From the NCBI GenBank assembly GCA_026710545.1, contig JAPOQU010000015.1:28696-92695 (forward strand): a stretch of 64,000 nt of DNA, given 5' to 3'. The notes below the pieces were generated by a model. The model was not told where the DNA came from and ran no database searches. It saw nothing but the letters and a program-made list of their open reading frames with translations. This DNA comes from Gammaproteobacteria bacterium. GTDB lineage: Bacteria > Pseudomonadota > Gammaproteobacteria > Eutrophobiales > Eutrophobiaceae. Numbering within the stretch: position 1 is the first letter of the stretch; the number at the start of each line of letters is the position of its first letter. Both the position numbers and the translations under genes were made by a program. Shown here in pieces: positions 1-64,000 of the stretch.

Positions 1-851
1 TGCGTGGTTTTGGGCATCGGTATCCGGTAATTGGTCAAGTCCTCGATCAGCGTACCGCAACGGTGAAAAATATCTATCCCGCGTTTCCCCAGCGCCTGTT
101 CGCGCCGGGTGGCATCCTCGCCCAGGGTGGGTTTGCAGTCGGTCACCCGTTCCGATGCAGTGACGAAACGCGGCCAGATTTCAATGATGGCCGGGTCGCT
201 GCGCAGCGTTTCCATGGTGTTTTTACCGCAGGTAGCCAGTTCCTCGATGAGTTGTACCTGGTTGCGGAACATGGGCGATCCTGCGAAGACTGCGTTCATT
301 TTTTCGGAAATCTCATCGATCTCCTGCATGGTGTGCGCAATCTTGATATAGCGGCTTTCCAGGAACCGTTCAACCGGCGTGGTGAAGGCCCTGAAAGGTT
401 CGCCCCAGAGCTCTTCCAATCCCTCGCGGCCGTGTTTGACGCGGATGTATTTCCCGTATTCAAGCGCGCCCATGAAGCACAGGCCGCATTCCTTTATCAG
501 TTCGTTTTCCGGGTTAATGGTGACGCCGGTCTGTTCCAGTTCGACGATGTGGGTCAATATGTCCGAGCCGCGGTTCAGCAGGGCGCCGGCCAGCATGGCG
601 GCCAGCACGCGTTTTCTCGACGCGTCGTCCTCCGCCTCGTACCTGCGCCTGACCTCTTCGAGTTTGTTGCCGGGCGTATTGATGCCGGGTTCGACGTGAT
701 GAAAGACCCGGCGGGTCAACTGGTCGATGAGAGACTTTTTATAAGCGAGGTTGTTTGGTACATCGTAATAGCGGATCCAGTGGCCGTCGAAATAAATGCG
801 CTCCAGTCCGTCTATTTCCCTGATTGTGCCGTTAGCGACTTCTTGCAGCAT
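1..851 (-). CDS. Hypothetical protein, partial (runs off the left window edge), immediately downstream of shc
   Basis: Manual minus-strand translation from ATG at 851 (MLQEVANGTIREIDGLERIYFDGHWIRYYDVPNNLAYKKSLIDQLTRRVFHH...) stays open to position 1. Absent from the ORF track because no stop lies in the window. The + ORF 63..914 is its shadow. Confidence 0.75.
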   Translation of the reverse strand, partial: MLQEVANGTIREIDGLERIYFDGHWIRYYDVPNNLAYKKSLIDQLTRRVFHHVEPGINTPGNKLEEVRRRYEAEDDASRKRVLAAMLAGALLNRGSDILTHIVELEQTGVTINPENELIKECGLCFMGALEYGKYIRVKHGREGLEELWGEPFRAFTTPVERFLESRYIKIAHTMQEIDEISEKMNAVFAGSPMFRNQVQLIEELATCGKNTMETLRSDPAIIEIWPRFVTASERVTDCKPTLGEDATRREQALGKRGIDIFHRCGTLIEDLTNYRIPMPKTT

Positions 852-863
852 ACCACTCCGGGT

Positions 864-2942
864 TCACGCGTTTACGAATCTCGACCGGTAATGTTTACTG
901 TCCAGTACGGGTAATACGCCCAGGTCAACCGGCCCTTCCCGCACCAGCGCCTCCTGCCGGGTTTCCAGTCCCTGCCGGTAACGCGCGTACACACCCAATG
1001 CCCAGAGCGGGAAGTAGTGGCTGTAACCGTGGTAACGCAGGTAGAACACCCGGGGAAACCCGGTGCCGGTGAACGCGGTTTCTTCCCAGCCCTTTGCGCC
1101 GTCATGATTACGCACCAGGTAATTAACGCCTTTTTCCACTGCGTCGGATTCCGTTTCACCCATCGCCAGCAGGCCGAGCAGGGCCCATGCGGTCTGTGAA
1201 GCGGTGCTGTCTCCCGACCCTCCCAGGTCCGGGTCATTATATGAATCGCAACTTTCACCCCAGCCGCCGTCGCTGTTCTGGATCCGTTTTAGCCAGTTCA
1301 CGGCCTTACGCAGGTAAGGCTGCTTCGGGTCCTCGCCCAGGGCGCCCAGGCCGACCAGTACGGCCCAGGTGCCGTAAATGTAATTAACGCCCCAGCGGCC
1401 GAACCAGGCGCCGCAGGGTTCCTGGTCCTGTTGCAGGTATTCAAGCGCGCGTGCGATGGGGGGAAAACTCCTGTCATAGCCGAGCATGGCCAGCATTTCA
1501 ATACAGCGCGCGGTCAGGTCTGCTGTGCTCGGGTCGACCAGCGCGCCGTGATCGGCAAATGGTATGTTGTTGAGATTTTCGTAATGGTTGTCGATATCGA
1601 ACGCGCCCCAGCCGCCATCGGTATTCTGCATGCCGATGACCCAGTTAACGGCCTGGGCAATACGCTTTTTCCTGTCCGGGTTATAGTGGGCGCCCACGCG
1701 CAGCAAGGCCATGACCACCATGCTGGTATCGTCGACATCGGGATAGAAGTCATTTTCAAACTGGAATGCCCAGCCGCCGCCTTCCAGGTCCGGCGCCATG
1801 CTGATCCAGTCCCCCCGGGTGAATACCTGTTTATCGAACAGCCAGTCCGTTGCCGGTTTTACGGCTCCGTTATCCGGACTCAGGCCGGCTTCCGACAGGG
1901 CGGACAAACTCAGGCAGGTATCCCATATCGGCGACACGCAGGGTTGAACGTAAGTCTGTGCTTCTTCCTCAATCACCAGGTCCTCTATAGCCTGCAAGCC
2001 GCGCTGCATGTCCGGGTCGGCCGTATCGCGGCCCAATAACTTCAGCGCATAGACGGCATTCGCCATGGCCGGGTAAATCGCGCCGATTCCGCCCTCGCCG
2101 CGCATGTGTTCGCGCATCCAGGTTTCCAGCTTGCGCATGGAACGCCGCCTGACAAACCCGGGCACCAGCGGTTCCAGCAACTTGAGCAGACGCTCCAGCA
2201 GGATAAAACAGTTTTTGAAGTGGCTCCCCGGCTGATAGTGATCGATATGCTTCAGGGACTCCGGTTCGCGGTTGAACAACTCTCTTATATCCGTTCCCTT
2301 GTGTACCGGCCGGTGCGCGAAGATCAGCAACAGGGGGATAGTGACGCAGCGGGACCAGTAGGAAATCTTGTCCAGGCTGAAATACCACCAGCGCGGCAAC
2401 CAGATTATTTCTGCCGGCATGGCGGGTACGGTCCGCCAGGGCATCTGGCCAAAAATCGCGAGCAGGATACGGGTGAAGACATTGACCTGCTCCGCGCCGC
2501 CGTTATTGCGCACCCAGGCGCGGGCCCGTTGCATGGCCTCTGCAGCGGGATCATAACCGGCCGTTTTCAGGGCAAAATAGGCTTTTACGGTGGCGCTGAT
2601 ATTACCGGCGCCGCCTTCATACAGGGGCCAGCTTCCGTCCGGTAATTGCCGCTTGCATATATAATCGGCCAGGCGTTGCTCCCGTTCCCTGTCCACCGTG
2701 CCCATCAGGTGTTGCAACAGCATGTATTCGGCAGGGATGGTCGTATCGGCTTCAAGGTCAAAACGCCAGTAACCGGCACGGTACTGGCGCTCCAGCAAAG
2801 CCGTGCCCGATTGTACCAGCGTGTCGGCCAGGGGATCGGTCTGGGGAACCGGAACGTTTGTCTCTTCCCGTTGCAGGAGCCTGGGTGAAAGTAATTCACC
2901 AAATAGCGTATCTGTTATTGTTGCTGCGCCGTGTTCAGACAT
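864..2942 (-). CDS. shc: Squalene-hopene cyclase
   Basis: 692 aa with repeated QW-type motifs (QNSDGGWGE, QNTDGGWGAFD) and the DVDDTS catalytic motif; full length. Confidence 0.95.
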   Translation of the reverse strand: MSEHGAATITDTLFGELLSPRLLQREETNVPVPQTDPLADTLVQSGTALLERQYRAGYWRFDLEADTTIPAEYMLLQHLMGTVDREREQRLADYICKRQLPDGSWPLYEGGAGNISATVKAYFALKTAGYDPAAEAMQRARAWVRNNGGAEQVNVFTRILLAIFGQMPWRTVPAMPAEIIWLPRWWYFSLDKISYWSRCVTIPLLLIFAHRPVHKGTDIRELFNREPESLKHIDHYQPGSHFKNCFILLERLLKLLEPLVPGFVRRRSMRKLETWMREHMRGEGGIGAIYPAMANAVYALKLLGRDTADPDMQRGLQAIEDLVIEEEAQTYVQPCVSPIWDTCLSLSALSEAGLSPDNGAVKPATDWLFDKQVFTRGDWISMAPDLEGGGWAFQFENDFYPDVDDTSMVVMALLRVGAHYNPDRKKRIAQAVNWVIGMQNTDGGWGAFDIDNHYENLNNIPFADHGALVDPSTADLTARCIEMLAMLGYDRSFPPIARALEYLQQDQEPCGAWFGRWGVNYIYGTWAVLVGLGALGEDPKQPYLRKAVNWLKRIQNSDGGWGESCDSYNDPDLGGSGDSTASQTAWALLGLLAMGETESDAVEKGVNYLVRNHDGAKGWEETAFTGTGFPRVFYLRYHGYSHYFPLWALGVYARYRQGLETRQEALVREGPVDLGVLPVLDSKHYRSRFVNA

Positions 2943-3215
2943 AACTCCGTATTCCGGGGGGATTCAAACAAATAATTCTAATCTATCTTGTTAAATATGC
3001 AAGTATTTTGTCTGAAATTTACCCTGTGTCAGGTTTGCCTGACGCAGCATTTTTTGTACCTTTTGCCCTAGGGATCGTGCAAACAGCCGGTATATGCACA
3101 TGTGGCTCACCGATTGACACGGCAGCCCGATATGTGCATCAATATGTACAGTTTGAAAATAGCATATCCTGCATTTTCTCCCGGCCCGGTTTCGCCCTCC
3201 CGTCCATGACAGGGA

Positions 3216-4196
3216 TTAAAAATCCACAACCTGGCCTATACCCGTTGTACGCGCTTTTGCGTGGATATGCTTTGCCGCATACATATCCTGGGCATTGACG
3301 CCGTGGGACTGGTAGAGCGTAACCTGCCGATCGTCCTGCCTGCCGGGGATTTTGTCTTCCAGCAGTTCACCCAGTTCCCCGATTATATGAGTTTCATCAA
3401 TTGCGCCTTCGGCCACGGGTATCATGATATTGCCTCCCTCGTTGCGGACGGATTCCATCAGGTCCACGTAGACCGAGGACTTGACGACCAGGCCGGTATC
3501 GCATTCCCGGGTGGTCAGGCTGTGGGCGCCGACCAGGTTGACGTGGGCGCCGGGTCTGACCCACTCGCCGGCCAGTATGGGATCGGGCGAGGTGGTAGTA
3601 GTGCATACCAGGTCGCAGGCGCCGGCTTCTGCCGGGTCTGCCGTCGCCCTGACGCTGATGCCGGTGCGTTGCGCCTGCTCCCGGGCGAAAGCCTGCACCT
3701 TGTCCGGGTTGCGCCCCCACACGACTATCTCATCCACGGGGCGCACCGCGCGCATGGCATCGATATGGGTGACCGCCTGCACGCCGTTGCCGAAGATGCC
3801 GCAGGTGTGCGCGTCTGCGCGCGCCAGCAGCCGGGTCGCCAGGCCGGATGCCGCGGCGGTGCGGATTCCCGTTACCTCGGCGCCGTCGATAATAGCCACA
3901 GGGGTGCCGCTGGCATGGTCGAACAGGGCGATGAAGCCCTGGATGGCGGGGAGTCCCCTGGTTGGATTGTCGGGGATCAGGTTGATCACCTTGGCGCCGA
4001 ACGCGGCCAGTTCGGTGGAAGAACCCGGCATCAGTACAAGCGTGCCGCTTTCATCGATGAGCGGCGCGACCAGCCGGGGTGGCATGGATATGGCGCCGGT
4101 GGTAGCGGCGATCATGGCGGGTTCCATGGCGTCTATGCATTCGTCCATGGGCAGCAGTTTGCGTACGCCAGCGGCGTTGATAATGGTCAGGGGCAT
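3216..4196 (-). CDS. Ornithine cyclodeaminase / mu-crystallin family protein
   Basis: MPLTIINAAGVRKLLPMDECIDAME...GAEVTGIRTAAASGLATRLLAR...GNGVQAVTHIDAM; likely start is the internal Met at 4196. Confidence 0.88.
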   Translation of the reverse strand: MPLTIINAAGVRKLLPMDECIDAMEPAMIAATTGAISMPPRLVAPLIDESGTLVLMPGSSTELAAFGAKVINLIPDNPTRGLPAIQGFIALFDHASGTPVAIIDGAEVTGIRTAAASGLATRLLARADAHTCGIFGNGVQAVTHIDAMRAVRPVDEIVVWGRNPDKVQAFAREQAQRTGISVRATADPAEAGACDLVCTTTTSPDPILAGEWVRPGAHVNLVGAHSLTTRECDTGLVVKSSVYVDLMESVRNEGGNIMIPVAEGAIDETHIIGELGELLEDKIPGRQDDRQVTLYQSHGVNAQDMYAAKHIHAKARTTGIGQVVDF

Positions 4197-4402
4197 GCTT
4201 TGTTCTCCGGATCCCAAAGTACGGAAGTCTACCCGGCATGTACGGCAGTGACCAGTTTTTATTAATACCGTCAGCTCATATATCAATGCTTGACTATATT
4301 CAGCAATATCGTATGTTTAAGACTGGGGAGATAAAAAGAAAGGTGTCAAGAAAACCGACAGAAAACGGCTTCTTTGACATTACTTGATAGTGGGGTAAAT
4401 CA

Positions 4403-5398
4403 GTGCCGGCAGCAGGTCCGAAAGCAATTATACAGGCAATAAAAGAGGCTTTTATTGAAGCTTCAGCATCCGCAGTATTAATTTCTGATGGTACATCAAA
4501 TCCTCGAAAGTTTTATGTAACAACCAGGGAAACGTCGTTTCCTGTATGGGTTTATATATGGACTTTGACTCACGGCGGAGGGGCAGCGCGGCCGCAAGAT
4601 GAATACCGAATACAACTTACATCTGTCGTCTCCCCATTACGCGAAAACCCGGATGGTCCGACCTTGTTACTGGGATATGAGCCTGAATCTCAATGCTTTG
4701 CGGGATTTGATTTAAATAAACATTTGACCTTTTCTACTCAGTCGCCTTCGATACAGATTAATATCAATACACTCCGGGAAGCTGATAAGAACGGTCTCGC
4801 GTTCTCGCGGAAGGGAAACGATGAGATTGCTGTGGGTTTTCGTGCCGATAACATACTTCTGTACAGTCTCAATTCAAAAAATTTGCATGAGAGCGGAGCG
4901 GATGCGGCTATTTCGGAATTATTATCAAAAGCAGACGGATTTAAACTTGTTACTGATGACGAGATAAATACATTAACCCCTGAGAGGAAACGGGTTTTGA
5001 CGAAGGTCTTGCGCTTGGCCCGTGACGGAGATTTCAGAAGAAAGGTTATCGACGCTTATAGCAGAAGATGTTGTGTGACCGGGTTACAACTCCGTCTCAT
5101 TGATGCCGCGCACATCCTGCCGGTAGGCGCTCCGGGTAGTTCAGATGATGTCCAAAATGGATTATGTCTCTCTCCGACGTATCACAGGGCTTATGATCTT
5201 GGATTGATCTATCTGACTGAAGACAGAAAAATGATGCTCAACCACCAAAAGAGGGAAGAGTTTGTTCGACTTGGGCTAGGCGGAGGGCTGCAGGAATTCA
5301 AGCTACCTCTGGACAGAGGGATATTCCTTCCTGGAAACAAAAACCATTGGCCAAGTAAAAACTTTATTGAAGCGGCAAATCGGTTTCGCGCGATTTAA
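4403..5398 (+). CDS. HNH-type restriction endonuclease (putative type II partner of the downstream methyltransferase)
   Basis: C-terminal HNH-like core RRCCVTGLQLRLIDAAHILPVGAPGSSDDVQNGLCLSPTYHRAYD; directly upstream of a DNA methyltransferase. Confidence 0.8.
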   Translation: MPAAGPKAIIQAIKEAFIEASASAVLISDGTSNPRKFYVTTRETSFPVWVYIWTLTHGGGAARPQDEYRIQLTSVVSPLRENPDGPTLLLGYEPESQCFAGFDLNKHLTFSTQSPSIQININTLREADKNGLAFSRKGNDEIAVGFRADNILLYSLNSKNLHESGADAAISELLSKADGFKLVTDDEINTLTPERKRVLTKVLRLARDGDFRRKVIDAYSRRCCVTGLQLRLIDAAHILPVGAPGSSDDVQNGLCLSPTYHRAYDLGLIYLTEDRKMMLNHQKREEFVRLGLGGGLQEFKLPLDRGIFLPGNKNHWPSKNFIEAANRFRAI

Positions 5399-5449
5399 CG
5401 TCTTACAAAAAATACTTGACCAGTTTTGTTTTTGTATTACACTTTGAAT

Positions 5450-6670
5450 ATGACTCGCCCGAAAGTCAAGAATCCTCGTAACAGGCTCATAAATTTCCGG
5501 CTGACTGATGCTGAATATGCTGAGATACGACGCTCAGCTGAGTTATACGGCTTCGACTCTCTCAGTGATTATCTGCGATACCTCTATACATCCGGTTCTG
5601 ATGTTTCCGACGTAAAAGATACCATTCCGTTGTATGAGGTTGCTGAACCTGAGGTATATACAGAAACCGAACGCGGAACCATTTATCTGGGTGATGCACT
5701 GGGGCTGCTAAACCGGACATTGAAGCCGGCCTCAGTAGATTTGATAATGACTTCCCCACCCTTCGGACTTGTCAGAAAAAAAAGCTATGGCAATGAAGAC
5801 GCGGATAAATATGTTGAATGGTTCAAGCCTTTTGCCGAAGGAATGAAACGAGTATTAAAGGATAAGGGAAGTCTTGTTATTGATATAGGTGGAGCGTGGA
5901 AACCGGGTATGCCAACTCGGTCACTGTACCATTTTGAACTGCTGATTAGTCTCTGCAGGGATAATGGATTTCACCTGTGTCAGGAACACTACTGGTGGAA
6001 TCCATCGAAACTGCCTACTCCCGCAGAGTGGGTCAACGTAAGACGCATCAGGGTCAAGGATGCAGTCAATTGCATTTGGTGGCTATCCAAAACTCCGTGG
6101 CCCAAGGCTTCAAATAAACGTATTCTTGCTCCCTACAGCGAATCGATGAAATCGCTGTTGAAAAATGGCTATAAGCCGAAATTGCGGCCGTCTGGGCATG
6201 ATATTTCCGACAAGTTTGGAAAGAATAACGGTGGTTCAGTGCCCCCCAATCTTCTGGCGGTAGCGAATACCGAGTCAAACGGCGTTTACCAGAACTACTG
6301 CAAAGCGAATGACTTGCCGGTTCATCCGGCTAGATTCCCGGCTCGTTTACCTGAATATTTTATTCGTATGCTTACGGATGAAGACGATTTTGTGGTTGAC
6401 CCATTTGGCGGTTCGTGTGTCACAGGTGAAGCAGCCGAAGCGCTCAATCGCAGGTGGGCGTGTTGCGACCTGAACGAAGAATACCTGAAAGGCGCCGTGT
6501 CCCGGTTTGTAGGCGTTAAGCCAAAACTGCCGAAACCGGACGCCGTTCCTTATCAGGTATTTCCTCCGTGCTCTCTGGCAGGTTCCACTGACGATTCTGC
6601 CCTTTCCAATAATGGAGGATTTAAACGGACTCCCAGAACGCCAAAGCAAAAAAGTATGAGGCTTCTTTGA
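5450..6670 (+). CDS. DNA methyltransferase (N4/N6 amino class) with N-terminal ribbon-helix-helix-like segment
   Basis: TSPPFGL catalytic motif and DPFGGSCVTGEAAEALNRRWACCDLNEEY SAM-binding motif; N-terminus NRLINFRLTDAEYAEIRRSAELYGFDSLSDYLRYLY looks like RHH. Confidence 0.88.
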   Translation: MTRPKVKNPRNRLINFRLTDAEYAEIRRSAELYGFDSLSDYLRYLYTSGSDVSDVKDTIPLYEVAEPEVYTETERGTIYLGDALGLLNRTLKPASVDLIMTSPPFGLVRKKSYGNEDADKYVEWFKPFAEGMKRVLKDKGSLVIDIGGAWKPGMPTRSLYHFELLISLCRDNGFHLCQEHYWWNPSKLPTPAEWVNVRRIRVKDAVNCIWWLSKTPWPKASNKRILAPYSESMKSLLKNGYKPKLRPSGHDISDKFGKNNGGSVPPNLLAVANTESNGVYQNYCKANDLPVHPARFPARLPEYFIRMLTDEDDFVVDPFGGSCVTGEAAEALNRRWACCDLNEEYLKGAVSRFVGVKPKLPKPDAVPYQVFPPCSLAGSTDDSALSNNGGFKRTPRTPKQKSMRLL

Positions 6671-6719
6671 AGTACTTTCCGTAAGAATTTTAATGTAGCA
6701 ATAACCTTTCGTAGTCCAT

Positions 6720-6766
6720 CACGGCCAGCTCGGTGGAAGAGCCGGGCATCAGCACCAGTGTGCCGC
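6720..6766 (-). pseudogene. Short remnant of an ornithine-cyclodeaminase-like gene
   Basis: cggccagctcggtggaagagccgggcatcagcaccagtgtgccgc matches the ocd-like gene near 4007-4051 at about 39 of 45 positions; minus frame reads GTLVLMPGSSTELA. Confidence 0.7.
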
Positions 6767-6772
6767 ATATGT

Positions 6773-7480
6773 TCACCTGCTTTCAGTTACCCAGTAGCGC
6801 AACGCTTCGATATCGTAATCGGCCGGCACAGCTTCCCGTGTCATTGTAAGGCCGGAACAATCATTTTTCGGCATTGCAAGATTTGTGCGCGCGGGATTCG
6901 GCAACGGCCCTTCCATGTCCCAAAGATACATCATGGCCCTGTAGAAAACGGCAATGTTGCGCGCGGTCGACAAACCGTCTTCCCAGCATTCGCCGTCACC
7001 GGGCATCGCCGATTCCATTACGATTATGCCGTCGGTACCGGCATCGCAGTAATGACGGACAATCTCAACAAAGGCTTCGGCAGCCGTGACACCGGATACC
7101 GAAAATTGCTTCTGCAGGGTTGCCGGACCGCTGACCGCAGCCAGCACGATGCCCTCGTTATCCAGTGTGATCCTTAATCGGCGGCATGCCTCCAGGCTCG
7201 CCCCCACCCTGCCGTTACCGATTATGTGATCAACATCCAGGCCTGCCGTGCCGGCAGAATCAAGTTCCATCCCGCGGGCATCGGCGCACAGCACGCCATC
7301 CGCTCCGATTGCCTGGTGCAGCTCGGACAGGCCGTTGGCCAGGTGGGTCGGATCGGTAAAAAACTCATCCAGCGGTCTTGCCGAAATACGGGCCGCCACT
7401 TCGAACGCAAAGGGAACGACAAGACGGATATTCCCACCTCTTCCTCCGGCAATAGCGCGAGCGCGTTCTCTGACGTTCAT
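6773..7480 (-). CDS. Uroporphyrinogen-decarboxylase-like family protein
   Basis: MNVRERARAIAGGRGGNIRLVVPFAFEVAARISARPLDEFFTDPTHLANGLSELHQAIGADGVLC; resembles the URO-D superfamily. Confidence 0.55.
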   Translation of the reverse strand: MNVRERARAIAGGRGGNIRLVVPFAFEVAARISARPLDEFFTDPTHLANGLSELHQAIGADGVLCADARGMELDSAGTAGLDVDHIIGNGRVGASLEACRRLRITLDNEGIVLAAVSGPATLQKQFSVSGVTAAEAFVEIVRHYCDAGTDGIIVMESAMPGDGECWEDGLSTARNIAVFYRAMMYLWDMEGPLPNPARTNLAMPKNDCSGLTMTREAVPADYDIEALRYWVTESR

Positions 7481-7644
7481 TGTTGATTATTGCCCGGCAT
7501 AGGACAAATTATCCTAGGTGAGTTAACGGGTCAGGGTCAAGTGGTGAATCCGCTACACAACGGCGGGGTCCGGTAAGCCCGGAACGTCTGGCTCCCTCCC
7601 GGATTACAGGTTAAGATTAACAGACATCTTGGGGAGAGTAACCG

Positions 7645-7968
7645 TTGGCAGACACGGCAACCGGTAACAGTGATGAGCTTATCCAGTCCATGGAGGATTA
7701 CCAGCGCTCCAACGATGAACTGGCCTTTCTGTTCGGCCGGGAAACGGTAGAGCAGGCCGGTCAACTGGATATTGCCGACCTGAACCTGAACGAGGAGATC
7801 GTCGCATGCATTGCCGGCGGCATCAGGACCCTCAAGGAATTGCAGCACAACCCCCGTGCCCAGGTGAACTTCGTCAACGGCCTGGAGCCCGGCGCACGCC
7901 TGCTGCTTTGTTTGTGGGTGATGGATATGGGGTTGCTGGAAAAAATCCGCAAACGGTCGTATCTATAG
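7645..7968 (+). CDS. Hypothetical protein (107 aa)
   Basis: Isolated ORF, ends at the 3' end of the convergent dehydratase gene. Confidence 0.55.
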   Translation: MADTATGNSDELIQSMEDYQRSNDELAFLFGRETVEQAGQLDIADLNLNEEIVACIAGGIRTLKELQHNPRAQVNFVNGLEPGARLLLCLWVMDMGLLEKIRKRSYL

Positions 7969-8949
7969 GCCGGAATAGCCGGCGCAGACCTCCGCCAGCA
8001 ACTGCAGGTCGCAGTTGCCCCCCGACAGGATCCCGACAACCGTTTTCCCCTTGAGCCTGTCACGCAGCTTCCAGGCCGCGGCGGTTGACGCGGCGCCGGC
8101 CGGTTCGGCCAGGTTATGGGTGGCCTCCAGCAGCCAGGCCATGGCCTGTTTTAGATCATCGTTGGTTACCAGGACCATGTCGTGGACCAGCCGGCGCATG
8201 ATCTCCATTGTCATCTGCGCCGGCACCCGGGTCGCCAGGCCCTCGGCGATGGTGTCGAGCGAATCGTAGCGGACCATCTTCCCGCTCCTGAAGGATTCGG
8301 TTACCGCGGGCGCGCCTGAGGACTGAACCCCGATCACCTGTGTTCCCGGATTGCGTTCTGCCGCGACGATGGCGCTGCCGCAAATGCCGCTGCCCAGGCC
8401 GATAGGGACAATTAACACGTCAGGCGCTGCTTCCTCATCGAATACCTCGTCGGCCATGGTGCCGACCCCGGCGATCAGCAGGGGTTCTTCGGCGGAATGC
8501 ACATAACGCAGCCCTCTCTCTTCCGTCAGCCTCTCACAATGGAGCTTCGCCTCGTCAAAATCCTTGCCATGCTCGATCAGTTCGGCGCCCAGGGCGCGCA
8601 TGGACTGGATTTTCCCCGGATTGCCGTGCTCAGGCAACACCAGGGTACATCTGACGCCGAACTGCCGCGCCGCGTACGCCAGTGACTGCCCGTGGTTGCC
8701 GGTGGTGCAACTGATAATGCCCCGTTGCTTCTGTTCCTCAGGCAGGCGGCTCACCAGGTTGATGCCGCCGCGCACCTTGAACGCCCCGGTGGGCTGGTGG
8801 TTCTCGTGCTTCAACAGGTAACGGAATCCCAGCCGTTCTTTCAGCAATGGCCATTCGTTCAGCAGGGTGGGGCGCAGGTACTCGTATACCTGTTCGCGGG
8901 CCTGGATTACGTCTTTATAATCAACGGGGAGCATTCGGTCGATAAGCAA
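7963..8949 (-). CDS. PLP-dependent threonine/serine dehydratase family (fold type II)
   Basis: KHENHQPTGAFKVRGG lysine motif and GLGSGICGSAIVA glycine loop. Confidence 0.88.
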   Translation of the reverse strand: MLIDRMLPVDYKDVIQAREQVYEYLRPTLLNEWPLLKERLGFRYLLKHENHQPTGAFKVRGGINLVSRLPEEQKQRGIISCTTGNHGQSLAYAARQFGVRCTLVLPEHGNPGKIQSMRALGAELIEHGKDFDEAKLHCERLTEERGLRYVHSAEEPLLIAGVGTMADEVFDEEAAPDVLIVPIGLGSGICGSAIVAAERNPGTQVIGVQSSGAPAVTESFRSGKMVRYDSLDTIAEGLATRVPAQMTMEIMRRLVHDMVLVTNDDLKQAMAWLLEATHNLAEPAGAASTAAAWKLRDRLKGKTVVGILSGGNCDLQLLAEVCAGYSGL

Positions 8950-8994
8950 ATAAAAGAGTGTTAGTCTTTGTATGTAACACGAGAGGATAACAAC

Positions 8995-10098
8995 ATGTCA
9001 AGAGTAGATGGTTCGGTTTTACTGGTAGGTAGTATCCCGGGATCAGACGCACAAGAGGCAATGCGGTTGTGCGCGCGGGAACTGGGAGACAGGTTGAGCT
9101 TTGTGCCCGATGGGGAAACCGGCTTCAGAAAAATCTGGATCAACTTTCTTGCCGCTACTCGCTACGCTCCCAATGATGCCCTGGAGACGGTCAACCAGCC
9201 CGAACCGGTGAACCCGGATGACCCGGAAGAATGGCGGGAGGCGAGCGATTACTGGGTTCCGAAGGGCTATCACGATCACTGGCAATTCAGGATCAAGGAT
9301 AACAGGCAGGTTTATTTTGAGCATTTAGGCTATGCGCAGGAAGCTGTTGCTTCCTACCAGGTATTCAAACAACTGCAGGCAGAGGGTCTCATTTCCGCCC
9401 GTCAACGGTTTATGGTGGCCATGCCCATGTGTGAATCCGCGGTGCGCCCGTTCCTGGGCAAGGCGGGGGAGCATGACTATGAGCAGATTTCCGGCGCCTA
9501 CACCGAAGCCATGTCACGGGAAATAGCGAAGATGCTGGAAGTAATCCCGGCCGGTGACTTGGTAATACAGTGGGATATCTGCATGGAAATGCTCGCGGTT
9601 GACGTAAATGATGACCACTCGGTACTGTTTCCCTGGAAACCCCGGGGCGAGGCTCTGGGGCGTTATGCCAAAAACGTCAAAACGTTCTCGGAATTTGTAC
9701 CCGGGGAGACCTTGCTGGGGCTGCATTTCTGTTACGGTGACCTGGGCCACAGGCATTTCATCGAACCCCGCAACCTGGCAAATGCGACGCGCATCGCAAC
9801 AGCATCGGTTCAGGCTATCGGGCGCACCATTGATTTCTGCCATATCCCGGTTCCCAGGGACCGCCATGACGATGCCTATTTTGCGCCGTTGGCAGATTGG
9901 CCGGACAACACGGGCAAGCTGTTCCTGGGCCTGGTGCACCATACCGGCGGTGTGGATGGCACAAAGCGCAGGCTGGCGACCGCTAAACGCCATATGGACA
10001 ACTTCGGTATTGCAACGGAGTGCGGTTTCGGTCGCCGACCCAAAGAGACATTACCCGAACTGATGCGTATACACCGTGAGATAGCCGAACTGCTGTGA
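8995..10098 (+). CDS. Hypothetical protein, possibly MetE/URO-D-like TIM-barrel fold
   Basis: MSRVDGSVLLVGSIPGSDAQEAMRLCARELGDRLSFVPDGETGFR; long single-strand ORF, likely start at Met 8995. Confidence 0.65.
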   Translation: MSRVDGSVLLVGSIPGSDAQEAMRLCARELGDRLSFVPDGETGFRKIWINFLAATRYAPNDALETVNQPEPVNPDDPEEWREASDYWVPKGYHDHWQFRIKDNRQVYFEHLGYAQEAVASYQVFKQLQAEGLISARQRFMVAMPMCESAVRPFLGKAGEHDYEQISGAYTEAMSREIAKMLEVIPAGDLVIQWDICMEMLAVDVNDDHSVLFPWKPRGEALGRYAKNVKTFSEFVPGETLLGLHFCYGDLGHRHFIEPRNLANATRIATASVQAIGRTIDFCHIPVPRDRHDDAYFAPLADWPDNTGKLFLGLVHHTGGVDGTKRRLATAKRHMDNFGIATECGFGRRPKETLPELMRIHREIAELL

Positions 10099-10281
10099 CT
10101 GCGCCCCTGCAGCCGGGCCGGGTCGAAGGAGTGCAGTAATTGCAGCAACAGCGCCGCCCCCTCATCGTTCCTGCGAAAGCGGGACGCCAGTGTTCATTTA
10201 TTACTTTTATCCGTGTTCTCTGCGCCTTCTATGGCTATAATCCTCATCCACTGAATTCCGAGGGTAATTTCCTGGGCTGAC

Positions 10282-11400
10282 ATGACAGCAACCACGGACA
10301 TCATAGTCATCGGCGGGGGTATCGCCGGGGTTTCTGCCGCTTCCGAGCTGGCGGCGACGGCGCGTGTTACCGTCCTGGAGCGAGAGCCCCAGCCCGGTTA
10401 CCACGCTACCGGCCGCTCTGCCGCATTCTTCGTGATCTCCTACGGCAATGCCGCGGTGCGTGCGGTAACGGCCGCGAGCGAGCCGTTTTACCGTTCACCG
10501 CCGCAGGGGTTCACCGATATCCCGTTGATACGGCCCCGGCCCTGTATCTTCTTCGGCCGGCCGGACCAGCGCGAGGCGTTGCTGTCGCTGCACGCTGAAG
10601 TTCCATCCCTGCAGAGACTGGCCCCTGAACAGGTACGAAAGGAGGTCCCCATCATGCTGCCTGACTACCTGGAAGGTGGTCTCATGGACGAGACCGGCGG
10701 CGACCTGGACGTGGATGCCATCCTGCAGGGCTTTCTGCGGCGCCTGCGCAGCCGCGGCGGGAAACTGTACACGCAGCGTGAGGTACAGGGTATATCCCGC
10801 AGTGGTGGATTGTGGCGGGTCACCGGCGGCGATGAAACGTTCGCCGCGCCGGTGCTGGTCAATGCGGCCGGCGCCTGGGTGGATGAGATTGCGGGACTGG
10901 CGGGACTGGCGCCGCTGGGTCTGCAACCCAAACGGCGCACGGCCATGCTGCTCGACGCACCGGAAGGCCGGGATATCAGCGACTGGCCCCTGATGGTCAA
11001 CGTGGAGGAGGAGTTCTATTTCAAACCGGATGCCGGCGCCTTGCTGTTATCCCCAGCCGACGAAACGCCCAGTCCTCCCTGTGACGCCCAGCCCGAGGAA
11101 CTGGACGTCGCCCTGGCGGTGGACCGGTTCGAGACGGCGACAGGTCGCGAGGTGTCCCGGGTTAACCACCGCTGGGCAGGTCTGCGCACCTTTGCGCCGG
11201 ACAAGACCTTTGTCGTCGGTTTCGACCCCCGCACGGAGGGTTTTTTCTGGCTGGCGGGGCAGGGCGGCTACGGCGTGCAAACCTCTCCCGGCATGGCGCG
11301 GTTGGCAGCGTCCCTGGTCACGGGGTCGTCACCCCTGGAACAGGCCGGGATCGGGGAGAACCTGGTTAACCGGTTGTCTCCCGCCCGGTTGCTGAAGTGA
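10282..11400 (+). CDS. FAD-dependent oxidoreductase (DAO family)
   Basis: N-terminal IIVIGGGIAGVSAASELA...TVLERE dinucleotide-binding motif; C-terminal GLRTFAPDKTFVVGFDPRTEGFFWLAGQGGYGVQTSP. Confidence 0.9.
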   Translation: MTATTDIIVIGGGIAGVSAASELAATARVTVLEREPQPGYHATGRSAAFFVISYGNAAVRAVTAASEPFYRSPPQGFTDIPLIRPRPCIFFGRPDQREALLSLHAEVPSLQRLAPEQVRKEVPIMLPDYLEGGLMDETGGDLDVDAILQGFLRRLRSRGGKLYTQREVQGISRSGGLWRVTGGDETFAAPVLVNAAGAWVDEIAGLAGLAPLGLQPKRRTAMLLDAPEGRDISDWPLMVNVEEEFYFKPDAGALLLSPADETPSPPCDAQPEELDVALAVDRFETATGREVSRVNHRWAGLRTFAPDKTFVVGFDPRTEGFFWLAGQGGYGVQTSPGMARLAASLVTGSSPLEQAGIGENLVNRLSPARLLK

Positions 11401-11415
11401 GATGGGTAAGCCGGA

Positions 11416-12534
11416 TCAGTGTTTCGTATTCAGGCATTCAATATTGCGCTTAATCAGCGACTCAATGGCGCGTAATTGCTTTTTTTCATCCCTGGTCACG
11501 AAAGAAATAGCCTGACCGCTGGCGCCCGCCCGGCCGGTACGGCCGATACGGTGTATATAATCTCCCGGTGCGTGGGGCAGGTCATAATTGACGACTACAG
11601 GCAGTAACTCGATATCGATGCCGCGTGCGGCGATGTCTGTGGCGACCAGCACCTGTATCTTGTTCTTTTTGAAGTTATCCAGCACCCTGGTGCGTTGCGC
11701 CTGAGTTTTATTGCTGTGAATTGCAGAGGCGGAGATTGAATTCTTGCCCAGCCGTTTTACCAGCTTGTCTGCGCCATGCTTGGTGCGGGCAAAAACCAGC
11801 ACCTGCTCGTGAGTGTCCTGCACAAGATCACACAACAGCCTGGCTTTGCGTTCCTTCTCGACCCAGTACAGTTTCTGTGAGATTGCCTCGACAGTCAAGT
11901 TGCGGGGGGACACGTCTATTTCTATCGGGTTTTTGCAAATCGTGCCCGCGAGTTGGCGAATTTCCCTGGAGAATGTCGCTGAAAACATCAGGTTCTGTCT
12001 GCGCTGTGGAATAAGTTTCAGAATCCTGCGTATGTCCGTGATAAAGCCCATGTCCAGCATCCGGTCGGCCTCGTCCAGTACCAGCAATTCCAGATCGTCG
12101 AAGCGGACGGCTTTCTGTTGATAAAGGTCCAGCAGGCGTCCCGGTGTTGCCACCAGCAGGTCGACCCCGCGTCGAAGCGCGCGCAGTTGCGGAGTAATGT
12201 TTACTCCGCCGAACACCACCGCTGACGTGAGTCGTTCGTTCTTGCCGTAAGTCAGGATACTCTGGTGTACCTGGGCCGCCAGTTCCCGTGTCGGCGTCAG
12301 GATCAGCGCCCGCGCCCGCCCGGGCTTGGCCCTGGCATTGGCGCCTAATTGTTGCAGCATGGGAAGCACAAACCCGGCAGTCTTGCCGGTGCCGGTCTGG
12401 GCGGCCGCCATCACGTCGCCGCCGGATAGAACGGCAGGTATCGCCTGGGCCTGAATAGGGGTTGGAGTTGTATAGCCTGTGTGCGCAACCGAGCGCAACA
12501 GGGAATCGGATAGTCCGAGTGTCGTAAAAGTCAT
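11416..12534 (-). CDS. rhlE: DEAD-box ATP-dependent RNA helicase, RhlE type
   Basis: AQTGTGKT, PTRELA, DEAD, SAT, HRIGRTGRAG motifs. Confidence 0.93.
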   Translation of the reverse strand: MTFTTLGLSDSLLRSVAHTGYTTPTPIQAQAIPAVLSGGDVMAAAQTGTGKTAGFVLPMLQQLGANARAKPGRARALILTPTRELAAQVHQSILTYGKNERLTSAVVFGGVNITPQLRALRRGVDLLVATPGRLLDLYQQKAVRFDDLELLVLDEADRMLDMGFITDIRRILKLIPQRRQNLMFSATFSREIRQLAGTICKNPIEIDVSPRNLTVEAISQKLYWVEKERKARLLCDLVQDTHEQVLVFARTKHGADKLVKRLGKNSISASAIHSNKTQAQRTRVLDNFKKNKIQVLVATDIAARGIDIELLPVVVNYDLPHAPGDYIHRIGRTGRAGASGQAISFVTRDEKKQLRAIESLIKRNIECLNTKH

Positions 12535-12956
12535 ATGTATCTCTATAAAAAATTATTTTGCAGGCATGCACAGCCTGTCGACTCCGGGATTAGCGAAGCG
12601 ATTGGCGGTGAATGACCAATGTATGTGTTCCCCGGACGCATGGCGTCTGGTTGCACGGGCGTGCAATCGATAGATAATGTTCGGAGTTCGAAACCGCGCT
12701 TAGACGGGTGACAAAAGCAGAAAAAAGACCTATAGCTAAAGATAATGCACTTGCAACGAGGTATTACTCAAGCTGCAACAACGGACTATATCATGAAATT
12801 AAATTAATTGCTTAGATAAAATAGCGGCAGTCCTGAACGGCAAGTTTTTGATTTCAGAACTTGTCCCGTTCTATGAACTCTCTTACCTTGATTAATGACT
12901 ATATTCAGTCCATATTGAGTCATACTGACGCTGACGACTTTGTAAGAGTACCCACA

Positions 12957-13235
12957 ATGAAATTATCCTTGCAAATAAAACCAATCAGTTATCTCAAGGC
13001 TCATGCCGCTGATATCGTGCGTCAACTGAGTGAGCAGAAACAACCCCTGATCATTACCCAAAACGGTGAAGCCAAAATCGTGGTTCAGGACATCAAGAGC
13101 TACGAGGAGAATGAAGAGACGCTTGCATTGCTCAAGATTCTTGCCCTTGGCAATAATCAGATTGAACTGGGAAATGTCACTCCTGCCAAATCGGTGCACG
13201 AACATATTCGCCTTCGACGTAAACGGAAATCGTAA
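12957..13235 (+). CDS. Phd/YefM-family type II antitoxin
   Basis: ISYLKAHAADIVRQLSEQKQPLIITQNGEAKIVVQDIKSYEE is the Phd/YefM signature; start taken at Met 12957. Confidence 0.85.
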   Translation: MKLSLQIKPISYLKAHAADIVRQLSEQKQPLIITQNGEAKIVVQDIKSYEENEETLALLKILALGNNQIELGNVTPAKSVHEHIRLRRKRKS

Positions 13236-13354
13236 TGTACGAGGTCTACCTGGCCGACTATGCACTGCGAGACCTTAGAGTTCATGTTTATTTGATCGCC
13301 GACGGACGCAGAGATATGCAAACCCTGTTAAGCAGGCGCCTGCTGGGCGCTTAA
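13235..13354 (+). pseudogene. Internally deleted RelE/ParE-family toxin (39 codons remain)
   Basis: ORF overlapping the antitoxin stop (TAATG): MYEVYLADYALRDLRVHVYLIADGRRDMQTLLSRRLLGA joins the N- and C-terminal parts of a RelE/ParE-like toxin with the middle missing. Confidence 0.7.
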
Positions 13355-13366
13355 ACGGCTACTCTC

Positions 13367-15559
13367 ATGTTACCGGCCGATGACCAGGTTGAGGAATGTA
13401 GGGTGAATTACCCGTATCATTTTCTGTTCCTGCTGTTTATATCCGCATTATTTGCCCCGAGCCATGCCAATGAACCGCAACTCCATATCCAGAGAACGGG
13501 TAATCCGCCGGTAATCGACGGTGTGTTGGATGACGAAGCCTGGAAAGATGCGACCCGGGTCACGGAGTTTTTTCAAAGTGTTCCGGTTGAAGGCGCGCCG
13601 GTCAGCGAGGCGACGGAAGCTTACCTCACCTACGACAGCAACATGCTCTACGTGGGGGCGCGCTTGTACGATCGGAATCCCGACGCGATTGTGGCCAGGG
13701 AGATGCGGGAGGATGAGGTGACGATCAGCGATGATATCTTTACCGTTGCCGTCGACAGCATGCTGGACCGGAAAAATGCGTTTGCGTTCTATATAAACGC
13801 CCTGGGTACGAAAGGCGATGCCCGCATCGAGAACAATCTCACACTCCGTGGCGAGTGGGACGGCATCTGGTACGGCGCCGCCACGCGTGATGAAAAGGGC
13901 TGGATCGCCGAGTTCGCCATCCCCTTCAAGACACTGTCCCTGGACGCCGATGCGCCGGCCTGGGGGCTGGAACTGGAGCGCCATATCAAGCGCCGTAACG
14001 AATTCGCGACGTGGGCCAATCATGACCAGGACAAGGGCTTCGGCTACGTGGCCGCCTACGGAGACCTGCTGGGCCTGGAAGACCTCGACCAGGGAAGGGG
14101 CCTGGACATAAAACCCCAGGCGGCGGGCCGGTACCGCAAGCGGTATGACAACGGCGACGAGGATTTCACGATAAAACCGGGCGTGGAAGTGATATACAAA
14201 CTGACGCCCTCGTTGAACGGATCACTTATCATCAACCCGGATTTTTCCAATACCGTTGTGGATGATATCAAGACCAACCTCACCCGGTTTGACCTGTTTT
14301 TCCCGGAGCAGCGGGATATTTTTGTGCGGGATGCGGACGTCTTCGAGTTTGGCGGGCTAAAGGACGTGAACGGCATTCCCTTCTTTTCAAGGCGTATCGG
14401 ACTGCCCTTTGACCGGGAAAACCCCGAGCCGCTCGATATCGACATCGGCGCCAAGCTGAGCGGCCGGCTCGGGCGTTATAGCATGGGTCTGCTGAATACG
14501 CAGATGGGTTCCGGACAGGGGATCGGTTCGAAAAACCTGTCCGTCGCCAGGCTTGCCATGGACGTCCAGGAGGAATCCAGGGCCGGCGCCATGATGACTT
14601 ACGGCAACCCCACGGGCAGCGACGACAACGGCGTCGCCGGGGTCGATTACCGCTATCGCAACAGCAACCTGTTCGGTTCGCAGGTGTTCGTGGCCGATGC
14701 CTATGCCATGAAGTCTTTCAGTGAAGGTATCGACAACGATGACTTGTCGTACGGCCTGACGCTGGAATTCCCCAACGACCGCTGGAATGTCAAGGCAAAA
14801 TACCAGGAGATCCAGGAGAACTTCAATCCGGCGCTCGGTTTCGTCAATCGCTCCGGCATCAGGCTGTACGAGGGCGATTTGCGTTACCGGATCAGGCCGA
14901 AAAACAACCGCTTGCTCAGGACCGTCAACTGGGGTTTTATGTCATCGTTCAAGACCACAACGGATAACAAGCTTGAGAGCGGCCGGGTTTATATGCGGGT
15001 ATTTGACTTGGAGAGTCATGACGGCGATCAGCTTCAACTCTGGGGGAACTGGCAGCGCGAAACCTTGTTTGACCCCTTTGAAATCCAACCCGGCGTGATC
15101 ATTCCCACGGGTGACTACGATTTCTACTATGGATGGACCAAGCTGACCACGTCGGCTCACCGGCCTGTTTCCGTTGAAGTAAAGGCTAAATTCGGCGAAT
15201 TCTATAATGGTGATCTCATTGACGTGCAGACATTATTGCGCTGGCGGCCGTCGCCTAATTTTTTCATCACCCTGGAACGCCATGTCTTCGACGTCGACCT
15301 GCCGGCAGGTGATTTCGAGTTTGAGATCAACCGCGCCCGCTTCAATATCAACTTCACGCCGACCTTGTCCTGGATCAATTACCTGCAGCAGGAGTCCGAG
15401 ACCCATTTCATGACGCTGCAGAGCCAGTTGCGCTGGATTATTGTACCGGGCAATGAACTGACAGTGACGCTCAACCACGACTGGGCCAGGGACAACGGCT
15501 CATACAAGCGCACCGAGGCTGATTTATTTGCGCGGCTGGTGTGGACGCACCGGTTTTAG
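13367..15559 (+). CDS. CBM9-like/DUF5916 outer-membrane protein
   Basis: Signal peptide; PPVIDGVLDDEAWKDATRVTEFFQ...EATEAYLTYDSNMLYVGARLYD N-domain, then a long beta-rich region ending in an aromatic residue. Confidence 0.8.
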   Translation: MLPADDQVEECRVNYPYHFLFLLFISALFAPSHANEPQLHIQRTGNPPVIDGVLDDEAWKDATRVTEFFQSVPVEGAPVSEATEAYLTYDSNMLYVGARLYDRNPDAIVAREMREDEVTISDDIFTVAVDSMLDRKNAFAFYINALGTKGDARIENNLTLRGEWDGIWYGAATRDEKGWIAEFAIPFKTLSLDADAPAWGLELERHIKRRNEFATWANHDQDKGFGYVAAYGDLLGLEDLDQGRGLDIKPQAAGRYRKRYDNGDEDFTIKPGVEVIYKLTPSLNGSLIINPDFSNTVVDDIKTNLTRFDLFFPEQRDIFVRDADVFEFGGLKDVNGIPFFSRRIGLPFDRENPEPLDIDIGAKLSGRLGRYSMGLLNTQMGSGQGIGSKNLSVARLAMDVQEESRAGAMMTYGNPTGSDDNGVAGVDYRYRNSNLFGSQVFVADAYAMKSFSEGIDNDDLSYGLTLEFPNDRWNVKAKYQEIQENFNPALGFVNRSGIRLYEGDLRYRIRPKNNRLLRTVNWGFMSSFKTTTDNKLESGRVYMRVFDLESHDGDQLQLWGNWQRETLFDPFEIQPGVIIPTGDYDFYYGWTKLTTSAHRPVSVEVKAKFGEFYNGDLIDVQTLLRWRPSPNFFITLERHVFDVDLPAGDFEFEINRARFNINFTPTLSWINYLQQESETHFMTLQSQLRWIIVPGNELTVTLNHDWARDNGSYKRTEADLFARLVWTHRF

Positions 15560-15678
15560 AAACCTGGTCGTCCTCCTTTCAGTAGCTGGCATGCAGTGAA
15601 AACTGGAGGCGAAACTCACCTGGAGCTGACGAGCGGTGTAGCGGGTCCATGGAGCAGGCCGCCGAATCATGCGGCAGG

Positions 15679-17322
15679 TCAAAAGCAACTACAGTGCTGT
15701 CCACCGGGTCCGGGCCCCAGTCTGATACAGCACCAGGATTGGCTGCCGCCACACATGCCTGTCCCCCAGTAGCTGTAACCGGACGGACAACCTTGCGATA
15801 CTGGTCTATGTGGTGTAGGGGGTGTTGGATCAGGGTCGCCACAATCCTTCGTCCCACTAACAGTCTGGCTGGACGCAGGCGGTGTCCCCGGAGTACAACC
15901 AGCCGGTGATGCCGTCACAGAACGAGTCTGCGTAACCGTTTCATCGTCGCAGTAACCGCTGGCAGAGGGCGACCAGGAACCGGTGCTATAGGTGCACCGT
16001 GTAGTGCATACGGTGTCGCCGGACACGGTCTGGCTGGATGCGGGACGCGTGCCGCCTTCGCATGAGGACGTTACCAGGGTGACGCTACGGGACTGTGAAA
16101 TCCTGTCGGTGGTGCATCTGCCTGCGGCGCTGGGACTCCAGGGACCGGTAGTCCAGCGGCACGCCGGCAGGGAGCAATCGGCGCCGCCGGATACGGTCTG
16201 GCTGGACGATGGGCGCGTGCCGCCGGCACAGGGCTGGTTGACAGCGGTCACGCTGCGGGTCTGCGCTACCCTGTCGGTTCTGCAACGGCCTGCGGCGCTG
16301 GGTGTCCAGCGGCCGGTGGTGTACCGGCAGGTGGGCGGCGGGCAGTATTTTGTGCCGTGAACGGTGCGCGTTTCAACACTGCAATCGGACAGGGTACGCC
16401 GCTGCGTCAGTTGGTCGCTGGTGCAATAGCCGGATTGTGCAGGAGTCCAGCTTGCCGGGGTGCATACGGTAGGGCAGTCCCTGGCGCCGGTGACCTGGCG
16501 CGTGGACGTCGAGCAGTCGGCTGCGCGGCGGGTCTGGGTAAAGGTATCGCCCAGGCACACGGTTGATGCGGCAGGGGTCCAGCCCTGAACCGTACAACTG
16601 TCACAGTTTCTGGTCCCCGTTGCGGCGCGGGTATCGGTGGAACAATCGCCTGAAGTGCGTGTCTGGGTGAAATCAGTACCCCGGCAGATGTCGCCGGTTT
16701 CGGGGGACCAGTCGGTGACAGGGCAGCTTGTACCGCACTGCTTTGTGCCTGTTGCCGTCTGTGTTTCCGTGCTGCAATCCTCAAGGGTGCGGGTTTGCTC
16801 AATAATGCCGCCGGCACACACGGTATCGGTCCCTGGGGACCAATCGGTAACGGTACAGCCGTTACCAGGGGGAGGATCAATTGCCGGTGTGCCGGCGAAA
16901 CACGCTGTTGGTGAACATTGGGCGAGGGTCGCGGGGCCCGTGCAGGTAACCGGATTGCCGGTATCCCATGCGGCGGTATCGTCGCAGATGCATGCGTGCA
17001 GGTCGGGTTCGCTGACTATCTTACTGAGAAACGAACAGAAACTGCCCCCGCTTTTCAGGTTGACGGGGAACCCGCCGGCGCCGCGTTCACTCCATAGCTT
17101 GATCGCTTTGGGCGTGGTTTTACTGTGCCCGTCCGGCCGATGCCGGCGCACGATACTGGGACTGTCACCCGGCCACAGGATCATCGCATTGGTATTTCCG
17201 GGCATACCTCCGCCGAACTTACCTTCGTCGCCGTATTCACTGGTTCGCTGTGTATGTTTGTCTATCGGGTCTGCATAGCAAATGGTGATTAAGGTCAAAA
17301 AAACCAAAAGTGTACGAGTCAT
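15679..17322 (-). CDS. Secreted Cys-rich repeat protein with thrombospondin-type-1-like repeats
   Basis: Signal peptide MTRTLLVFLTLITICYA; repeated W(S/T)P...C....TQTR...DCST.T....GT..C units; Gly/Pro/Cys-rich C-terminus. Confidence 0.75.
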   Translation of the reverse strand: MTRTLLVFLTLITICYADPIDKHTQRTSEYGDEGKFGGGMPGNTNAMILWPGDSPSIVRRHRPDGHSKTTPKAIKLWSERGAGGFPVNLKSGGSFCSFLSKIVSEPDLHACICDDTAAWDTGNPVTCTGPATLAQCSPTACFAGTPAIDPPPGNGCTVTDWSPGTDTVCAGGIIEQTRTLEDCSTETQTATGTKQCGTSCPVTDWSPETGDICRGTDFTQTRTSGDCSTDTRAATGTRNCDSCTVQGWTPAASTVCLGDTFTQTRRAADCSTSTRQVTGARDCPTVCTPASWTPAQSGYCTSDQLTQRRTLSDCSVETRTVHGTKYCPPPTCRYTTGRWTPSAAGRCRTDRVAQTRSVTAVNQPCAGGTRPSSSQTVSGGADCSLPACRWTTGPWSPSAAGRCTTDRISQSRSVTLVTSSCEGGTRPASSQTVSGDTVCTTRCTYSTGSWSPSASGYCDDETVTQTRSVTASPAGCTPGTPPASSQTVSGTKDCGDPDPTPPTPHRPVSQGCPSGYSYWGTGMCGGSQSWCCIRLGPGPGGQHCSCF

Positions 17323-17612
17323 TGTATTAACACCTGCAATCCATTACATTGAGTTGCTGATAGTAGACCCGTTGCAAGCCAATGTAAAGAAGTTTTTTGC
17401 CGGTTTCGATTACCGGTGAGAAAAAACTGCCGGGGGAAACGGGTTCATCACGGAAAGTCCCGGCCTGCAGAGACAGCAGGATATAAATCAGCTATAATCC
17501 GAACCCTTTTTCAGAGCCGGCGCGTACCGCATGCCGCGCGGCGACGGCCTTTGCCGGAAGTGCAGAAGGCGTTTACTGTTATCGAAGGAATAAACCGGGA
17601 GAAATAAAAAGA

Positions 17613-18701
17613 ATGAGTGTGCCTGCCGTCCCCAAAGCAGGGGTCATATTCAAATCCTATGAACCGCTGGCATCCATGCAGGCCTACGCCCGGCAGACCG
17701 AGGCATCCGGCCTGATGGGCGGGTTCTGGATCGCCGAGGCCTACCACTGGTTCCGCCAGTACGGACTGGAAGCCCGCGGCTGTTTTACCACGCTGGCGGC
17801 GGTCAGTGTGGCGACCGGCAAAATTCCCATCGGGCTGGGTATCACATCACCCTACATGCGCCATCCCACCATACAGGCGTCCGAGGCGGCGGCGATAGAC
17901 GAGTTATCCGGCGGCCGTTTCATCATGGGCATCGGCGTGGGCAAGGTGGGTATCGAGTACCTGGAATACGACATCGAGAAACTGCGGCCGGTCGGGGTGC
18001 ACCATGAATCCATGGAGATCATGCGCAAGGTCTTCTCCGGGGAAGCCTACGAATACAAGGGCAAATACTATGAATCATCCATGCCGGCATACGACCGGGC
18101 CGGCGCCGGCCTGCGTACTGATATACCCATCTACGTGGGCGCCACCGGGCCGTTCATGCAGAGGCTGTGCGGCAGCGAAAGCGACGGCATGTTGCTGGCG
18201 GGGCTGACGTCACCCCCCTTCGTTAAATATGCCCGCGACAACATGGACGCAGGCGCGGCAAAGGCAGGACGCACCTTGCCGGCGGACTTCCCGGTAGGAG
18301 GCGTGATCCTCTGTTCCTGCTCCCGGGACGGCGACAAGGCGCGGGATGCGACCCGGCCGTATACGGGAACCTACGTGGTGAACAAGATCAGGAATATCAA
18401 GAACGACATCATCCTGGCCGGTTCAGGACTGCCCGATTCGGCCTGGGAGCCGTTTCGCCAGGCCATCGCGGACGGTACCCAGGACAACGTCACCCGGTAC
18501 GTGACCGATGAGATGATGCGCAAGTTTACCGTTATCTCCGGCACGCCGGAGGACTGTCTCGAGATCACCCAGGAACTGGTGGATGCGGGGCTGACCCTGC
18601 CGTTGCTGGAAGTGGTCGGCGCCAACGAGGCCGACAACCTGGAGACCATCCGCTTGATGGGCGAAGAGGTTGTGCCAAATTTGAGGCCGGCAAGCGCATA
18701 A
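17613..18701 (+). CDS. LLM-class flavin-dependent oxidoreductase (luciferase-like, possibly F420-dependent)
   Basis: GGFWIAEAYHWFRQYGLEARGCFTTLAAVSVATGKIPIGLGITSPYMRHPTIQASEAAAIDELSGGRFIMGIGVG. Confidence 0.88.
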   Translation: MSVPAVPKAGVIFKSYEPLASMQAYARQTEASGLMGGFWIAEAYHWFRQYGLEARGCFTTLAAVSVATGKIPIGLGITSPYMRHPTIQASEAAAIDELSGGRFIMGIGVGKVGIEYLEYDIEKLRPVGVHHESMEIMRKVFSGEAYEYKGKYYESSMPAYDRAGAGLRTDIPIYVGATGPFMQRLCGSESDGMLLAGLTSPPFVKYARDNMDAGAAKAGRTLPADFPVGGVILCSCSRDGDKARDATRPYTGTYVVNKIRNIKNDIILAGSGLPDSAWEPFRQAIADGTQDNVTRYVTDEMMRKFTVISGTPEDCLEITQELVDAGLTLPLLEVVGANEADNLETIRLMGEEVVPNLRPASA

Positions 18702-18717
18702 TGATTGAACCCGACTG

Positions 18718-18741
18718 GGGGACGGACTTAAGTCCGTCCCC
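18718..18741. repeat. 24-bp perfect palindrome GGGGACGGACTTAAGTCCGTCCCC
   Basis: Read directly; second variant at 19760-19783. Confidence 0.95.
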
Positions 18742-18805
18742 GGACAGAGCCGCGGCAGTCCCCCGGCATCTGACGGGTTGTGTGTGAGAATTGAGGAAAA
18801 AAACG

Positions 18806-19723
18806 ATGAAACTGGCAACATTTGACATCAACAGCAGCGGGAAACGCACCGTCGGGGTGTATCATAACGGCGCCTACGTGGACCTCGTAGTTCTTTCCGG
18901 CGGATTGTTGCCGGCGGACATGATCGAATTTATCAAGGGAGGCAAGCCCACCATGGACCAGGCCCGCAGCCTGCTGGCCGGAGTCGGGGGCAGCGCCGGC
19001 GCGTATGTTTACTCTCCGGACCAAGTCACCCTGCAGGCGCCGGTGCCGTTGCCGGGCAAGATAGTGCATACCTCCTGCAATTTCGACTCCCACCTGGAGG
19101 AACTGACGACCTGGAACGATCCGGAATGGGAGTCCCACAACTGGGGCGAGTTTCACTTCGAACACCCGACCGGCTTCCTGGAAGCGCCGTCGTCCGTGGT
19201 GCCCAGCGGCGCCGGGGTCGAGATTCCGGTGTTCACGAAACAACTGGATTACGAGATCGAGATCGCCATCATCATCGGCAGGGAGGCCTACAAGGTCGGT
19301 GTCGATGACGCCTTCAAATACGTGGCGGGTTACACCATCTTCAATGACCTGTCCGCCCGGGACATCCAGGCCCGGGAGCACTCCAACAAGGTGATCCTGA
19401 TGGGGAAGAGCTTCAAGGGTTCCTGTCCCCTGGGCCCCTGGCTGGTCACCCTGGATGAACTGGACGACCCCCACGACCTGGATATGAAACTGCGCGTCAA
19501 CGGCGAAGTGCGCCAGGACGCCAATACCGGCCAGATGCACTACAAGACCGCGGAACTGGTGTCCTGGTGGTCGCACATGGGCCTGTATCCCGGCGATGTC
19601 ATCACCAGCGGCAGCCCCCCGGGCGTCGCAGCCGGCATGGATCAACCCAGGTGGCTGCAGCCGGGCGACACGGTGGATGCGACCATCGCAAAACTGGGTA
19701 CTTTGACGACCAGGATCATATAA
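18806..19723 (+). CDS. Fumarylacetoacetate hydrolase family protein
   Basis: DYEIEIAIIIGREAYKVGVDDAFKYVAGYTIFNDLSARDIQ...GKSFKGSCPLGPWLV...GDVITSGSPPGV. Confidence 0.92.
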   Translation: MKLATFDINSSGKRTVGVYHNGAYVDLVVLSGGLLPADMIEFIKGGKPTMDQARSLLAGVGGSAGAYVYSPDQVTLQAPVPLPGKIVHTSCNFDSHLEELTTWNDPEWESHNWGEFHFEHPTGFLEAPSSVVPSGAGVEIPVFTKQLDYEIEIAIIIGREAYKVGVDDAFKYVAGYTIFNDLSARDIQAREHSNKVILMGKSFKGSCPLGPWLVTLDELDDPHDLDMKLRVNGEVRQDANTGQMHYKTAELVSWWSHMGLYPGDVITSGSPPGVAAGMDQPRWLQPGDTVDATIAKLGTLTTRII

Positions 19724-19759
19724 TTCAATTTGGAAGCACAGGATATGTAAAGACCGTCA

Positions 19760-19783
19760 GGGGACGGATTTAAATCCGTCCCC
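19760..19783. repeat. 24-bp perfect palindrome GGGGACGGATTTAAATCCGTCCCC
   Basis: Read directly; same as 18718-18741 except for one compensated base pair near the centre. Confidence 0.95.
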
Positions 19784-19832
19784 GAATCCCGTATATGCTG
19801 TGCATCTATGCTAAACGTATCAGGAATAAATA

Positions 19833-21107
19833 ATGACTACTGACATAAACAAGGAATTGCTGGCCCGGGCTATCGAGCACGTCGACCGCCAGCGCCTGGT
19901 GAAACTGGTGATGGACCTGGTGGACATCCCCAGTCCTACCGGCGAGGAGGAGGGCGTAGCCCGCGCCCTGTACGAGATTTTCGGCTCGGCCGGTTTCGAC
20001 GCCACCCTGCAACCCATCGGCGACGGCCGCTATAACGCGATCGGCCGGCTGCAGGGGCAGGGCGGCGGCAAGTCGCTCATGTTCAACGGCCACCTGGACA
20101 CCTCGTTCGGCCCGGAACAGGCCCATCGCGGCATCGGCTACCAGTGCAAGGCCACGCTGGTCGACAACGAATGGATCTACGGCATGGGCTCGTTCAACAT
20201 GAAGAGCGCCATGGGGACGTATATCGTCGCCACGGAGGCGATCCGCAAGGCCGGCATCGAACTGGCCGGCGACGTGGTGATCGCCGGGGTGGCCGGCGAG
20301 ATAGAGAAAGCGCCGGTGAACGACTTCGAGGGCCGGCAGTACCAGGGTTACGGCGTCGGCACGAAGTTTGCGATTACCCACGGCGCAGTGGCCGATTTCT
20401 GCATCCTGGGCGAACCCACCAACATGATGCTGATCCCGCGTCACTGCGGCACCACCTGGATGAAGATCACCGTGCCGGGCCGCCTGATCCATACCGCCTG
20501 GTCCAAGGTCGAGACCAACGCCATCAACAAATCCAGGAAGGTCCTGGACGCCATACACGAGTGGATCCCGGGTTATTGCGAACGCAACCGGGTGGGCGAT
20601 TTCCAGCCCCGGGTGAACGTCTCCGCCATCGAGGGCGGCTGGCCCTGGCGCGGCGCCAGGACCCCGGACAACTGCTGCATCTACCTGGACGTCAGGACCA
20701 TACCGGGCGTGATGCCCGTACAGGTCTATAACGAGGTGCGCGAGGTCATCGCGGACGCGGTCAGCGCCAACGAAGAACTGGCCGGCGCCAAGGTGGAAAT
20801 CTTCCTGTCGGCGCCCGGCACTTCCATCCCGGACGACAACGAACTGGTGCAGACCGTCATCAAGGCGCACACCGACCAGTTGGGTGAGGCGCCGCAGATG
20901 GGGATGGAAACCTGGTACAGCGATGCGGCGCACATGAACCGCTACGGCATACCCACGGTGAATTACGGCTCGGCCGGCCGCATCCGCACCACCGGCGGCG
21001 GCGGTTTCTCCACCTCCCAGGGCGAAGCGGTCCATATCGGCGACATGCTGGATATCATCAAGGTCTACATCCAGGCCATCCTGATGATCTGCCGCGTTGC
21101 GGAGTGA
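19833..21107 (+). CDS. M20 family metallopeptidase (ArgE/DapE/acetylornithine-deacetylase-like)
   Basis: LMFNGHLDTSF metal motif, GMGSFNMKSAMG, dimerisation domain. Confidence 0.92.
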   Translation: MTTDINKELLARAIEHVDRQRLVKLVMDLVDIPSPTGEEEGVARALYEIFGSAGFDATLQPIGDGRYNAIGRLQGQGGGKSLMFNGHLDTSFGPEQAHRGIGYQCKATLVDNEWIYGMGSFNMKSAMGTYIVATEAIRKAGIELAGDVVIAGVAGEIEKAPVNDFEGRQYQGYGVGTKFAITHGAVADFCILGEPTNMMLIPRHCGTTWMKITVPGRLIHTAWSKVETNAINKSRKVLDAIHEWIPGYCERNRVGDFQPRVNVSAIEGGWPWRGARTPDNCCIYLDVRTIPGVMPVQVYNEVREVIADAVSANEELAGAKVEIFLSAPGTSIPDDNELVQTVIKAHTDQLGEAPQMGMETWYSDAAHMNRYGIPTVNYGSAGRIRTTGGGGFSTSQGEAVHIGDMLDIIKVYIQAILMICRVAE

Positions 21108-21348
21108 ATGAATTAACATCGATGCACAGGATGAACAGGATAAGTGAAAGTTGCGGATAGGGGTGTCGCCACAACATAATCTGTAGCGTCAGGTACGGGT
21201 TCGCCGGGCAGTAAGGAGGCGGACTGCTGTTTACAACTTGCAGGGGCAGGACAAGGTGCATCCACGGACGCAATCAGAGCAATAATGTTACAATCAAATT
21301 ATCCTGTATATCCTGTACATCAATGTTAAATAGTTATCCTGTATATCC

Positions 21349-23736
21349 ATGTTAAATATTGATGAAGTCCTGTCATGGTCCCATTCTGATGTACGGGAGT
21401 TGATGGAACGCGCCGCGGCGTTGCGCGATGAGGGACATGGCCGGGTCGTTTCCTACTCCCCCAAAGTCTTTATCCCGCTGACCAAGCTGTGCCGCGACGT
21501 GTGCCACTACTGCACCTTTGCGCAACCGCCGCGGGCCGGGCAACGGGCCTATATGAGTATCGACGAGGTATTGGACATAGCCCGGGCCGGCGCGGACGCG
21601 GGTTGCCACGAGGCCTTGTTCACCCTGGGGGACAAACCGGAACTGCGCTACAAGGTTGCGCGGGATGAACTGAAGGAACTGGGCCATACCTCGACCCTGG
21701 CCTACCTGCGGGCAGCGGCGCAGGCAGTGCTGGATGAGACCGGGTTGCTGCCGCACATGAACCCCGGCGTGATGACCCAGGCCGAGTTGCGGGACCTGCG
21801 CGCGGTATCGGTATCCCAGGGACTGATGCTGGAGAGCAGTTCAGCGCGCCTGTGCGAGAAAGGCGGCCCTCACCACGGTTCCCCGGACAAGCGGCCGCAG
21901 GTGCGCCTGGACAGCATCGCCGCGGCAGGCGCGGCGCGGGCGCCGTTTACCTCCGGCATCCTGATAGGCATAGGCGAGACCCGCCGGGAACGCCTGGAAG
22001 CCCTGCTGGCCCTGAAGGACCTGCACGATACCCACGGGCACATCCAGGAGATCATCGTCCAGAACTTCCGGCGCAAGCCCGGCACGAAGATGCACGCTGC
22101 CCCGGAACCGGCGCTGGAAGAGCTGCTCTGGACCATCGCCATGGCGCGCATCATCTTCGGCCCGCACATGAACGTACAGGCGCCGCCCAACCTGACCCTG
22201 GACGAGTCGCTGCCGGACCTCATCCACGCCGGGATCAACGACTGGGGCGGTGTCTCGCCCGTGACGCCGGACCACGTCAACCCGGAAGCGGCCTGGCCGC
22301 ACCTTGATAAGCTGCGCGCCGCAACGGAGGTAACCGGCAAGACCCTGGCGCCGAGACTGCCGGTTTACCCGGATTACATCGAAGAGCGTGACACCTGGAT
22401 CGACCCTGCCCTGCACACCCCGGTGATACGAAAGATCGACGCCGCCGGCTATGCCCGTTCGGGTGACTGGTCGCCGGGAGGCGTGGGACATTGGCCGGAA
22501 CCGGGTAAACACCTGAACGGTGGAGGAACACAACGCACAACGGACAGCCCATTGGCGTCACTGACGGACAAGGCCATGGCCGGCGTGCGTCTTGATGAGA
22601 ACGAAATCGCCAGCCTGTTCAATGCCCGGGCCGCCGATGAAGCACTCGTCATCCGGGCCGCCGACGACCTGCGCCGCACGGTTAACGGCGACACGGTCAG
22701 CTACGTGGTCAACCGGAATATCAATTACACCAACATCTGCTATTTCGGCTGCGGTTTCTGCGCCTTCTCCAAGGGGCGCGTGGCCGAGAACCTGCGCGAA
22801 CGGGGCTACGACCTGCCCCTGGCGGAAGTCCAGGCGCGTGTGTCAGAAGCCTGGCAGCGGGGCGCGACCGAGGTCTGCCTGCAAGGGGGCATACACCCGG
22901 ATTACACCGGCGCGACCTATCTTTCAATCGTCCGGGCGGTGAAGCAGGCCCAGCCGGACATGCACGTACATGCGTTCTCGCCCCTGGAGATCAGGCAGGG
23001 GGCAGAGACCCTGGGGCTGCCGCTCAGGGACTATCTCAAGGAGTTGAAGCAAGCGGGCCTCGGCACCCTGCCCGGCACCGCGGCGGAAATCCTGGACGAT
23101 GAGATCCGGCAGATTATCTGCCCGGACAAGCTGAACACGGAACAGTGGCTGGAGGTCATGCGCACCGCCCACTCGCTGGGCCTCAACTCCACGTCCACGA
23201 TCATGTTCGGCCACGTGGACGGGCCGCTCAACTGGGCGCGGCATTTGCTGCGTATCCGCGACCTGCAGGAAGAGACGGGGGGCTTTACCGAGTTTGTGCC
23301 GCTGCCCTTCGTACACATGGAAGCGCCCATGTACCGCAAGGGCAGGGCGCGCAAGGGGCCCACCTTCCGCGAAGCCCTGCTGATGCACGCGGTCGCCAGG
23401 CTGGCGCTGCACCCGCATATCACCAACATACAGGCCTCCTGGGTGAAGCTGGGCATGGACGGGATCAAGGCCTGCCTGGATGCGGGCGTCAACGACCTGG
23501 GCGGCACCCTGATGAACGAAAGCATCAGCCGCGCCGCGGGCGCCTCCCACGGCCAGGAGTTCACCGTCGCGGGCATGCGCGAGCTGATCACGGCCGCGGG
23601 CAGGGTACCGCAACGGCGCACCACCCGTTACGAGTTTATCAATGAGACCGGCGACCCGGTTCACCTGCCTGCCATGACGCAAGACCCGGGAATCGCAACC
23701 CGGGGCGGCTGTCCAGCGTCGCCGGCATCGTCCTGA
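21349..23736 (+). CDS. fbiC: Fused 7,8-didemethyl-8-hydroxy-5-deazariboflavin synthase (CofG-CofH, FbiC-like)
   Basis: Two radical-SAM halves: CRDVCHYCTFAQPPR (CofG-like) and CYFGCGFCAFSKGR (CofH-like); 795 aa. Confidence 0.92.
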   Translation: MLNIDEVLSWSHSDVRELMERAAALRDEGHGRVVSYSPKVFIPLTKLCRDVCHYCTFAQPPRAGQRAYMSIDEVLDIARAGADAGCHEALFTLGDKPELRYKVARDELKELGHTSTLAYLRAAAQAVLDETGLLPHMNPGVMTQAELRDLRAVSVSQGLMLESSSARLCEKGGPHHGSPDKRPQVRLDSIAAAGAARAPFTSGILIGIGETRRERLEALLALKDLHDTHGHIQEIIVQNFRRKPGTKMHAAPEPALEELLWTIAMARIIFGPHMNVQAPPNLTLDESLPDLIHAGINDWGGVSPVTPDHVNPEAAWPHLDKLRAATEVTGKTLAPRLPVYPDYIEERDTWIDPALHTPVIRKIDAAGYARSGDWSPGGVGHWPEPGKHLNGGGTQRTTDSPLASLTDKAMAGVRLDENEIASLFNARAADEALVIRAADDLRRTVNGDTVSYVVNRNINYTNICYFGCGFCAFSKGRVAENLRERGYDLPLAEVQARVSEAWQRGATEVCLQGGIHPDYTGATYLSIVRAVKQAQPDMHVHAFSPLEIRQGAETLGLPLRDYLKELKQAGLGTLPGTAAEILDDEIRQIICPDKLNTEQWLEVMRTAHSLGLNSTSTIMFGHVDGPLNWARHLLRIRDLQEETGGFTEFVPLPFVHMEAPMYRKGRARKGPTFREALLMHAVARLALHPHITNIQASWVKLGMDGIKACLDAGVNDLGGTLMNESISRAAGASHGQEFTVAGMRELITAAGRVPQRRTTRYEFINETGDPVHLPAMTQDPGIATRGGCPASPASS

Positions 23737-23826
23737 GCGCCACCAACCTCCAGGGGTTGATGTGTCATATCGAGAAGGTGTCCGCAGGTAATTTATCCGC
23801 AGATTACGCAGATTAACGCAGATAAA

Positions 23827-23901
23827 ATGAGGTGATTAGCCGGTATAATCGCTTCATAATATACTACTATATGAAGCGATTAACTGGTATAATCGCCTCA
23901 T
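23827..23901. promoter_or_regulatory. Two tandem 31-bp imperfect palindromes, each with TATAAT, the second overlapping the fic start codon
   Basis: Unit 1 atgaggtgattagccggtataatcgcttcat (23827-23857); unit 2 atgaagcgattaactggtataatcgcctcat (23871-23901). Confidence 0.8.
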
Positions 23902-25111
23902 GAAGTGGACACAAGAACACGACGACTGGCCAGGACGTTCACCCAAGTGGGCCTGGCAACACGGCGATTGGCCGTGTTTTGAGTACGACCACACTCAAGC
24001 CTATGGATTGAGCAGTGTCGATTTTCAGCTGGCATCCAGACAGTTGCATGGAAACATCGAGGTCCTGCCGGCGAGCGATCGGGTGGAAACGCTCACCAAC
24101 CTGATGCTTTCCGAAGTACTGAATACCAACCTGATCGAAGGCGAGATGCTGAACCGCGATTCCGTACGTTCATCCCTGCTGGTATTGCTCGGCGGCGAAG
24201 CGGCCGGAACAGACCATCACCCGGATGAAAAATCGTCATGGGCCGCAGAGTTCATGGTGGATGTCCGCAACCACTGGAACAGTCCCCTGGATGCAGCCCT
24301 GCTGGGGCGTTGGCAGACCTACATCGTTGCAGAACAACTAACCAGCAACATCCGCCGGGGAGCGTTCCGCAATGACCCTTCCCCGATGCGGATCGTAAGC
24401 GGGTCAGGTGGACGACTCAAGGTTCATTATGAAGCGCCACCGGCTGCACGGGTGCCAGGTGAGATGACGCGTTTTCTTGACTGGTATAACGCAACCCGGC
24501 CGGCCGGACACGCGGGTGCGGCTGATGCGTTGCCCGGCCTGATCAGGGCAGGCATTGCCCATGTCTGGTTTGAGAAGATTCATCCGTATGACGACGGGAA
24601 TGGCCGCGTTGGGCGCGCCATTGTGGACCATGCGCTCTCGCAGACACTGGGCTATCCGGCCTTGGCTTGTTTTTCAACAGCGGTGGAGCGAAGTAAAAAT
24701 GCCTACTACCAGGAACTGGAACGAGTTGGCCGGGGGAATTTAAACCTGGATGCATGGCTGGGTTACTTCACGGAGTCCGTCAGGCAGGCGCAGGAGATAG
24801 CGCAAAGAGCAGTAAATTTTGTGCTGGACAAGACCCGGTTTTACGATGCGTACCAGGACCAGATGAACGACAGGCAGAAAAAGATGGTCGCGCGCGTCTT
24901 TGCCGAAGGAATCGACGGGTTCGAGGGAGGCATAAACACACGGAAATATTGCCGTTTGACAAAATGCTCCCGGGCAACGGCATTCCGCGACCTTGATGAC
25001 ATGCTGAAACGGGGTATGCTCGTCAAGCGACCGGGCCTGGGACGCAGTGTCAGTTATGATCTGGTTACTGTTGACAGGTCGATGTATCCGTTAATACAGG
25101 CCGAAACATAA
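23900..25111 (+). CDS. Fic family protein with DUF4172-like N-terminus
   Basis: HPYDDGNGRVGR Fic motif; N-terminal WAWQHGDWPCFEYD; TNLIEGEML fits the [S/T]xxxE[G/N] inhibitory motif. Confidence 0.92.
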   Translation: MKWTQEHDDWPGRSPKWAWQHGDWPCFEYDHTQAYGLSSVDFQLASRQLHGNIEVLPASDRVETLTNLMLSEVLNTNLIEGEMLNRDSVRSSLLVLLGGEAAGTDHHPDEKSSWAAEFMVDVRNHWNSPLDAALLGRWQTYIVAEQLTSNIRRGAFRNDPSPMRIVSGSGGRLKVHYEAPPAARVPGEMTRFLDWYNATRPAGHAGAADALPGLIRAGIAHVWFEKIHPYDDGNGRVGRAIVDHALSQTLGYPALACFSTAVERSKNAYYQELERVGRGNLNLDAWLGYFTESVRQAQEIAQRAVNFVLDKTRFYDAYQDQMNDRQKKMVARVFAEGIDGFEGGINTRKYCRLTKCSRATAFRDLDDMLKRGMLVKRPGLGRSVSYDLVTVDRSMYPLIQAET

Positions 25112-25198
25112 GCTAAGGTTCTCCATCCTCATATTTGTCCTAACATCGGCCCTAAAATATTTATTGCGTAGTTATATTTTTGTATCTACAATTATGTC

Positions 25199-25501
25199 AT
25201 GCGTTTTGAATGGAATCACGATAAAGACACCTCTATGAGCAAACTCACAAAAAATCAAAGAGCTGAAATTGATAATTTAGCTTTGATGGCGGACAGAGAG
25301 ATAGATACATCAGATATCCCGGAGACGGCTGATTGGAGAAATGCTGTTATAGGGAAATACTACCGGCCTATTAAAAAACAGGTCTCATTACGCCTGGATG
25401 CTGACATTTTAGAGTGGTTTAAGATACAAGGGGGCAAATATCAGACCCATATTAACCTGGCTTTGCGCCGTTATATGGAATCAAATCAAGCAATAAAATA
25501 A
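25199..25501 (+). CDS. BrnA-family antitoxin, ORF begins with an apparent BrnT toxin N-terminal remnant
   Basis: MRFEWNHDKDTS resembles BrnT N-terminus, fused in frame to MSKLTKNQRAEIDNLALMADREIDTSDIPET...KKQVSLRLDADILEWFKIQGGKYQTHINLALRRYM (BrnA-like, from 25235). Confidence 0.75.
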   Translation: MRFEWNHDKDTSMSKLTKNQRAEIDNLALMADREIDTSDIPETADWRNAVIGKYYRPIKKQVSLRLDADILEWFKIQGGKYQTHINLALRRYMESNQAIK

Positions 25502-25561
25502 ATTCAGCAGTACAAACGCAGTTGCCTTGGCCATCCTTTTCACGCGTAAAACAAGTACGTC

Positions 25562-26152
25562 TTACAACATAAACGATATGTTCCCCTGCGCCTGGTCTGC
25601 ATCGATCAGGTTGATCTGCTTGACTTCTATGAGCCAGCTCTCGTCATCCTGGCGCTGCAGCACGTAACCGCCCATGCAGGCCAGCGTACCATGTTCTCCC
25701 TTCCGGTAGGTATGGACGTTCAAATTCGTGCGCACCCGCAGTTCGGTCTCGCCGGCGGCCCAGATCTCGATATTGCTTAAGGAATGGCGGGTGCGGGTGG
25801 GCGGTAGCTGGGAAAATGCAAAGCCCGTACGGAACCGGGCGATCTTGTCTTCCAGGCGGCGCCGGTCCTGTATCTCCCAGGTGATGGTGCCGCCGGGATT
25901 GTGGGGCGCCGGATCACTGGGGATCCAGTAAATGCACTGGTCCTGGAACAGGCCGAGCCACTCCTCGAAGCGGCCGTCGTCCAGCAGGCGGCACTCGCGG
26001 TTGAGCAGGTGGGTAATCTCGTAATGGATTTCCGGCGCAACGGGCGGTCCCGGGTTACTCCATTCCTTCGCTATCCGGTATAAGCGCTGGTAGTACCCGG
26101 AAGTAACATAGGCGGACGGACCCGGCTGTTGTTGCAGTAATTCCCTGCTCAT
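25562..26152 (-). CDS. Aromatic-ring-hydroxylating dioxygenase beta subunit
   Basis: EITHLLNRECRLLDDGRFEEWLGLFQDQCIYWIP; stop overlaps the alpha-subunit reading direction as an operon. Confidence 0.88.
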   Translation of the reverse strand: MSRELLQQQPGPSAYVTSGYYQRLYRIAKEWSNPGPPVAPEIHYEITHLLNRECRLLDDGRFEEWLGLFQDQCIYWIPSDPAPHNPGGTITWEIQDRRRLEDKIARFRTGFAFSQLPPTRTRHSLSNIEIWAAGETELRVRTNLNVHTYRKGEHGTLACMGGYVLQRQDDESWLIEVKQINLIDADQAQGNISFML

Positions 26153-27474
26153 AAGTTCTCCCGGCGCTGGTCACTGCCGGCGTCCAGGCTCATCAGGCGC
26201 TTCCATTCCCGGTAGAAGGTGCGCATGGTGATGTCGCTGGTGACCGGCGCCCGGGTGCCGTCGATCTCGGCCACTTCCCGCTCGCTGTGCAGGTGGCGGC
26301 TGCAATCCACCCATTCGGCCTCGGGGATACCGAGACCGGTCTGGCACGACTCGAAGTTCTCCACGTCATCCACCTCGCCGAACATGGGAAAATCCTCCTG
26401 GGTGCGCATGCGCATCGCGTTCACCTCGTCCGGCAGGTTGGAGACGGTGGTGGCAAACCAGTAGAGATCAGTCTGGTCCACGCCCAGCGGGTCGACCAAC
26501 TGTACCTGGTTGCCGATCAATAACAGGTTCGGGAACACGGTCAGGTTAAGGCCGGCGCCCACCGCCAGTTCGAGCAGCCGTTTGGCCTCGGTTGCGCCGT
26601 ATTTTTCCGGCAGGGACCGCTCCAGGTGCTCCCGTCCCGGCTGCGGGCGCTGCTGCTCCCAGGCGGATACCTTGTGCATCTCGGGGCGCTGGTCCAGGTA
26701 GTAATGCCCGTTGCGGAACGCCTTCACGAACATGTCGCTTTTATCCGGGTCGGCCGCGAAGTACTGCATGTCCTTGTCCCCGTAGCGGGATGCCGCCATC
26801 ATCAACAGGGAGCGGTGGGAATAGGCCGGGTGGTAGCCGTCCCCCTGGTTGTCGGTGACGAATTTCCAGTTGGCGGCAATGCGGTAGCGCTGGGTGCCGC
26901 TTACCTGCACTTCTCCGCCGCCGTAACGGTCCAGCCAGTCGTCGATGACTTTCCGGGCGCCGGACAGGTGCTCCTCGAGAGCCGGTTGTCCGGGATTGAG
27001 ACAGGCGAAGATAAAACCGCGGTAGGCGCTGACCCGCGGCGCCCTCACCAGGTCGAACTTACCGCTTTCCCGGTCAGCGTCGTAGGCATAGTCCAGGGGC
27101 ACGGATACGGAGCGGCCCGCATGGTCGTAAGACCAGGAGTGATAGGGACAGACAAAGACCTTGCAGCTTCCCTTGTCCTCGCGGCACACCTTCGCGCCGC
27201 GGTGCGCGCAGCGGTTAAACAGGACGTGGATAGCGGCATCACGGTCGCGGGTGATGATCACCGGGCGGCCCCCGAAATGGCGGGTGACGAAATCGCCCGG
27301 CGCAGGGATTTCGCTCTCGTGGCCGACGAACACCCAGGTGCGGGCGAAGATATTGCGCATCTCACGCCGGAACAGCGCCTCACTGGTATAAACCGAACGG
27401 TGGACGCGGCCTTCCTGGATCAGGTAGTCCCAGTCAGCGGCGGCGCTCACGGCAGAGATTTTATGCGTATCCAT
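26149..27474 (-). CDS. Rieske (2Fe-2S) aromatic-ring-hydroxylating dioxygenase alpha subunit
   Basis: CAHRGAKVC ... CPYHSWSYD Rieske motif, downstream catalytic-domain sequence. Confidence 0.93.
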   Translation of the reverse strand: MDTHKISAVSAAADWDYLIQEGRVHRSVYTSEALFRREMRNIFARTWVFVGHESEIPAPGDFVTRHFGGRPVIITRDRDAAIHVLFNRCAHRGAKVCREDKGSCKVFVCPYHSWSYDHAGRSVSVPLDYAYDADRESGKFDLVRAPRVSAYRGFIFACLNPGQPALEEHLSGARKVIDDWLDRYGGGEVQVSGTQRYRIAANWKFVTDNQGDGYHPAYSHRSLLMMAASRYGDKDMQYFAADPDKSDMFVKAFRNGHYYLDQRPEMHKVSAWEQQRPQPGREHLERSLPEKYGATEAKRLLELAVGAGLNLTVFPNLLLIGNQVQLVDPLGVDQTDLYWFATTVSNLPDEVNAMRMRTQEDFPMFGEVDDVENFESCQTGLGIPEAEWVDCSRHLHSEREVAEIDGTRAPVTSDITMRTFYREWKRLMSLDAGSDQRRENL

Positions 27475-27769
27475 TCCCGAACCTGGTCAGTGCATGTCGA
27501 AAGATTCCTGTGCTGCGACAGGCGGAAAGTCATGGATACAACGTAGCATAATCGGTGGGAAAGGTCACGATTTGAGCCCAAACCGGGTTCGTCTATACTG
27601 TGTTCCGTGAAGATGATCGCAAAAAAGGAGTTACCAGGCCGGCGGCAGAAAATGCGTCCAGATGGGAGTACGCTGGATTAGTAATTGTTGTCATTAAATC
27701 GACTGAACGCCAACCTTCTGATACGCTAAGGATTAATCACGTGCAGACAAATACCGAAGGGGGCTTAGT

Positions 27770-29008
27770 ATGGCAAAACATGTTGTTATTGCAGGTGGGG
27801 GCACCGCCGGCATTACGGTCGCCGCGAGCCTGGCGCGCCAGGTAAAAAACAGTGAAGTAGATATTACCGTAATCGAACCGTCCGCCGATCATTACTACCA
27901 GCCCGCCTTTACACTGGTTGGCGCGGGCACATACAGCCTGGAAGAAACCCGGAGAGATGTAAGGAAACTGATCCCGCCAAAGGTAAACTGGATGAGGGAT
28001 TCGGTAGCCGGATTTGACGCGGAAAATAACACACTCAAGGTCGGATCAGGGGCAACTGTCAGTTACGACTACCTGGTTGTATGTCCCGGTCTCGAATTAA
28101 ACTGGGAAAAAATTCAGGGAGCGGGCGAAGCATTGGGACAGAACGGCGTATCCAGCAACTACTCGCCTGCACATGCGGAATACACCTGGGAGGGGATCAA
28201 AAACCTCAAACCGGGTGCAAAGGCCTTGTTCACCCAGGCCCCCCTGCCGTTTAAATGCCCTGGCGCACCGCAGAAAATTGCCTATCTGGCGGCGGACCAT
28301 TTACAAAATAAGGGGATATTGAAAGATTGCGAATTACACTTTCTGACCCACGCCCCGGGGATGTTTTCCGTACCGCTGTTCGCTGCGGAACTGAAGGACG
28401 TGGCAGCGCGTTATGGTATCCATGTTCACTTTCAACATAACCTGGTCGCAGTGGATGGGCAACAAAAAAACGCCACGTTCGAGGTAGCGGGAGGTGACCA
28501 GAAAGGCAAATCAGTCACTATGGATTTTGACATTCTTCACATGACCCCGCCGCAATCGCCGCCGGAGGTGATAAAGACGAGCGCGCTGGCGAATGAGGGC
28601 GGGTTTGTCGACCTGAATCAAAACACCATGCAACACACCAGGTTTGCCAATGTATTTGGTCTTGGCGACGCAGGTTCCACCCCGAATTCGAAAACCGCTG
28701 CCGCAGTTCGCAAACAGGCCCCTATCGTGGTGAAAAACCTGTTGACGCTCATCAACGGCGGCGAACTGGACACAGGTTACGACGGTTATGCTTCCTGTCC
28801 CTTAACCACGGCATACGGGAAAGTGATCATGGCTGAATTTTGTTACGGGGGAAAAGTCACACCGACGTTCCCGCTGGACCCGCGCAAGGAGCGCTGGAGT
28901 TACTGGTGGATTAAAACAACCGGCCTGCCGGTATTCTACTGGAATTATATGCTGAAGGGCTATGAGTGGTTTTTAAAGCACGATACAGATTTCGTTGAAC
29001 CGGCCTAG
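27770..29008 (+). CDS. Sulfide:quinone oxidoreductase-like FAD/NAD(P)-binding protein
   Basis: KHVVIAGGGTAGITVAASLARQ; VVCPGLELNWEKIQG; KCPGAPQKIAYLA; C-terminal SQR-like region. Confidence 0.82.
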   Translation: MAKHVVIAGGGTAGITVAASLARQVKNSEVDITVIEPSADHYYQPAFTLVGAGTYSLEETRRDVRKLIPPKVNWMRDSVAGFDAENNTLKVGSGATVSYDYLVVCPGLELNWEKIQGAGEALGQNGVSSNYSPAHAEYTWEGIKNLKPGAKALFTQAPLPFKCPGAPQKIAYLAADHLQNKGILKDCELHFLTHAPGMFSVPLFAAELKDVAARYGIHVHFQHNLVAVDGQQKNATFEVAGGDQKGKSVTMDFDILHMTPPQSPPEVIKTSALANEGGFVDLNQNTMQHTRFANVFGLGDAGSTPNSKTAAAVRKQAPIVVKNLLTLINGGELDTGYDGYASCPLTTAYGKVIMAEFCYGGKVTPTFPLDPRKERWSYWWIKTTGLPVFYWNYMLKGYEWFLKHDTDFVEPA

Positions 29009-29074
29009 GGATTGACAGCAAAATCTGCTAGCAGTACAATACAAGCCGATTTTAACACCAACGAGGATACGGCA

Positions 29075-29332
29075 ATGAGTTCTGTTATCACCGTCCGTGA
29101 TGTCGACCCGGGCGACAAGTCCTGGCTCAAGCGCGAGGCGCGTCATCAAGGCGTGTCGATGGAAGAACTGGTGCGCCGTCTGATCCACGAGCGGCGCGAG
29201 AAATTCGAAAGTCATGCAAAACCCTCTGAGGCTTTCAGGCGCTACTTCGGGCCGGATCACGGTGTTGAGCTGCCGCTACAGGAACGTCATGGCTACCGGC
29301 CCCTCGTATTTCCTGAAGAAAACCAGCCATGA
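29075..29332 (+). CDS. FitA-like ribbon-helix-helix antitoxin
   Basis: SSVITVRDVDPGDKSWLKREARHQGVSMEELVRRLIHE; overlaps the PIN toxin gene. Confidence 0.85.
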   Translation: MSSVITVRDVDPGDKSWLKREARHQGVSMEELVRRLIHERREKFESHAKPSEAFRRYFGPDHGVELPLQERHGYRPLVFPEENQP

Positions 29333-29778
29333 CCGCGCCTGTCGCCCGGCTCCTGGATACGAATGTTGTCTCGGAGATGATGCGGCCTGAACCGGCGCCG
29401 CAAGTCGCGGAATTTCTCGACGCGGTCGCCGCAGACGGGATTGGTCTGTCCTGTGTGACTGTCTGGGAAATACTCAACGGCATCGGCAGGCTCGACCACG
29501 GGCAGCGCCGGTCGGATATTACGGAGCGATTCCAGGGTATGCTGGACGATGTCTTTGAAGATCGGGTTTTTGGCTGGACTGCTGCCGACGCACAGATTTG
29601 CGCTGACATTATGGAAACAAAGCGCCGCAAGGGAGAGCCGCTCGATAGCCATTTGCCGGATGCGATGATTGCCGGTACTGCGGTACGCCACGGACTCACC
29701 ATTGTCACACGCAACGAGCGAGAATTCCGTAATACAGGCGCCAACGCAGTCAACCCCTGGATAGAGTTACCGGACTGA
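29329..29778 (+). CDS. VapC/FitB-like PIN-domain toxin
   Basis: RLLDTNVVSEMMRPEP...SCVTVWEILNGIGRL...DSHLPDAMIAGTAVRHGLTIVTRNEREF. Confidence 0.9.
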   Translation: MTAPVARLLDTNVVSEMMRPEPAPQVAEFLDAVAADGIGLSCVTVWEILNGIGRLDHGQRRSDITERFQGMLDDVFEDRVFGWTAADAQICADIMETKRRKGEPLDSHLPDAMIAGTAVRHGLTIVTRNEREFRNTGANAVNPWIELPD

Positions 29779-29800
29779 AATAAAAACAGTGACCCTCGCC

Positions 29801-29880
29801 AGAATTCACAGAATTCATTGACAGCGAAATTAATCGCAAAGAGGTGGACTGATGAAAAATGAACAGTTCAATGAGCTGCT
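29801..29880 (+). repeat. 80-bp repeat (copy 1), carries the first codons of an antitoxin-like gene (MKNEQF...)
   Basis: About 77/80 identical to 36956-37035. Confidence 0.9.
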
Positions 29881-30047
29881 TTTCCGAACAGGCACATCTT
29901 CTATGCTGGCCTGCGCAGAACCATAGTTGGGAAGGGGGGTGACGAACAATCAAATCCCTTGATTCCTTCCCTGCGTTTATATATATTCAGAGAACACCCG
30001 TTCAGACACGAAACGGACATCCCGTAACTGTTTAAGGAGGACATGTC

Positions 30048-30377
30048 ATGTCAAATGAATTGATCGCGATCATCGGCGTCGGCGTAACCCTGGCCGGCCT
30101 GATCCTGTACAGCCAGCATAACCTGAGAGCGGATATGCAAGTCCAGCGGGAGGAGACCAGGGCGGAATTCAAGGCCGTGCGGTCGGAGATGAAGGCCGAA
30201 TTCAGGGCCGTACGATCGGAGATAAAGGCCGAATTCAATAAGCACCTGGGAGCAATAAACAGCTTGCGTGAAGACGTGAACCGGTTGCATGGCCGGGTGG
30301 CGCGCCAGGAAGGACTGATGGAGGGGCTGCGTGAGGCGATCACCGGCACACGCGACCTGGTCGCCGGACCGGGCTAG
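30048..30377 (+). CDS. Small membrane-anchored coiled-coil protein
   Basis: N-terminal TM segment (LIAIIGVGVTLAGLILY) followed by heptad-like region with tandem 11-aa repeats. Confidence 0.65.
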   Translation: MSNELIAIIGVGVTLAGLILYSQHNLRADMQVQREETRAEFKAVRSEMKAEFRAVRSEIKAEFNKHLGAINSLREDVNRLHGRVARQEGLMEGLREAITGTRDLVAGPG

Positions 30378-30420
30378 CCGGAAGCCCGGAACTCCGACCC
30401 TGTCCCGGATAAATTCAAAA

Positions 30421-30490
30421 TCGTTATTTTACGGCCTGTTCGATGGACCGCTTGACAAACTCATTCAGATTGAGATTTCTCTCTTTCGCT
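30421..30490 (-). pseudogene. HicB-like C-terminal remnant
   Basis: Matches the 3' end of the HicB-like gene at 36510-36579. Confidence 0.75.
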
Positions 30491-30657
30491 AGTACTGGAT
30501 AATTAAGTACTGTGTCCCCAGAATTCCGAGAACGACAATCCAAGCAAGTAATCTAGTCAACAACGGTTTCTCCTCTTGGTAAGATACTATAATTTTAAAG
30601 TGGTAATCTATTAATTAATACACTGTTCTGGATTTGTCCATCTGGTTTATTTGCAGT

Positions 30658-30785
30658 TAATTCAGAATTAAGCGTTATGTCCCCGGCATTACCCCCGGAG
30701 CAGTGCCTTTATACCCTCCTGCCACGGCAATACCTGTATCGGACCGAGGGAATATTTATGCGTTGTCCGGCACAGGCAGAACAAT
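30658..30785. repeat. 128-bp repeat (copy 1)
   Basis: Near-identical to 35988-36115. Confidence 0.9.
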
Positions 30786-30975
30786 CCAGCCGTATTATTT
30801 TCAGAAGCAAAGGCCCTGAGTCCTTTCAAATCAGACTCCCCGAATGCTTGCCGAATTGTACGGCTGTTTCCCCTTAATCTGACCAACCTTTCGTTTAGCA
30901 ATTTACAGCAATGGATTGCCCCTTGAAAAAAATCTTACTGCCTACTATAGTTTGCATTACTATTATACAGAAGCA

Positions 30976-31278
30976 ATGACAGACTTAAGAACGCTCGATA
31001 ACCTGGAAGAAGACTACTTTCGCCGGCATCCTCAAGAGGTGGATGCTTACCTGTCTGAGATCTTCGATGAATATGCACGTGACGGCAACTCTGCTTCGTT
31101 GCTTGCCTCCCTGCGCGTCATAGCCAAGGTAAAAGGAATTTCAGCGCTTGCCATAGAGACGGGCATGTCCAGGCAGGGATTACAGAAAGCGCTTTCAAGC
31201 AGGGGAAACCCGAGGCTGGATAACATCAATGCGATCATCCGCGCCCTGGGTTATCGTCTGACGCCGGTGAGAATATAA
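30976..31278 (+). CDS. HigA-type antitoxin (addiction-module antidote), toxin absent
   Basis: DYFRRHPQEVDAYLSEIFDEYARDGN...IAKVKGISALAIETGMSRQGLQKALSSRGNPRLDNINAIIRALGYRLTP. Confidence 0.8.
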   Translation: MTDLRTLDNLEEDYFRRHPQEVDAYLSEIFDEYARDGNSASLLASLRVIAKVKGISALAIETGMSRQGLQKALSSRGNPRLDNINAIIRALGYRLTPVRI

Positions 31279-31301
31279 ATTTTTCGGGGTCGAAATTTTT
31301 C

Positions 31302-31376
31302 GGGGTCGGGTCGCACAATGCTCATCATTGCGCTGAAGGGACGTGTCACGGGTGCTCAATGTGCGACCTGACCCCG
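31302..31376. repeat. Inverted repeat: ggggtcgggtcgcaca ... tgtgcgacctgacccc
   Basis: Read directly; one arm is also found at 36134-36162. Confidence 0.8.
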
Positions 31377-31384
31377 TTTGCGCG

Positions 31385-31540
31385 GAAATTTCCATAGCCC
31401 GTTTCCGAAAAACCTCATAACGCACCCCGGCTTTCCGGCAGGCGATCCTGATCCGGTACTCAAACCGGCCTTCCCGGCCATCCGTGTCATAAATCACCAC
31501 CGCCGGCCGCTTGCCGGTCACGTGACTGAAAAACAGCGCC
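31385..31540 (-). pseudogene. C-terminal fragment of the YHYH-type protein gene at 34104-34682
   Basis: 156-bp match to 34111-34266 with only a few differences. Confidence 0.85.
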
Positions 31541-31726
31541 GGATGAATTTACTTTGAAGTGCGGAGTCGTCGAAATGCCCCCGGAATACCGTCCCTGGAA
31601 CTCCAAATTTAATATAGCGTTATACGAGAATTTGTATAAAATAGCCTGATGAAACACAATGTCTGCAGGAAGCGCGCCGGCGGACATTCGGTATTTTCCG
31701 TCAATAATGATTCCAGGGGTGTGATG

Positions 31727-32026
31727 ATGGGCAAGAAAGGCGAGCACATTACAGAATCCTCCGGCAATGTCTTTGCTGATTTAGGGTTTGACCGGCATGA
31801 GGCTGAAAACCTGCTGGTACGCGCCAGGCTCATGGCAGCGATAAAAGCCTATATCGAATCTGAAGGAATCACGCAACGCGAGGCGGCCGAACGCTTCAAC
31901 GTGGCCCAACCCCGAATCAGCGAAATTTACCAGGGTAAAATAGAGTTATTTTCTGCCGACAAGTTGATCAACATGTTGGCCAGGGTAGGGCGGCATGTAG
32001 AAATATCCATAAATGAAGCTGCCTGA
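31727..32026 (+). CDS. XRE-family antitoxin-like protein, paralog of 36193..36492
   Basis: SSGNVFADLGFDRHEAENLLVRARLMAAIKAYIESEGITQREAAERFNVAQPRISEIYQGKIELFSADKLINMLARVGRHVEI. Confidence 0.85.
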   Translation: MGKKGEHITESSGNVFADLGFDRHEAENLLVRARLMAAIKAYIESEGITQREAAERFNVAQPRISEIYQGKIELFSADKLINMLARVGRHVEISINEAA

Positions 32027-32125
32027 TCCAGGCAAGCTCTGGATGGCAGGATAGGGCCGGCCCTGTCGGAAGCCGGACTGGTCCGCCCCGGTCCTGCCGA
32101 TTAAAATGCGTCCGGGATATACACC

Positions 32126-32476
32126 ATGAAAAAGACCTACAACGGCTCATGTCATTGCGGCAAGGTACGGTTCGAAGCAGATATGAACCTCGACCATGTC
32201 AGAGTCTGCGACTGCACGGTCTGCAAAAAACGCGGCGCACTAAACCACCGGGTTGAAGAAACGGACATTCAGATACTCACACCCCTGGATGAATTAATCC
32301 AATATAAATGGCACACGATGAGAGCGACCGATTACATCTGCCCCGTATGTGGTATTTTGCCGTTCCGCCACCCACGTGATAAACCTGAATTATGGACAGT
32401 GAATGTCCGGTGCCTGGAAGGAGTTGACCTGGATTCAATACCTGTCAAGCAGGTATATGGGAGTACTCTGGACTAA
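32126..32476 (+). CDS. GFA/CENP-V family (glutathione-dependent formaldehyde-activating-like) protein
   Basis: GSCHCGKVRFEADM...VCDCTVCKKRGAL...YICPVCGILPFRHP. Confidence 0.88.
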   Translation: MKKTYNGSCHCGKVRFEADMNLDHVRVCDCTVCKKRGALNHRVEETDIQILTPLDELIQYKWHTMRATDYICPVCGILPFRHPRDKPELWTVNVRCLEGVDLDSIPVKQVYGSTLD

Positions 32477-32862
32477 AGAAACTTGATGATTAATCCAGGG
32501 AATAAGCCCATATCTTCAAATTCAGCATCGATGCGCTGGTGAATATGCCGGCCACCAGGATGTTAACCAAAAAATTACTTCTTTGCGTAGTTACCGAGTC
32601 AACATATCAACAGAGACGTAATCGCGCAACAGGGCTTTTGCCACGTTAATTTCATTATCCAATAAACACTCAGCCGCTTGTGTCAGCAAGCCGATACGAA
32701 ATTCCGGATCGGTTAACACGCGTTCTTGAATCGTTACTTTAAAATCTCAAGTGAGCGCCATAATCAGTTACTCCTTACAAAGAGCGTCTTTAGCTTGCCA
32801 GATGTTGATAATTAGTGTAAACAGAGAATAATTGTATTATTCTCTGTCGAGGAGGCGCGAAA

Positions 32863-33138
32863 ATGTTTCAAAGCTCGGATATACATACGGTGACTGATTT
32901 CAGCCGCAAGCCGGCGGAACATATTAAACGGCTGACTGAAAACAAACGCCCGGAGCTTCTGACAGTCAATGGCAAGGCTGCCGTGGTTGTCCAGGATGCT
33001 GAAACCTATGAAAAAATGGCGGCATTGGCAGAATATGCGGAAAGTGTACAAAGTATCAGGCAGGCCATAGCAGAGCAAGGACGGCCGCTGGACGAATTCA
33101 CGGCAGAGTTCGAAGCCAAGCATAGTATAAGTCGTTGA
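32863..33138 (+). CDS. Phd/YefM-family antitoxin
   Basis: FSRKPAEHIKRLTENKRPELLTVNGKAAVVVQDAETYEKM. Confidence 0.87.
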   Translation: MFQSSDIHTVTDFSRKPAEHIKRLTENKRPELLTVNGKAAVVVQDAETYEKMAALAEYAESVQSIRQAIAEQGRPLDEFTAEFEAKHSISR

Positions 33139-33431
33139 AAAAATATCGCATTGAGATCAAGCCGACTGCAGAAAATGACCTGATTCGCCGATACCAGCAA
33201 ATAGCTGAAGACTCGCCACAGAATGCGGTGAATTGGTATCTGCGAATTATTGACGCCATTGAGAAGCTGGATATATTAGCGGAGCGATGTCCCATCGCGC
33301 CGGAAGATGCAGATATTCAAAAAGGAATACGCCATTTAGTGATTGGTGATTACCGGGCGTTGTATCTTATCAACAATGATGCGGTCGAAGTCCTGCATGT
33401 GCGCCATGGGCGAATGGACAGGAAACTATGA
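33135..33431 (+). CDS. RelE/ParE-family toxin (full length)
   Basis: KKYRIEIKPTAENDLIRRYQQIAEDSPQNAVNWYLRIIDAIEKLDILAERCPIAPE...IRHLVIGDYRALYLINNDAVEVLHVRHGRMD; overlaps the antitoxin. Confidence 0.87.
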   Translation: MKKYRIEIKPTAENDLIRRYQQIAEDSPQNAVNWYLRIIDAIEKLDILAERCPIAPEDADIQKGIRHLVIGDYRALYLINNDAVEVLHVRHGRMDRKL

Positions 33432-33843
33432 GTAAGCCTGAGAAGCCGGCAATTTATAACTGAGAGCAGGATATCAGGATAGGGCGCCATGACCGATGCT
33501 CTGTTTTCTTTAATGGCACTTATCTCAGCAGTTCGATACCGGATGCGTTTGCCCTTGGTTACCCCAATCCATCCACGGGAACTGCAGCGAACCTGTGTAA
33601 CAACAGGTTACGATCCAGACAGCCATTTCCGTGGCGCCACGAAAATGGTCAGGCCAGGCGGTAACCATTTTTTTCCGCTATGTGCGCGGCGGACTTTTCC
33701 CGATCGTAGAATATGTTGCCTGCAAGCGGCAACACAAGCCCTGACAGGGCACTCCCGATAAACGGGGCAGAGTTGGAAGTCAACATACAGACCAAACTCC
33801 ATGTGCTACGGCTCCTCAGGAAAAAGACTACTGAATTGATGTC

Positions 33844-34014
33844 CTACGACCGTCCCTCAGGAGCAGCAGGTTTACGCTGTTTGAAAAACTGTGCCATTTT
33901 ATTCACCGCGGCGCGACCTCTTTTACTTTTCAGCAATTCATCCGCCTTGACATACACCGTTCCCGAGTTTGTAACATAAACTTTGGGCCGTTCCCTCTGT
34001 GCACTATCTGACAT
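33844..34014 (-). CDS. 56-aa small protein missed by the ORF track
   Basis: MSDSAQRERPKVYVTNSGTVYVKADELLKSKRGRAAVNKMAQFFKQRKPAAPEGRS*; degraded copy at about 37824-37995. Confidence 0.6.
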   Translation of the reverse strand: MSDSAQRERPKVYVTNSGTVYVKADELLKSKRGRAAVNKMAQFFKQRKPAAPEGRS

Positions 34015-34103
34015 AATCTCCTCCGTTAAAAACCATATTTTTTGTAAACGCTAAATCATTTTTTGTGATCTTTCAATGGAACTCATAACCGCCATCCACT
34101 TAA

Positions 34104-34682
34104 TTATGTAGAAATTTCCACAGCCCGCTTCCGAAAAACCTCATAACGCACCCCGGCCTTCCGGCAGGCGATCCTGATCCGGTACTCAAACCGGCCTTCC
34201 CGGCCATCCGTGTCATAAATCACCACCGCCGGTCTCTTGCCGGTCACGTGACTGAAAAACAGCGCCTGCTGTACGCTGTGCAGGCTGCTACGCTGATCCA
34301 GGCCACCCTCGTAAACCATCGTGCCGGTCTCACAATCCACGTCCACGTAACTGCGGCCACCGGCAGACGCGTACCCATGACGGGTTTCCGTCTCCCCGTT
34401 GACCAGGGTACAAAACCAGCGATTGTAATCATCCTCTGATGCAGTCGTGCGTGGCGCTGAACGGGCGGTTTCTTTCATCGGCGCCAATGGGTTGCCCGGT
34501 GCAGGATGGCCGGACCGTGTACCATCGTGGCAATGCCACGGCAGTTTACCAGCGTGACAGCCCTCAGAGTCCGTGCGTCCGGGATGTCCCTGGATTGACA
34601 GCGCCATCAACGACAACATGCTGAGACCCAACAGCTTCACCAGCAACCTTTTGATGCGAGTTGATACCATCACAAGGGCCAT
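34104..34682 (-). CDS. YHYH-motif-type protein with hydrophobic N-terminus
   Basis: HPGRTDSEGCHAGKLPWHCHDG; N-terminal hydrophobic segment. Confidence 0.65.
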   Translation of the reverse strand: MALVMVSTRIKRLLVKLLGLSMLSLMALSIQGHPGRTDSEGCHAGKLPWHCHDGTRSGHPAPGNPLAPMKETARSAPRTTASEDDYNRWFCTLVNGETETRHGYASAGGRSYVDVDCETGTMVYEGGLDQRSSLHSVQQALFFSHVTGKRPAVVIYDTDGREGRFEYRIRIACRKAGVRYEVFRKRAVEIST

Positions 34683-34984
34683 TTCGGCAGGATATCGCAG
34701 TGTCAGGAATCACATTTCATGCTTGAAAATATAACTGGCAATATACCATGAAATGGTAGTAATATCAAATACATAAAAGTATTTTCTAAGTCGTTTACAG
34801 GGTTGTGGCTGAGGGTATGATTTGACCTCTTTCCGTAAAATCGAACTAATCAATACCAAGGGTTTATTGGCAAAATCACGTAGCTAGGAGGAAGGTTCAA
34901 TATTGATGTGTAAACCCGGATCATCTACCCTGTACATACGTCTGAACGGTTTCTGACCCTTTCTGAGAGTATTGAGGTATTAAC

Positions 34985-35167
34985 ATGAATTTCACGGCAG
35001 TTGTCGAGCAATGCAAGGAAACGGGGCTGTATGTAGGCTATGTGCCAGGCTTTACGGGCGCCCATTCCCAGGGAAAAACCCTGGATGAGCTGAATAAAAA
35101 CATGCAGGAAGTCATTGCCATGTTGCTGGAAGATGGCATGCCTGAACAAGCACGATTGCCGAAATGA
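34985..35167 (+). pseudogene. HicB-like antitoxin, apparently frameshifted/truncated
   Basis: MNFTAVVEQCKETGLYVGYVPGFTGAHSQGKTLDELNKNMQEVIAMLLEDG; an ESIGLQ-like HicB C-terminus continues in another frame after the stop. Confidence 0.6.
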
Positions 35168-35245
35168 AGGCAAGGGAGAGTCTATAGGCCTGCAACAGCC
35201 GCGAACCAGGATTGAAACAGATGGAACTGATATACTGGAGAGGCC

Positions 35246-35353
35246 ATGAACAGAGATGAAATACTGGGTCTGCTCCAGGAGCATAAAGCTACCCTCGCGC
35301 AACGCTTCGGGGTCAGCACACTGACCTTTCACAATCGGACACAGAGCCGGTAA
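35246..35353 (+). pseudogene. N-terminal remnant of a MntA-like nucleotidyltransferase antitoxin
   Basis: MNRDEILGLLQEHKATLAQRFGVSTLTFHNRTQSR*; breaks into a HigB-like toxin. Confidence 0.6.
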
Positions 35354-35649
35354 GTGATTGGATTAAAGCGCTGGATGCGAAAGATCAAAAGTTAATCGGA
35401 CAGGATATTGCAACACTCGAATTCTGCTGGCCGGTGGCCCAGCCAAAATGCAAACCCGTTAAGGGTAGAAAAGGGCTTTGGGAAATCCGTTCGAACATTT
35501 CGAGTAAACGTATTGCACGAATTCTTTTCTGCATCCATGACAGTGAGATGGTATTGCTGCATGGATTCGTGAAAAAGAGTCAGAAGACGCTGGAAAAAGA
35601 CTTGAATCTTGCAATGTCGCGTATGAAAGAAGTAAAGAAAAATGACTGA
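35330..35649 (+). pseudogene. HigB-like toxin lacking its N-terminus and start
   Basis: Open frame ...SDTEPVSDWIKALDAKDQKLIGQDIATLEFCWPVAQPKCKPVKGRKGLWEIRSNISSKRIARILFCIHDSEMVLLHGFVKKSQKTLEKDL; upstream is mntA-like sequence. Confidence 0.7.
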
Positions 35650-35932
35650 GAAGAAAAATCCACGTATTGGCTCAAGCGCTGATGATTTGTGGCAAGAACT
35701 TGGCATTCTCGAGGACATCACAGCGACTGCGATAAAGCGCACCATCGCGATGCAAATCGAAAATGAAATGTCTACACAGAAAATCTCAAAAGCAGAAATG
35801 GCGCGCAGGATGAGGACCAGCGCCTCTCAGCTTGAACGTATTCTTGATCCTGATAATCAACGCGTTCAACTCGACTCTCTGGTCAAAGCCGCTCATGCCG
35901 TGGGTAAAGAGCTTTCCGTATCGCTGCATTAG
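35642..35932 (+). CDS. HigA-like XRE antitoxin
   Basis: MTEKKNPRIGSSADDLWQELGILEDITATAIKRTIAMQIENEMSTQKISKAEMARRMRTSASQLERILDPDN; follows the HigB-like frame. Confidence 0.85.
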   Translation: MTEKKNPRIGSSADDLWQELGILEDITATAIKRTIAMQIENEMSTQKISKAEMARRMRTSASQLERILDPDNQRVQLDSLVKAAHAVGKELSVSLH

Positions 35933-35987
35933 ACTTCTGCTTTAAGCCGGATATTTCAACAAGGAATTCCGGGAACACAGCATTTCT

Positions 35988-36115
35988 TAATTCAGAACTA
36001 AGTTTTGTGTCCTGGGAATTACCCCTGGAGCAGTGCTTTTATTCCCTCTTGCCACGGCAATACCTGTATCGGACCGAGGGAATATTTATGCATTGTCCGG
36101 CACAGGCAGAACAAT
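35988..36115. repeat. 128-bp repeat (copy 2)
   Basis: Near-identical to 30658-30785. Confidence 0.9.
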
Positions 36116-36192
36116 GCCCCAAAGACGAGGGTGTGCAATGTGCGACCTGACCCCGTTTGCGCATCCTGTAAAATGATTTCAGAGGTGCGATC

Positions 36193-36492
36193 GTGAGCAA
36201 GAAAGACAGACAAATTATAGAATCCTCCGGCAATGTCTTTGCTGATTTAGGTTTTGAGCGAAATGAGGCTGAAAACCTGTTGGTACGCGCCAGGCTCATG
36301 GCAGCGATAAAAGCCTATATCGAAACTGAAGGAATCACGCAACGCGAGGCGGCTGAACGATTCAACGTCGCCCAGCCCCGTATCAGCGAAATTTACCGGG
36401 GGAAAATAGAGCTGTTTTCTACCGACAATTTGATCAATATGCTTGCCCGGGTAGGGCGGCATGTAGAAATTTCCATAAATGTGGCTGCCTGA
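36193..36492 (+). CDS. XRE-family antitoxin-like protein, paralog of 31727..32026
   Basis: SSGNVFADLGFERNEAENLLVRARLMAAIKAYIETEGITQREAAERFNVAQPRISEIYRGKIELFSTDNLINML; GTG start. Confidence 0.85.
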   Translation: MSKKDRQIIESSGNVFADLGFERNEAENLLVRARLMAAIKAYIETEGITQREAAERFNVAQPRISEIYRGKIELFSTDNLINMLARVGRHVEISINVAA

Positions 36493-36512
36493 TTCAGGAA
36501 AGCTCAGGGTCG

Positions 36513-36842
36513 CTATTTGACGGCCTGTTCGATAGACCGCTTGACAAACTCATTCAGGTTGAGATCTCTCTTTTTCGCTGCGATAAGGGCATGCCTGTGC
36601 AATTCCGGACCAATACGGACATTGAATGAGCCTTTGCAGGGTTTGGCCGGCTCCCTGCCAAGCTTTTCGCAATCCAGCAGGTAGTCATCCACTGCATCCA
36701 TGAAGGCCTGTTCCAGCTCTTCAATGTTTTGACCTTCATAGCTGACCAGCGGTTCGATGAACTCCAGTTTTCCGTACAGACAATGATCCTCTACGCTGGC
36801 TTGCGCAGAACCGTAAAAGCCCTTGTGCCTGAATAAACTCAT
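36513..36842 (-). CDS. HicB-family antitoxin
   Basis: HKGFYGSAQASVEDHCLYGKLEFIEPLVSYEGQNIEELEQAFMDAVDDYLLDCEKLGREPAKPCKGSFNVRIGPELHRHALIAAKKRDLNLNEFVKRSIEQAV. Confidence 0.88.
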   Translation of the reverse strand: MSLFRHKGFYGSAQASVEDHCLYGKLEFIEPLVSYEGQNIEELEQAFMDAVDDYLLDCEKLGREPAKPCKGSFNVRIGPELHRHALIAAKKRDLNLNEFVKRSIEQAVK

Positions 36843-36955
36843 AACATTTTCGCCCGTGTCAGTTTCTCCAGGACCAGTTTGATTGCATTCAGCTTCAAGT
36901 ACAACTATAAATCAGTTGCTATTTATAAAACTGGATAATTTAGTTTTGTGCCCAT

Positions 36956-37035
36956 AGAATTCACAGAATTCATTGACAGCGAAATTAATCGCAAAGAGGT
37001 GGACAGATGAAAAATGAACAGTTCGATGAACTGCT
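36956..37035 (+). repeat. 80-bp repeat (copy 2)
   Basis: About 77/80 identical to 29801-29880. Confidence 0.9.
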
Positions 37036-37157
37036 CAAAAGTATGGACGAGATGGACCGGATAGTTCAGGGCGAGTCAGCGCCGGGCAGGGTAACCCGGT
37101 TTACCGAACCGGAGGTCAAAGAGATTCGCGAAAATACCGGCATCTTAAGGAGGCGCC

Positions 37158-37352
37158 ATGGCCGAACTCAACCTTGACGATTGCATCAACGAGACCTGTC
37201 CCTGGTCCGGCCAGCCGGTGCAGGCCGACTCGCTGGCCTTGTACGGCGATGATGTCGTCGGGTTTTGCAATCCTGGATGCCGTGACAAGTTTGAAAGGGC
37301 GGTCAGGCATTTTGAAAAAGCGAGGGCGTCGAGTGGAGAACGGATTGATTAA
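37158..37352 (+). CDS. Small Cys-containing TRASH/YHS-like putative metal-binding protein
   Basis: CINETCPWSGQPVQADSLALYGDDVVGFCNPGCRDKFERAVRHF. Confidence 0.65.
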   Translation: MAELNLDDCINETCPWSGQPVQADSLALYGDDVVGFCNPGCRDKFERAVRHFEKARASSGERID

Positions 37353-37429
37353 AACTCCGTTTCTCCAGAACCTGCCCGTGGGCAGCTTGTCACTCTCCCG
37401 AGCGAATCCCCACAGGCCAATATTTAACT

Positions 37430-37648
37430 TTGATTATGATTCAGGCAATTATTCTGATTGTTCTGGCTATAGTAATAGCCCCTATCCTGTTTCCGGTTTT
37501 GACAGGTGCTACAGGAATACTGTTTACGATTTATAAGGAAGGGCTTTCTAACCCGGAAATACAGTTAATAATCCTGGTTATGCTGGGACTGTGTTTGTTA
37601 CCGACGATTTTTTCCAGCAGAAAAAAGAGAAAGAAACTTGATGATTAA
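37430..37648 (+). CDS. Small membrane protein (two predicted TM segments)
   Basis: IILIVLAIVIAPILFPVLTG and LIILVMLGLCLLPTIF segments, basic C-terminus. Confidence 0.5.
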   Translation: MIMIQAIILIVLAIVIAPILFPVLTGATGILFTIYKEGLSNPEIQLIILVMLGLCLLPTIFSSRKKRKKLDD

Positions 37649-37760
37649 TCCAGGGAATAAGCCCATATCTTCAAATTCAGTATCGATGCGCTGGTGAATA
37701 TGCTGACCAGGATCGGACGGGAACTGGAAATCAGCTGGGGATGACGATTCAGGAAGGGAA

Positions 37761-38023
37761 CAATATACAGACCAAAGTCCATCTGCTACGGTTCCTCAGG
37801 AAAAAGACTATTGTATTGCTCTCCTACGACCGTCCCTCAGGGTCAGCAGATTTGCCCTGTTTGAAAAACTGCGCCATTTTATTTCATCGCGGCGCGACCT
37901 CTTTTACTTTTCAGTAATTCATCCGCCTTGACTTACATCGTCCCCGAGTTCGTGAAATAAACTTTGGGCCGTTCCTTCTGCGTACTATCTGACGTAATCT
38001 TCTCCGGCAAAAACTATGTTTTT
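37761..38023. repeat. About 260-bp repeat, degraded copy of 33781-34042
   Basis: Extended direct match, including a degenerated copy of the 56-aa ORF. Confidence 0.85.
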
Positions 38024-38045
38024 ATTAATAGAGTGTCCTGGTTCA

Positions 38046-38262
38046 CTACATCTGAGACTCTCGGGTGGACTGTGTGAATTGCTGATAATACTCCATCGGA
38101 GTCAGTAAACCAATCCCGTCAAGGGGCCGGTAGGTGGTCTGATACTCTGCCAACTTCCGGTTAATAGCATCCACGGTCAGCGGCCCCTCGTAGACAAGGG
38201 TAGAACTCATAACGACTGGTGCCATTGGCGCGCTCCACACAGCCGTTGTACCCGGGCTTTTT
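38046..38262 (-). pseudogene. C-terminal fragment of a DDE (integrase-core) transposase, frameshifted
   Basis: KPGYNGCVERANGTSRYEFYP in one frame, then VYEGPLTVDAINRKLAEYQTTYRPLDGIGLLTPMEYYQQ in another. Confidence 0.8.
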
Positions 38263-38284
38263 TGTCGAGGGGCAGTACATACAG

Positions 38285-38405
38285 GAGCATCTGCGTCTCC
38301 GTTCAATCGAAAAAAGGACACAGGATCCCCGCGGTTGTCATCGCCAAACGCGCCGGGGCTCTACCCCCTCGGAGGTGGCAGCTTTGCCGTGTAATCAGTG
38401 GCAGC
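38285..38405. mobile_element. IS-end-like sequence, left inverted copy
   Basis: gagcatctgcgtctccgttcaatcgaaaaaaggacacagga and cggaggtggcagctttgccgtgtaatcagtggcagc recur inverted at 48174-48284. Confidence 0.7.
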
Positions 38406-38480
38406 ATTCGTGTGAAAGGGGCGGCAACTTTTTTTAACGTCATTGAACTCCTGTTTGGTTTTCTCTATGGTTATTTTAGC

Positions 38481-38502
38481 TTGACAACAATATTGTTGCC
38501 AA
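38481..38502. promoter_or_regulatory. 22-bp near-palindrome TTGACAACAATATTGTTGCCAA plus repeated TGTTGCCAA half-site
   Basis: One mismatch between arms; a second TGTTGCCAAC at about 38509-38518; 38 bp upstream of the ATPase ATG. Confidence 0.65.
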
Positions 38503-38539
38503 CTAGACTGTTGCCAACACACTCGTTGGAGAAAATATT

Positions 38540-39787
38540 ATGCCTTTGAGGAAAGCAGGAGCAAACTGGGTTGATGGGGATCGTTTCTTCAACAGGGAGG
38601 TCGAACTTGAGATGCTTGCTGAGCGCGCACGGGACGGGATTCATACATTACTAACTGCTCCGCGACGCATGGGTAAGACCAGCTTGGTAAGAGAGTCTTT
38701 ACGCCGTTTATCAAAGGATGGTGAATTCGAAACGATATTTATTGATCTGGAAGATGCCTCTGACCCTGCAGATGCTATCGCTGAAATCGGTGCCCAATCG
38801 AGTTCGGTTAAAGGGATATGGGATCGACTTCGCTCCAATTTCTCAAACGTACTCAAAGAAATAGGGGACAGAGTCGATACCATAGCAGTTCCCCAATTGC
38901 AGGTGCAACTGCGTGCTGGAATTGCAGCTGGAAACCAATGGCGAAAGGGTGACGAGATATTTTCAGCCTTAGCCGAGTGTGAGAGGCCAGTCATAATAGG
39001 GATAGATGAACTTCCGATTCTCGTGAACCGGCTGCTTAAAAAGAATGGTGACGCAATAACGCAAGAAGGTAAGCAAGCGACAGACGATTTTTTAAGTTGG
39101 TTACGCAAGAACGCTCAGAAACACCGTGGCCGTGTCATCATCATTCTCTCTGGTAGTGTGGGTCTCGAACCGATCCTCAAACAGGCCGGGTTAAGTGCGC
39201 AAGTAAACATCTATACTCCTTTTGAACTGAAACCGTGGTCCGAAGAAATTGCGGTCAGTTGCCTTGCTGAGTTGGCAGATGCTTATGGTCTCGACCTTTC
39301 TTTTGAAGTTCGTAAGCACATGTGTCATCGCTTGCGTCATCATGTACCTCACCATATACAAAAATTCTTCAGCCACATGCATGATTATTTGCTACGTAAG
39401 GATCGAATTAAAGCCTCATTAAGTGATGTAGATGAAGTGTACAAAAATGAAATGCTATCTGTACGGGGACAAGTAGACTTAGAACATTATCAGGTACGAC
39501 TACGGATGATTCTCGGAATGAAGGAATATCAAACTGCACTGGAACTGCTGACAGAAGCATCAGTTAGTAACGGAGTACTTAGCGACAGAGCAATCGATAA
39601 ATACCGGAAATACCTTGAAGGGACGGCCCATCCTGATGATAGCCCGATCGTACTCGAAGATATACTTTATTTGCTTGAACATGATGGGTATTTGGAACGG
39701 CAAAAAGACTACTACGAGTTCACATCTGAGTTAATCAAAGATTGGTGGCGTGCCAGGTTCGGCCAGCACTTTGTCTCCCTTCAATAG
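38540..39787 (+). CDS. P-loop ATPase (archaeal-ATPase/AAA-like)
   Basis: FFNREVELEMLAERARDGIHTLLTAPRRMGKTSLVRESL (Walker A), VIIGIDELPIL (Walker B). Confidence 0.85.
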   Translation: MPLRKAGANWVDGDRFFNREVELEMLAERARDGIHTLLTAPRRMGKTSLVRESLRRLSKDGEFETIFIDLEDASDPADAIAEIGAQSSSVKGIWDRLRSNFSNVLKEIGDRVDTIAVPQLQVQLRAGIAAGNQWRKGDEIFSALAECERPVIIGIDELPILVNRLLKKNGDAITQEGKQATDDFLSWLRKNAQKHRGRVIIILSGSVGLEPILKQAGLSAQVNIYTPFELKPWSEEIAVSCLAELADAYGLDLSFEVRKHMCHRLRHHVPHHIQKFFSHMHDYLLRKDRIKASLSDVDEVYKNEMLSVRGQVDLEHYQVRLRMILGMKEYQTALELLTEASVSNGVLSDRAIDKYRKYLEGTAHPDDSPIVLEDILYLLEHDGYLERQKDYYEFTSELIKDWWRARFGQHFVSLQ

Positions 39788-39820
39788 CGCGGAATATAAA
39801 CAAAGATTGAGATTCTCACC

Positions 39821-42800
39821 ATGGCAGTCATGAAATACAATCCTGGCTTTCTGACACACGATGAGTTGATAGAGTCGTTTTGTGTACGGACACAGGAATT
39901 CGAATCCATTATTGAGATGCTGCGAGAGTGTGATAGTAATTCGAACCCGCACCGTCTTGTTATCGGTCCTCGAGGTTGTGGTAAAACCAGTCTTCTACTC
40001 CGAGTTGCAGTAGAGATTGTTCGCGACAAGGAACTATCCCTTTCCTTATTTCCAATTGTTTTCTCAGAGGAGAGTTATGGTGTTGCGAATACAGACGAAT
40101 TTTGGCTGGAAGCGTTATACCGCCTCGCAGAACAGACTACTCGCTTGGAAGGTGATGATGACCTGAATCTTACCTACAAGGAACTCCGAGAAATTAGAGA
40201 CGACCGTACACTCGGAAAACGTTGTTTGAGTACTCTACTGGATTTTTCGAATCGGTATGGCAAGCGACTTGTCTTGATTGTTGAGAATCTGAATTTGATG
40301 TTTAAGGATATTATGGATGCAGAAGCTGGTTGGAAACTGCGCCATACACTGCAAACGGAACCGCGTATTATTCTTCTGGCGAGCGCGACAAGTCGCTTCG
40401 ACGAAATAGATAAATCTGATCGTGCATTCTATGACCTTTTTGTATGTCAGACTTTGCAGCCCTTAGGAACTGTGGAATGTGCCATACTGTGGGAGAGTGT
40501 ATCAGGGCAACACCGGCTACCAGATGAAATGCGTGGATTACGTATTCTTACTGGGGGCAGCCCTAGACTTCTTTCTATCATCGCCAAGTTCCGGGCTGAT
40601 TTTTCGTTTCGCGATCTTATGACAGATCTACTTAAGCTGATCGATGACCTGACAGAATACTTCAAGAGCCATATAGAGGCGCTTCCACCTCAAGAACGAC
40701 GTGTTTACGTGACACTCGCTGATCTATGGGAACCCGCAACTGCACGAGAAGTTGCAATTCAAGCACGGCTCGGTACCAGCAAATGTAGCGCACTTCTCAA
40801 TCGATTGGTCGAGCGAGGCGCTGTCGAAGTTGTAGGTGGGGGTGCACGGCGAAAGCTCTATTACCTGGCAGAGCGCTTATACAACATATATTACCTGTTA
40901 CGTCGCTCCCACACACAAAAACCTTTGATTGAAGCCCTCATTCGTTTCATGGATGCATATTACTCGCCACCTGAACTCAGGGATGTTGGTATACGTATGG
41001 TGCGTGAGGCAAGCGAACTTGAGCCGGAGACGAAAACATTACATTGGACTGCATTTGCCCGGTTGATTGACCTCCCAGTGTTAGCGGGCGATCGCAAGGA
41101 GTTGCTGTCAAAAGTTCCCAAGGATCTTGCGGAAAATTTCGGACTTGAACTCTCGCCTTCTGTAGCGGAAAGCATAAAATCAACCCATCTGGAATCAGCC
41201 ACTTCTAAACCTGACAAAATCATTACCGAACATGATGAGGAACGGGACGAACAAACACCTGATGAGGCACCATCTAAAGTCGAACCTACAGCATCCAGTC
41301 AGATACGTAAGAAAAACGCGGCCACAGTTATTCGCTCAATATTGCATCGAATGGAAGCGAATAAAGCACCATTATCTCAAGCTGAAGCCGCGCGAGAGAT
41401 AGTCGATGAAGGGATCTCATTTCTCCAAAGTCATCAGCCAGAGGAAACAGTCGTAGCCTGTGATGAAGTCGAGCGACAGTTCAGTGAGATTACCACACCA
41501 TCCGTACTTGTTCAGGTAGCGCGTGCACTAAATTACAAAGGTATCGCGTTTGCTAGACTAGGTCGATCAGATGAGGAGCTAGCCAGTTATGATGAGGTTG
41601 TGCGCCGATTTAGCTCCAGTGACGAAGCTGACTTGCGATTGCAGGTAGCAATCGCTCTCGTTAACAAGGGTGCTACTCTCAGTAAGATAAATAGGAGAAC
41701 TGAAGCAATTGCAACCTGTAACGAGGTTTTTCGGCGTTTTGTCGATGACGCTACGACTACATTATGTGTCCAGGTAGCGAGAGCACTCATCAATAAGGGT
41801 GTCATGCTCAGCAAGTTGAACCGAAACGATGAAGAACTTGCTTGTTATGACAAGATTGTGTCCCATTATGGTGATACTGATGCACAAGAAGTCATTAATC
41901 AAGTATGTAAGGCTTTGATTTATAAGGGTAACACGCTAAATAGTTTGGATCGGTTGGATGAAGAGGTAGCGGTATACGATGAAGTTATTAACCGGTATAT
42001 CGATAGTGATGTCCCAATTATTCAAACACATGTTACGTGCGCTTTCATATACAAAGGTAGGGCTCTTGCTGAATTGAAGCGATATAACGAGGAACTCGTT
42101 GTTTATGAGGATGTCGTGCGCTTTTTTGGCGATAGCGAATTGCTCTCAGTTCGTGAACAAATAGCATTCGCCATGTTTCTGAAAGGAGTGACACTCGGCG
42201 AATTAGATCGTATAAATGATGCAATTGCCGCCTGCGACCAAATGGTTGAACGGTTTGGTGACGATGACTCGATGCAGATTGTTGAGCATGTCGCCAAAAC
42301 CATTTATCTCAAGGGGGGCATGCTCGGAAGCCTAGACAAGCCAGCTGAAGGACTTGCTGCTTATGATGAAATCATACACAGGTATGGCGATAGCAAATCA
42401 CCTGAAATCTTAGAGGTGATTGCACGTACTTTCATTAGTAAAGGAATCCTGTTTGGCGAGTTGAACCAGCCTGATGAGGAACTTGCGATTTATGAAGAGA
42501 TTGCGCGTCGATTCGGCGATAGCAATATCTCAACTCTCCTTGAGGTAGCTGCTGACGCGACCATCAGAAAAATATTCGCTCTTGGTAGATTGAATAGGCT
42601 TGAGGAAGCTGTAATCGCCTGTGATGATGCAGCGAAACAATTCAACGCGAGCGATGCACCACAAGTTGTTGAACAGGTTGCAACCATCTTCTTTCTTAAA
42701 GGCGAGACATTGAATCGGCTGAAACGGTCTTCGGAGGCAGTAGTCGCCTATGACGAGGTTGTACAGCGTTTTGGAGACAGCAAATCTGACAGAGTATGTG

Positions 42801-44161
42801 CACAAGTCGCGTTGGCCCTAAGTAAGAAAGGTGACGCATTAAATCAGTTGAACCTTCAGGATAAGGAGCTTGCCGCCTATGATGATGTTTTGCGACGTTT
42901 CGGTGACAGTGAAGATCCAGCGATCCTTGTGTCGGTCGCACGAACTCTTTATAACAAGAGTGGTACGCTCGACGAACTGAACCGTTTCGAGGAAGCCCTC
43001 ACCATTTGTGAGCAGATTGACCAACAATTTAGAGATAGTGATGTATCGGAGATACTAGATGTGGTTATACATGCTCACATGAGAAAGGGATGGATATTAC
43101 TCAATTTGGACAGACTTGAGGAAGCCATCGGTGTCTTTGATGAGATTGTGCAGAGGTTTGGTAGCAGTAACATGCCTGCAATACTTGAGGTGGTTGCACA
43201 AGCTCTTTTCAATAAGAGTGGTGTACTTGGCAATCTGAATCGGTTAGAAGAAGGAATTATAATTTGTGAGCAGATCGCTCACAAATTTGAGGATAGTGAC
43301 GTGCCGGGAGTTCTTGAGGTGGTAGCACAAGCTCACAAGAGGAAGGGAGACATATTAGTCGAACTAAATAGGCCAATAGAAGCTGTCGCTGTATTTGATG
43401 AGATTGTACGACGTTTCGGTGACACTAACATAACCGCTGTTCTAGAAGTAATTTCTCAAGCTCTCCTCTACAAGGCATCCTTGCTAATCCAGAGCAAACG
43501 CTATGAAGAGGCAATTACCACCTGCGAAGATATTGAGTGGCGTTTTAGTGATGATGAAATACAGGCGTTTCAGGTAGAAATTGCGAGGGCTCTCGTTTTG
43601 AAAGGTGCCGCGCTAGTAGGGCTTGGGCAAGAACAGAAAGCGAAGATGATTTGGAAAGAAGCTGTACGACATTTTGAATCAAGCGAAGATGCTGAGCTCT
43701 CTCTTATTGTCTCTATGGCCATGCTTCAAATAGCCGAACTAGCCAAAAAACAAGGGCAATTTGATGAAACAATCACGACCATAGGCCAACTTTTTGAGCG
43801 CGATATTAACCAAGCCTCACATCAACGTTGTGAAGGCCTCTTGATTCGGGCACACGCATTTGTAGCGCTTGGTGACGCCGTACAAGCAGAACGCGATATC
43901 GAAGCAGCTCTCGCACTTCTGCCAGATTTCGATGATCTCCTCGGAGCGGCGATTAACGTATTGATAGACTTCACAATCCTGCAAGGACCGCAACACGCGA
44001 AAAAGATTATCCAAGCATCACCTTCAGTCGAACAGCTTGTACCGTTTACGATAGCAATCGATAAGGAGCTTGGGAACGAACCCCGAGTGGCCCGGGAAAT
44101 TGAGGAAGTCGCTGAAGACATACGAAGAGATTTAGAAAATCGACAAAAGCGCAATAACTAA
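39821..44161 (+). CDS. Large STAND-like protein: P-loop ATPase, winged-helix-like linker, long TPR array
   Basis: RLVIGPRGCGKTSLLLRVAVEI Walker A, LVLIVENLNLMF Walker B-like, YVTLADLWEPATAREVAIQARLGTSKCSALLNRLVERGAVE winged-helix-like segment, then about 18-19 units like LNRLEEAIxVYDEIVxRFGDSxxPxxLEVVAxALxxKGxxL. Confidence 0.88.
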   Translation: MAVMKYNPGFLTHDELIESFCVRTQEFESIIEMLRECDSNSNPHRLVIGPRGCGKTSLLLRVAVEIVRDKELSLSLFPIVFSEESYGVANTDEFWLEALYRLAEQTTRLEGDDDLNLTYKELREIRDDRTLGKRCLSTLLDFSNRYGKRLVLIVENLNLMFKDIMDAEAGWKLRHTLQTEPRIILLASATSRFDEIDKSDRAFYDLFVCQTLQPLGTVECAILWESVSGQHRLPDEMRGLRILTGGSPRLLSIIAKFRADFSFRDLMTDLLKLIDDLTEYFKSHIEALPPQERRVYVTLADLWEPATAREVAIQARLGTSKCSALLNRLVERGAVEVVGGGARRKLYYLAERLYNIYYLLRRSHTQKPLIEALIRFMDAYYSPPELRDVGIRMVREASELEPETKTLHWTAFARLIDLPVLAGDRKELLSKVPKDLAENFGLELSPSVAESIKSTHLESATSKPDKIITEHDEERDEQTPDEAPSKVEPTASSQIRKKNAATVIRSILHRMEANKAPLSQAEAAREIVDEGISFLQSHQPEETVVACDEVERQFSEITTPSVLVQVARALNYKGIAFARLGRSDEELASYDEVVRRFSSSDEADLRLQVAIALVNKGATLSKINRRTEAIATCNEVFRRFVDDATTTLCVQVARALINKGVMLSKLNRNDEELACYDKIVSHYGDTDAQEVINQVCKALIYKGNTLNSLDRLDEEVAVYDEVINRYIDSDVPIIQTHVTCAFIYKGRALAELKRYNEELVVYEDVVRFFGDSELLSVREQIAFAMFLKGVTLGELDRINDAIAACDQMVERFGDDDSMQIVEHVAKTIYLKGGMLGSLDKPAEGLAAYDEIIHRYGDSKSPEILEVIARTFISKGILFGELNQPDEELAIYEEIARRFGDSNISTLLEVAADATIRKIFALGRLNRLEEAVIACDDAAKQFNASDAPQVVEQVATIFFLKGETLNRLKRSSEAVVAYDEVVQRFGDSKSDRVCAQVALALSKKGDALNQLNLQDKELAAYDDVLRRFGDSEDPAILVSVARTLYNKSGTLDELNRFEEALTICEQIDQQFRDSDVSEILDVVIHAHMRKGWILLNLDRLEEAIGVFDEIVQRFGSSNMPAILEVVAQALFNKSGVLGNLNRLEEGIIICEQIAHKFEDSDVPGVLEVVAQAHKRKGDILVELNRPIEAVAVFDEIVRRFGDTNITAVLEVISQALLYKASLLIQSKRYEEAITTCEDIEWRFSDDEIQAFQVEIARALVLKGAALVGLGQEQKAKMIWKEAVRHFESSEDAELSLIVSMAMLQIAELAKKQGQFDETITTIGQLFERDINQASHQRCEGLLIRAHAFVALGDAVQAERDIEAALALLPDFDDLLGAAINVLIDFTILQGPQHAKKIIQASPSVEQLVPFTIAIDKELGNEPRVAREIEEVAEDIRRDLENRQKRNN

Positions 44162-44194
44162 AAAAGTGCGTTTCTCAGGGATGAGGCCGATCCA

Positions 44195-44372
44195 CATTCA
44201 TACTGCTGAGTAAGCAGCTTCCTGACACATTGCCGATAGCATCGGGGAACCCCTTGAGCCCGTCTACGCAGGCAATAAGGATGTCCTTCACCCCGCGGTT
44301 TTGCAACTCGGTGAGGATAGCCAGCCAGAATTTTGCCCCCTCATTCTCAGCCAGCCACAGACCTGGTAACTC
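44195..44372 (-). pseudogene. IS256 (mutator)-family transposase internal fragment
   Basis: Minus frame KELPGLWLAENEGAKFWLAILTELQNRGVKDILIACVDGLKGFPDAIGNV. Confidence 0.85.
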
Positions 44373-45073
44373 CTTGTGAAACGGACTAACCCATCCCAGG
44401 ATGTTCTGTAAACAGGACGCTCTCGCGGATCAATCAAACCAACTTCTTCCAGCCGCCAATTCCCGCGTCCGTAGTTACAGGGGGCGCAAGTAATTACGAT
44501 GTTATCCGGTACGGATTCTCCTCCCCAGCAATGCGGTAGGATATGGTCAAACTGGAGCCAGAGGCACTGGAGCGCCGCATGTTGGTCGAGGTTCTTTTGG
44601 CTGCGCCAGTATGCAGAATCTGGATATGCTGTCGTTATTGCTTTACGGATTTCGTAAGGAATTACCGGGATTCCACAAAAGCGGCAGTTGTAACCATCAC
44701 GAGCAATGATCTCAAGCCGTTGCTCTTTTATTGGCATTCGGTCATAGACTTTTGGTTCAGGTTTACCTATACCTTGAATTTCCCTCCAGCGATGGTAACG
44801 CCATTGTTCCGGATTTTCCCGTTTGCCACCCCATAGTGATTCAGTCCAAGCTCGAATTTTGGGCATATCCGCCTCATGGAAAAGTTGTTCGGCAGTTTTC
44901 CGATCTTGACGGAGATGTGCGTCTACTGCGAGGTCCAGAAGTTCCGCTGCATGGAATATCTCATTTATTGGTTCTCGCATACAGCGACGAGGCGCCAGAA
45001 ACTCTTCCAATAAAGCTTTTTCGCACGAACCATCAGTGTAAGCCAAACTATGCAACATCGTCTTGTACCCCAA
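44288..45073 (-). CDS. HNH endonuclease family protein, C-terminus displaced by IS256 fragment
   Basis: RDGYNCRFCGIPVIPYEIRK...ALQCLWLQFDHILPHCWGGESVPDNIVITCAPCNYGRGNW; last residues are out-of-frame IS256 sequence. Confidence 0.8.
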   Translation of the reverse strand: MGYKTMLHSLAYTDGSCEKALLEEFLAPRRCMREPINEIFHAAELLDLAVDAHLRQDRKTAEQLFHEADMPKIRAWTESLWGGKRENPEQWRYHRWREIQGIGKPEPKVYDRMPIKEQRLEIIARDGYNCRFCGIPVIPYEIRKAITTAYPDSAYWRSQKNLDQHAALQCLWLQFDHILPHCWGGESVPDNIVITCAPCNYGRGNWRLEEVGLIDPRERPVYRTSWDGLVRFTRSYQVCGWLRMRGQNSGWLSSPSCKTAG

Positions 45074-45293
45074 TATTATTTGTCTTTCACCTCGGATAGT
45101 AACCTGTCAATAAGTCCGGATCTAATACCTGGCTTGCGACGTTCGGCAAGAGTCTTATCGAAAAAGTCAAAAGTGAATTTTGAAAGCTATCCTGAACCTG
45201 ATTAGTCATACATTTCGGTTATACTAAACCATCAACCGATAACTTGGCTCTGCCCTTACAAAATGAAATTTCTTCTTTGCATGAGGTTTAGGC

Positions 45294-46220
45294 ATGAAAT
45301 CTGACGTTGCCGACACCCTGATGCGCGTCGCAGCCTTTGGGCACGTGCTAAAGCTGAGCGAAACACAAAATAATATTTCAGCAGAGGAGTTAAGGCGCGG
45401 GTTTACTTTTGAAGGTGAGCGCATCCCATTGGTCAACCCGCAAAGAGGTATTTTCAAGCCGAGGCAAATGCAATATCTTCTTTCGATCAGGACGGTGTTT
45501 CCTCGTCCTGGCAAGCCTGTCTGGTACGATGATCAACGACAGGTACACCGCCAGATATTCGAAAGCCGCGAAGCCGTCGATTATGCCTTCATGGGGAAAA
45601 ATCCAGATGCCGCCGACAATCGTTGGCTCCGTGAAGCCTTCGAAAACCGGATCCCGGTGATCTATTTCCTGGGCGTCGCACCAGGGCTTTATCAGGCGAT
45701 AATACCCACATATATTTCTGGTTGGGATGCAAACGCGCTGAAGGCACAAATCGTTTTCGGAATTCAGAATCAAGCTGACTATGTTGCACCAGAAAGTGTC
45801 AACGAACGCTGTTATGCGCTTCAGACAGTCAAACAACGCCTCCATCAAGCGTCTTTTCGTGAGGCTGTTATTACAGCTTATAACGGACGTTGTGCCCTGT
45901 CTGGGTTACCTGAGCAGAGATTGCTCGATGCGGCACACATTATTTCCGACAAGGATGAACGGTTAGGCCAACCAGTAGTGCCAAACGGATTGCCGCTTTC
46001 AAAAATCCATCATGCGGCATTTGATGCGCACCTTATCGGTATTGATCCTGATTATCGATTGCATGTATCGGGGCGGCTGCTTGACCTGCACGAGGGACCG
46101 ATGCTTGAAGCGCTGAAACAACTCGAGGGGGGAGTACTCCACCTTCCAGCCCGGACAAAGGACTACCCGGACCGTGACCGATTAGCACTGCGTTACGAAC
46201 AATTTAAGGTAGCTGCATAA
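45294..46220 (+). CDS. Putative HNH restriction endonuclease (COG3440-like)
   Basis: C-terminal YNGRCALSGLPEQRLLDAAHIISDKDERLGQPVVPNGLPLSKIHHAAFDAHLIGI. Confidence 0.82.
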   Translation: MKSDVADTLMRVAAFGHVLKLSETQNNISAEELRRGFTFEGERIPLVNPQRGIFKPRQMQYLLSIRTVFPRPGKPVWYDDQRQVHRQIFESREAVDYAFMGKNPDAADNRWLREAFENRIPVIYFLGVAPGLYQAIIPTYISGWDANALKAQIVFGIQNQADYVAPESVNERCYALQTVKQRLHQASFREAVITAYNGRCALSGLPEQRLLDAAHIISDKDERLGQPVVPNGLPLSKIHHAAFDAHLIGIDPDYRLHVSGRLLDLHEGPMLEALKQLEGGVLHLPARTKDYPDRDRLALRYEQFKVAA

Positions 46221-46386
46221 TATATATTTAATATCGGTCTTCACCTGAGCAAAATAGGCTACCATTAAGATAAATTAAATTTCATTAAATTGAACTGTAA
46301 GTAGTTAGGTAGGCCCGACCCTATCCTGTTATCCTATATCCTCTGCAACACATTAACCCACAGGACTCTCGTAGGATTGTACGAAA

Positions 46387-47046
46387 TTGAAGCCTGAAAT
46401 TGTCAATGGACTCTTCGCCCTTGGGGGTGCTGCTCTTGGAGCCTTGTTAACGGGTGCTTTCTCGTGGTTTCAAAATAAGCAAACTCGTTCTCGTTCAGAG
46501 TTAAGTATATTCACTAGTCATGCGGCCCGACTTATTGAAGTTGATTCCTCCATATCGGAAATAGTTGAGATTCGAGTACAAGGAGAAATCGTCCCAAGTG
46601 TCTATACGTTAGACACAAAATTACTTAACACTGGAACAGAACCTCTATACGATGGAAAAGTTTACATTAGTTTAGTTGACGGCACGACAGTCTTGACAGT
46701 CGATATAGCTGACGTCCCTGATGGCGCACTAGATGCGATTAAAGTCGAACGAGATGAAAATAAGACTGCTTTTCACGTATATTTCGACTATATGAATCCT
46801 GATGAAGAGTTCCTACTTCGTGCGCTCTTAACCTCACGACCGTCCAAGGTAGTACCTACTTTTCGTCAGCCCGGCGTTAGTACAAGGGTGCGGACCGACT
46901 ATGACCCAGCATTGCCAGGGGCCCTAGCTAGGGTTCTGTTTGAAGCAATTCGGAATAACTTGCTTCTTCACTTCTACTTAAAGTTCTGGTTTCAACCTTA
47001 TCGACGTTATCTTGAACAACTAGAGCGAGATAAACATTCGACTTAG
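46387..47046 (+). CDS. Hypothetical protein with N-terminal TM segment
   Basis: GLFALGGAALGALLTGAFSWFQNKQ TM; TTG or downstream start. Confidence 0.6.
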   Translation: MKPEIVNGLFALGGAALGALLTGAFSWFQNKQTRSRSELSIFTSHAARLIEVDSSISEIVEIRVQGEIVPSVYTLDTKLLNTGTEPLYDGKVYISLVDGTTVLTVDIADVPDGALDAIKVERDENKTAFHVYFDYMNPDEEFLLRALLTSRPSKVVPTFRQPGVSTRVRTDYDPALPGALARVLFEAIRNNLLLHFYLKFWFQPYRRYLEQLERDKHST

Positions 47047-47168
47047 GCGACCAGTAGTGGTGGAAACACGTTTTTGGTGACCTTGCTACAAAAAGTATGT
47101 GAGATCAGCAATAATTTGTAGAAGTTCAGATTTGCTCTGACAATTACCGGCTTGATGGTCCGGGACTG

Positions 47169-48059
47169 TCAGTTAAAGTCTTGATTAGCCGATTTGACGT
47201 TCTCGGGACTTGTTGTTTTGTTATGGTTTGTTAAACCCCATGGGTTACCCATCTCTTTGTACTCTACGTCTACGGCCGTGACTTGATACGGTGCGGCGCC
47301 GATGATTTCTGCATCCTTGATGTCAAAAAGAGCAATATTAAAACCTTCTTGCCCGAATTGACTTCTGTAGATCAATGCATCGTAGCCGTTGTTGCAAAAG
47401 AGTTCGGCAAGTATTTGTGTCGGCACATAATCTGCGAAGTCATCTGAAACAGAAGTTGGACGGGAAAATGCATTGTCAACATCGATCCACACAACTTTTT
47501 CTTTCAATTCCGGATCAGGTGCGTCCTCACCGAGAAGATTTGCGATTGTCAAATGTTCCAGCACTGACTCTCCATGCCCGACGGACAGATCAATTGCTTT
47601 TAACTCGCGAGATATCTTAAATTGGGCAACCGAAACCTCCGAGCCTATCCATGGCCTGACTTCGGAAATGGCTGTTTGTAGAGAAGTTGCCAGATATAGA
47701 ACAGGGATACCCTTAGAATTGGCGCGGCCTTCCATTGCACGACCTCTCTGCGGTGTCATTCGATCTGCTTTGTGGGCTAATATCACTAATTGATCATCGT
47801 CTTCTTTATGGTTGACCCCGTGTTGTGCGCGGTATAAAAGAGTGCCTTCAGGTAATATCCTGTCCCGGTCCCTCACAGTTGCCAGAAGAGTATCCAGGAA
47901 GGCTCTCACTTCAGGGTCCCAGATATAGCGGCGCTTGCGAAGAACACTGGTTGCAAAATTTGTGTAGCTTCGCCAACTGGAGAACTCAGGGCGTTTCGGA
48001 TCATCCATTTTCAAGGGGCTTATCTCGACTGAGCTGGGAATCACAACTTTCTCTAACAT
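47169..48059 (-). CDS. RES-domain protein (putative NAD+-targeting toxin family), no adjacent Xre partner
   Basis: GTLLYRAQHG...RANSKGIPVLYLATSLQTAISEVRPWIGSEVSVAQFKI...YVPTQILAELFCNNGYDALIYRSQFGQEGFNIALFD. Confidence 0.8.
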   Translation of the reverse strand: MLEKVVIPSSVEISPLKMDDPKRPEFSSWRSYTNFATSVLRKRRYIWDPEVRAFLDTLLATVRDRDRILPEGTLLYRAQHGVNHKEDDDQLVILAHKADRMTPQRGRAMEGRANSKGIPVLYLATSLQTAISEVRPWIGSEVSVAQFKISRELKAIDLSVGHGESVLEHLTIANLLGEDAPDPELKEKVVWIDVDNAFSRPTSVSDDFADYVPTQILAELFCNNGYDALIYRSQFGQEGFNIALFDIKDAEIIGAAPYQVTAVDVEYKEMGNPWGLTNHNKTTSPENVKSANQDFN

Positions 48060-48173
48060 ATCAATTATATCATCTGATCATGGCGCAGAGCTCATAACAT
48101 CATGACGAAGTTCCTGATGTGAAACGGCAATGTGCTACCAACTGAGCATAAACAGCTTGCGTATCTCACAGCA

Positions 48174-48284
48174 AAACTGCCACCGATTACACGTGAAAGC
48201 TGCCACCTCTGAGGGGTGACAATCCGGTGCGATAGACGGGTCCTGTGTCCTTTTTTCGATTGAAAGGAGGAGGCGCAGATGCTC
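48174..48284. mobile_element. IS-end-like sequence, right inverted copy
   Basis: Reverse complement matches 38285-38405. Confidence 0.7.
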
Positions 48285-48377
48285 GCAAAGAGGTTGTCCA
48301 TGAGAAAGATAAAAGACGTTTTACAGTTGTGCTGGGGCCAGGCGCGGGGCTTTTTCAATCTGCTATAATCCTATGAA

Positions 48378-48614
48378 ATGAGCAAGGTAATGAATGACAG
48401 ATTCCATGGTCAGAGAGATGCGTTAGTGACTGCCAACAATGTTGTGCTTGACTGGCAAGCGGGGAAAGTAAAAGGAACGCTGGCAGGACACCTCAGGGCT
48501 TATATAGTTTCTACGGGCATTATTAAAGATGCCCACATGACGCCGGAATATATAGAAGGATATAATGAAGTCCTTAATTTTTTGCTGAATTTACCGGAGT
48601 TTCCTAAGGACTAA
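48378..48614 (+). CDS. Small hypothetical protein (78 aa)
   Basis: Isolated ORF between two IS-end-like sequences. Confidence 0.4.
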   Translation: MSKVMNDRFHGQRDALVTANNVVLDWQAGKVKGTLAGHLRAYIVSTGIIKDAHMTPEYIEGYNEVLNFLLNLPEFPKD

Positions 48615-48768
48615 GCCGCTTCTGGTGTCAGCTTGTCAAGTATTGATGAACGTGTGGCCAATCGGGCACGCCGCGGGACGCGGCGGGCATGGCTGGGGCG
48701 GGAACAGTAGACGCTCCAGTGCGCCGTCATAGCAGCTAGGTTATCCACGTCCAACGCGCCGGTTATCT

Positions 48769-48806
48769 AGGTGGTAGCTTTGCCGTGTAATCGGTGGCAG
48801 CTTTGC
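48769..48806. mobile_element. Third copy of the IS-end-like motif ggtggtagctttgccgtgtaatcggtggcagc
   Basis: Direct match to 38369-38405; followed by cggttNaacgtgaac repeats at 48843-48883. Confidence 0.6.
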
Positions 48807-49010
48807 TAATGAAATACGCACTCTCGCTACGCTAAGTGCGGCTTCCGGTTCAACGTGAACGCTTATTCCGGTTGAACGTGAACATTTTTCCGGTGTTTCC
48901 GGAATCGGTGTTCACGATCCCGGAATCAGCGTACATATTCGCCGGAATACGCACAAAACCTGATCCTTGAAAAAGTACAGCCTTCTTTCCAACAGTGAGT
49001 TAACCAAAAA

Positions 49011-49745
49011 TCACTTCTTTGCAGAGTTGTAGCGAACTAATTTATCCCAATCAATTTTTCCGTCTTCTTTGCAATATGTGTCGGCGAATTCTTTCGTGAA
49101 TTTATTGAGCACCTGTGAGTATGCTTCTATAAAGACATCATTTTTTTCTTTGGCTTTGTGTCCGAGTGGTTCAACGATTTCCGTATACAAGTCGCTTTCT
49201 CCGGAGATGAACTCCCAGAAACGTTGACCGCAATATTTGAAATAGTCTCCTTTATCCGGTCTGTTGTCTCTGCCATAGCAACAACCGTTTACCGCAACTA
49301 CGTTCAAGTTTGAATTACTGGTTCTCAGTGTTCTTTTAGCCGTTTTGAAATCTGCCGCCATTTTCTTTATTTGTGGGTTATTGCCCCAATTAGGCCCTGA
49401 CTTGACTGCTACGATATATCTCGTGTTGTTACTGTCAAATTCAAGGTCAATACCCGTGATGCCTGATTTATAGCCGCCATAGACCTTGTTATTGATGAAA
49501 ATGGCAAGCCCTTCCAGCCAATCACCAAAAATAGTTTCCTCACTCGATGAAATATGCGCGTCCGTCAGCCCTCTTACAATCTTTTCAGAAGTCAACACGT
49601 ATTTTGCTTTGAAAAGATAGGGATTTTTTCGCCTGAGAACTTTCGATAGTTTCAGTTTGTCGAGGCTTTGAATGCGTTTTTGATGAAAGGTGCCAATATT
49701 TTCTTCAACGTAGTTTAATACGTCTTCAGGGTCCAGCTTTTTCAT
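49011..49745 (-). CDS. Type II restriction endonuclease (PD-(D/E)xK-like)
   Basis: GIDLEFDSNNTRYIVAVKSGPNWGNNPQIKKMAADFKTAKRTL; overlaps the upstream methyltransferase gene. Confidence 0.78.
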   Translation of the reverse strand: MKKLDPEDVLNYVEENIGTFHQKRIQSLDKLKLSKVLRRKNPYLFKAKYVLTSEKIVRGLTDAHISSSEETIFGDWLEGLAIFINNKVYGGYKSGITGIDLEFDSNNTRYIVAVKSGPNWGNNPQIKKMAADFKTAKRTLRTSNSNLNVVAVNGCCYGRDNRPDKGDYFKYCGQRFWEFISGESDLYTEIVEPLGHKAKEKNDVFIEAYSQVLNKFTKEFADTYCKEDGKIDWDKLVRYNSAKK

Positions 49746-50622
49746 ATTCTGCCTTTGGTTCCAATAGATATAATTCGGCGGGTCTTAATTGTTGTTTAAC
49801 CATTTCGCAGTATTCAGGAACCACGTCAATACCGATTGAGTTCCGCTTCATTCGGTTGGCAACAATCAACGTTGTCCCCGAGCCCATAAACGGGTCAAGA
49901 ACTGTCCCTTGTTCTTTGGTAAACAATTTGATAAACCATTCCGGCAGGGCTTCGGGAAACGTGGCGCTATGGCTTTTGTTATTGCATTCGGTAGCCAAGT
50001 GCAAAACATTTGTGGGATACGTCTTATCACGGTTAAGCCAATTTGAAACATTTTTGCCGAAGCCACTGCCCACTCTCGAATTATCACGGGTTTTATCGGT
50101 TTCAGAAAGGTTCCTTAATCTAGTATTTGCCCACTCGCCTACGGGAACCATCACTTCTTTCTGGTACATGTTGAATTTGCGGTTTTTATTGAACTGAAGA
50201 AGTCTTTCCCAAGCATTACGAAAACGGTTAGGCCACTTCCCAGGATAACAATTTTTCTTGTGCCAGATAAATTCTTCCGTCCATAACCAGCCCTGTTTGC
50301 GCATTTCCAAAATCAATTCGATTACATAAGTGCTGCGTTCGCCTTTAACCGCTTTTTCCTTGATGTTTAATATAAATGTTCCGGTAGGATTGAGTACTCG
50401 TAAAAGTTGTTCGGAGATGGGCAAAAACCACTCCACGTAATCATCAGGATGAATGCCTCCATAAGTGTTTCTGCGCTGGTCTGCGTAGGGTGGAGAGGTC
50501 ACTACCAAGTCAACGGAATTCTCCGGGAGTAGTTTTAACTGCTCTTTGCTATCGCCCAGGTATATGTCCGTAGTTATTTCCATTTCAAATTCCTTTTCGA
50601 TTGATACAAGTCTGTTAATCAT
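49726..50622 (-). CDS. DNA methyltransferase (N4/N6 amino class)
   Basis: TSPPYADQRRNTYGGIHPDDYVEWFLP and DPFMGSGTTLIVANRMKRNSIGID motifs. Confidence 0.92.
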   Translation of the reverse strand: MINRLVSIEKEFEMEITTDIYLGDSKEQLKLLPENSVDLVVTSPPYADQRRNTYGGIHPDDYVEWFLPISEQLLRVLNPTGTFILNIKEKAVKGERSTYVIELILEMRKQGWLWTEEFIWHKKNCYPGKWPNRFRNAWERLLQFNKNRKFNMYQKEVMVPVGEWANTRLRNLSETDKTRDNSRVGSGFGKNVSNWLNRDKTYPTNVLHLATECNNKSHSATFPEALPEWFIKLFTKEQGTVLDPFMGSGTTLIVANRMKRNSIGIDVVPEYCEMVKQQLRPAELYLLEPKAEYEKAGP

Positions 50623-50980
50623 AATTTAGTGAATTCGATATTATTCTCTCTTGAGACAGGAAAACATCCAATGCACTGCTTTTTACCCTGAAGGAAGGAG
50701 TTCGACCTCATCGCTGCCAAAAATCAAATATTTTGGACATGGCATAAGCCCTGAATACGGGCAGTTTCTCAGCAGGATTATGTCATATTTTTTGTTATCT
50801 TGTCCTGTTTTTTAGCACACTAATCAGCTCCAGCTGTGTTCGCTACCAATAAACAATTCCTGAAACACCACTTCAATCATAAAAAAATAAGGAACTACGG
50901 ATAAGGTCACGGGGAGGTGGTCACCTCAAATGTGGAAGTTCAGATCTGATCCGACAACTACCAGCTTGATGGTGTGACTA

Positions 50981-51391
50981 TCAGTAAAGTTCTAGGCTGT
51001 CTTCCCAAGGTGCCCCCCCCTTTTTTTTCCAAGCCTTGATATTTTCTTCCGTTATCCAGTAATGCGTACCACGATAATATTGTTGATATCTATTCTTAAA
51101 TCCAATAAGGGCTTTTTCATATTGCACCATAACAAGAACCGCATCGCTATTCTGAGGGAGTTCTTCGTCATTCAATAGATCAAGATATTTGCCCTCCGGC
51201 TCTGTCTTTAAGATGCTTAGAATGTCTTCTAAAACACGGTTTAAAAGCATCACTTTACTTTTGCTCAATGTTGCATCTGGTTTCTTTTTCGAAAGCTCGC
51301 GCATCTCTGACATAAGTCCGGCAAAAACATCACAAAATGCATGGTACGCTGCTAAGGTACTCTCGGTTGTAATGTGCTCGAAATCAGTCAT
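50981..51391 (-). CDS. Small protein B of a nuclease operon; paralog of 51394..51780
   Basis: ELSKKKPDATLSKSKVMLLNRVLEDILSILKTE...ELPQNSDAVLVMVQYEKALIGFKNRY. Confidence 0.75.
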   Translation of the reverse strand: MTDFEHITTESTLAAYHAFCDVFAGLMSEMRELSKKKPDATLSKSKVMLLNRVLEDILSILKTEPEGKYLDLLNDEELPQNSDAVLVMVQYEKALIGFKNRYQQYYRGTHYWITEENIKAWKKKGGAPWEDSLELY

Positions 51392-51393
51392 CT

Positions 51394-51780
51394 TCAGTTT
51401 CTCATATTCGGGTCTGCATGAACTCCGCTCAATTCCCCATTCAGGATATAGACCAATTTGCGACCCTGGTCTCTTGCAATGTTATCCTCCCTAAAGCGTT
51501 TTATTTCTTTCCTGTATTGTGAGATAACAAATACCACATCGCTCGTTGAGGGCACATCATCTTTATTAAATTGTTCAAACTCATCAAATGGTTTATAGCC
51601 ATCACCAAGTATTGTATTAGCTAACTGCAGAACAGAGTTGATCAACTTCAATTTGAAAGTATTAACAGCATCATTGGGGGACTTTTTTGAAAGTAATGAT
51701 ATTTCTATGTAGATTGTATCGAGTTGACCTATCGTTTTTTCAAGTATTTCTACATCTTCTTGAGTTTTCATTAGTTCCAC
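51394..51780 (-). CDS. Small protein A of a nuclease operon; paralog of 50981..51391
   Basis: LLSKKSPNDAVNTFKLKLINSVLQLANTILGDG...DVPSTSDVVFVISQYRKEIKRFRE. Confidence 0.75.
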   Translation of the reverse strand: MELMKTQEDVEILEKTIGQLDTIYIEISLLSKKSPNDAVNTFKLKLINSVLQLANTILGDGYKPFDEFEQFNKDDVPSTSDVVFVISQYRKEIKRFREDNIARDQGRKLVYILNGELSGVHADPNMRN

Positions 51781-53148
51781 CTATGGGCAAGACCGACGAA
51801 ACTCCACGTATTTCTTTTTCAATATATCGAGAGGAGCTCTTTGTTTGCTTTCAAAAACTTCAACCATCTGCTCAACGTCCACATCAGTGATAGTTACAAT
51901 GGCCTTACGCTGTCCAGACCATAGGTCGATGACCCTTTTGCGTTCTGCATTATGAAGTTCTGTTCTCGTTATCAGAACGCCAAATTCTCCAAGTTCATCA
52001 TGTAGATAACGGTTCAATTGATCAATATGAGTCCGATTAATCTTCTGGGCATTCTTCATTTCCATAGTGATTTGACGAGCGCCATAGTCATCCATAATCT
52101 CACGTAAAAATTCATGAGTGCGATTGTTGTAGAAAATAAGGTCGCGGATACTTACACCACTGTCTGTTCTTGCCTGAACTTGTGCAAAGTCTAACTGAGG
52201 GTAAAATAGTGAAGCAAAAAGTTCGGCAATGTTGTCTTCGTATTTCTTATCAGCACCCTCATCTTTTCCTTGAGGCAATTTCTTTATCATCGTCAGTTTT
52301 CGGCGTGCCGAGACAACTGGTATTTGCGTAAATAACGGATCGTTTTTACAATCCTCAAAAGTTAGTTCTCTCTCCTTGATGAAGCCGTCAATCAAGTCAT
52401 AATTATCGCGATTATAGGTTAATACCTTAGCATGCGTCAGTTCTTCAGCGGTATGAGCAATATCGTCTTGAGGGCAGTAATCTTTAAAATAAGTTTCGTA
52501 GTTAATCCATGGAACATGCCGAAGCCAACGTTTGGGCACCAGAAGGATTGGAGTACCATGGTCTGGATGTATGGGCAGAGTGGTTTTTAATGATTCAAAT
52601 TCGTTTTTTCCGTGATGAAACACATTCTCAACCATGACATCATGCATAGTAATTCCGAGTTCAGTACATTCTTGATATGTATAGTCAATTAGAAAACTTT
52701 TTAAGAAAGAGCACGCAATATCACTTATCCGATCTTTGCTTATTCCTTGGACCAGGAGTTGTATCTCTTCAAAATGGCGAAATCCGTGTTCATGATAAAA
52801 TGATATTTGGTCGAAGAGGAGGAGGATCTTTTCTGCAAGCTTCTTGCCAATACGTTTTCCTATTCTGTTAGAAGAGTTTCCTAAGCCAACTTCATCGCAC
52901 TCTGACGCTGTGATAAGTTGGTCTATAGCTTTCTTGTACTTTCCGGCCTTTAACAAGACACCTAAATTATTAAATGATGATATCAGAACACCATGCAGTG
53001 CTTTGTCCTGCAAGGAAGGGGATTTCCAAAGTAAAAAAGGATCAACGTATAGCGGGATATCTTCGTTAAGAAATGGAATTGCAAAGTCGAGTTCATTCTG
53101 AGGAACATAAACAGAATGGTACTCTGTGAAACGTGGTCGAATTAACAA
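51781..53148 (-). CDS. Putative PD-(D/E)xK-type nuclease, uncharacterised
   Basis: C-terminal KKYEDNIAELFASLFYPQLDFAQVQARTDSGVSIRDLIFYNN...ARQITMEMKNAQKINRTHIDQLNRYLHDELGEFGVLITRTE (D...ExK pattern). Confidence 0.7.
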   Translation of the reverse strand: MLIRPRFTEYHSVYVPQNELDFAIPFLNEDIPLYVDPFLLWKSPSLQDKALHGVLISSFNNLGVLLKAGKYKKAIDQLITASECDEVGLGNSSNRIGKRIGKKLAEKILLLFDQISFYHEHGFRHFEEIQLLVQGISKDRISDIACSFLKSFLIDYTYQECTELGITMHDVMVENVFHHGKNEFESLKTTLPIHPDHGTPILLVPKRWLRHVPWINYETYFKDYCPQDDIAHTAEELTHAKVLTYNRDNYDLIDGFIKERELTFEDCKNDPLFTQIPVVSARRKLTMIKKLPQGKDEGADKKYEDNIAELFASLFYPQLDFAQVQARTDSGVSIRDLIFYNNRTHEFLREIMDDYGARQITMEMKNAQKINRTHIDQLNRYLHDELGEFGVLITRTELHNAERKRVIDLWSGQRKAIVTITDVDVEQMVEVFESKQRAPLDILKKKYVEFRRSCP

Positions 53149-53494
53149 TGTCGAGGCCTCAGTTGTATTCTATAATGGTCGCTGTCTCATCTCTATGGTT
53201 ACGTGATGTTGCCATGCTTAATGTCATCATGAAAGCAGTTTAAAGGATAAGGTGAACGACCATGTGATAGAATAAATTCGCCTTCATAATTATCTTCATA
53301 TACTGGGTTATGAAAACTAATCCAGCTATAATATCTCGGCGGAGAGGGTTTGAGATAATATAGCCTAACCATTCATCATTTCGTGTGCCTGATCTATCCC
53401 CAATAATCCGGCCCACGTTGCAGGGGGCATGTCACTTTTAATATTGATCTTGAACTTTCTCTCAGGCTAGTCACACAGCAGTTTAGCGTGAGGC

Positions 53495-55246
53495 TCAAAC
53501 CGAATTCACTAATTCAGAAATACGGGCCTGTAGTCGCTTCTGTCGTGCTTCGTAAAAATCTAAAAACCCGGCGAGGTCGCGCGGAATCTCCCCAAGCAAA
53601 TATAGATCGCGGTAGTGTCTGCGCTTTTCTTCGGTGGGAAATTGTGCTTCAATCCAATCTGCTGGTAGTGTCGCTTGCTTTTCCAGGTTGATAGCGCCAT
53701 CTAGTAACTGGAGATTTCCGATGCGATTGGCACAACCAATTAGTATATCAATCTGATTCTCATCTATTCCAGCTTCTTGCAAGCGCTTTGGAGTGAAACG
53801 GCTTTTTGGGAATATATGGTCGATATGAAAATGATGATGCTGAAAGTCGATGAACGGTGACAGCATTGCCAATAGAGCAAAAATACGGCGATCATTTAAA
53901 CCCATGTCAGCCAGGTCTTCAACCTCTTCTTCCGAGAACTCTAAGCTCTTCCCGCGCTGAGCCATTAGCCGCCGCATTTCAGCCGCTGGAAAATGCTCGT
54001 TGCGTGCATCTCGGAGGACTTCACGAAGAGCAGTAAGCAATGTATCCAGGCCGCTGCCCCAAATACCAGACGCCTTTAAGACAGATCGAATTAACCAGCC
54101 ACGTATCGCATTGCGATCGTCCTCATATCTGCTATGGTGATCGAAGTCTCGTGGGGTACCGATCTGATAAAGGTAATAAGCAATTGGCAATAATGCGCTG
54201 GCTGCACGAATACTGTTGGCGTCGAATCCAAAACCTGTGACCAGTTGAGATGTCTCAACCAGCGCATCGCGGATCCTTTGCCAGTTTTTTTCCAGAATTG
54301 CCATGTTGGATCGGGTAAAATTACGGACTTGGAAACCTACACTGGCGATGTCGGTCAGCATTAAACCGGCTTTCAGTACAAAATCTTTCGTAAGATCAAG
54401 ACCTGGTCCAATGCGATTCAAATCATCAACCAGTTGGTGAACTTCCTTACGGGCGTCCAAATTGCTGCTCCACTGTGAAGTTGCAATGCTTAGTAAAAGG
54501 TCGGAGTACGATAGAGTTGTACCACCACTGTTGCGGCGAATAAATATACTTAGAACGTGTTCAATGTTCGGATTATTTTCCTCATAATACGCTACTGTAG
54601 GTTCCATATGGATCATGCGATACAGACAGTCAAGAATTCGGTGGGCATGAATCTGATTTTGTTTTTCAAGGTCCTTATCCAATAACCATTCGTGCATGTC
54701 CGGACCTGGTTCCATATCAAGGATATCCGACACTCTGAACCATAGACGCTCGCCTAACTGTCCGATCTTGTCTATATCGACGAAATCAAAACTGTAGAGG
54801 TTCCCCTCTTCATCTCGTTCATCCTTAGCTAGCAAGTCTAATGCCAGAACCCGAAGCGGGAATGCATCAGGACTATTCCACCACTTATAGGGCCGCTTAA
54901 CGGACATTGACCCACGTAATCCAATATTGAACGCAGTCATTCTTTGCTGGCCATCCAGTACCGCTATTATTTCCTGGTTGGGCAATGGGCCGAGGTCAGG
55001 GCAATGTGGGTTATCGCGTTGATGGTATTCCCGAACAAATCCGTAGTAGCGATAATCCGCCGAACGTTCCGGCTGTATGCGCCAGAACAAGAATTCACCA
55101 AAAGGATACCCCTGCATCACACTATCGAACAGCTTACAAATCTGCTCTGGACTCCACACGAATTCCCGCTGTATGGCCGGCAGCACGTATTTATTTGAAG
55201 CAATATTGTCCAAGACCTTCTTGATTGTTCCACCTTGCTGGTACAT
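53495..55246 (-). CDS. DUF262 domain protein with C-terminal HNH (GmrSD-like)
   Basis: NKYVLPAIQREFVWSPEQICKLFDSVMQGYPFGEFLFW, AVLDGQQRMTA, HFHIDHIFPKSRF...CANRIGNLQLLDGAINLEK. Confidence 0.9.
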   Translation of the reverse strand: MYQQGGTIKKVLDNIASNKYVLPAIQREFVWSPEQICKLFDSVMQGYPFGEFLFWRIQPERSADYRYYGFVREYHQRDNPHCPDLGPLPNQEIIAVLDGQQRMTAFNIGLRGSMSVKRPYKWWNSPDAFPLRVLALDLLAKDERDEEGNLYSFDFVDIDKIGQLGERLWFRVSDILDMEPGPDMHEWLLDKDLEKQNQIHAHRILDCLYRMIHMEPTVAYYEENNPNIEHVLSIFIRRNSGGTTLSYSDLLLSIATSQWSSNLDARKEVHQLVDDLNRIGPGLDLTKDFVLKAGLMLTDIASVGFQVRNFTRSNMAILEKNWQRIRDALVETSQLVTGFGFDANSIRAASALLPIAYYLYQIGTPRDFDHHSRYEDDRNAIRGWLIRSVLKASGIWGSGLDTLLTALREVLRDARNEHFPAAEMRRLMAQRGKSLEFSEEEVEDLADMGLNDRRIFALLAMLSPFIDFQHHHFHIDHIFPKSRFTPKRLQEAGIDENQIDILIGCANRIGNLQLLDGAINLEKQATLPADWIEAQFPTEEKRRHYRDLYLLGEIPRDLAGFLDFYEARQKRLQARISELVNSV

Positions 55247-55263
55247 CTTTCAATCCTCCTGTT

Positions 55264-55494
55264 TTACCGAGTATTCTTAAGTTCCTCGAATTCTTTGTCA
55301 TCAGCGATCTTGCCGACCAATTCAATCCATTTTTCATTGTATGTGTAGTCACCGTGCGCCTTATGAAAAATACAATAATCTTTGTTTACCTGATCCTTCT
55401 TTTTTGCATTAGAACGTGGGCGTACATCATATCTCTTCCAAGCTTGTGTGTGATTATTGAGCGTAAATATCTTACCAGAGCGCTCAGCAATCAA
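55264..55494 (-). CDS. Small hypothetical protein upstream of the DUF262 gene; start uncertain
   Basis: Frame extends upstream (DEDYPYKPWPATELIAERSGKIFTLNNHTQAW) without an obvious ATG. Confidence 0.45.
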   Translation of the reverse strand: MIAERSGKIFTLNNHTQAWKRYDVRPRSNAKKKDQVNKDYCIFHKAHGDYTYNEKWIELVGKIADDKEFEELKNTR

Positions 55495-55676
55495 CTCCGT
55501 AGCCGGCCACGGTTTGTAAGGATAGTCTTCATCTGCAATTATTCGTTATTCGCTTTTCAAGGATATTATTATGAATTTTTTTCCCTTCCTCCGATCCAGG
55601 CCTGATGAAGTTAAAATGTGCTTTCCCTTTAGAGGTGCTCTCCAGGAGATAAGCAGCGCGAAATTGGTATTCCAAG

Positions 55677-57263
55677 TCAGCTTTTTCTTCTTTCACCCAG
55701 AATCATCGAACGATTCGCATCGTATGAATAGATGTAATCCCCGAGCGGATGTCGCTCATCCCTATCAGACTTCTGCGAATCCCATCCACAAAGTAGAAGT
55801 TCCGAAGCGCAGTAGATGAACTCCAAGGTTTCCGTAAGGAAGATTACGACATCAATGTCCGCGAAATTGACGTCGCCTGCGTCTTTGTCGCCAGGCCCAT
55901 GTGTGTAGTAGTTCCGGCACTTAACGGCCAGCCGGACCACGTCCTTCAGCTCCTGCAGATTGTTAGCGCCGTAATGAACCAGAACAACATCCGCCCGGTG
56001 TTTCACGATGTCGCGAAGTCGCCTATTCGCCCGAATGTCGCCCAGTGCGGTCAATACGTCATCACGTAGCGCACCAGTGGCCAACAACTTCCCGATCTTC
56101 TTTATTGCATCCTTGAGAACTTGCCGAACATCGTCTGGCAATGGTTGGCCCTCGGGTTTGTCTTCAACGGGCAAGAGATCGAAAGTGTTGGCTGCCGCTA
56201 CGATTCTGTCTTCGATGAGGCGATCCCATGTTCCCTGCATGCTTCCAAAGAACCGCGTGTTGGCACTCTTTCGTCTAGCATTGCCATTCCTCTCCAGCCA
56301 TTTCGTCATCACCTCCACGAAGTGGTCGGGATGCCGTGACGCGTCGATCAAAGAACCGTTTTGCCTCGTGCCTTCAGGCACTTCCTTCCATTCACATGGG
56401 TAAAACACTTCCAGACCATCCGCGTCCTCCCTGAATCCGTGTTCTTCCAGTCGAGAGGTAAAGACCAGTACATCCTTCCACCCTGGGGCGTATCCCATCA
56501 TCCACGCGAAGAACTGGTGTATCTCGCGCACTTTCACCCACGCGCCCTCCAGTGTGGTCGGATCGTCGTCGAAGTTAACCGTAATGCGCTGCGTGTCCTC
56601 CATGCTGCGTCCAAAGAAGTCAACCTGCATCCTCCGCCCGATATGCACGGTCCCAAGGACGGTCTTGAATCTCGGCAGGAAGTCCCAATCCCCCGTGAAA
56701 TAGGACACCATCGCCTTGCCCTTTACCAATTCACCTTTCATGTACTTGGGCCTCTTTTTTTCGATGACGTCCAGAATCTCTTCATCCGGATCATGCAGGT
56801 AGCCGAACCTATTGAACTTGTCGTGCACGAATACGCACGAATCCGCTCCCTCCAGCGTGAATTGGATGCCCCGTATGCACTTCTCGTCAGTTGAAACGTG
56901 CCGCTTCCCGAAGAGCGCGTATCGGAAGGAGACGTTGCCATGGCGTATTGCGAAATCATTCCACGTCGTCGTGCTCAACATCCCGCCTCGGACGCAGTCC
57001 AGAAGTGAGACCTTTCCGGCCTCTGAAACCCCGTGCAGCGAATCGCCATGGGCAATACGGAAGAACTCATCGTCTGCGATGCTAACGACGTTGCTGTCAA
57101 ACAGGTCACACCTTTTCAGTTTAAGTTGCGCGCCGACCCGCCGTCCTTTTTCGCTATCGAAAAGCACCCCGATTGGACGATCATATTTGTCGTCGCGAAA
57201 CATCAGTTCTTTATCCACCACTAGCTGGTGTCCATCTCCACAAGCAAATTCGCGTTCGCACAC
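55677..57263 (-). CDS. ApeA-like HEPN domain anti-phage protein
   Basis: 528 aa; C-terminal CRNYYTHG fits the HEPN RNase R(x4)H motif; N-terminal region resembles ApeA NTD. Confidence 0.68.
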   Translation of the reverse strand: MCEREFACGDGHQLVVDKELMFRDDKYDRPIGVLFDSEKGRRVGAQLKLKRCDLFDSNVVSIADDEFFRIAHGDSLHGVSEAGKVSLLDCVRGGMLSTTTWNDFAIRHGNVSFRYALFGKRHVSTDEKCIRGIQFTLEGADSCVFVHDKFNRFGYLHDPDEEILDVIEKKRPKYMKGELVKGKAMVSYFTGDWDFLPRFKTVLGTVHIGRRMQVDFFGRSMEDTQRITVNFDDDPTTLEGAWVKVREIHQFFAWMMGYAPGWKDVLVFTSRLEEHGFREDADGLEVFYPCEWKEVPEGTRQNGSLIDASRHPDHFVEVMTKWLERNGNARRKSANTRFFGSMQGTWDRLIEDRIVAAANTFDLLPVEDKPEGQPLPDDVRQVLKDAIKKIGKLLATGALRDDVLTALGDIRANRRLRDIVKHRADVVLVHYGANNLQELKDVVRLAVKCRNYYTHGPGDKDAGDVNFADIDVVIFLTETLEFIYCASELLLCGWDSQKSDRDERHPLGDYIYSYDANRSMILGERRKS

Positions 57264-57417
57264 AAAGGTCTGTTACAGCCTCTTCGAGATCAGAGTAAAA
57301 TTACTCCGCAATACATCGACACCACCTGCGAGTATTATTCTCATCTTTAGTTTTTGATACATATCTTTCGTCCTGGCCAATCTGGGGGCTCAATTCTAAA
57401 TTAGATATTAACCTGTC

Positions 57418-59106
57418 TTAGTCAACGCGAATGCCAAACTTTTTTACGCGCAGTTTATTGAGTGTAGATTCATTTCCGATTTTTTTGAGCGCTGAAATTG
57501 CTTTCTTGGATATTTCTGTATCTTGCTCGGAAGCACCACCTAAGTTACCAAATCGCAGACATGTGTTTATGTATTCCGAAAGGTGGCTTCCCTCAGTGGA
57601 CTTGAAGAAATTGTAGTAGTCCTCTACCGTTGCAGTTGAAAGAATTTGTACATCTTCTTTTGACCAACCATTCTTGTCTGCTATCTTACTTACCACCTCA
57701 TTTAAACTCCTTGTCTTAATATCGGATATCGCTTCAAATGTTTCCTTGAATCGATTAATAATAGCCTCATCAGTAATATCTCCCGAGAATGGATATTTTT
57801 GCAAATCGAACAACCCGGTTTCACTTTTTCGCTGCTCAATGTAATACTCTATGGCCTCATCCGCTAGGTCATTTCTTTTTAGTTCACGGAGCAGGCCAAC
57901 CGTTCCTTGCAAGTTAAGTGGCGATACATGCTGTGCCCATTTCTTAAGTGCTTCAAAGATTTGTTCGACAACCTCCTCTTCGTTATTCCTGAAATTGTTA
58001 TGATAAATATTCCACGCTTCGCTAAACGAGTTCTGGCCCTTCGTTGCGATAATTTCATCATTCTTTTTCTCGGCCGCCACGTAGAATTCATCTTCGATGA
58101 CGTAACCTTTATTTATCAAATGAGCGATTGCCAAATCTAATTCATCGGTTTGAGTATAACCATAATCTTGCAAAGCAGCGTTCCATTGTTTCTGAGTCTC
58201 CGTATATTTGTCATTGTCCGTTAGGCCCATCATCCATAAAGTTATATTTGTTACATAGTCATAGCTAGGAGATACATCGTCAGGGCTATAAAAACACCAC
58301 GTAAAAAGACAGAGTGTATGCAGGGATTGATCCATTATTTCAGGTTCGAATCTTTGGACATAAGGTAATAACCGTCCAGCTAATCCCTCAATTTTTGTGA
58401 GTGTTCTTATATTGTCAATTCCGAGTTTGTTACAGTTCTGTATCAGGTCCTTATGAAAATCACGGCTTCCCGAAAAAGCAATAGAAGCAGACTCACTGGG
58501 ACTAGGCTTGTACTCGAATTCAATATCAATCGCTTTTTCTCGGTACTTATCGAATTCATCCCGGTCCTCTCCATCAAGTACACCCTCGTTGTGAATCAGA
58601 ACCACTTTACATTCCTTTTCCTCTTTCAAATATGATACGAGTCCTAACACATCAGTCATTGAGAGATTTTTGCCCTTTCTTTCAAGGTCGTCTATGCATA
58701 TCAGGCTTTTTCTGATAGAGAGAAACGCAACTGATTCCAGGGAATCGGAAAAATTAGTGACATAAGGAAGCTGAAAAAAGCTACGAAAGGACTTACGCCC
58801 CATAGATTCAGATAACTGAAGGACATTCGCTCCGAATGATTTAATCGTTACTTCTTCACCAATCATTTTTGTCGAAATTGCTTGCTGAAATATCTGAAAT
58901 TTAAGGTCTTGAAGTGAATCAATTCCGAACAAGGATACGTAGGAATATCTATTGTTCTTTAATTTATTTTTCGAGTGTGCCAGTACGATATATTCCTTCC
59001 AGGCATGCGTTTTTCCTACGCCCCAAGCTCCCCTGATGGACATTGTTCCAGGGGAAGGAGAACTTAGAAAATCAAATACTTGCTGTTTTATCGTTCGTAT
59101 TGACAA
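57418..59106 (-). CDS. KAP-like P-loop NTPase
   Basis: GTMSIRGAWGVGKTHAWKEYI (Walker A), SLICIDDLERKG (Walker B, KAP-like). Confidence 0.75.
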   Translation of the reverse strand: MSIRTIKQQVFDFLSSPSPGTMSIRGAWGVGKTHAWKEYIVLAHSKNKLKNNRYSYVSLFGIDSLQDLKFQIFQQAISTKMIGEEVTIKSFGANVLQLSESMGRKSFRSFFQLPYVTNFSDSLESVAFLSIRKSLICIDDLERKGKNLSMTDVLGLVSYLKEEKECKVVLIHNEGVLDGEDRDEFDKYREKAIDIEFEYKPSPSESASIAFSGSRDFHKDLIQNCNKLGIDNIRTLTKIEGLAGRLLPYVQRFEPEIMDQSLHTLCLFTWCFYSPDDVSPSYDYVTNITLWMMGLTDNDKYTETQKQWNAALQDYGYTQTDELDLAIAHLINKGYVIEDEFYVAAEKKNDEIIATKGQNSFSEAWNIYHNNFRNNEEEVVEQIFEALKKWAQHVSPLNLQGTVGLLRELKRNDLADEAIEYYIEQRKSETGLFDLQKYPFSGDITDEAIINRFKETFEAISDIKTRSLNEVVSKIADKNGWSKEDVQILSTATVEDYYNFFKSTEGSHLSEYINTCLRFGNLGGASEQDTEISKKAISALKKIGNESTLNKLRVKKFGIRVD

Positions 59107-59498
59107 TGACTGTCTCCTGTTAGAAGTCTGAACCGCCCCGGGAATCCCGGAACCCCGTTAGTTGTATATGGACTCCTCCATTCATGCAACAATACATGTA
59201 TTAGAATAAAGACCTGTATGCGGCACCCATACGTAGCGGAGTCTGGCACGAAGACTGCTTAACCAGTACACCGCTGGGCGCTGATTATGAAATCAAATTG
59301 CTGAGTTCAGCACTCTGGCCGCCTGCGTTTCACACAGCGGGACGCAAGCTGGGGACTATTGTGCTGTGGCACAACTACCCGGATGAAAATCAAAGAACCG
59401 TCATTTCAAGCGGCTGCAACGGGCGTTCGACAAAAAGTGCCCGAAACTCAAACGTTGCAGCGTCTCTCGGTCGGAACCGCAGGTTACTAGCAAAACAT

Positions 59499-61304
59499 CT
59501 ACTGCTTTAGTTCTTGAAACAGAGCAGCAAACCTTTTTTTCGTATCTGTAGAAATTGCTGATACCACTTGTTGTTTCACTTTCTCGGTTCTAACCAGAGT
59601 AATCAGCTTCCTCATGAGTGCGAGGTACTGCTTCTTGTCGACTGTTTTGACCTTTTCCTCGAATGCAAGCTCGTAAAGTTTAACCAATTCAGTTTTATCA
59701 AACACACGTTCGATCTCTGGACGCTGGGCGGCATGCATTACAAATTGACTGGCAGGCAACGAAAACTCTTGCATGTAACGTTTCTTCGCTTTTTTGCCCG
59801 CCGAATCCGAGTCTAGTAGTATTTTGAAGCTAGCTGACCAGCCCAAGCTTAAAGAAATCAGCGTGGACAGGTTGGATGCGCTGCCTCCCGGGTATATCAC
59901 ATGCGTATTCTCTTCCCCCAGCACTGCCTGCATAACCCCTAGCGTGGCGGAGTCTGAAGGCCCTTCCGTAATGATGGCCCGGTCCCACGGAATATCCAAA
60001 TTGTTGGGTACAATCTGCAAGCAATCATGGAGAGGCTGATAATACGAGACGTTAGGGGCCTTCCCTTTGATATATTCGCCCCATTTGACGCACGAAATGC
60101 AACCATCTTTTCGACTTACAACGTGCGTGTTTTTCACATTGCTTTCTGATATCAGGTACCGACTGTGTGTGGTGTATATTACTGTGGTGTCTTCAACCAG
60201 TTTTTCGAAGTCGGCCACCATGTTGCTTTGCGCCGTTGAGTGCAGATTTGAAGCCGGCTCATCAATCAGGTAAATGGGTTTTCCGGAGCCTTCGCGCAGT
60301 TTTTTTCTCCGAAATTCCGTTTTCATCAAAAACGCGAGATACCAAACCGCCCCCTTGCTGCGTTCATGTACCGAATACGTAGTGCCGTCCTTCTCGCTGA
60401 TCTTGATCTCAAAATATTTCTTGTTTTCCTGGAACACGATTTCGGTATGGTCGATCTCTTTGACTCCCGACAGATCGCGCCATTTCTCGGTGAAGGTCTC
60501 CTGCAGCGTGTTATTTACTTGCTTCAAAACAGTGCGCGCATCATCGGCTCGGCGATTATTATTTGAGTAATAGCCCAGATATTTCTTGACGCTATAATTT
60601 GAATTAGTGTTGAAAAATATTCCATCAATGATTTCGTACCATGCCGGATTAAAACCGTCACTTCTCCGGTTGGTGAAAATTTTCTCCGGAATGGCGTCTT
60701 GAAAATCTTCGAAATACAAGATGTAGGGACTGCGCCGCACTATTTCCTGCGCCATTACTGATTCTAGTTTCTGGTCCTCAATGGGGAGATGATCTTCAAA
60801 TTTGTAATAGCTTGCGCCGGCGTTTCCGACGTTAAAAGGAATAACTCTTGTAATGCGAACAGAACATCGTTCGTTTGCACGGGCAATGAAGGCATCAACC
60901 GTGGATCGAATCTGTCGATTGTACCTCGCCGACCTCAATGCCTTTTGAAAAAACTTAAAGTCGAGAGGTTCGGAGAAACTTATCTCAGCCGTGATGGTCG
61001 TAGGGCTGCTGCAGTCGATATCCTGCTTGTTCCTGATGGACGTAAAAAAGGCCTTCAACTGATCTTGAGCAGGATCGTTGTTGAAGTCAAAACATTCTAT
61101 GGCCTTTAATATGCTGGTCTTGCCGGATTCGTTCAAGCCCAGCAATAGCACCAAATCGTTTTTCGAGAAATTCAGGGAGACGTGACTTAATCCCCTGAAG
61201 CCCTTTATTTCAATGCTGTTGTAGGAGAAATAGTTTTCGGTTTCTTTCTCTCCGGAAAATATCGGCGCCCAGAAACGATACCATTCTTTAAACAAGTCCG
61301 ACAT
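59499..61304 (-). CDS. OLD-family ATP-dependent endonuclease (AAA + TOPRIM)
   Basis: IKGFRGLSHVSLNFSKNDLVLLLGLNESGKTSILKAI; YLIDEPASNLH; TTHSRYLI; TOPRIM IITEGPSDSATLG...ILLDSDSAGKKAKKRY. Confidence 0.9.
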   Translation of the reverse strand: MSDLFKEWYRFWAPIFSGEKETENYFSYNSIEIKGFRGLSHVSLNFSKNDLVLLLGLNESGKTSILKAIECFDFNNDPAQDQLKAFFTSIRNKQDIDCSSPTTITAEISFSEPLDFKFFQKALRSARYNRQIRSTVDAFIARANERCSVRITRVIPFNVGNAGASYYKFEDHLPIEDQKLESVMAQEIVRRSPYILYFEDFQDAIPEKIFTNRRSDGFNPAWYEIIDGIFFNTNSNYSVKKYLGYYSNNNRRADDARTVLKQVNNTLQETFTEKWRDLSGVKEIDHTEIVFQENKKYFEIKISEKDGTTYSVHERSKGAVWYLAFLMKTEFRRKKLREGSGKPIYLIDEPASNLHSTAQSNMVADFEKLVEDTTVIYTTHSRYLISESNVKNTHVVSRKDGCISCVKWGEYIKGKAPNVSYYQPLHDCLQIVPNNLDIPWDRAIITEGPSDSATLGVMQAVLGEENTHVIYPGGSASNLSTLISLSLGWSASFKILLDSDSAGKKAKKRYMQEFSLPASQFVMHAAQRPEIERVFDKTELVKLYELAFEEKVKTVDKKQYLALMRKLITLVRTEKVKQQVVSAISTDTKKRFAALFQELKQ

Positions 61305-62025
61305 TATTTGCCCTGGAGTTTACTCAAAAAGTGCGCAGCTTATCATCAAAGCAGAAGATAATCCATCTTGGGTTTTCGGAAACTCTTGCAGTTGACCTTT
61401 CACGAATCTGCACTTCCGGCTGGGTGGCGGACCGGCACGGGAAGAACCACTTAAGTTTCCGGTCTCAGGCAGCCGTTATGTTGCCCCCCCAGTTTTGGGC
61501 CGGCAAACGGCGTGCGGAGGCCTGTGTCAACGCTTGACAACGGCGTCGTCCCTGCGCAACCACCCTTGTCGCCATGGCGGGGGCATGTCAGGCCCGGCGG
61601 CGGGCGTTTGAAGCTTGTGCCGCGTCCGGGATGTTGTCGGGGGACCTGTGGGCGGGCCGGCCCTTAGCCGGGCCGGTACAGGGCAGGCCGTAATGCTCGC
61701 ACAGGGCGTTGCGACATATGACCTAGTTAAAGGAACGGTTGAACTCGGGGAGGTAAACGGCACTGTCAACCACGTCTTCATAAATTAGGCGTTGATAGTT
61801 AGGGAGGGTCAAATTGAGATATAAACTCACAGACGATGATGAACTTATATCAGGATATGATAAGCCGTTTCTGTAATGAGCGCAGACGGTCTGATCTATC
61901 TACCCAAAATCATCAAGTGTCCCGTTTGGGGCAGAGACTCAAGGTTAGTATCTTTGACCGGACGCGCTTGTGAAATTAACCCTCGCCATTCATCACTAGG
62001 TTCAAGGCGCTGAACTACTTGCATG

Positions 62026-62916
62026 CTATCGCCAGTTAGCCCAGCCGAGTTCACAGAGAATAACGCCCAAACACTGTGCGGCAAGCTCTGCATCCTGTTG
62101 ACAGATATCACGCAAAGAACGCTTAGTCTTTTCAACAGGCTTCGCCCTGGCATGTAGCCGTGCAATAATTTTTGCGGCCGCAACTGCAATCACCTTTTGG
62201 CTATCTTTACGCTCTAAATCTTTTATCAATGCGCTCAAATCTTTCGCATTTTCTCCCTCTAAATCAAAGTATGCCAGTAGTACCTGGCTTACAGAATCAC
62301 GGGCTCGATCAATTACAGATGCTGGTGCAGCACGATGCACTTCATCCACAAAGATATGGAGGGACTCCATTACAGCCTTTCGACTACTTTCGGGCATCTT
62401 ACTGCTTTCTACTTCAGGAAGAATGCCTAAGCTGGAACACGACTTTAATGTAACGAGATCTTCGCCTGTACTGATACTTTCGATATCAATGATATTCCAT
62501 ATGGTGAAGCGATCCTCGAAGCCGAGAAGAACCAGAGGTTGTTTCTGACACTTGGAAAACTGATGCCAGATAGTGTGCCTATAAAAGGTATCCAGTGATT
62601 TCTTGATTATTCCCTGATCTGCACGAAAAGCCTCATTTGGAACGGCCGGATGCACTTGCACATGCCATTCTGACGGTTGGCGCTCACCCGCCTGATAAAA
62701 TCTGCCGCGCCGGACTCGGGTAACTGGATCGAAGGAGTCCTCTCTGAATACCATGCCATCTGCATCAAGGTTCCTTCGGTCTTCTGAGTGTAACCTTCCT
62801 TCCAACTCGGTTACAATTTCAGCAGGTGTTACCACCGGAGACGGCCATACAGCATGCCCCCAGGATGCCTTCCCCTCATAAAACAGATTGCAATCTTTGT
62901 CGATGCCAAGGTTCAT
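62026..62916 (-). CDS. Hypothetical protein (296 aa) in the defence island
   Basis: Long uninterrupted ORF; helical C-terminal half; no recognised family. Confidence 0.65.
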   Translation of the reverse strand: MNLGIDKDCNLFYEGKASWGHAVWPSPVVTPAEIVTELEGRLHSEDRRNLDADGMVFREDSFDPVTRVRRGRFYQAGERQPSEWHVQVHPAVPNEAFRADQGIIKKSLDTFYRHTIWHQFSKCQKQPLVLLGFEDRFTIWNIIDIESISTGEDLVTLKSCSSLGILPEVESSKMPESSRKAVMESLHIFVDEVHRAAPASVIDRARDSVSQVLLAYFDLEGENAKDLSALIKDLERKDSQKVIAVAAAKIIARLHARAKPVEKTKRSLRDICQQDAELAAQCLGVILCELGWANWR

Positions 62917-63270
62917 ATTTAAAACTTTCTGGAAGATTCGCTCACGGGCATCTTTTGCTCGGCAACTGAATTGATGGGCATGGCGTTAAAGCACAGGTCT
63001 TCGCCTTTTCATCTCCGGCACGGTCCTCGTCAATGTCTCCTTTTTTTATTGTACTGTATCATGTGGTGGCTGGTTCATCGCTATCCAAGGCTTCTAAATT
63101 CGCTACGATTCTTTTCGGAAGATGTACATCAATTCCGGATTTTATGCTCAAAATTCACTAGTGTCCGGAATATCCGATAAAGATTAAATGTAACTACTCA
63201 CCCCCTCCCCACTAATTCTACCTGAATTTACAGGCAGGGAGTGCTCTTGACATTATAGTTTTCTGGCGCT

Positions 63271-63948
63271 ATGGTAGGCGCCATGGGGAATGCGTATTTC
63301 GGTTCGAAAGCGACGACGGGGCTGTGCCAACCGTTGATTGCCATGATGCCGCCGCACAGTGTGTACATTGAGACGCACCTGGGCGGCGGGGCGATTATGC
63401 GGCGCAAGCCGGCGGCGCTGCGCAACATCGGGATTGACATTGATGGTCGGGCGCTGTCGGCGTTCGAGTGTGCGTATCCGGTGGAACTGGTACAGGGGTG
63501 TTGCCACCGGTTTTTAGCGGACTTCCCGTTCGACGGCACGGAGTTGGTGTACAGCGACCCGCCGTACCTGCGCAGCACGCGCAAGTCGGGGCGGCGTTAC
63601 CGGCACGATTACGAAGAGGGCGACCACGAGGCCTTGCTGGCGCTGCTCACGGGGTTGCCGTGTGCGGTGATGGTGTCGGGCTATCCCTCGGCGTTGTATG
63701 ACGAGCGGTTGTGTGGCTGGCGGTGCGTGTCGCTGCAGGTGATGAACCAGGCCGGGGTGGTCACGGAGAAGGTATGGTTCAACTTTGCACCGAGCCGGGT
63801 GCACTGGGCTGATTATGCGGGGCGCAATTTCACGCACCGCCAGCAGGTCAAGCGCAAGGCGGCGAATTGGGGCCGGCGGTATCGGGACCTGCCGCCGGCG
63901 GAGCGCCTGGCGGTGCTGGCGGCGATGCTGGCGGTGGAGGCGGAGTGA
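63271..63948 (+). CDS. D12-class DNA adenine N6-methyltransferase
   Basis: YFGSKATTGLCQPLIAMMPPHSVYIETHLGGGAIMRRKP; VYSDPPYLRSTRKSGRRYRHDY (DPPY). Confidence 0.88.
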   Translation: MVGAMGNAYFGSKATTGLCQPLIAMMPPHSVYIETHLGGGAIMRRKPAALRNIGIDIDGRALSAFECAYPVELVQGCCHRFLADFPFDGTELVYSDPPYLRSTRKSGRRYRHDYEEGDHEALLALLTGLPCAVMVSGYPSALYDERLCGWRCVSLQVMNQAGVVTEKVWFNFAPSRVHWADYAGRNFTHRQQVKRKAANWGRRYRDLPPAERLAVLAAMLAVEAE

Positions 63949-63953
63949 GGGCA

Positions 63954-64000
63954 TGGCGAGCGTGAACAAGACCTCGCTGCGCACGGAGTTCGAGGCCATC
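63954..64000 (+). CDS. Partial CDS at right edge (MASVNKTSLRTEFEAI...), function not assignable
   Basis: ATG shortly after the methyltransferase stop, open to the window end. Confidence 0.45.

Follow-up and report, generated by a model that had tools for sequence, protein, structure and literature searches.

The closest described relative of the locus analysed here is PDC-M36, a candidate defence system in PADLOC-DB 2.0 that is made up of PDC-M36A and PDC-M36B proteins. PDCs are putative systems that were proposed from guilt-by-embedding and mostly lack experimental validation (PMC10855318; the latter point is also made in PMC12988326). Our literature search, in which preprints and supplements were outside the scope, found no published test of PDC-M36, no paper that names it in its text, and no similar described three-gene system.

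The locus is a single run of three minus-strand ORFs (53148-50981; 455, ~125 and 136 aa; table 1) in the 64,000-nucleotide stretch of DNA that was analysed, which we call the window. The first protein, A, matches PDLC04597 (PDC-M36A) over residues 2-455 with an E value of 2.7e-219; B1, encoded directly downstream of A on the same strand, matches PDLC04599, the first PDC-M36B model (E 9.2e-44); and B2, again on the same strand, matches PDLC04600, the second PDC-M36B model (E 1.8e-38). By these profile matches the trio is an intact copy of the catalogued candidate defence system PDC-M36. A preliminary description of this DNA had put the operon forward as a candidate undescribed one in which it did not recognise a named defence system; the label undescribed must be given up, since all three proteins match PDC-M36, itself only a candidate. 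What is new here concerns the catalogued system's co-inheritance across phyla, the ancestry of B1 and B2, the reduced variants and the stand-alone relatives. No Pfam or NCBIfam family matched the trio proteins above cut-off, PHROGs matches covered only parts of A and led to phage families of unknown function, A had no match among phage records, and a search of E. coli genomes with the Proteus locus found no copy there.

Table 1. Features of the PDC-M36 locus (window coordinates)
Feature	Coordinates	Strand	Remarks
A (PDC-M36A)	51781..53148	-	455 aa, TTG start
Nuclease domain of A	51781..52263	-	E304, D336, E363-x-K365, Q377-xxx-Y381; ~residues 296-434
N-terminal domain of A	52399..53148	-	~residues 1-250
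B1, first-position class	51394..51771	-	125 aa from ATG (GTG alternative: 51394-51780, 128 aa)
B2, second-position class, B1 paralog	50981..51391	-	136 aa, ATG start
Intergenic stretch upstream of A	53149..53494		presumed promoter site

Gene starts and upstream region

The three ORFs and the 0-2 bp spacing given for them in the preliminary description were found as stated (0 bp between A and B1 if the GTG start of B1 is used, and 2 bp between B1 and B2), except that B1 probably begins later. Its start is more likely the ATG at 51771, which leaves a 9-bp gap to A, than the GTG at 51780, because AGGTGG precedes the ATG and most orthologs begin there (with MK.. or similar). The TTG start of A has GAGG upstream of it, and orthologs of A begin with a nearly identical MLIRPR. 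The promoter of the trio presumably lies in the intergenic stretch upstream of A, where promoter-like matches were no commoner than in shuffled sequence; an Rfam search of the locus gave nothing real, and no Rfam family in that stretch.

Protein A

Protein A consists of an N-terminal domain of ~250 aa, linker helices and a C-terminal PD-(D/E)xK nuclease domain. The D...ExK nuclease-like segment that had been noticed at the end of the 455-aa protein is well borne out: E304, D336, E363, K365, Q377 and Y381 are identical in 84/84 aligned sequences. In the AlphaFold2 model (mean pLDDT 88.5) the core elements H296-315, E319-326, E335-341, E359-364, H372-381 and E389-393 follow one another as alpha-beta-beta-beta-alpha-beta, the order of the PD-(D/E)xK fold, with E304 placed in the first helix of the predicted nuclease domain and a Q377xxxY381 motif present. 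Foldseek comparison of this region with the PDB returned RPB5 (which carries a fold related to PD-(D/E)xK), FokI, EcoT38I, the BspD6I nickase, LlaBIII and MspJI, all of them weak though consistent matches with a best E of 5e-3. The Pfam PDDEXK_3 match to A is weak as well (E 0.003, below cut-off), and a sequence search of solved structures with A and B gave chance matches only. A is a predicted member of the PD-(D/E)xK superfamily, as both the D and ExK residues and the core fold order are present in it.

The N-terminal ~250 residues of A have no known fold and gave no convincing structural match. Eight residues of this domain, D30, D36, E83, H125, E127, D139, R140 and D143, are invariant in 83-84 of the 84 sequences, and D30, E83, D139 and D143 remain so once distant relatives are added to the alignment; this acidic domain might provide a second catalytic site or a site that binds a ligand. 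Domains of the same type are also found in stand-alone proteins of other Pseudomonadota genomes (for example L009, L010, L012 and L013-L016), beside which the B gene is absent and which PADLOC matches only through its PDC-M36A models. In L013-L016 the PDC-M36A model matches no part of the nuclease, and a D..ExK-like segment is still visible in the sequence. The N-terminal domain may thus be a sensor or regulatory module that A shares with these proteins. On a Falsihalocynthiibacter plasmid, a remnant of A (its N-terminal 116 aa, L004:4995-5126) adjoins a PaeR7I-type restriction-modification pair.

Proteins B1 and B2

The two small proteins align in BLAST at 33% over 73 aa with an E of 5.7e-6 (the best of 2000 shuffled B2 sequences reached 0.19), and a profile-profile comparison of the first and second B classes gave a probability of 99.8%. 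By both measures B1 and B2 are true paralogs beyond chance, in agreement with the earlier reading of the pair. The motifs E..LsKK.P....N..K....N..L and P..SD......QY are common to both classes. In its model (mean pLDDT 94.9), B1 folds into a three-helix bundle with short beta strands after it. Foldseek of B against the PDB found nothing below E 0.4 and so no significant structural relative, for which reason the role of B is read here from genetics alone. A match between B2 and the YhaV toxin (E 0.084) and HEPN-like Foldseek matches of B (E 4-5) were judged to be due to chance.

A tree of 158 B proteins is divided by one long branch (support 99, length 1.68) into first-position and second-position copies, with two exceptions among 144 (in L075 and L101 both copies belong to the first class). 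It follows from this split that B1 and B2 arose in one ancient duplication, after which the order A-B1-B2 was stable. The small genes had been called tandem-duplicated; the duplication stands, but this single well-supported branch does not allow a recent copy. Because the duplication is ancient and has been retained over many phyla, B1 and B2 are taken to be different subunits.

Conservation and spread of the trio

Of 141 stretches matched in a search across 85,462 species genomes, the best 80 were taken (best-segment identities 52-71%). These best 80 of the 141 come from Pseudomonadota, Bacteroidota, Thermodesulfobacteriota, Acidobacteriota, Cyanobacteriota, Bacillota, Planctomycetota, Verrucomicrobiota, Chloroflexota, Chlorobiota, Campylobacterota, Poribacteria, a WOR-3 bin and a Thorarchaeota bin. 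Adding one locus from a genome search and two plasmid loci, and dropping one duplicate, gave 82 loci, or 83 with the window. The co-conservation of the small proteins with the nuclease in other genomes is clear from this set, as 72 of the 83 loci carry exactly two B genes on the strand of A, immediately after it. Of the other 11, three run up to a contig edge or end close to it (L030, L061, L077). The remaining eight are as follows: L092 and L094 have three B ORFs each, two of those in L094 resembling fragments; three Acidobacteriota loci (L080, L103, L107) have B1 only and two Bacteroidota loci (L100, L104) B2 only; and in L037, an Afipia bin, an IS630-like element (L037:9764-11319) splits B2 while A and B1 are intact. 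In L048, an Asaia strain outside these 11, A and B2 are intact and B1 is frameshifted, possibly by sequencing error. Every locus with enough sequence keeps at least one B, and loss of all B was never seen there.

The converse also holds in the genomes sampled. Of 399 sampled genomes from the phylum, two have the B profile (one of them the window's own genome), both with a full-length A, and 18 others had distant or partial A relatives only and no B; in a sample of 369 genomes of the class the profile was again found in two (including the window's own), both times beside A, with one of the loci cut by the contig start. Thus in the samples of 399 and 369 genomes B is restricted to genomes with an adjacent A of the close family. 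No family was common to more than three of 125 flanking proteins that were tallied, and therefore no fourth component is apparent.

Between A, B1 and B2 the pairwise distances show correlations of 0.67-0.72 (maximum of 0.24 in 999 permutations), which indicates that the three were inherited together, and this joint inheritance extends over more than ten phyla. The A tree requires 22 changes of phylum label against a minimum of 13, and Pseudanabaena, for example, clusters with Proteus and Halopseudomonas; part of this mixing may be binning error, although isolates are included. In the window the trio has a GC content of 0.40-0.41, the lowest within a region of 0.40-0.50 at ~32-62 kb (the left part of the window is mostly 0.53-0.63), against ~0.58-0.60 for the backbone; six other species of the genus, some with incomplete assemblies, lack it. 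The trio looks to have been acquired horizontally together with the defence island described below.

Genomic neighbours

In this window the trio sits inside a defence island. About 345 bp upstream is a GmrSD-type gene (53495-55246; DUF262 plus GmrSD_C; PADLOC candidate HEC-05, E 4e-209), and genes for an ApeA-like HEPN protein, a KAP NTPase related to PDC-S49 and an OLD-like ATPase-Toprim protein lie at 55677-61304. Downstream, at 49011-50622, the gene for an EcoO109I-type restriction enzyme (Pfam RE_EcoO109I, E 4e-93) overlaps that of an N6/N4 DNA methyltransferase, and the two apparently form a complete type II restriction-modification pair. At 44288-48059 there are two HNH endonuclease genes and a gene for a RES-domain protein (a possible toxin) with no recognised antitoxin. 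The genes at 38540-44161 encode a 415-aa AAA ATPase and, after it, an AAA ATPase of 1446 aa that has many TPR repeats; this pair resembles a STAND-type sensor and has only faint PADLOC matches.

The immediate neighbours of the relatives vary. Three of 20 sampled flanking genes are defence genes at E<=1e-15, so the association with islands is moderate outside this genome. Among ten neighbours that were picked, and so give no unbiased estimate, are HsdM, a type III methyltransferase, a ThsB-like TIR protein and a GmrSD-like protein.

Possible function

We see about an even chance that A is a DNA nuclease that is triggered by phage and kept under the control of a B1-B2 unit. A would be a metal-dependent nuclease acting on DNA, with its N-terminal domain reading or receiving an infection signal, and B1 and B2 would bind A as two non-equivalent subunits, in the simplest form as a B1-B2 heterodimer that sets the timing of nuclease firing; upon phage entry A would cut DNA, and resting cells would be spared. 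The DNA substrate, the formation of a complex, the phage trigger and the regulatory role of B are what we infer in this scheme, and B may be a sensor, inhibitor or specificity module, as was proposed in the preliminary description. The loci that have just B1 or just B2 fit regulators that are able to form a like-like pair.

A rather unlikely alternative is that A is a restriction-like enzyme which senses a feature of incoming DNA (e.g. modification or replication intermediates), with B1-B2 as a recognition or positioning subunit that does not hold A off. FokI, EcoT38I, the BspD6I nickase and MspJI among the PDB matches of the nuclease region are in keeping with such an enzyme, as are the type I or III restriction genes that adjoin some relatives, but the trio contains no methyltransferase (the nearby one overlaps and pairs with the EcoO109I-type enzyme), the flanking-gene tally showed no methyltransferase neighbour common to the relatives, restriction neighbours differ from locus to locus, and B is without a known DNA-binding fold.

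We consider it unlikely that the trio is a toxin-antitoxin-like unit, in which A would be toxic by default and be freed from its antitoxins B1 and B2 by phage takeover. Small proteins encoded in one operon with a nuclease, at least one of which is always retained where the sequence suffices, speak for such a unit; on the other hand, A is intact beside the split B2 of L037 and the (possibly misread) frameshifted B1 of L048, there are subclades with B1 only or B2 only, and no B is recognisable for the stand-alone relatives of A. These same observations make the plain toxin-antitoxin reading less likely and suggest that neither B alone is an obligatory antitoxin, although one of the two may suffice as such. 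That A is instead a nuclease for DNA repair or mobile-element maintenance, with no part in immunity, is quite improbable: two plasmid loci have UmuC-type polymerase genes just upstream (a DUF4113 protein in L002, UmuD/UmuC in L003) and most sampled flanking genes are non-defence, but the patchy distribution, the cross-phylum transfer and the defence-island position in the window all speak against it.

To return to the phage-triggered nuclease under B1-B2 control, it is conceivable, though somewhat doubtful, that PDC-M36 represents a new mechanistic class of immunity, in which a nuclease with a novel acidic N-terminal domain is gated by an ancient three-helix B1/B2 hetero-pair without known fold relative, and of which the stand-alone relatives are simpler sensor-nuclease versions.

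Comparison with known systems

The trio does not differ in any respect that we found from PDC-M36 as catalogued, to which no function is assigned there: all three proteins match, A over its full length, and each B matches a different PDC-M36B model best. To this candidate the present analysis adds predicted catalytic residues and two non-equivalent small subunits that are kept in most lineages, and lineages with one B class are now available for comparison; if it is protective, PDC-M36 would be a widespread three-part immune system whose small subunits have no known fold relative. With PD-(D/E)xK nucleases (PDDEXK_3, FokI, EcoT38I, Cas4-like) A has in common the D...ExK and QxxxY motifs and the fold order, but these nucleases have neither the N-terminal domain of A nor B partners, and none reaches the Pfam cut-off on A. 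The N-terminal domain is a module common to a wider set of nuclease-like proteins: the stand-alone proteins differ from A in being longer (~475-545 aa) and in having no adjacent B gene, and they have in common with it D30, P32, P37, E83, G90, D139 and D143 as well as the C-terminal nuclease-like segment.
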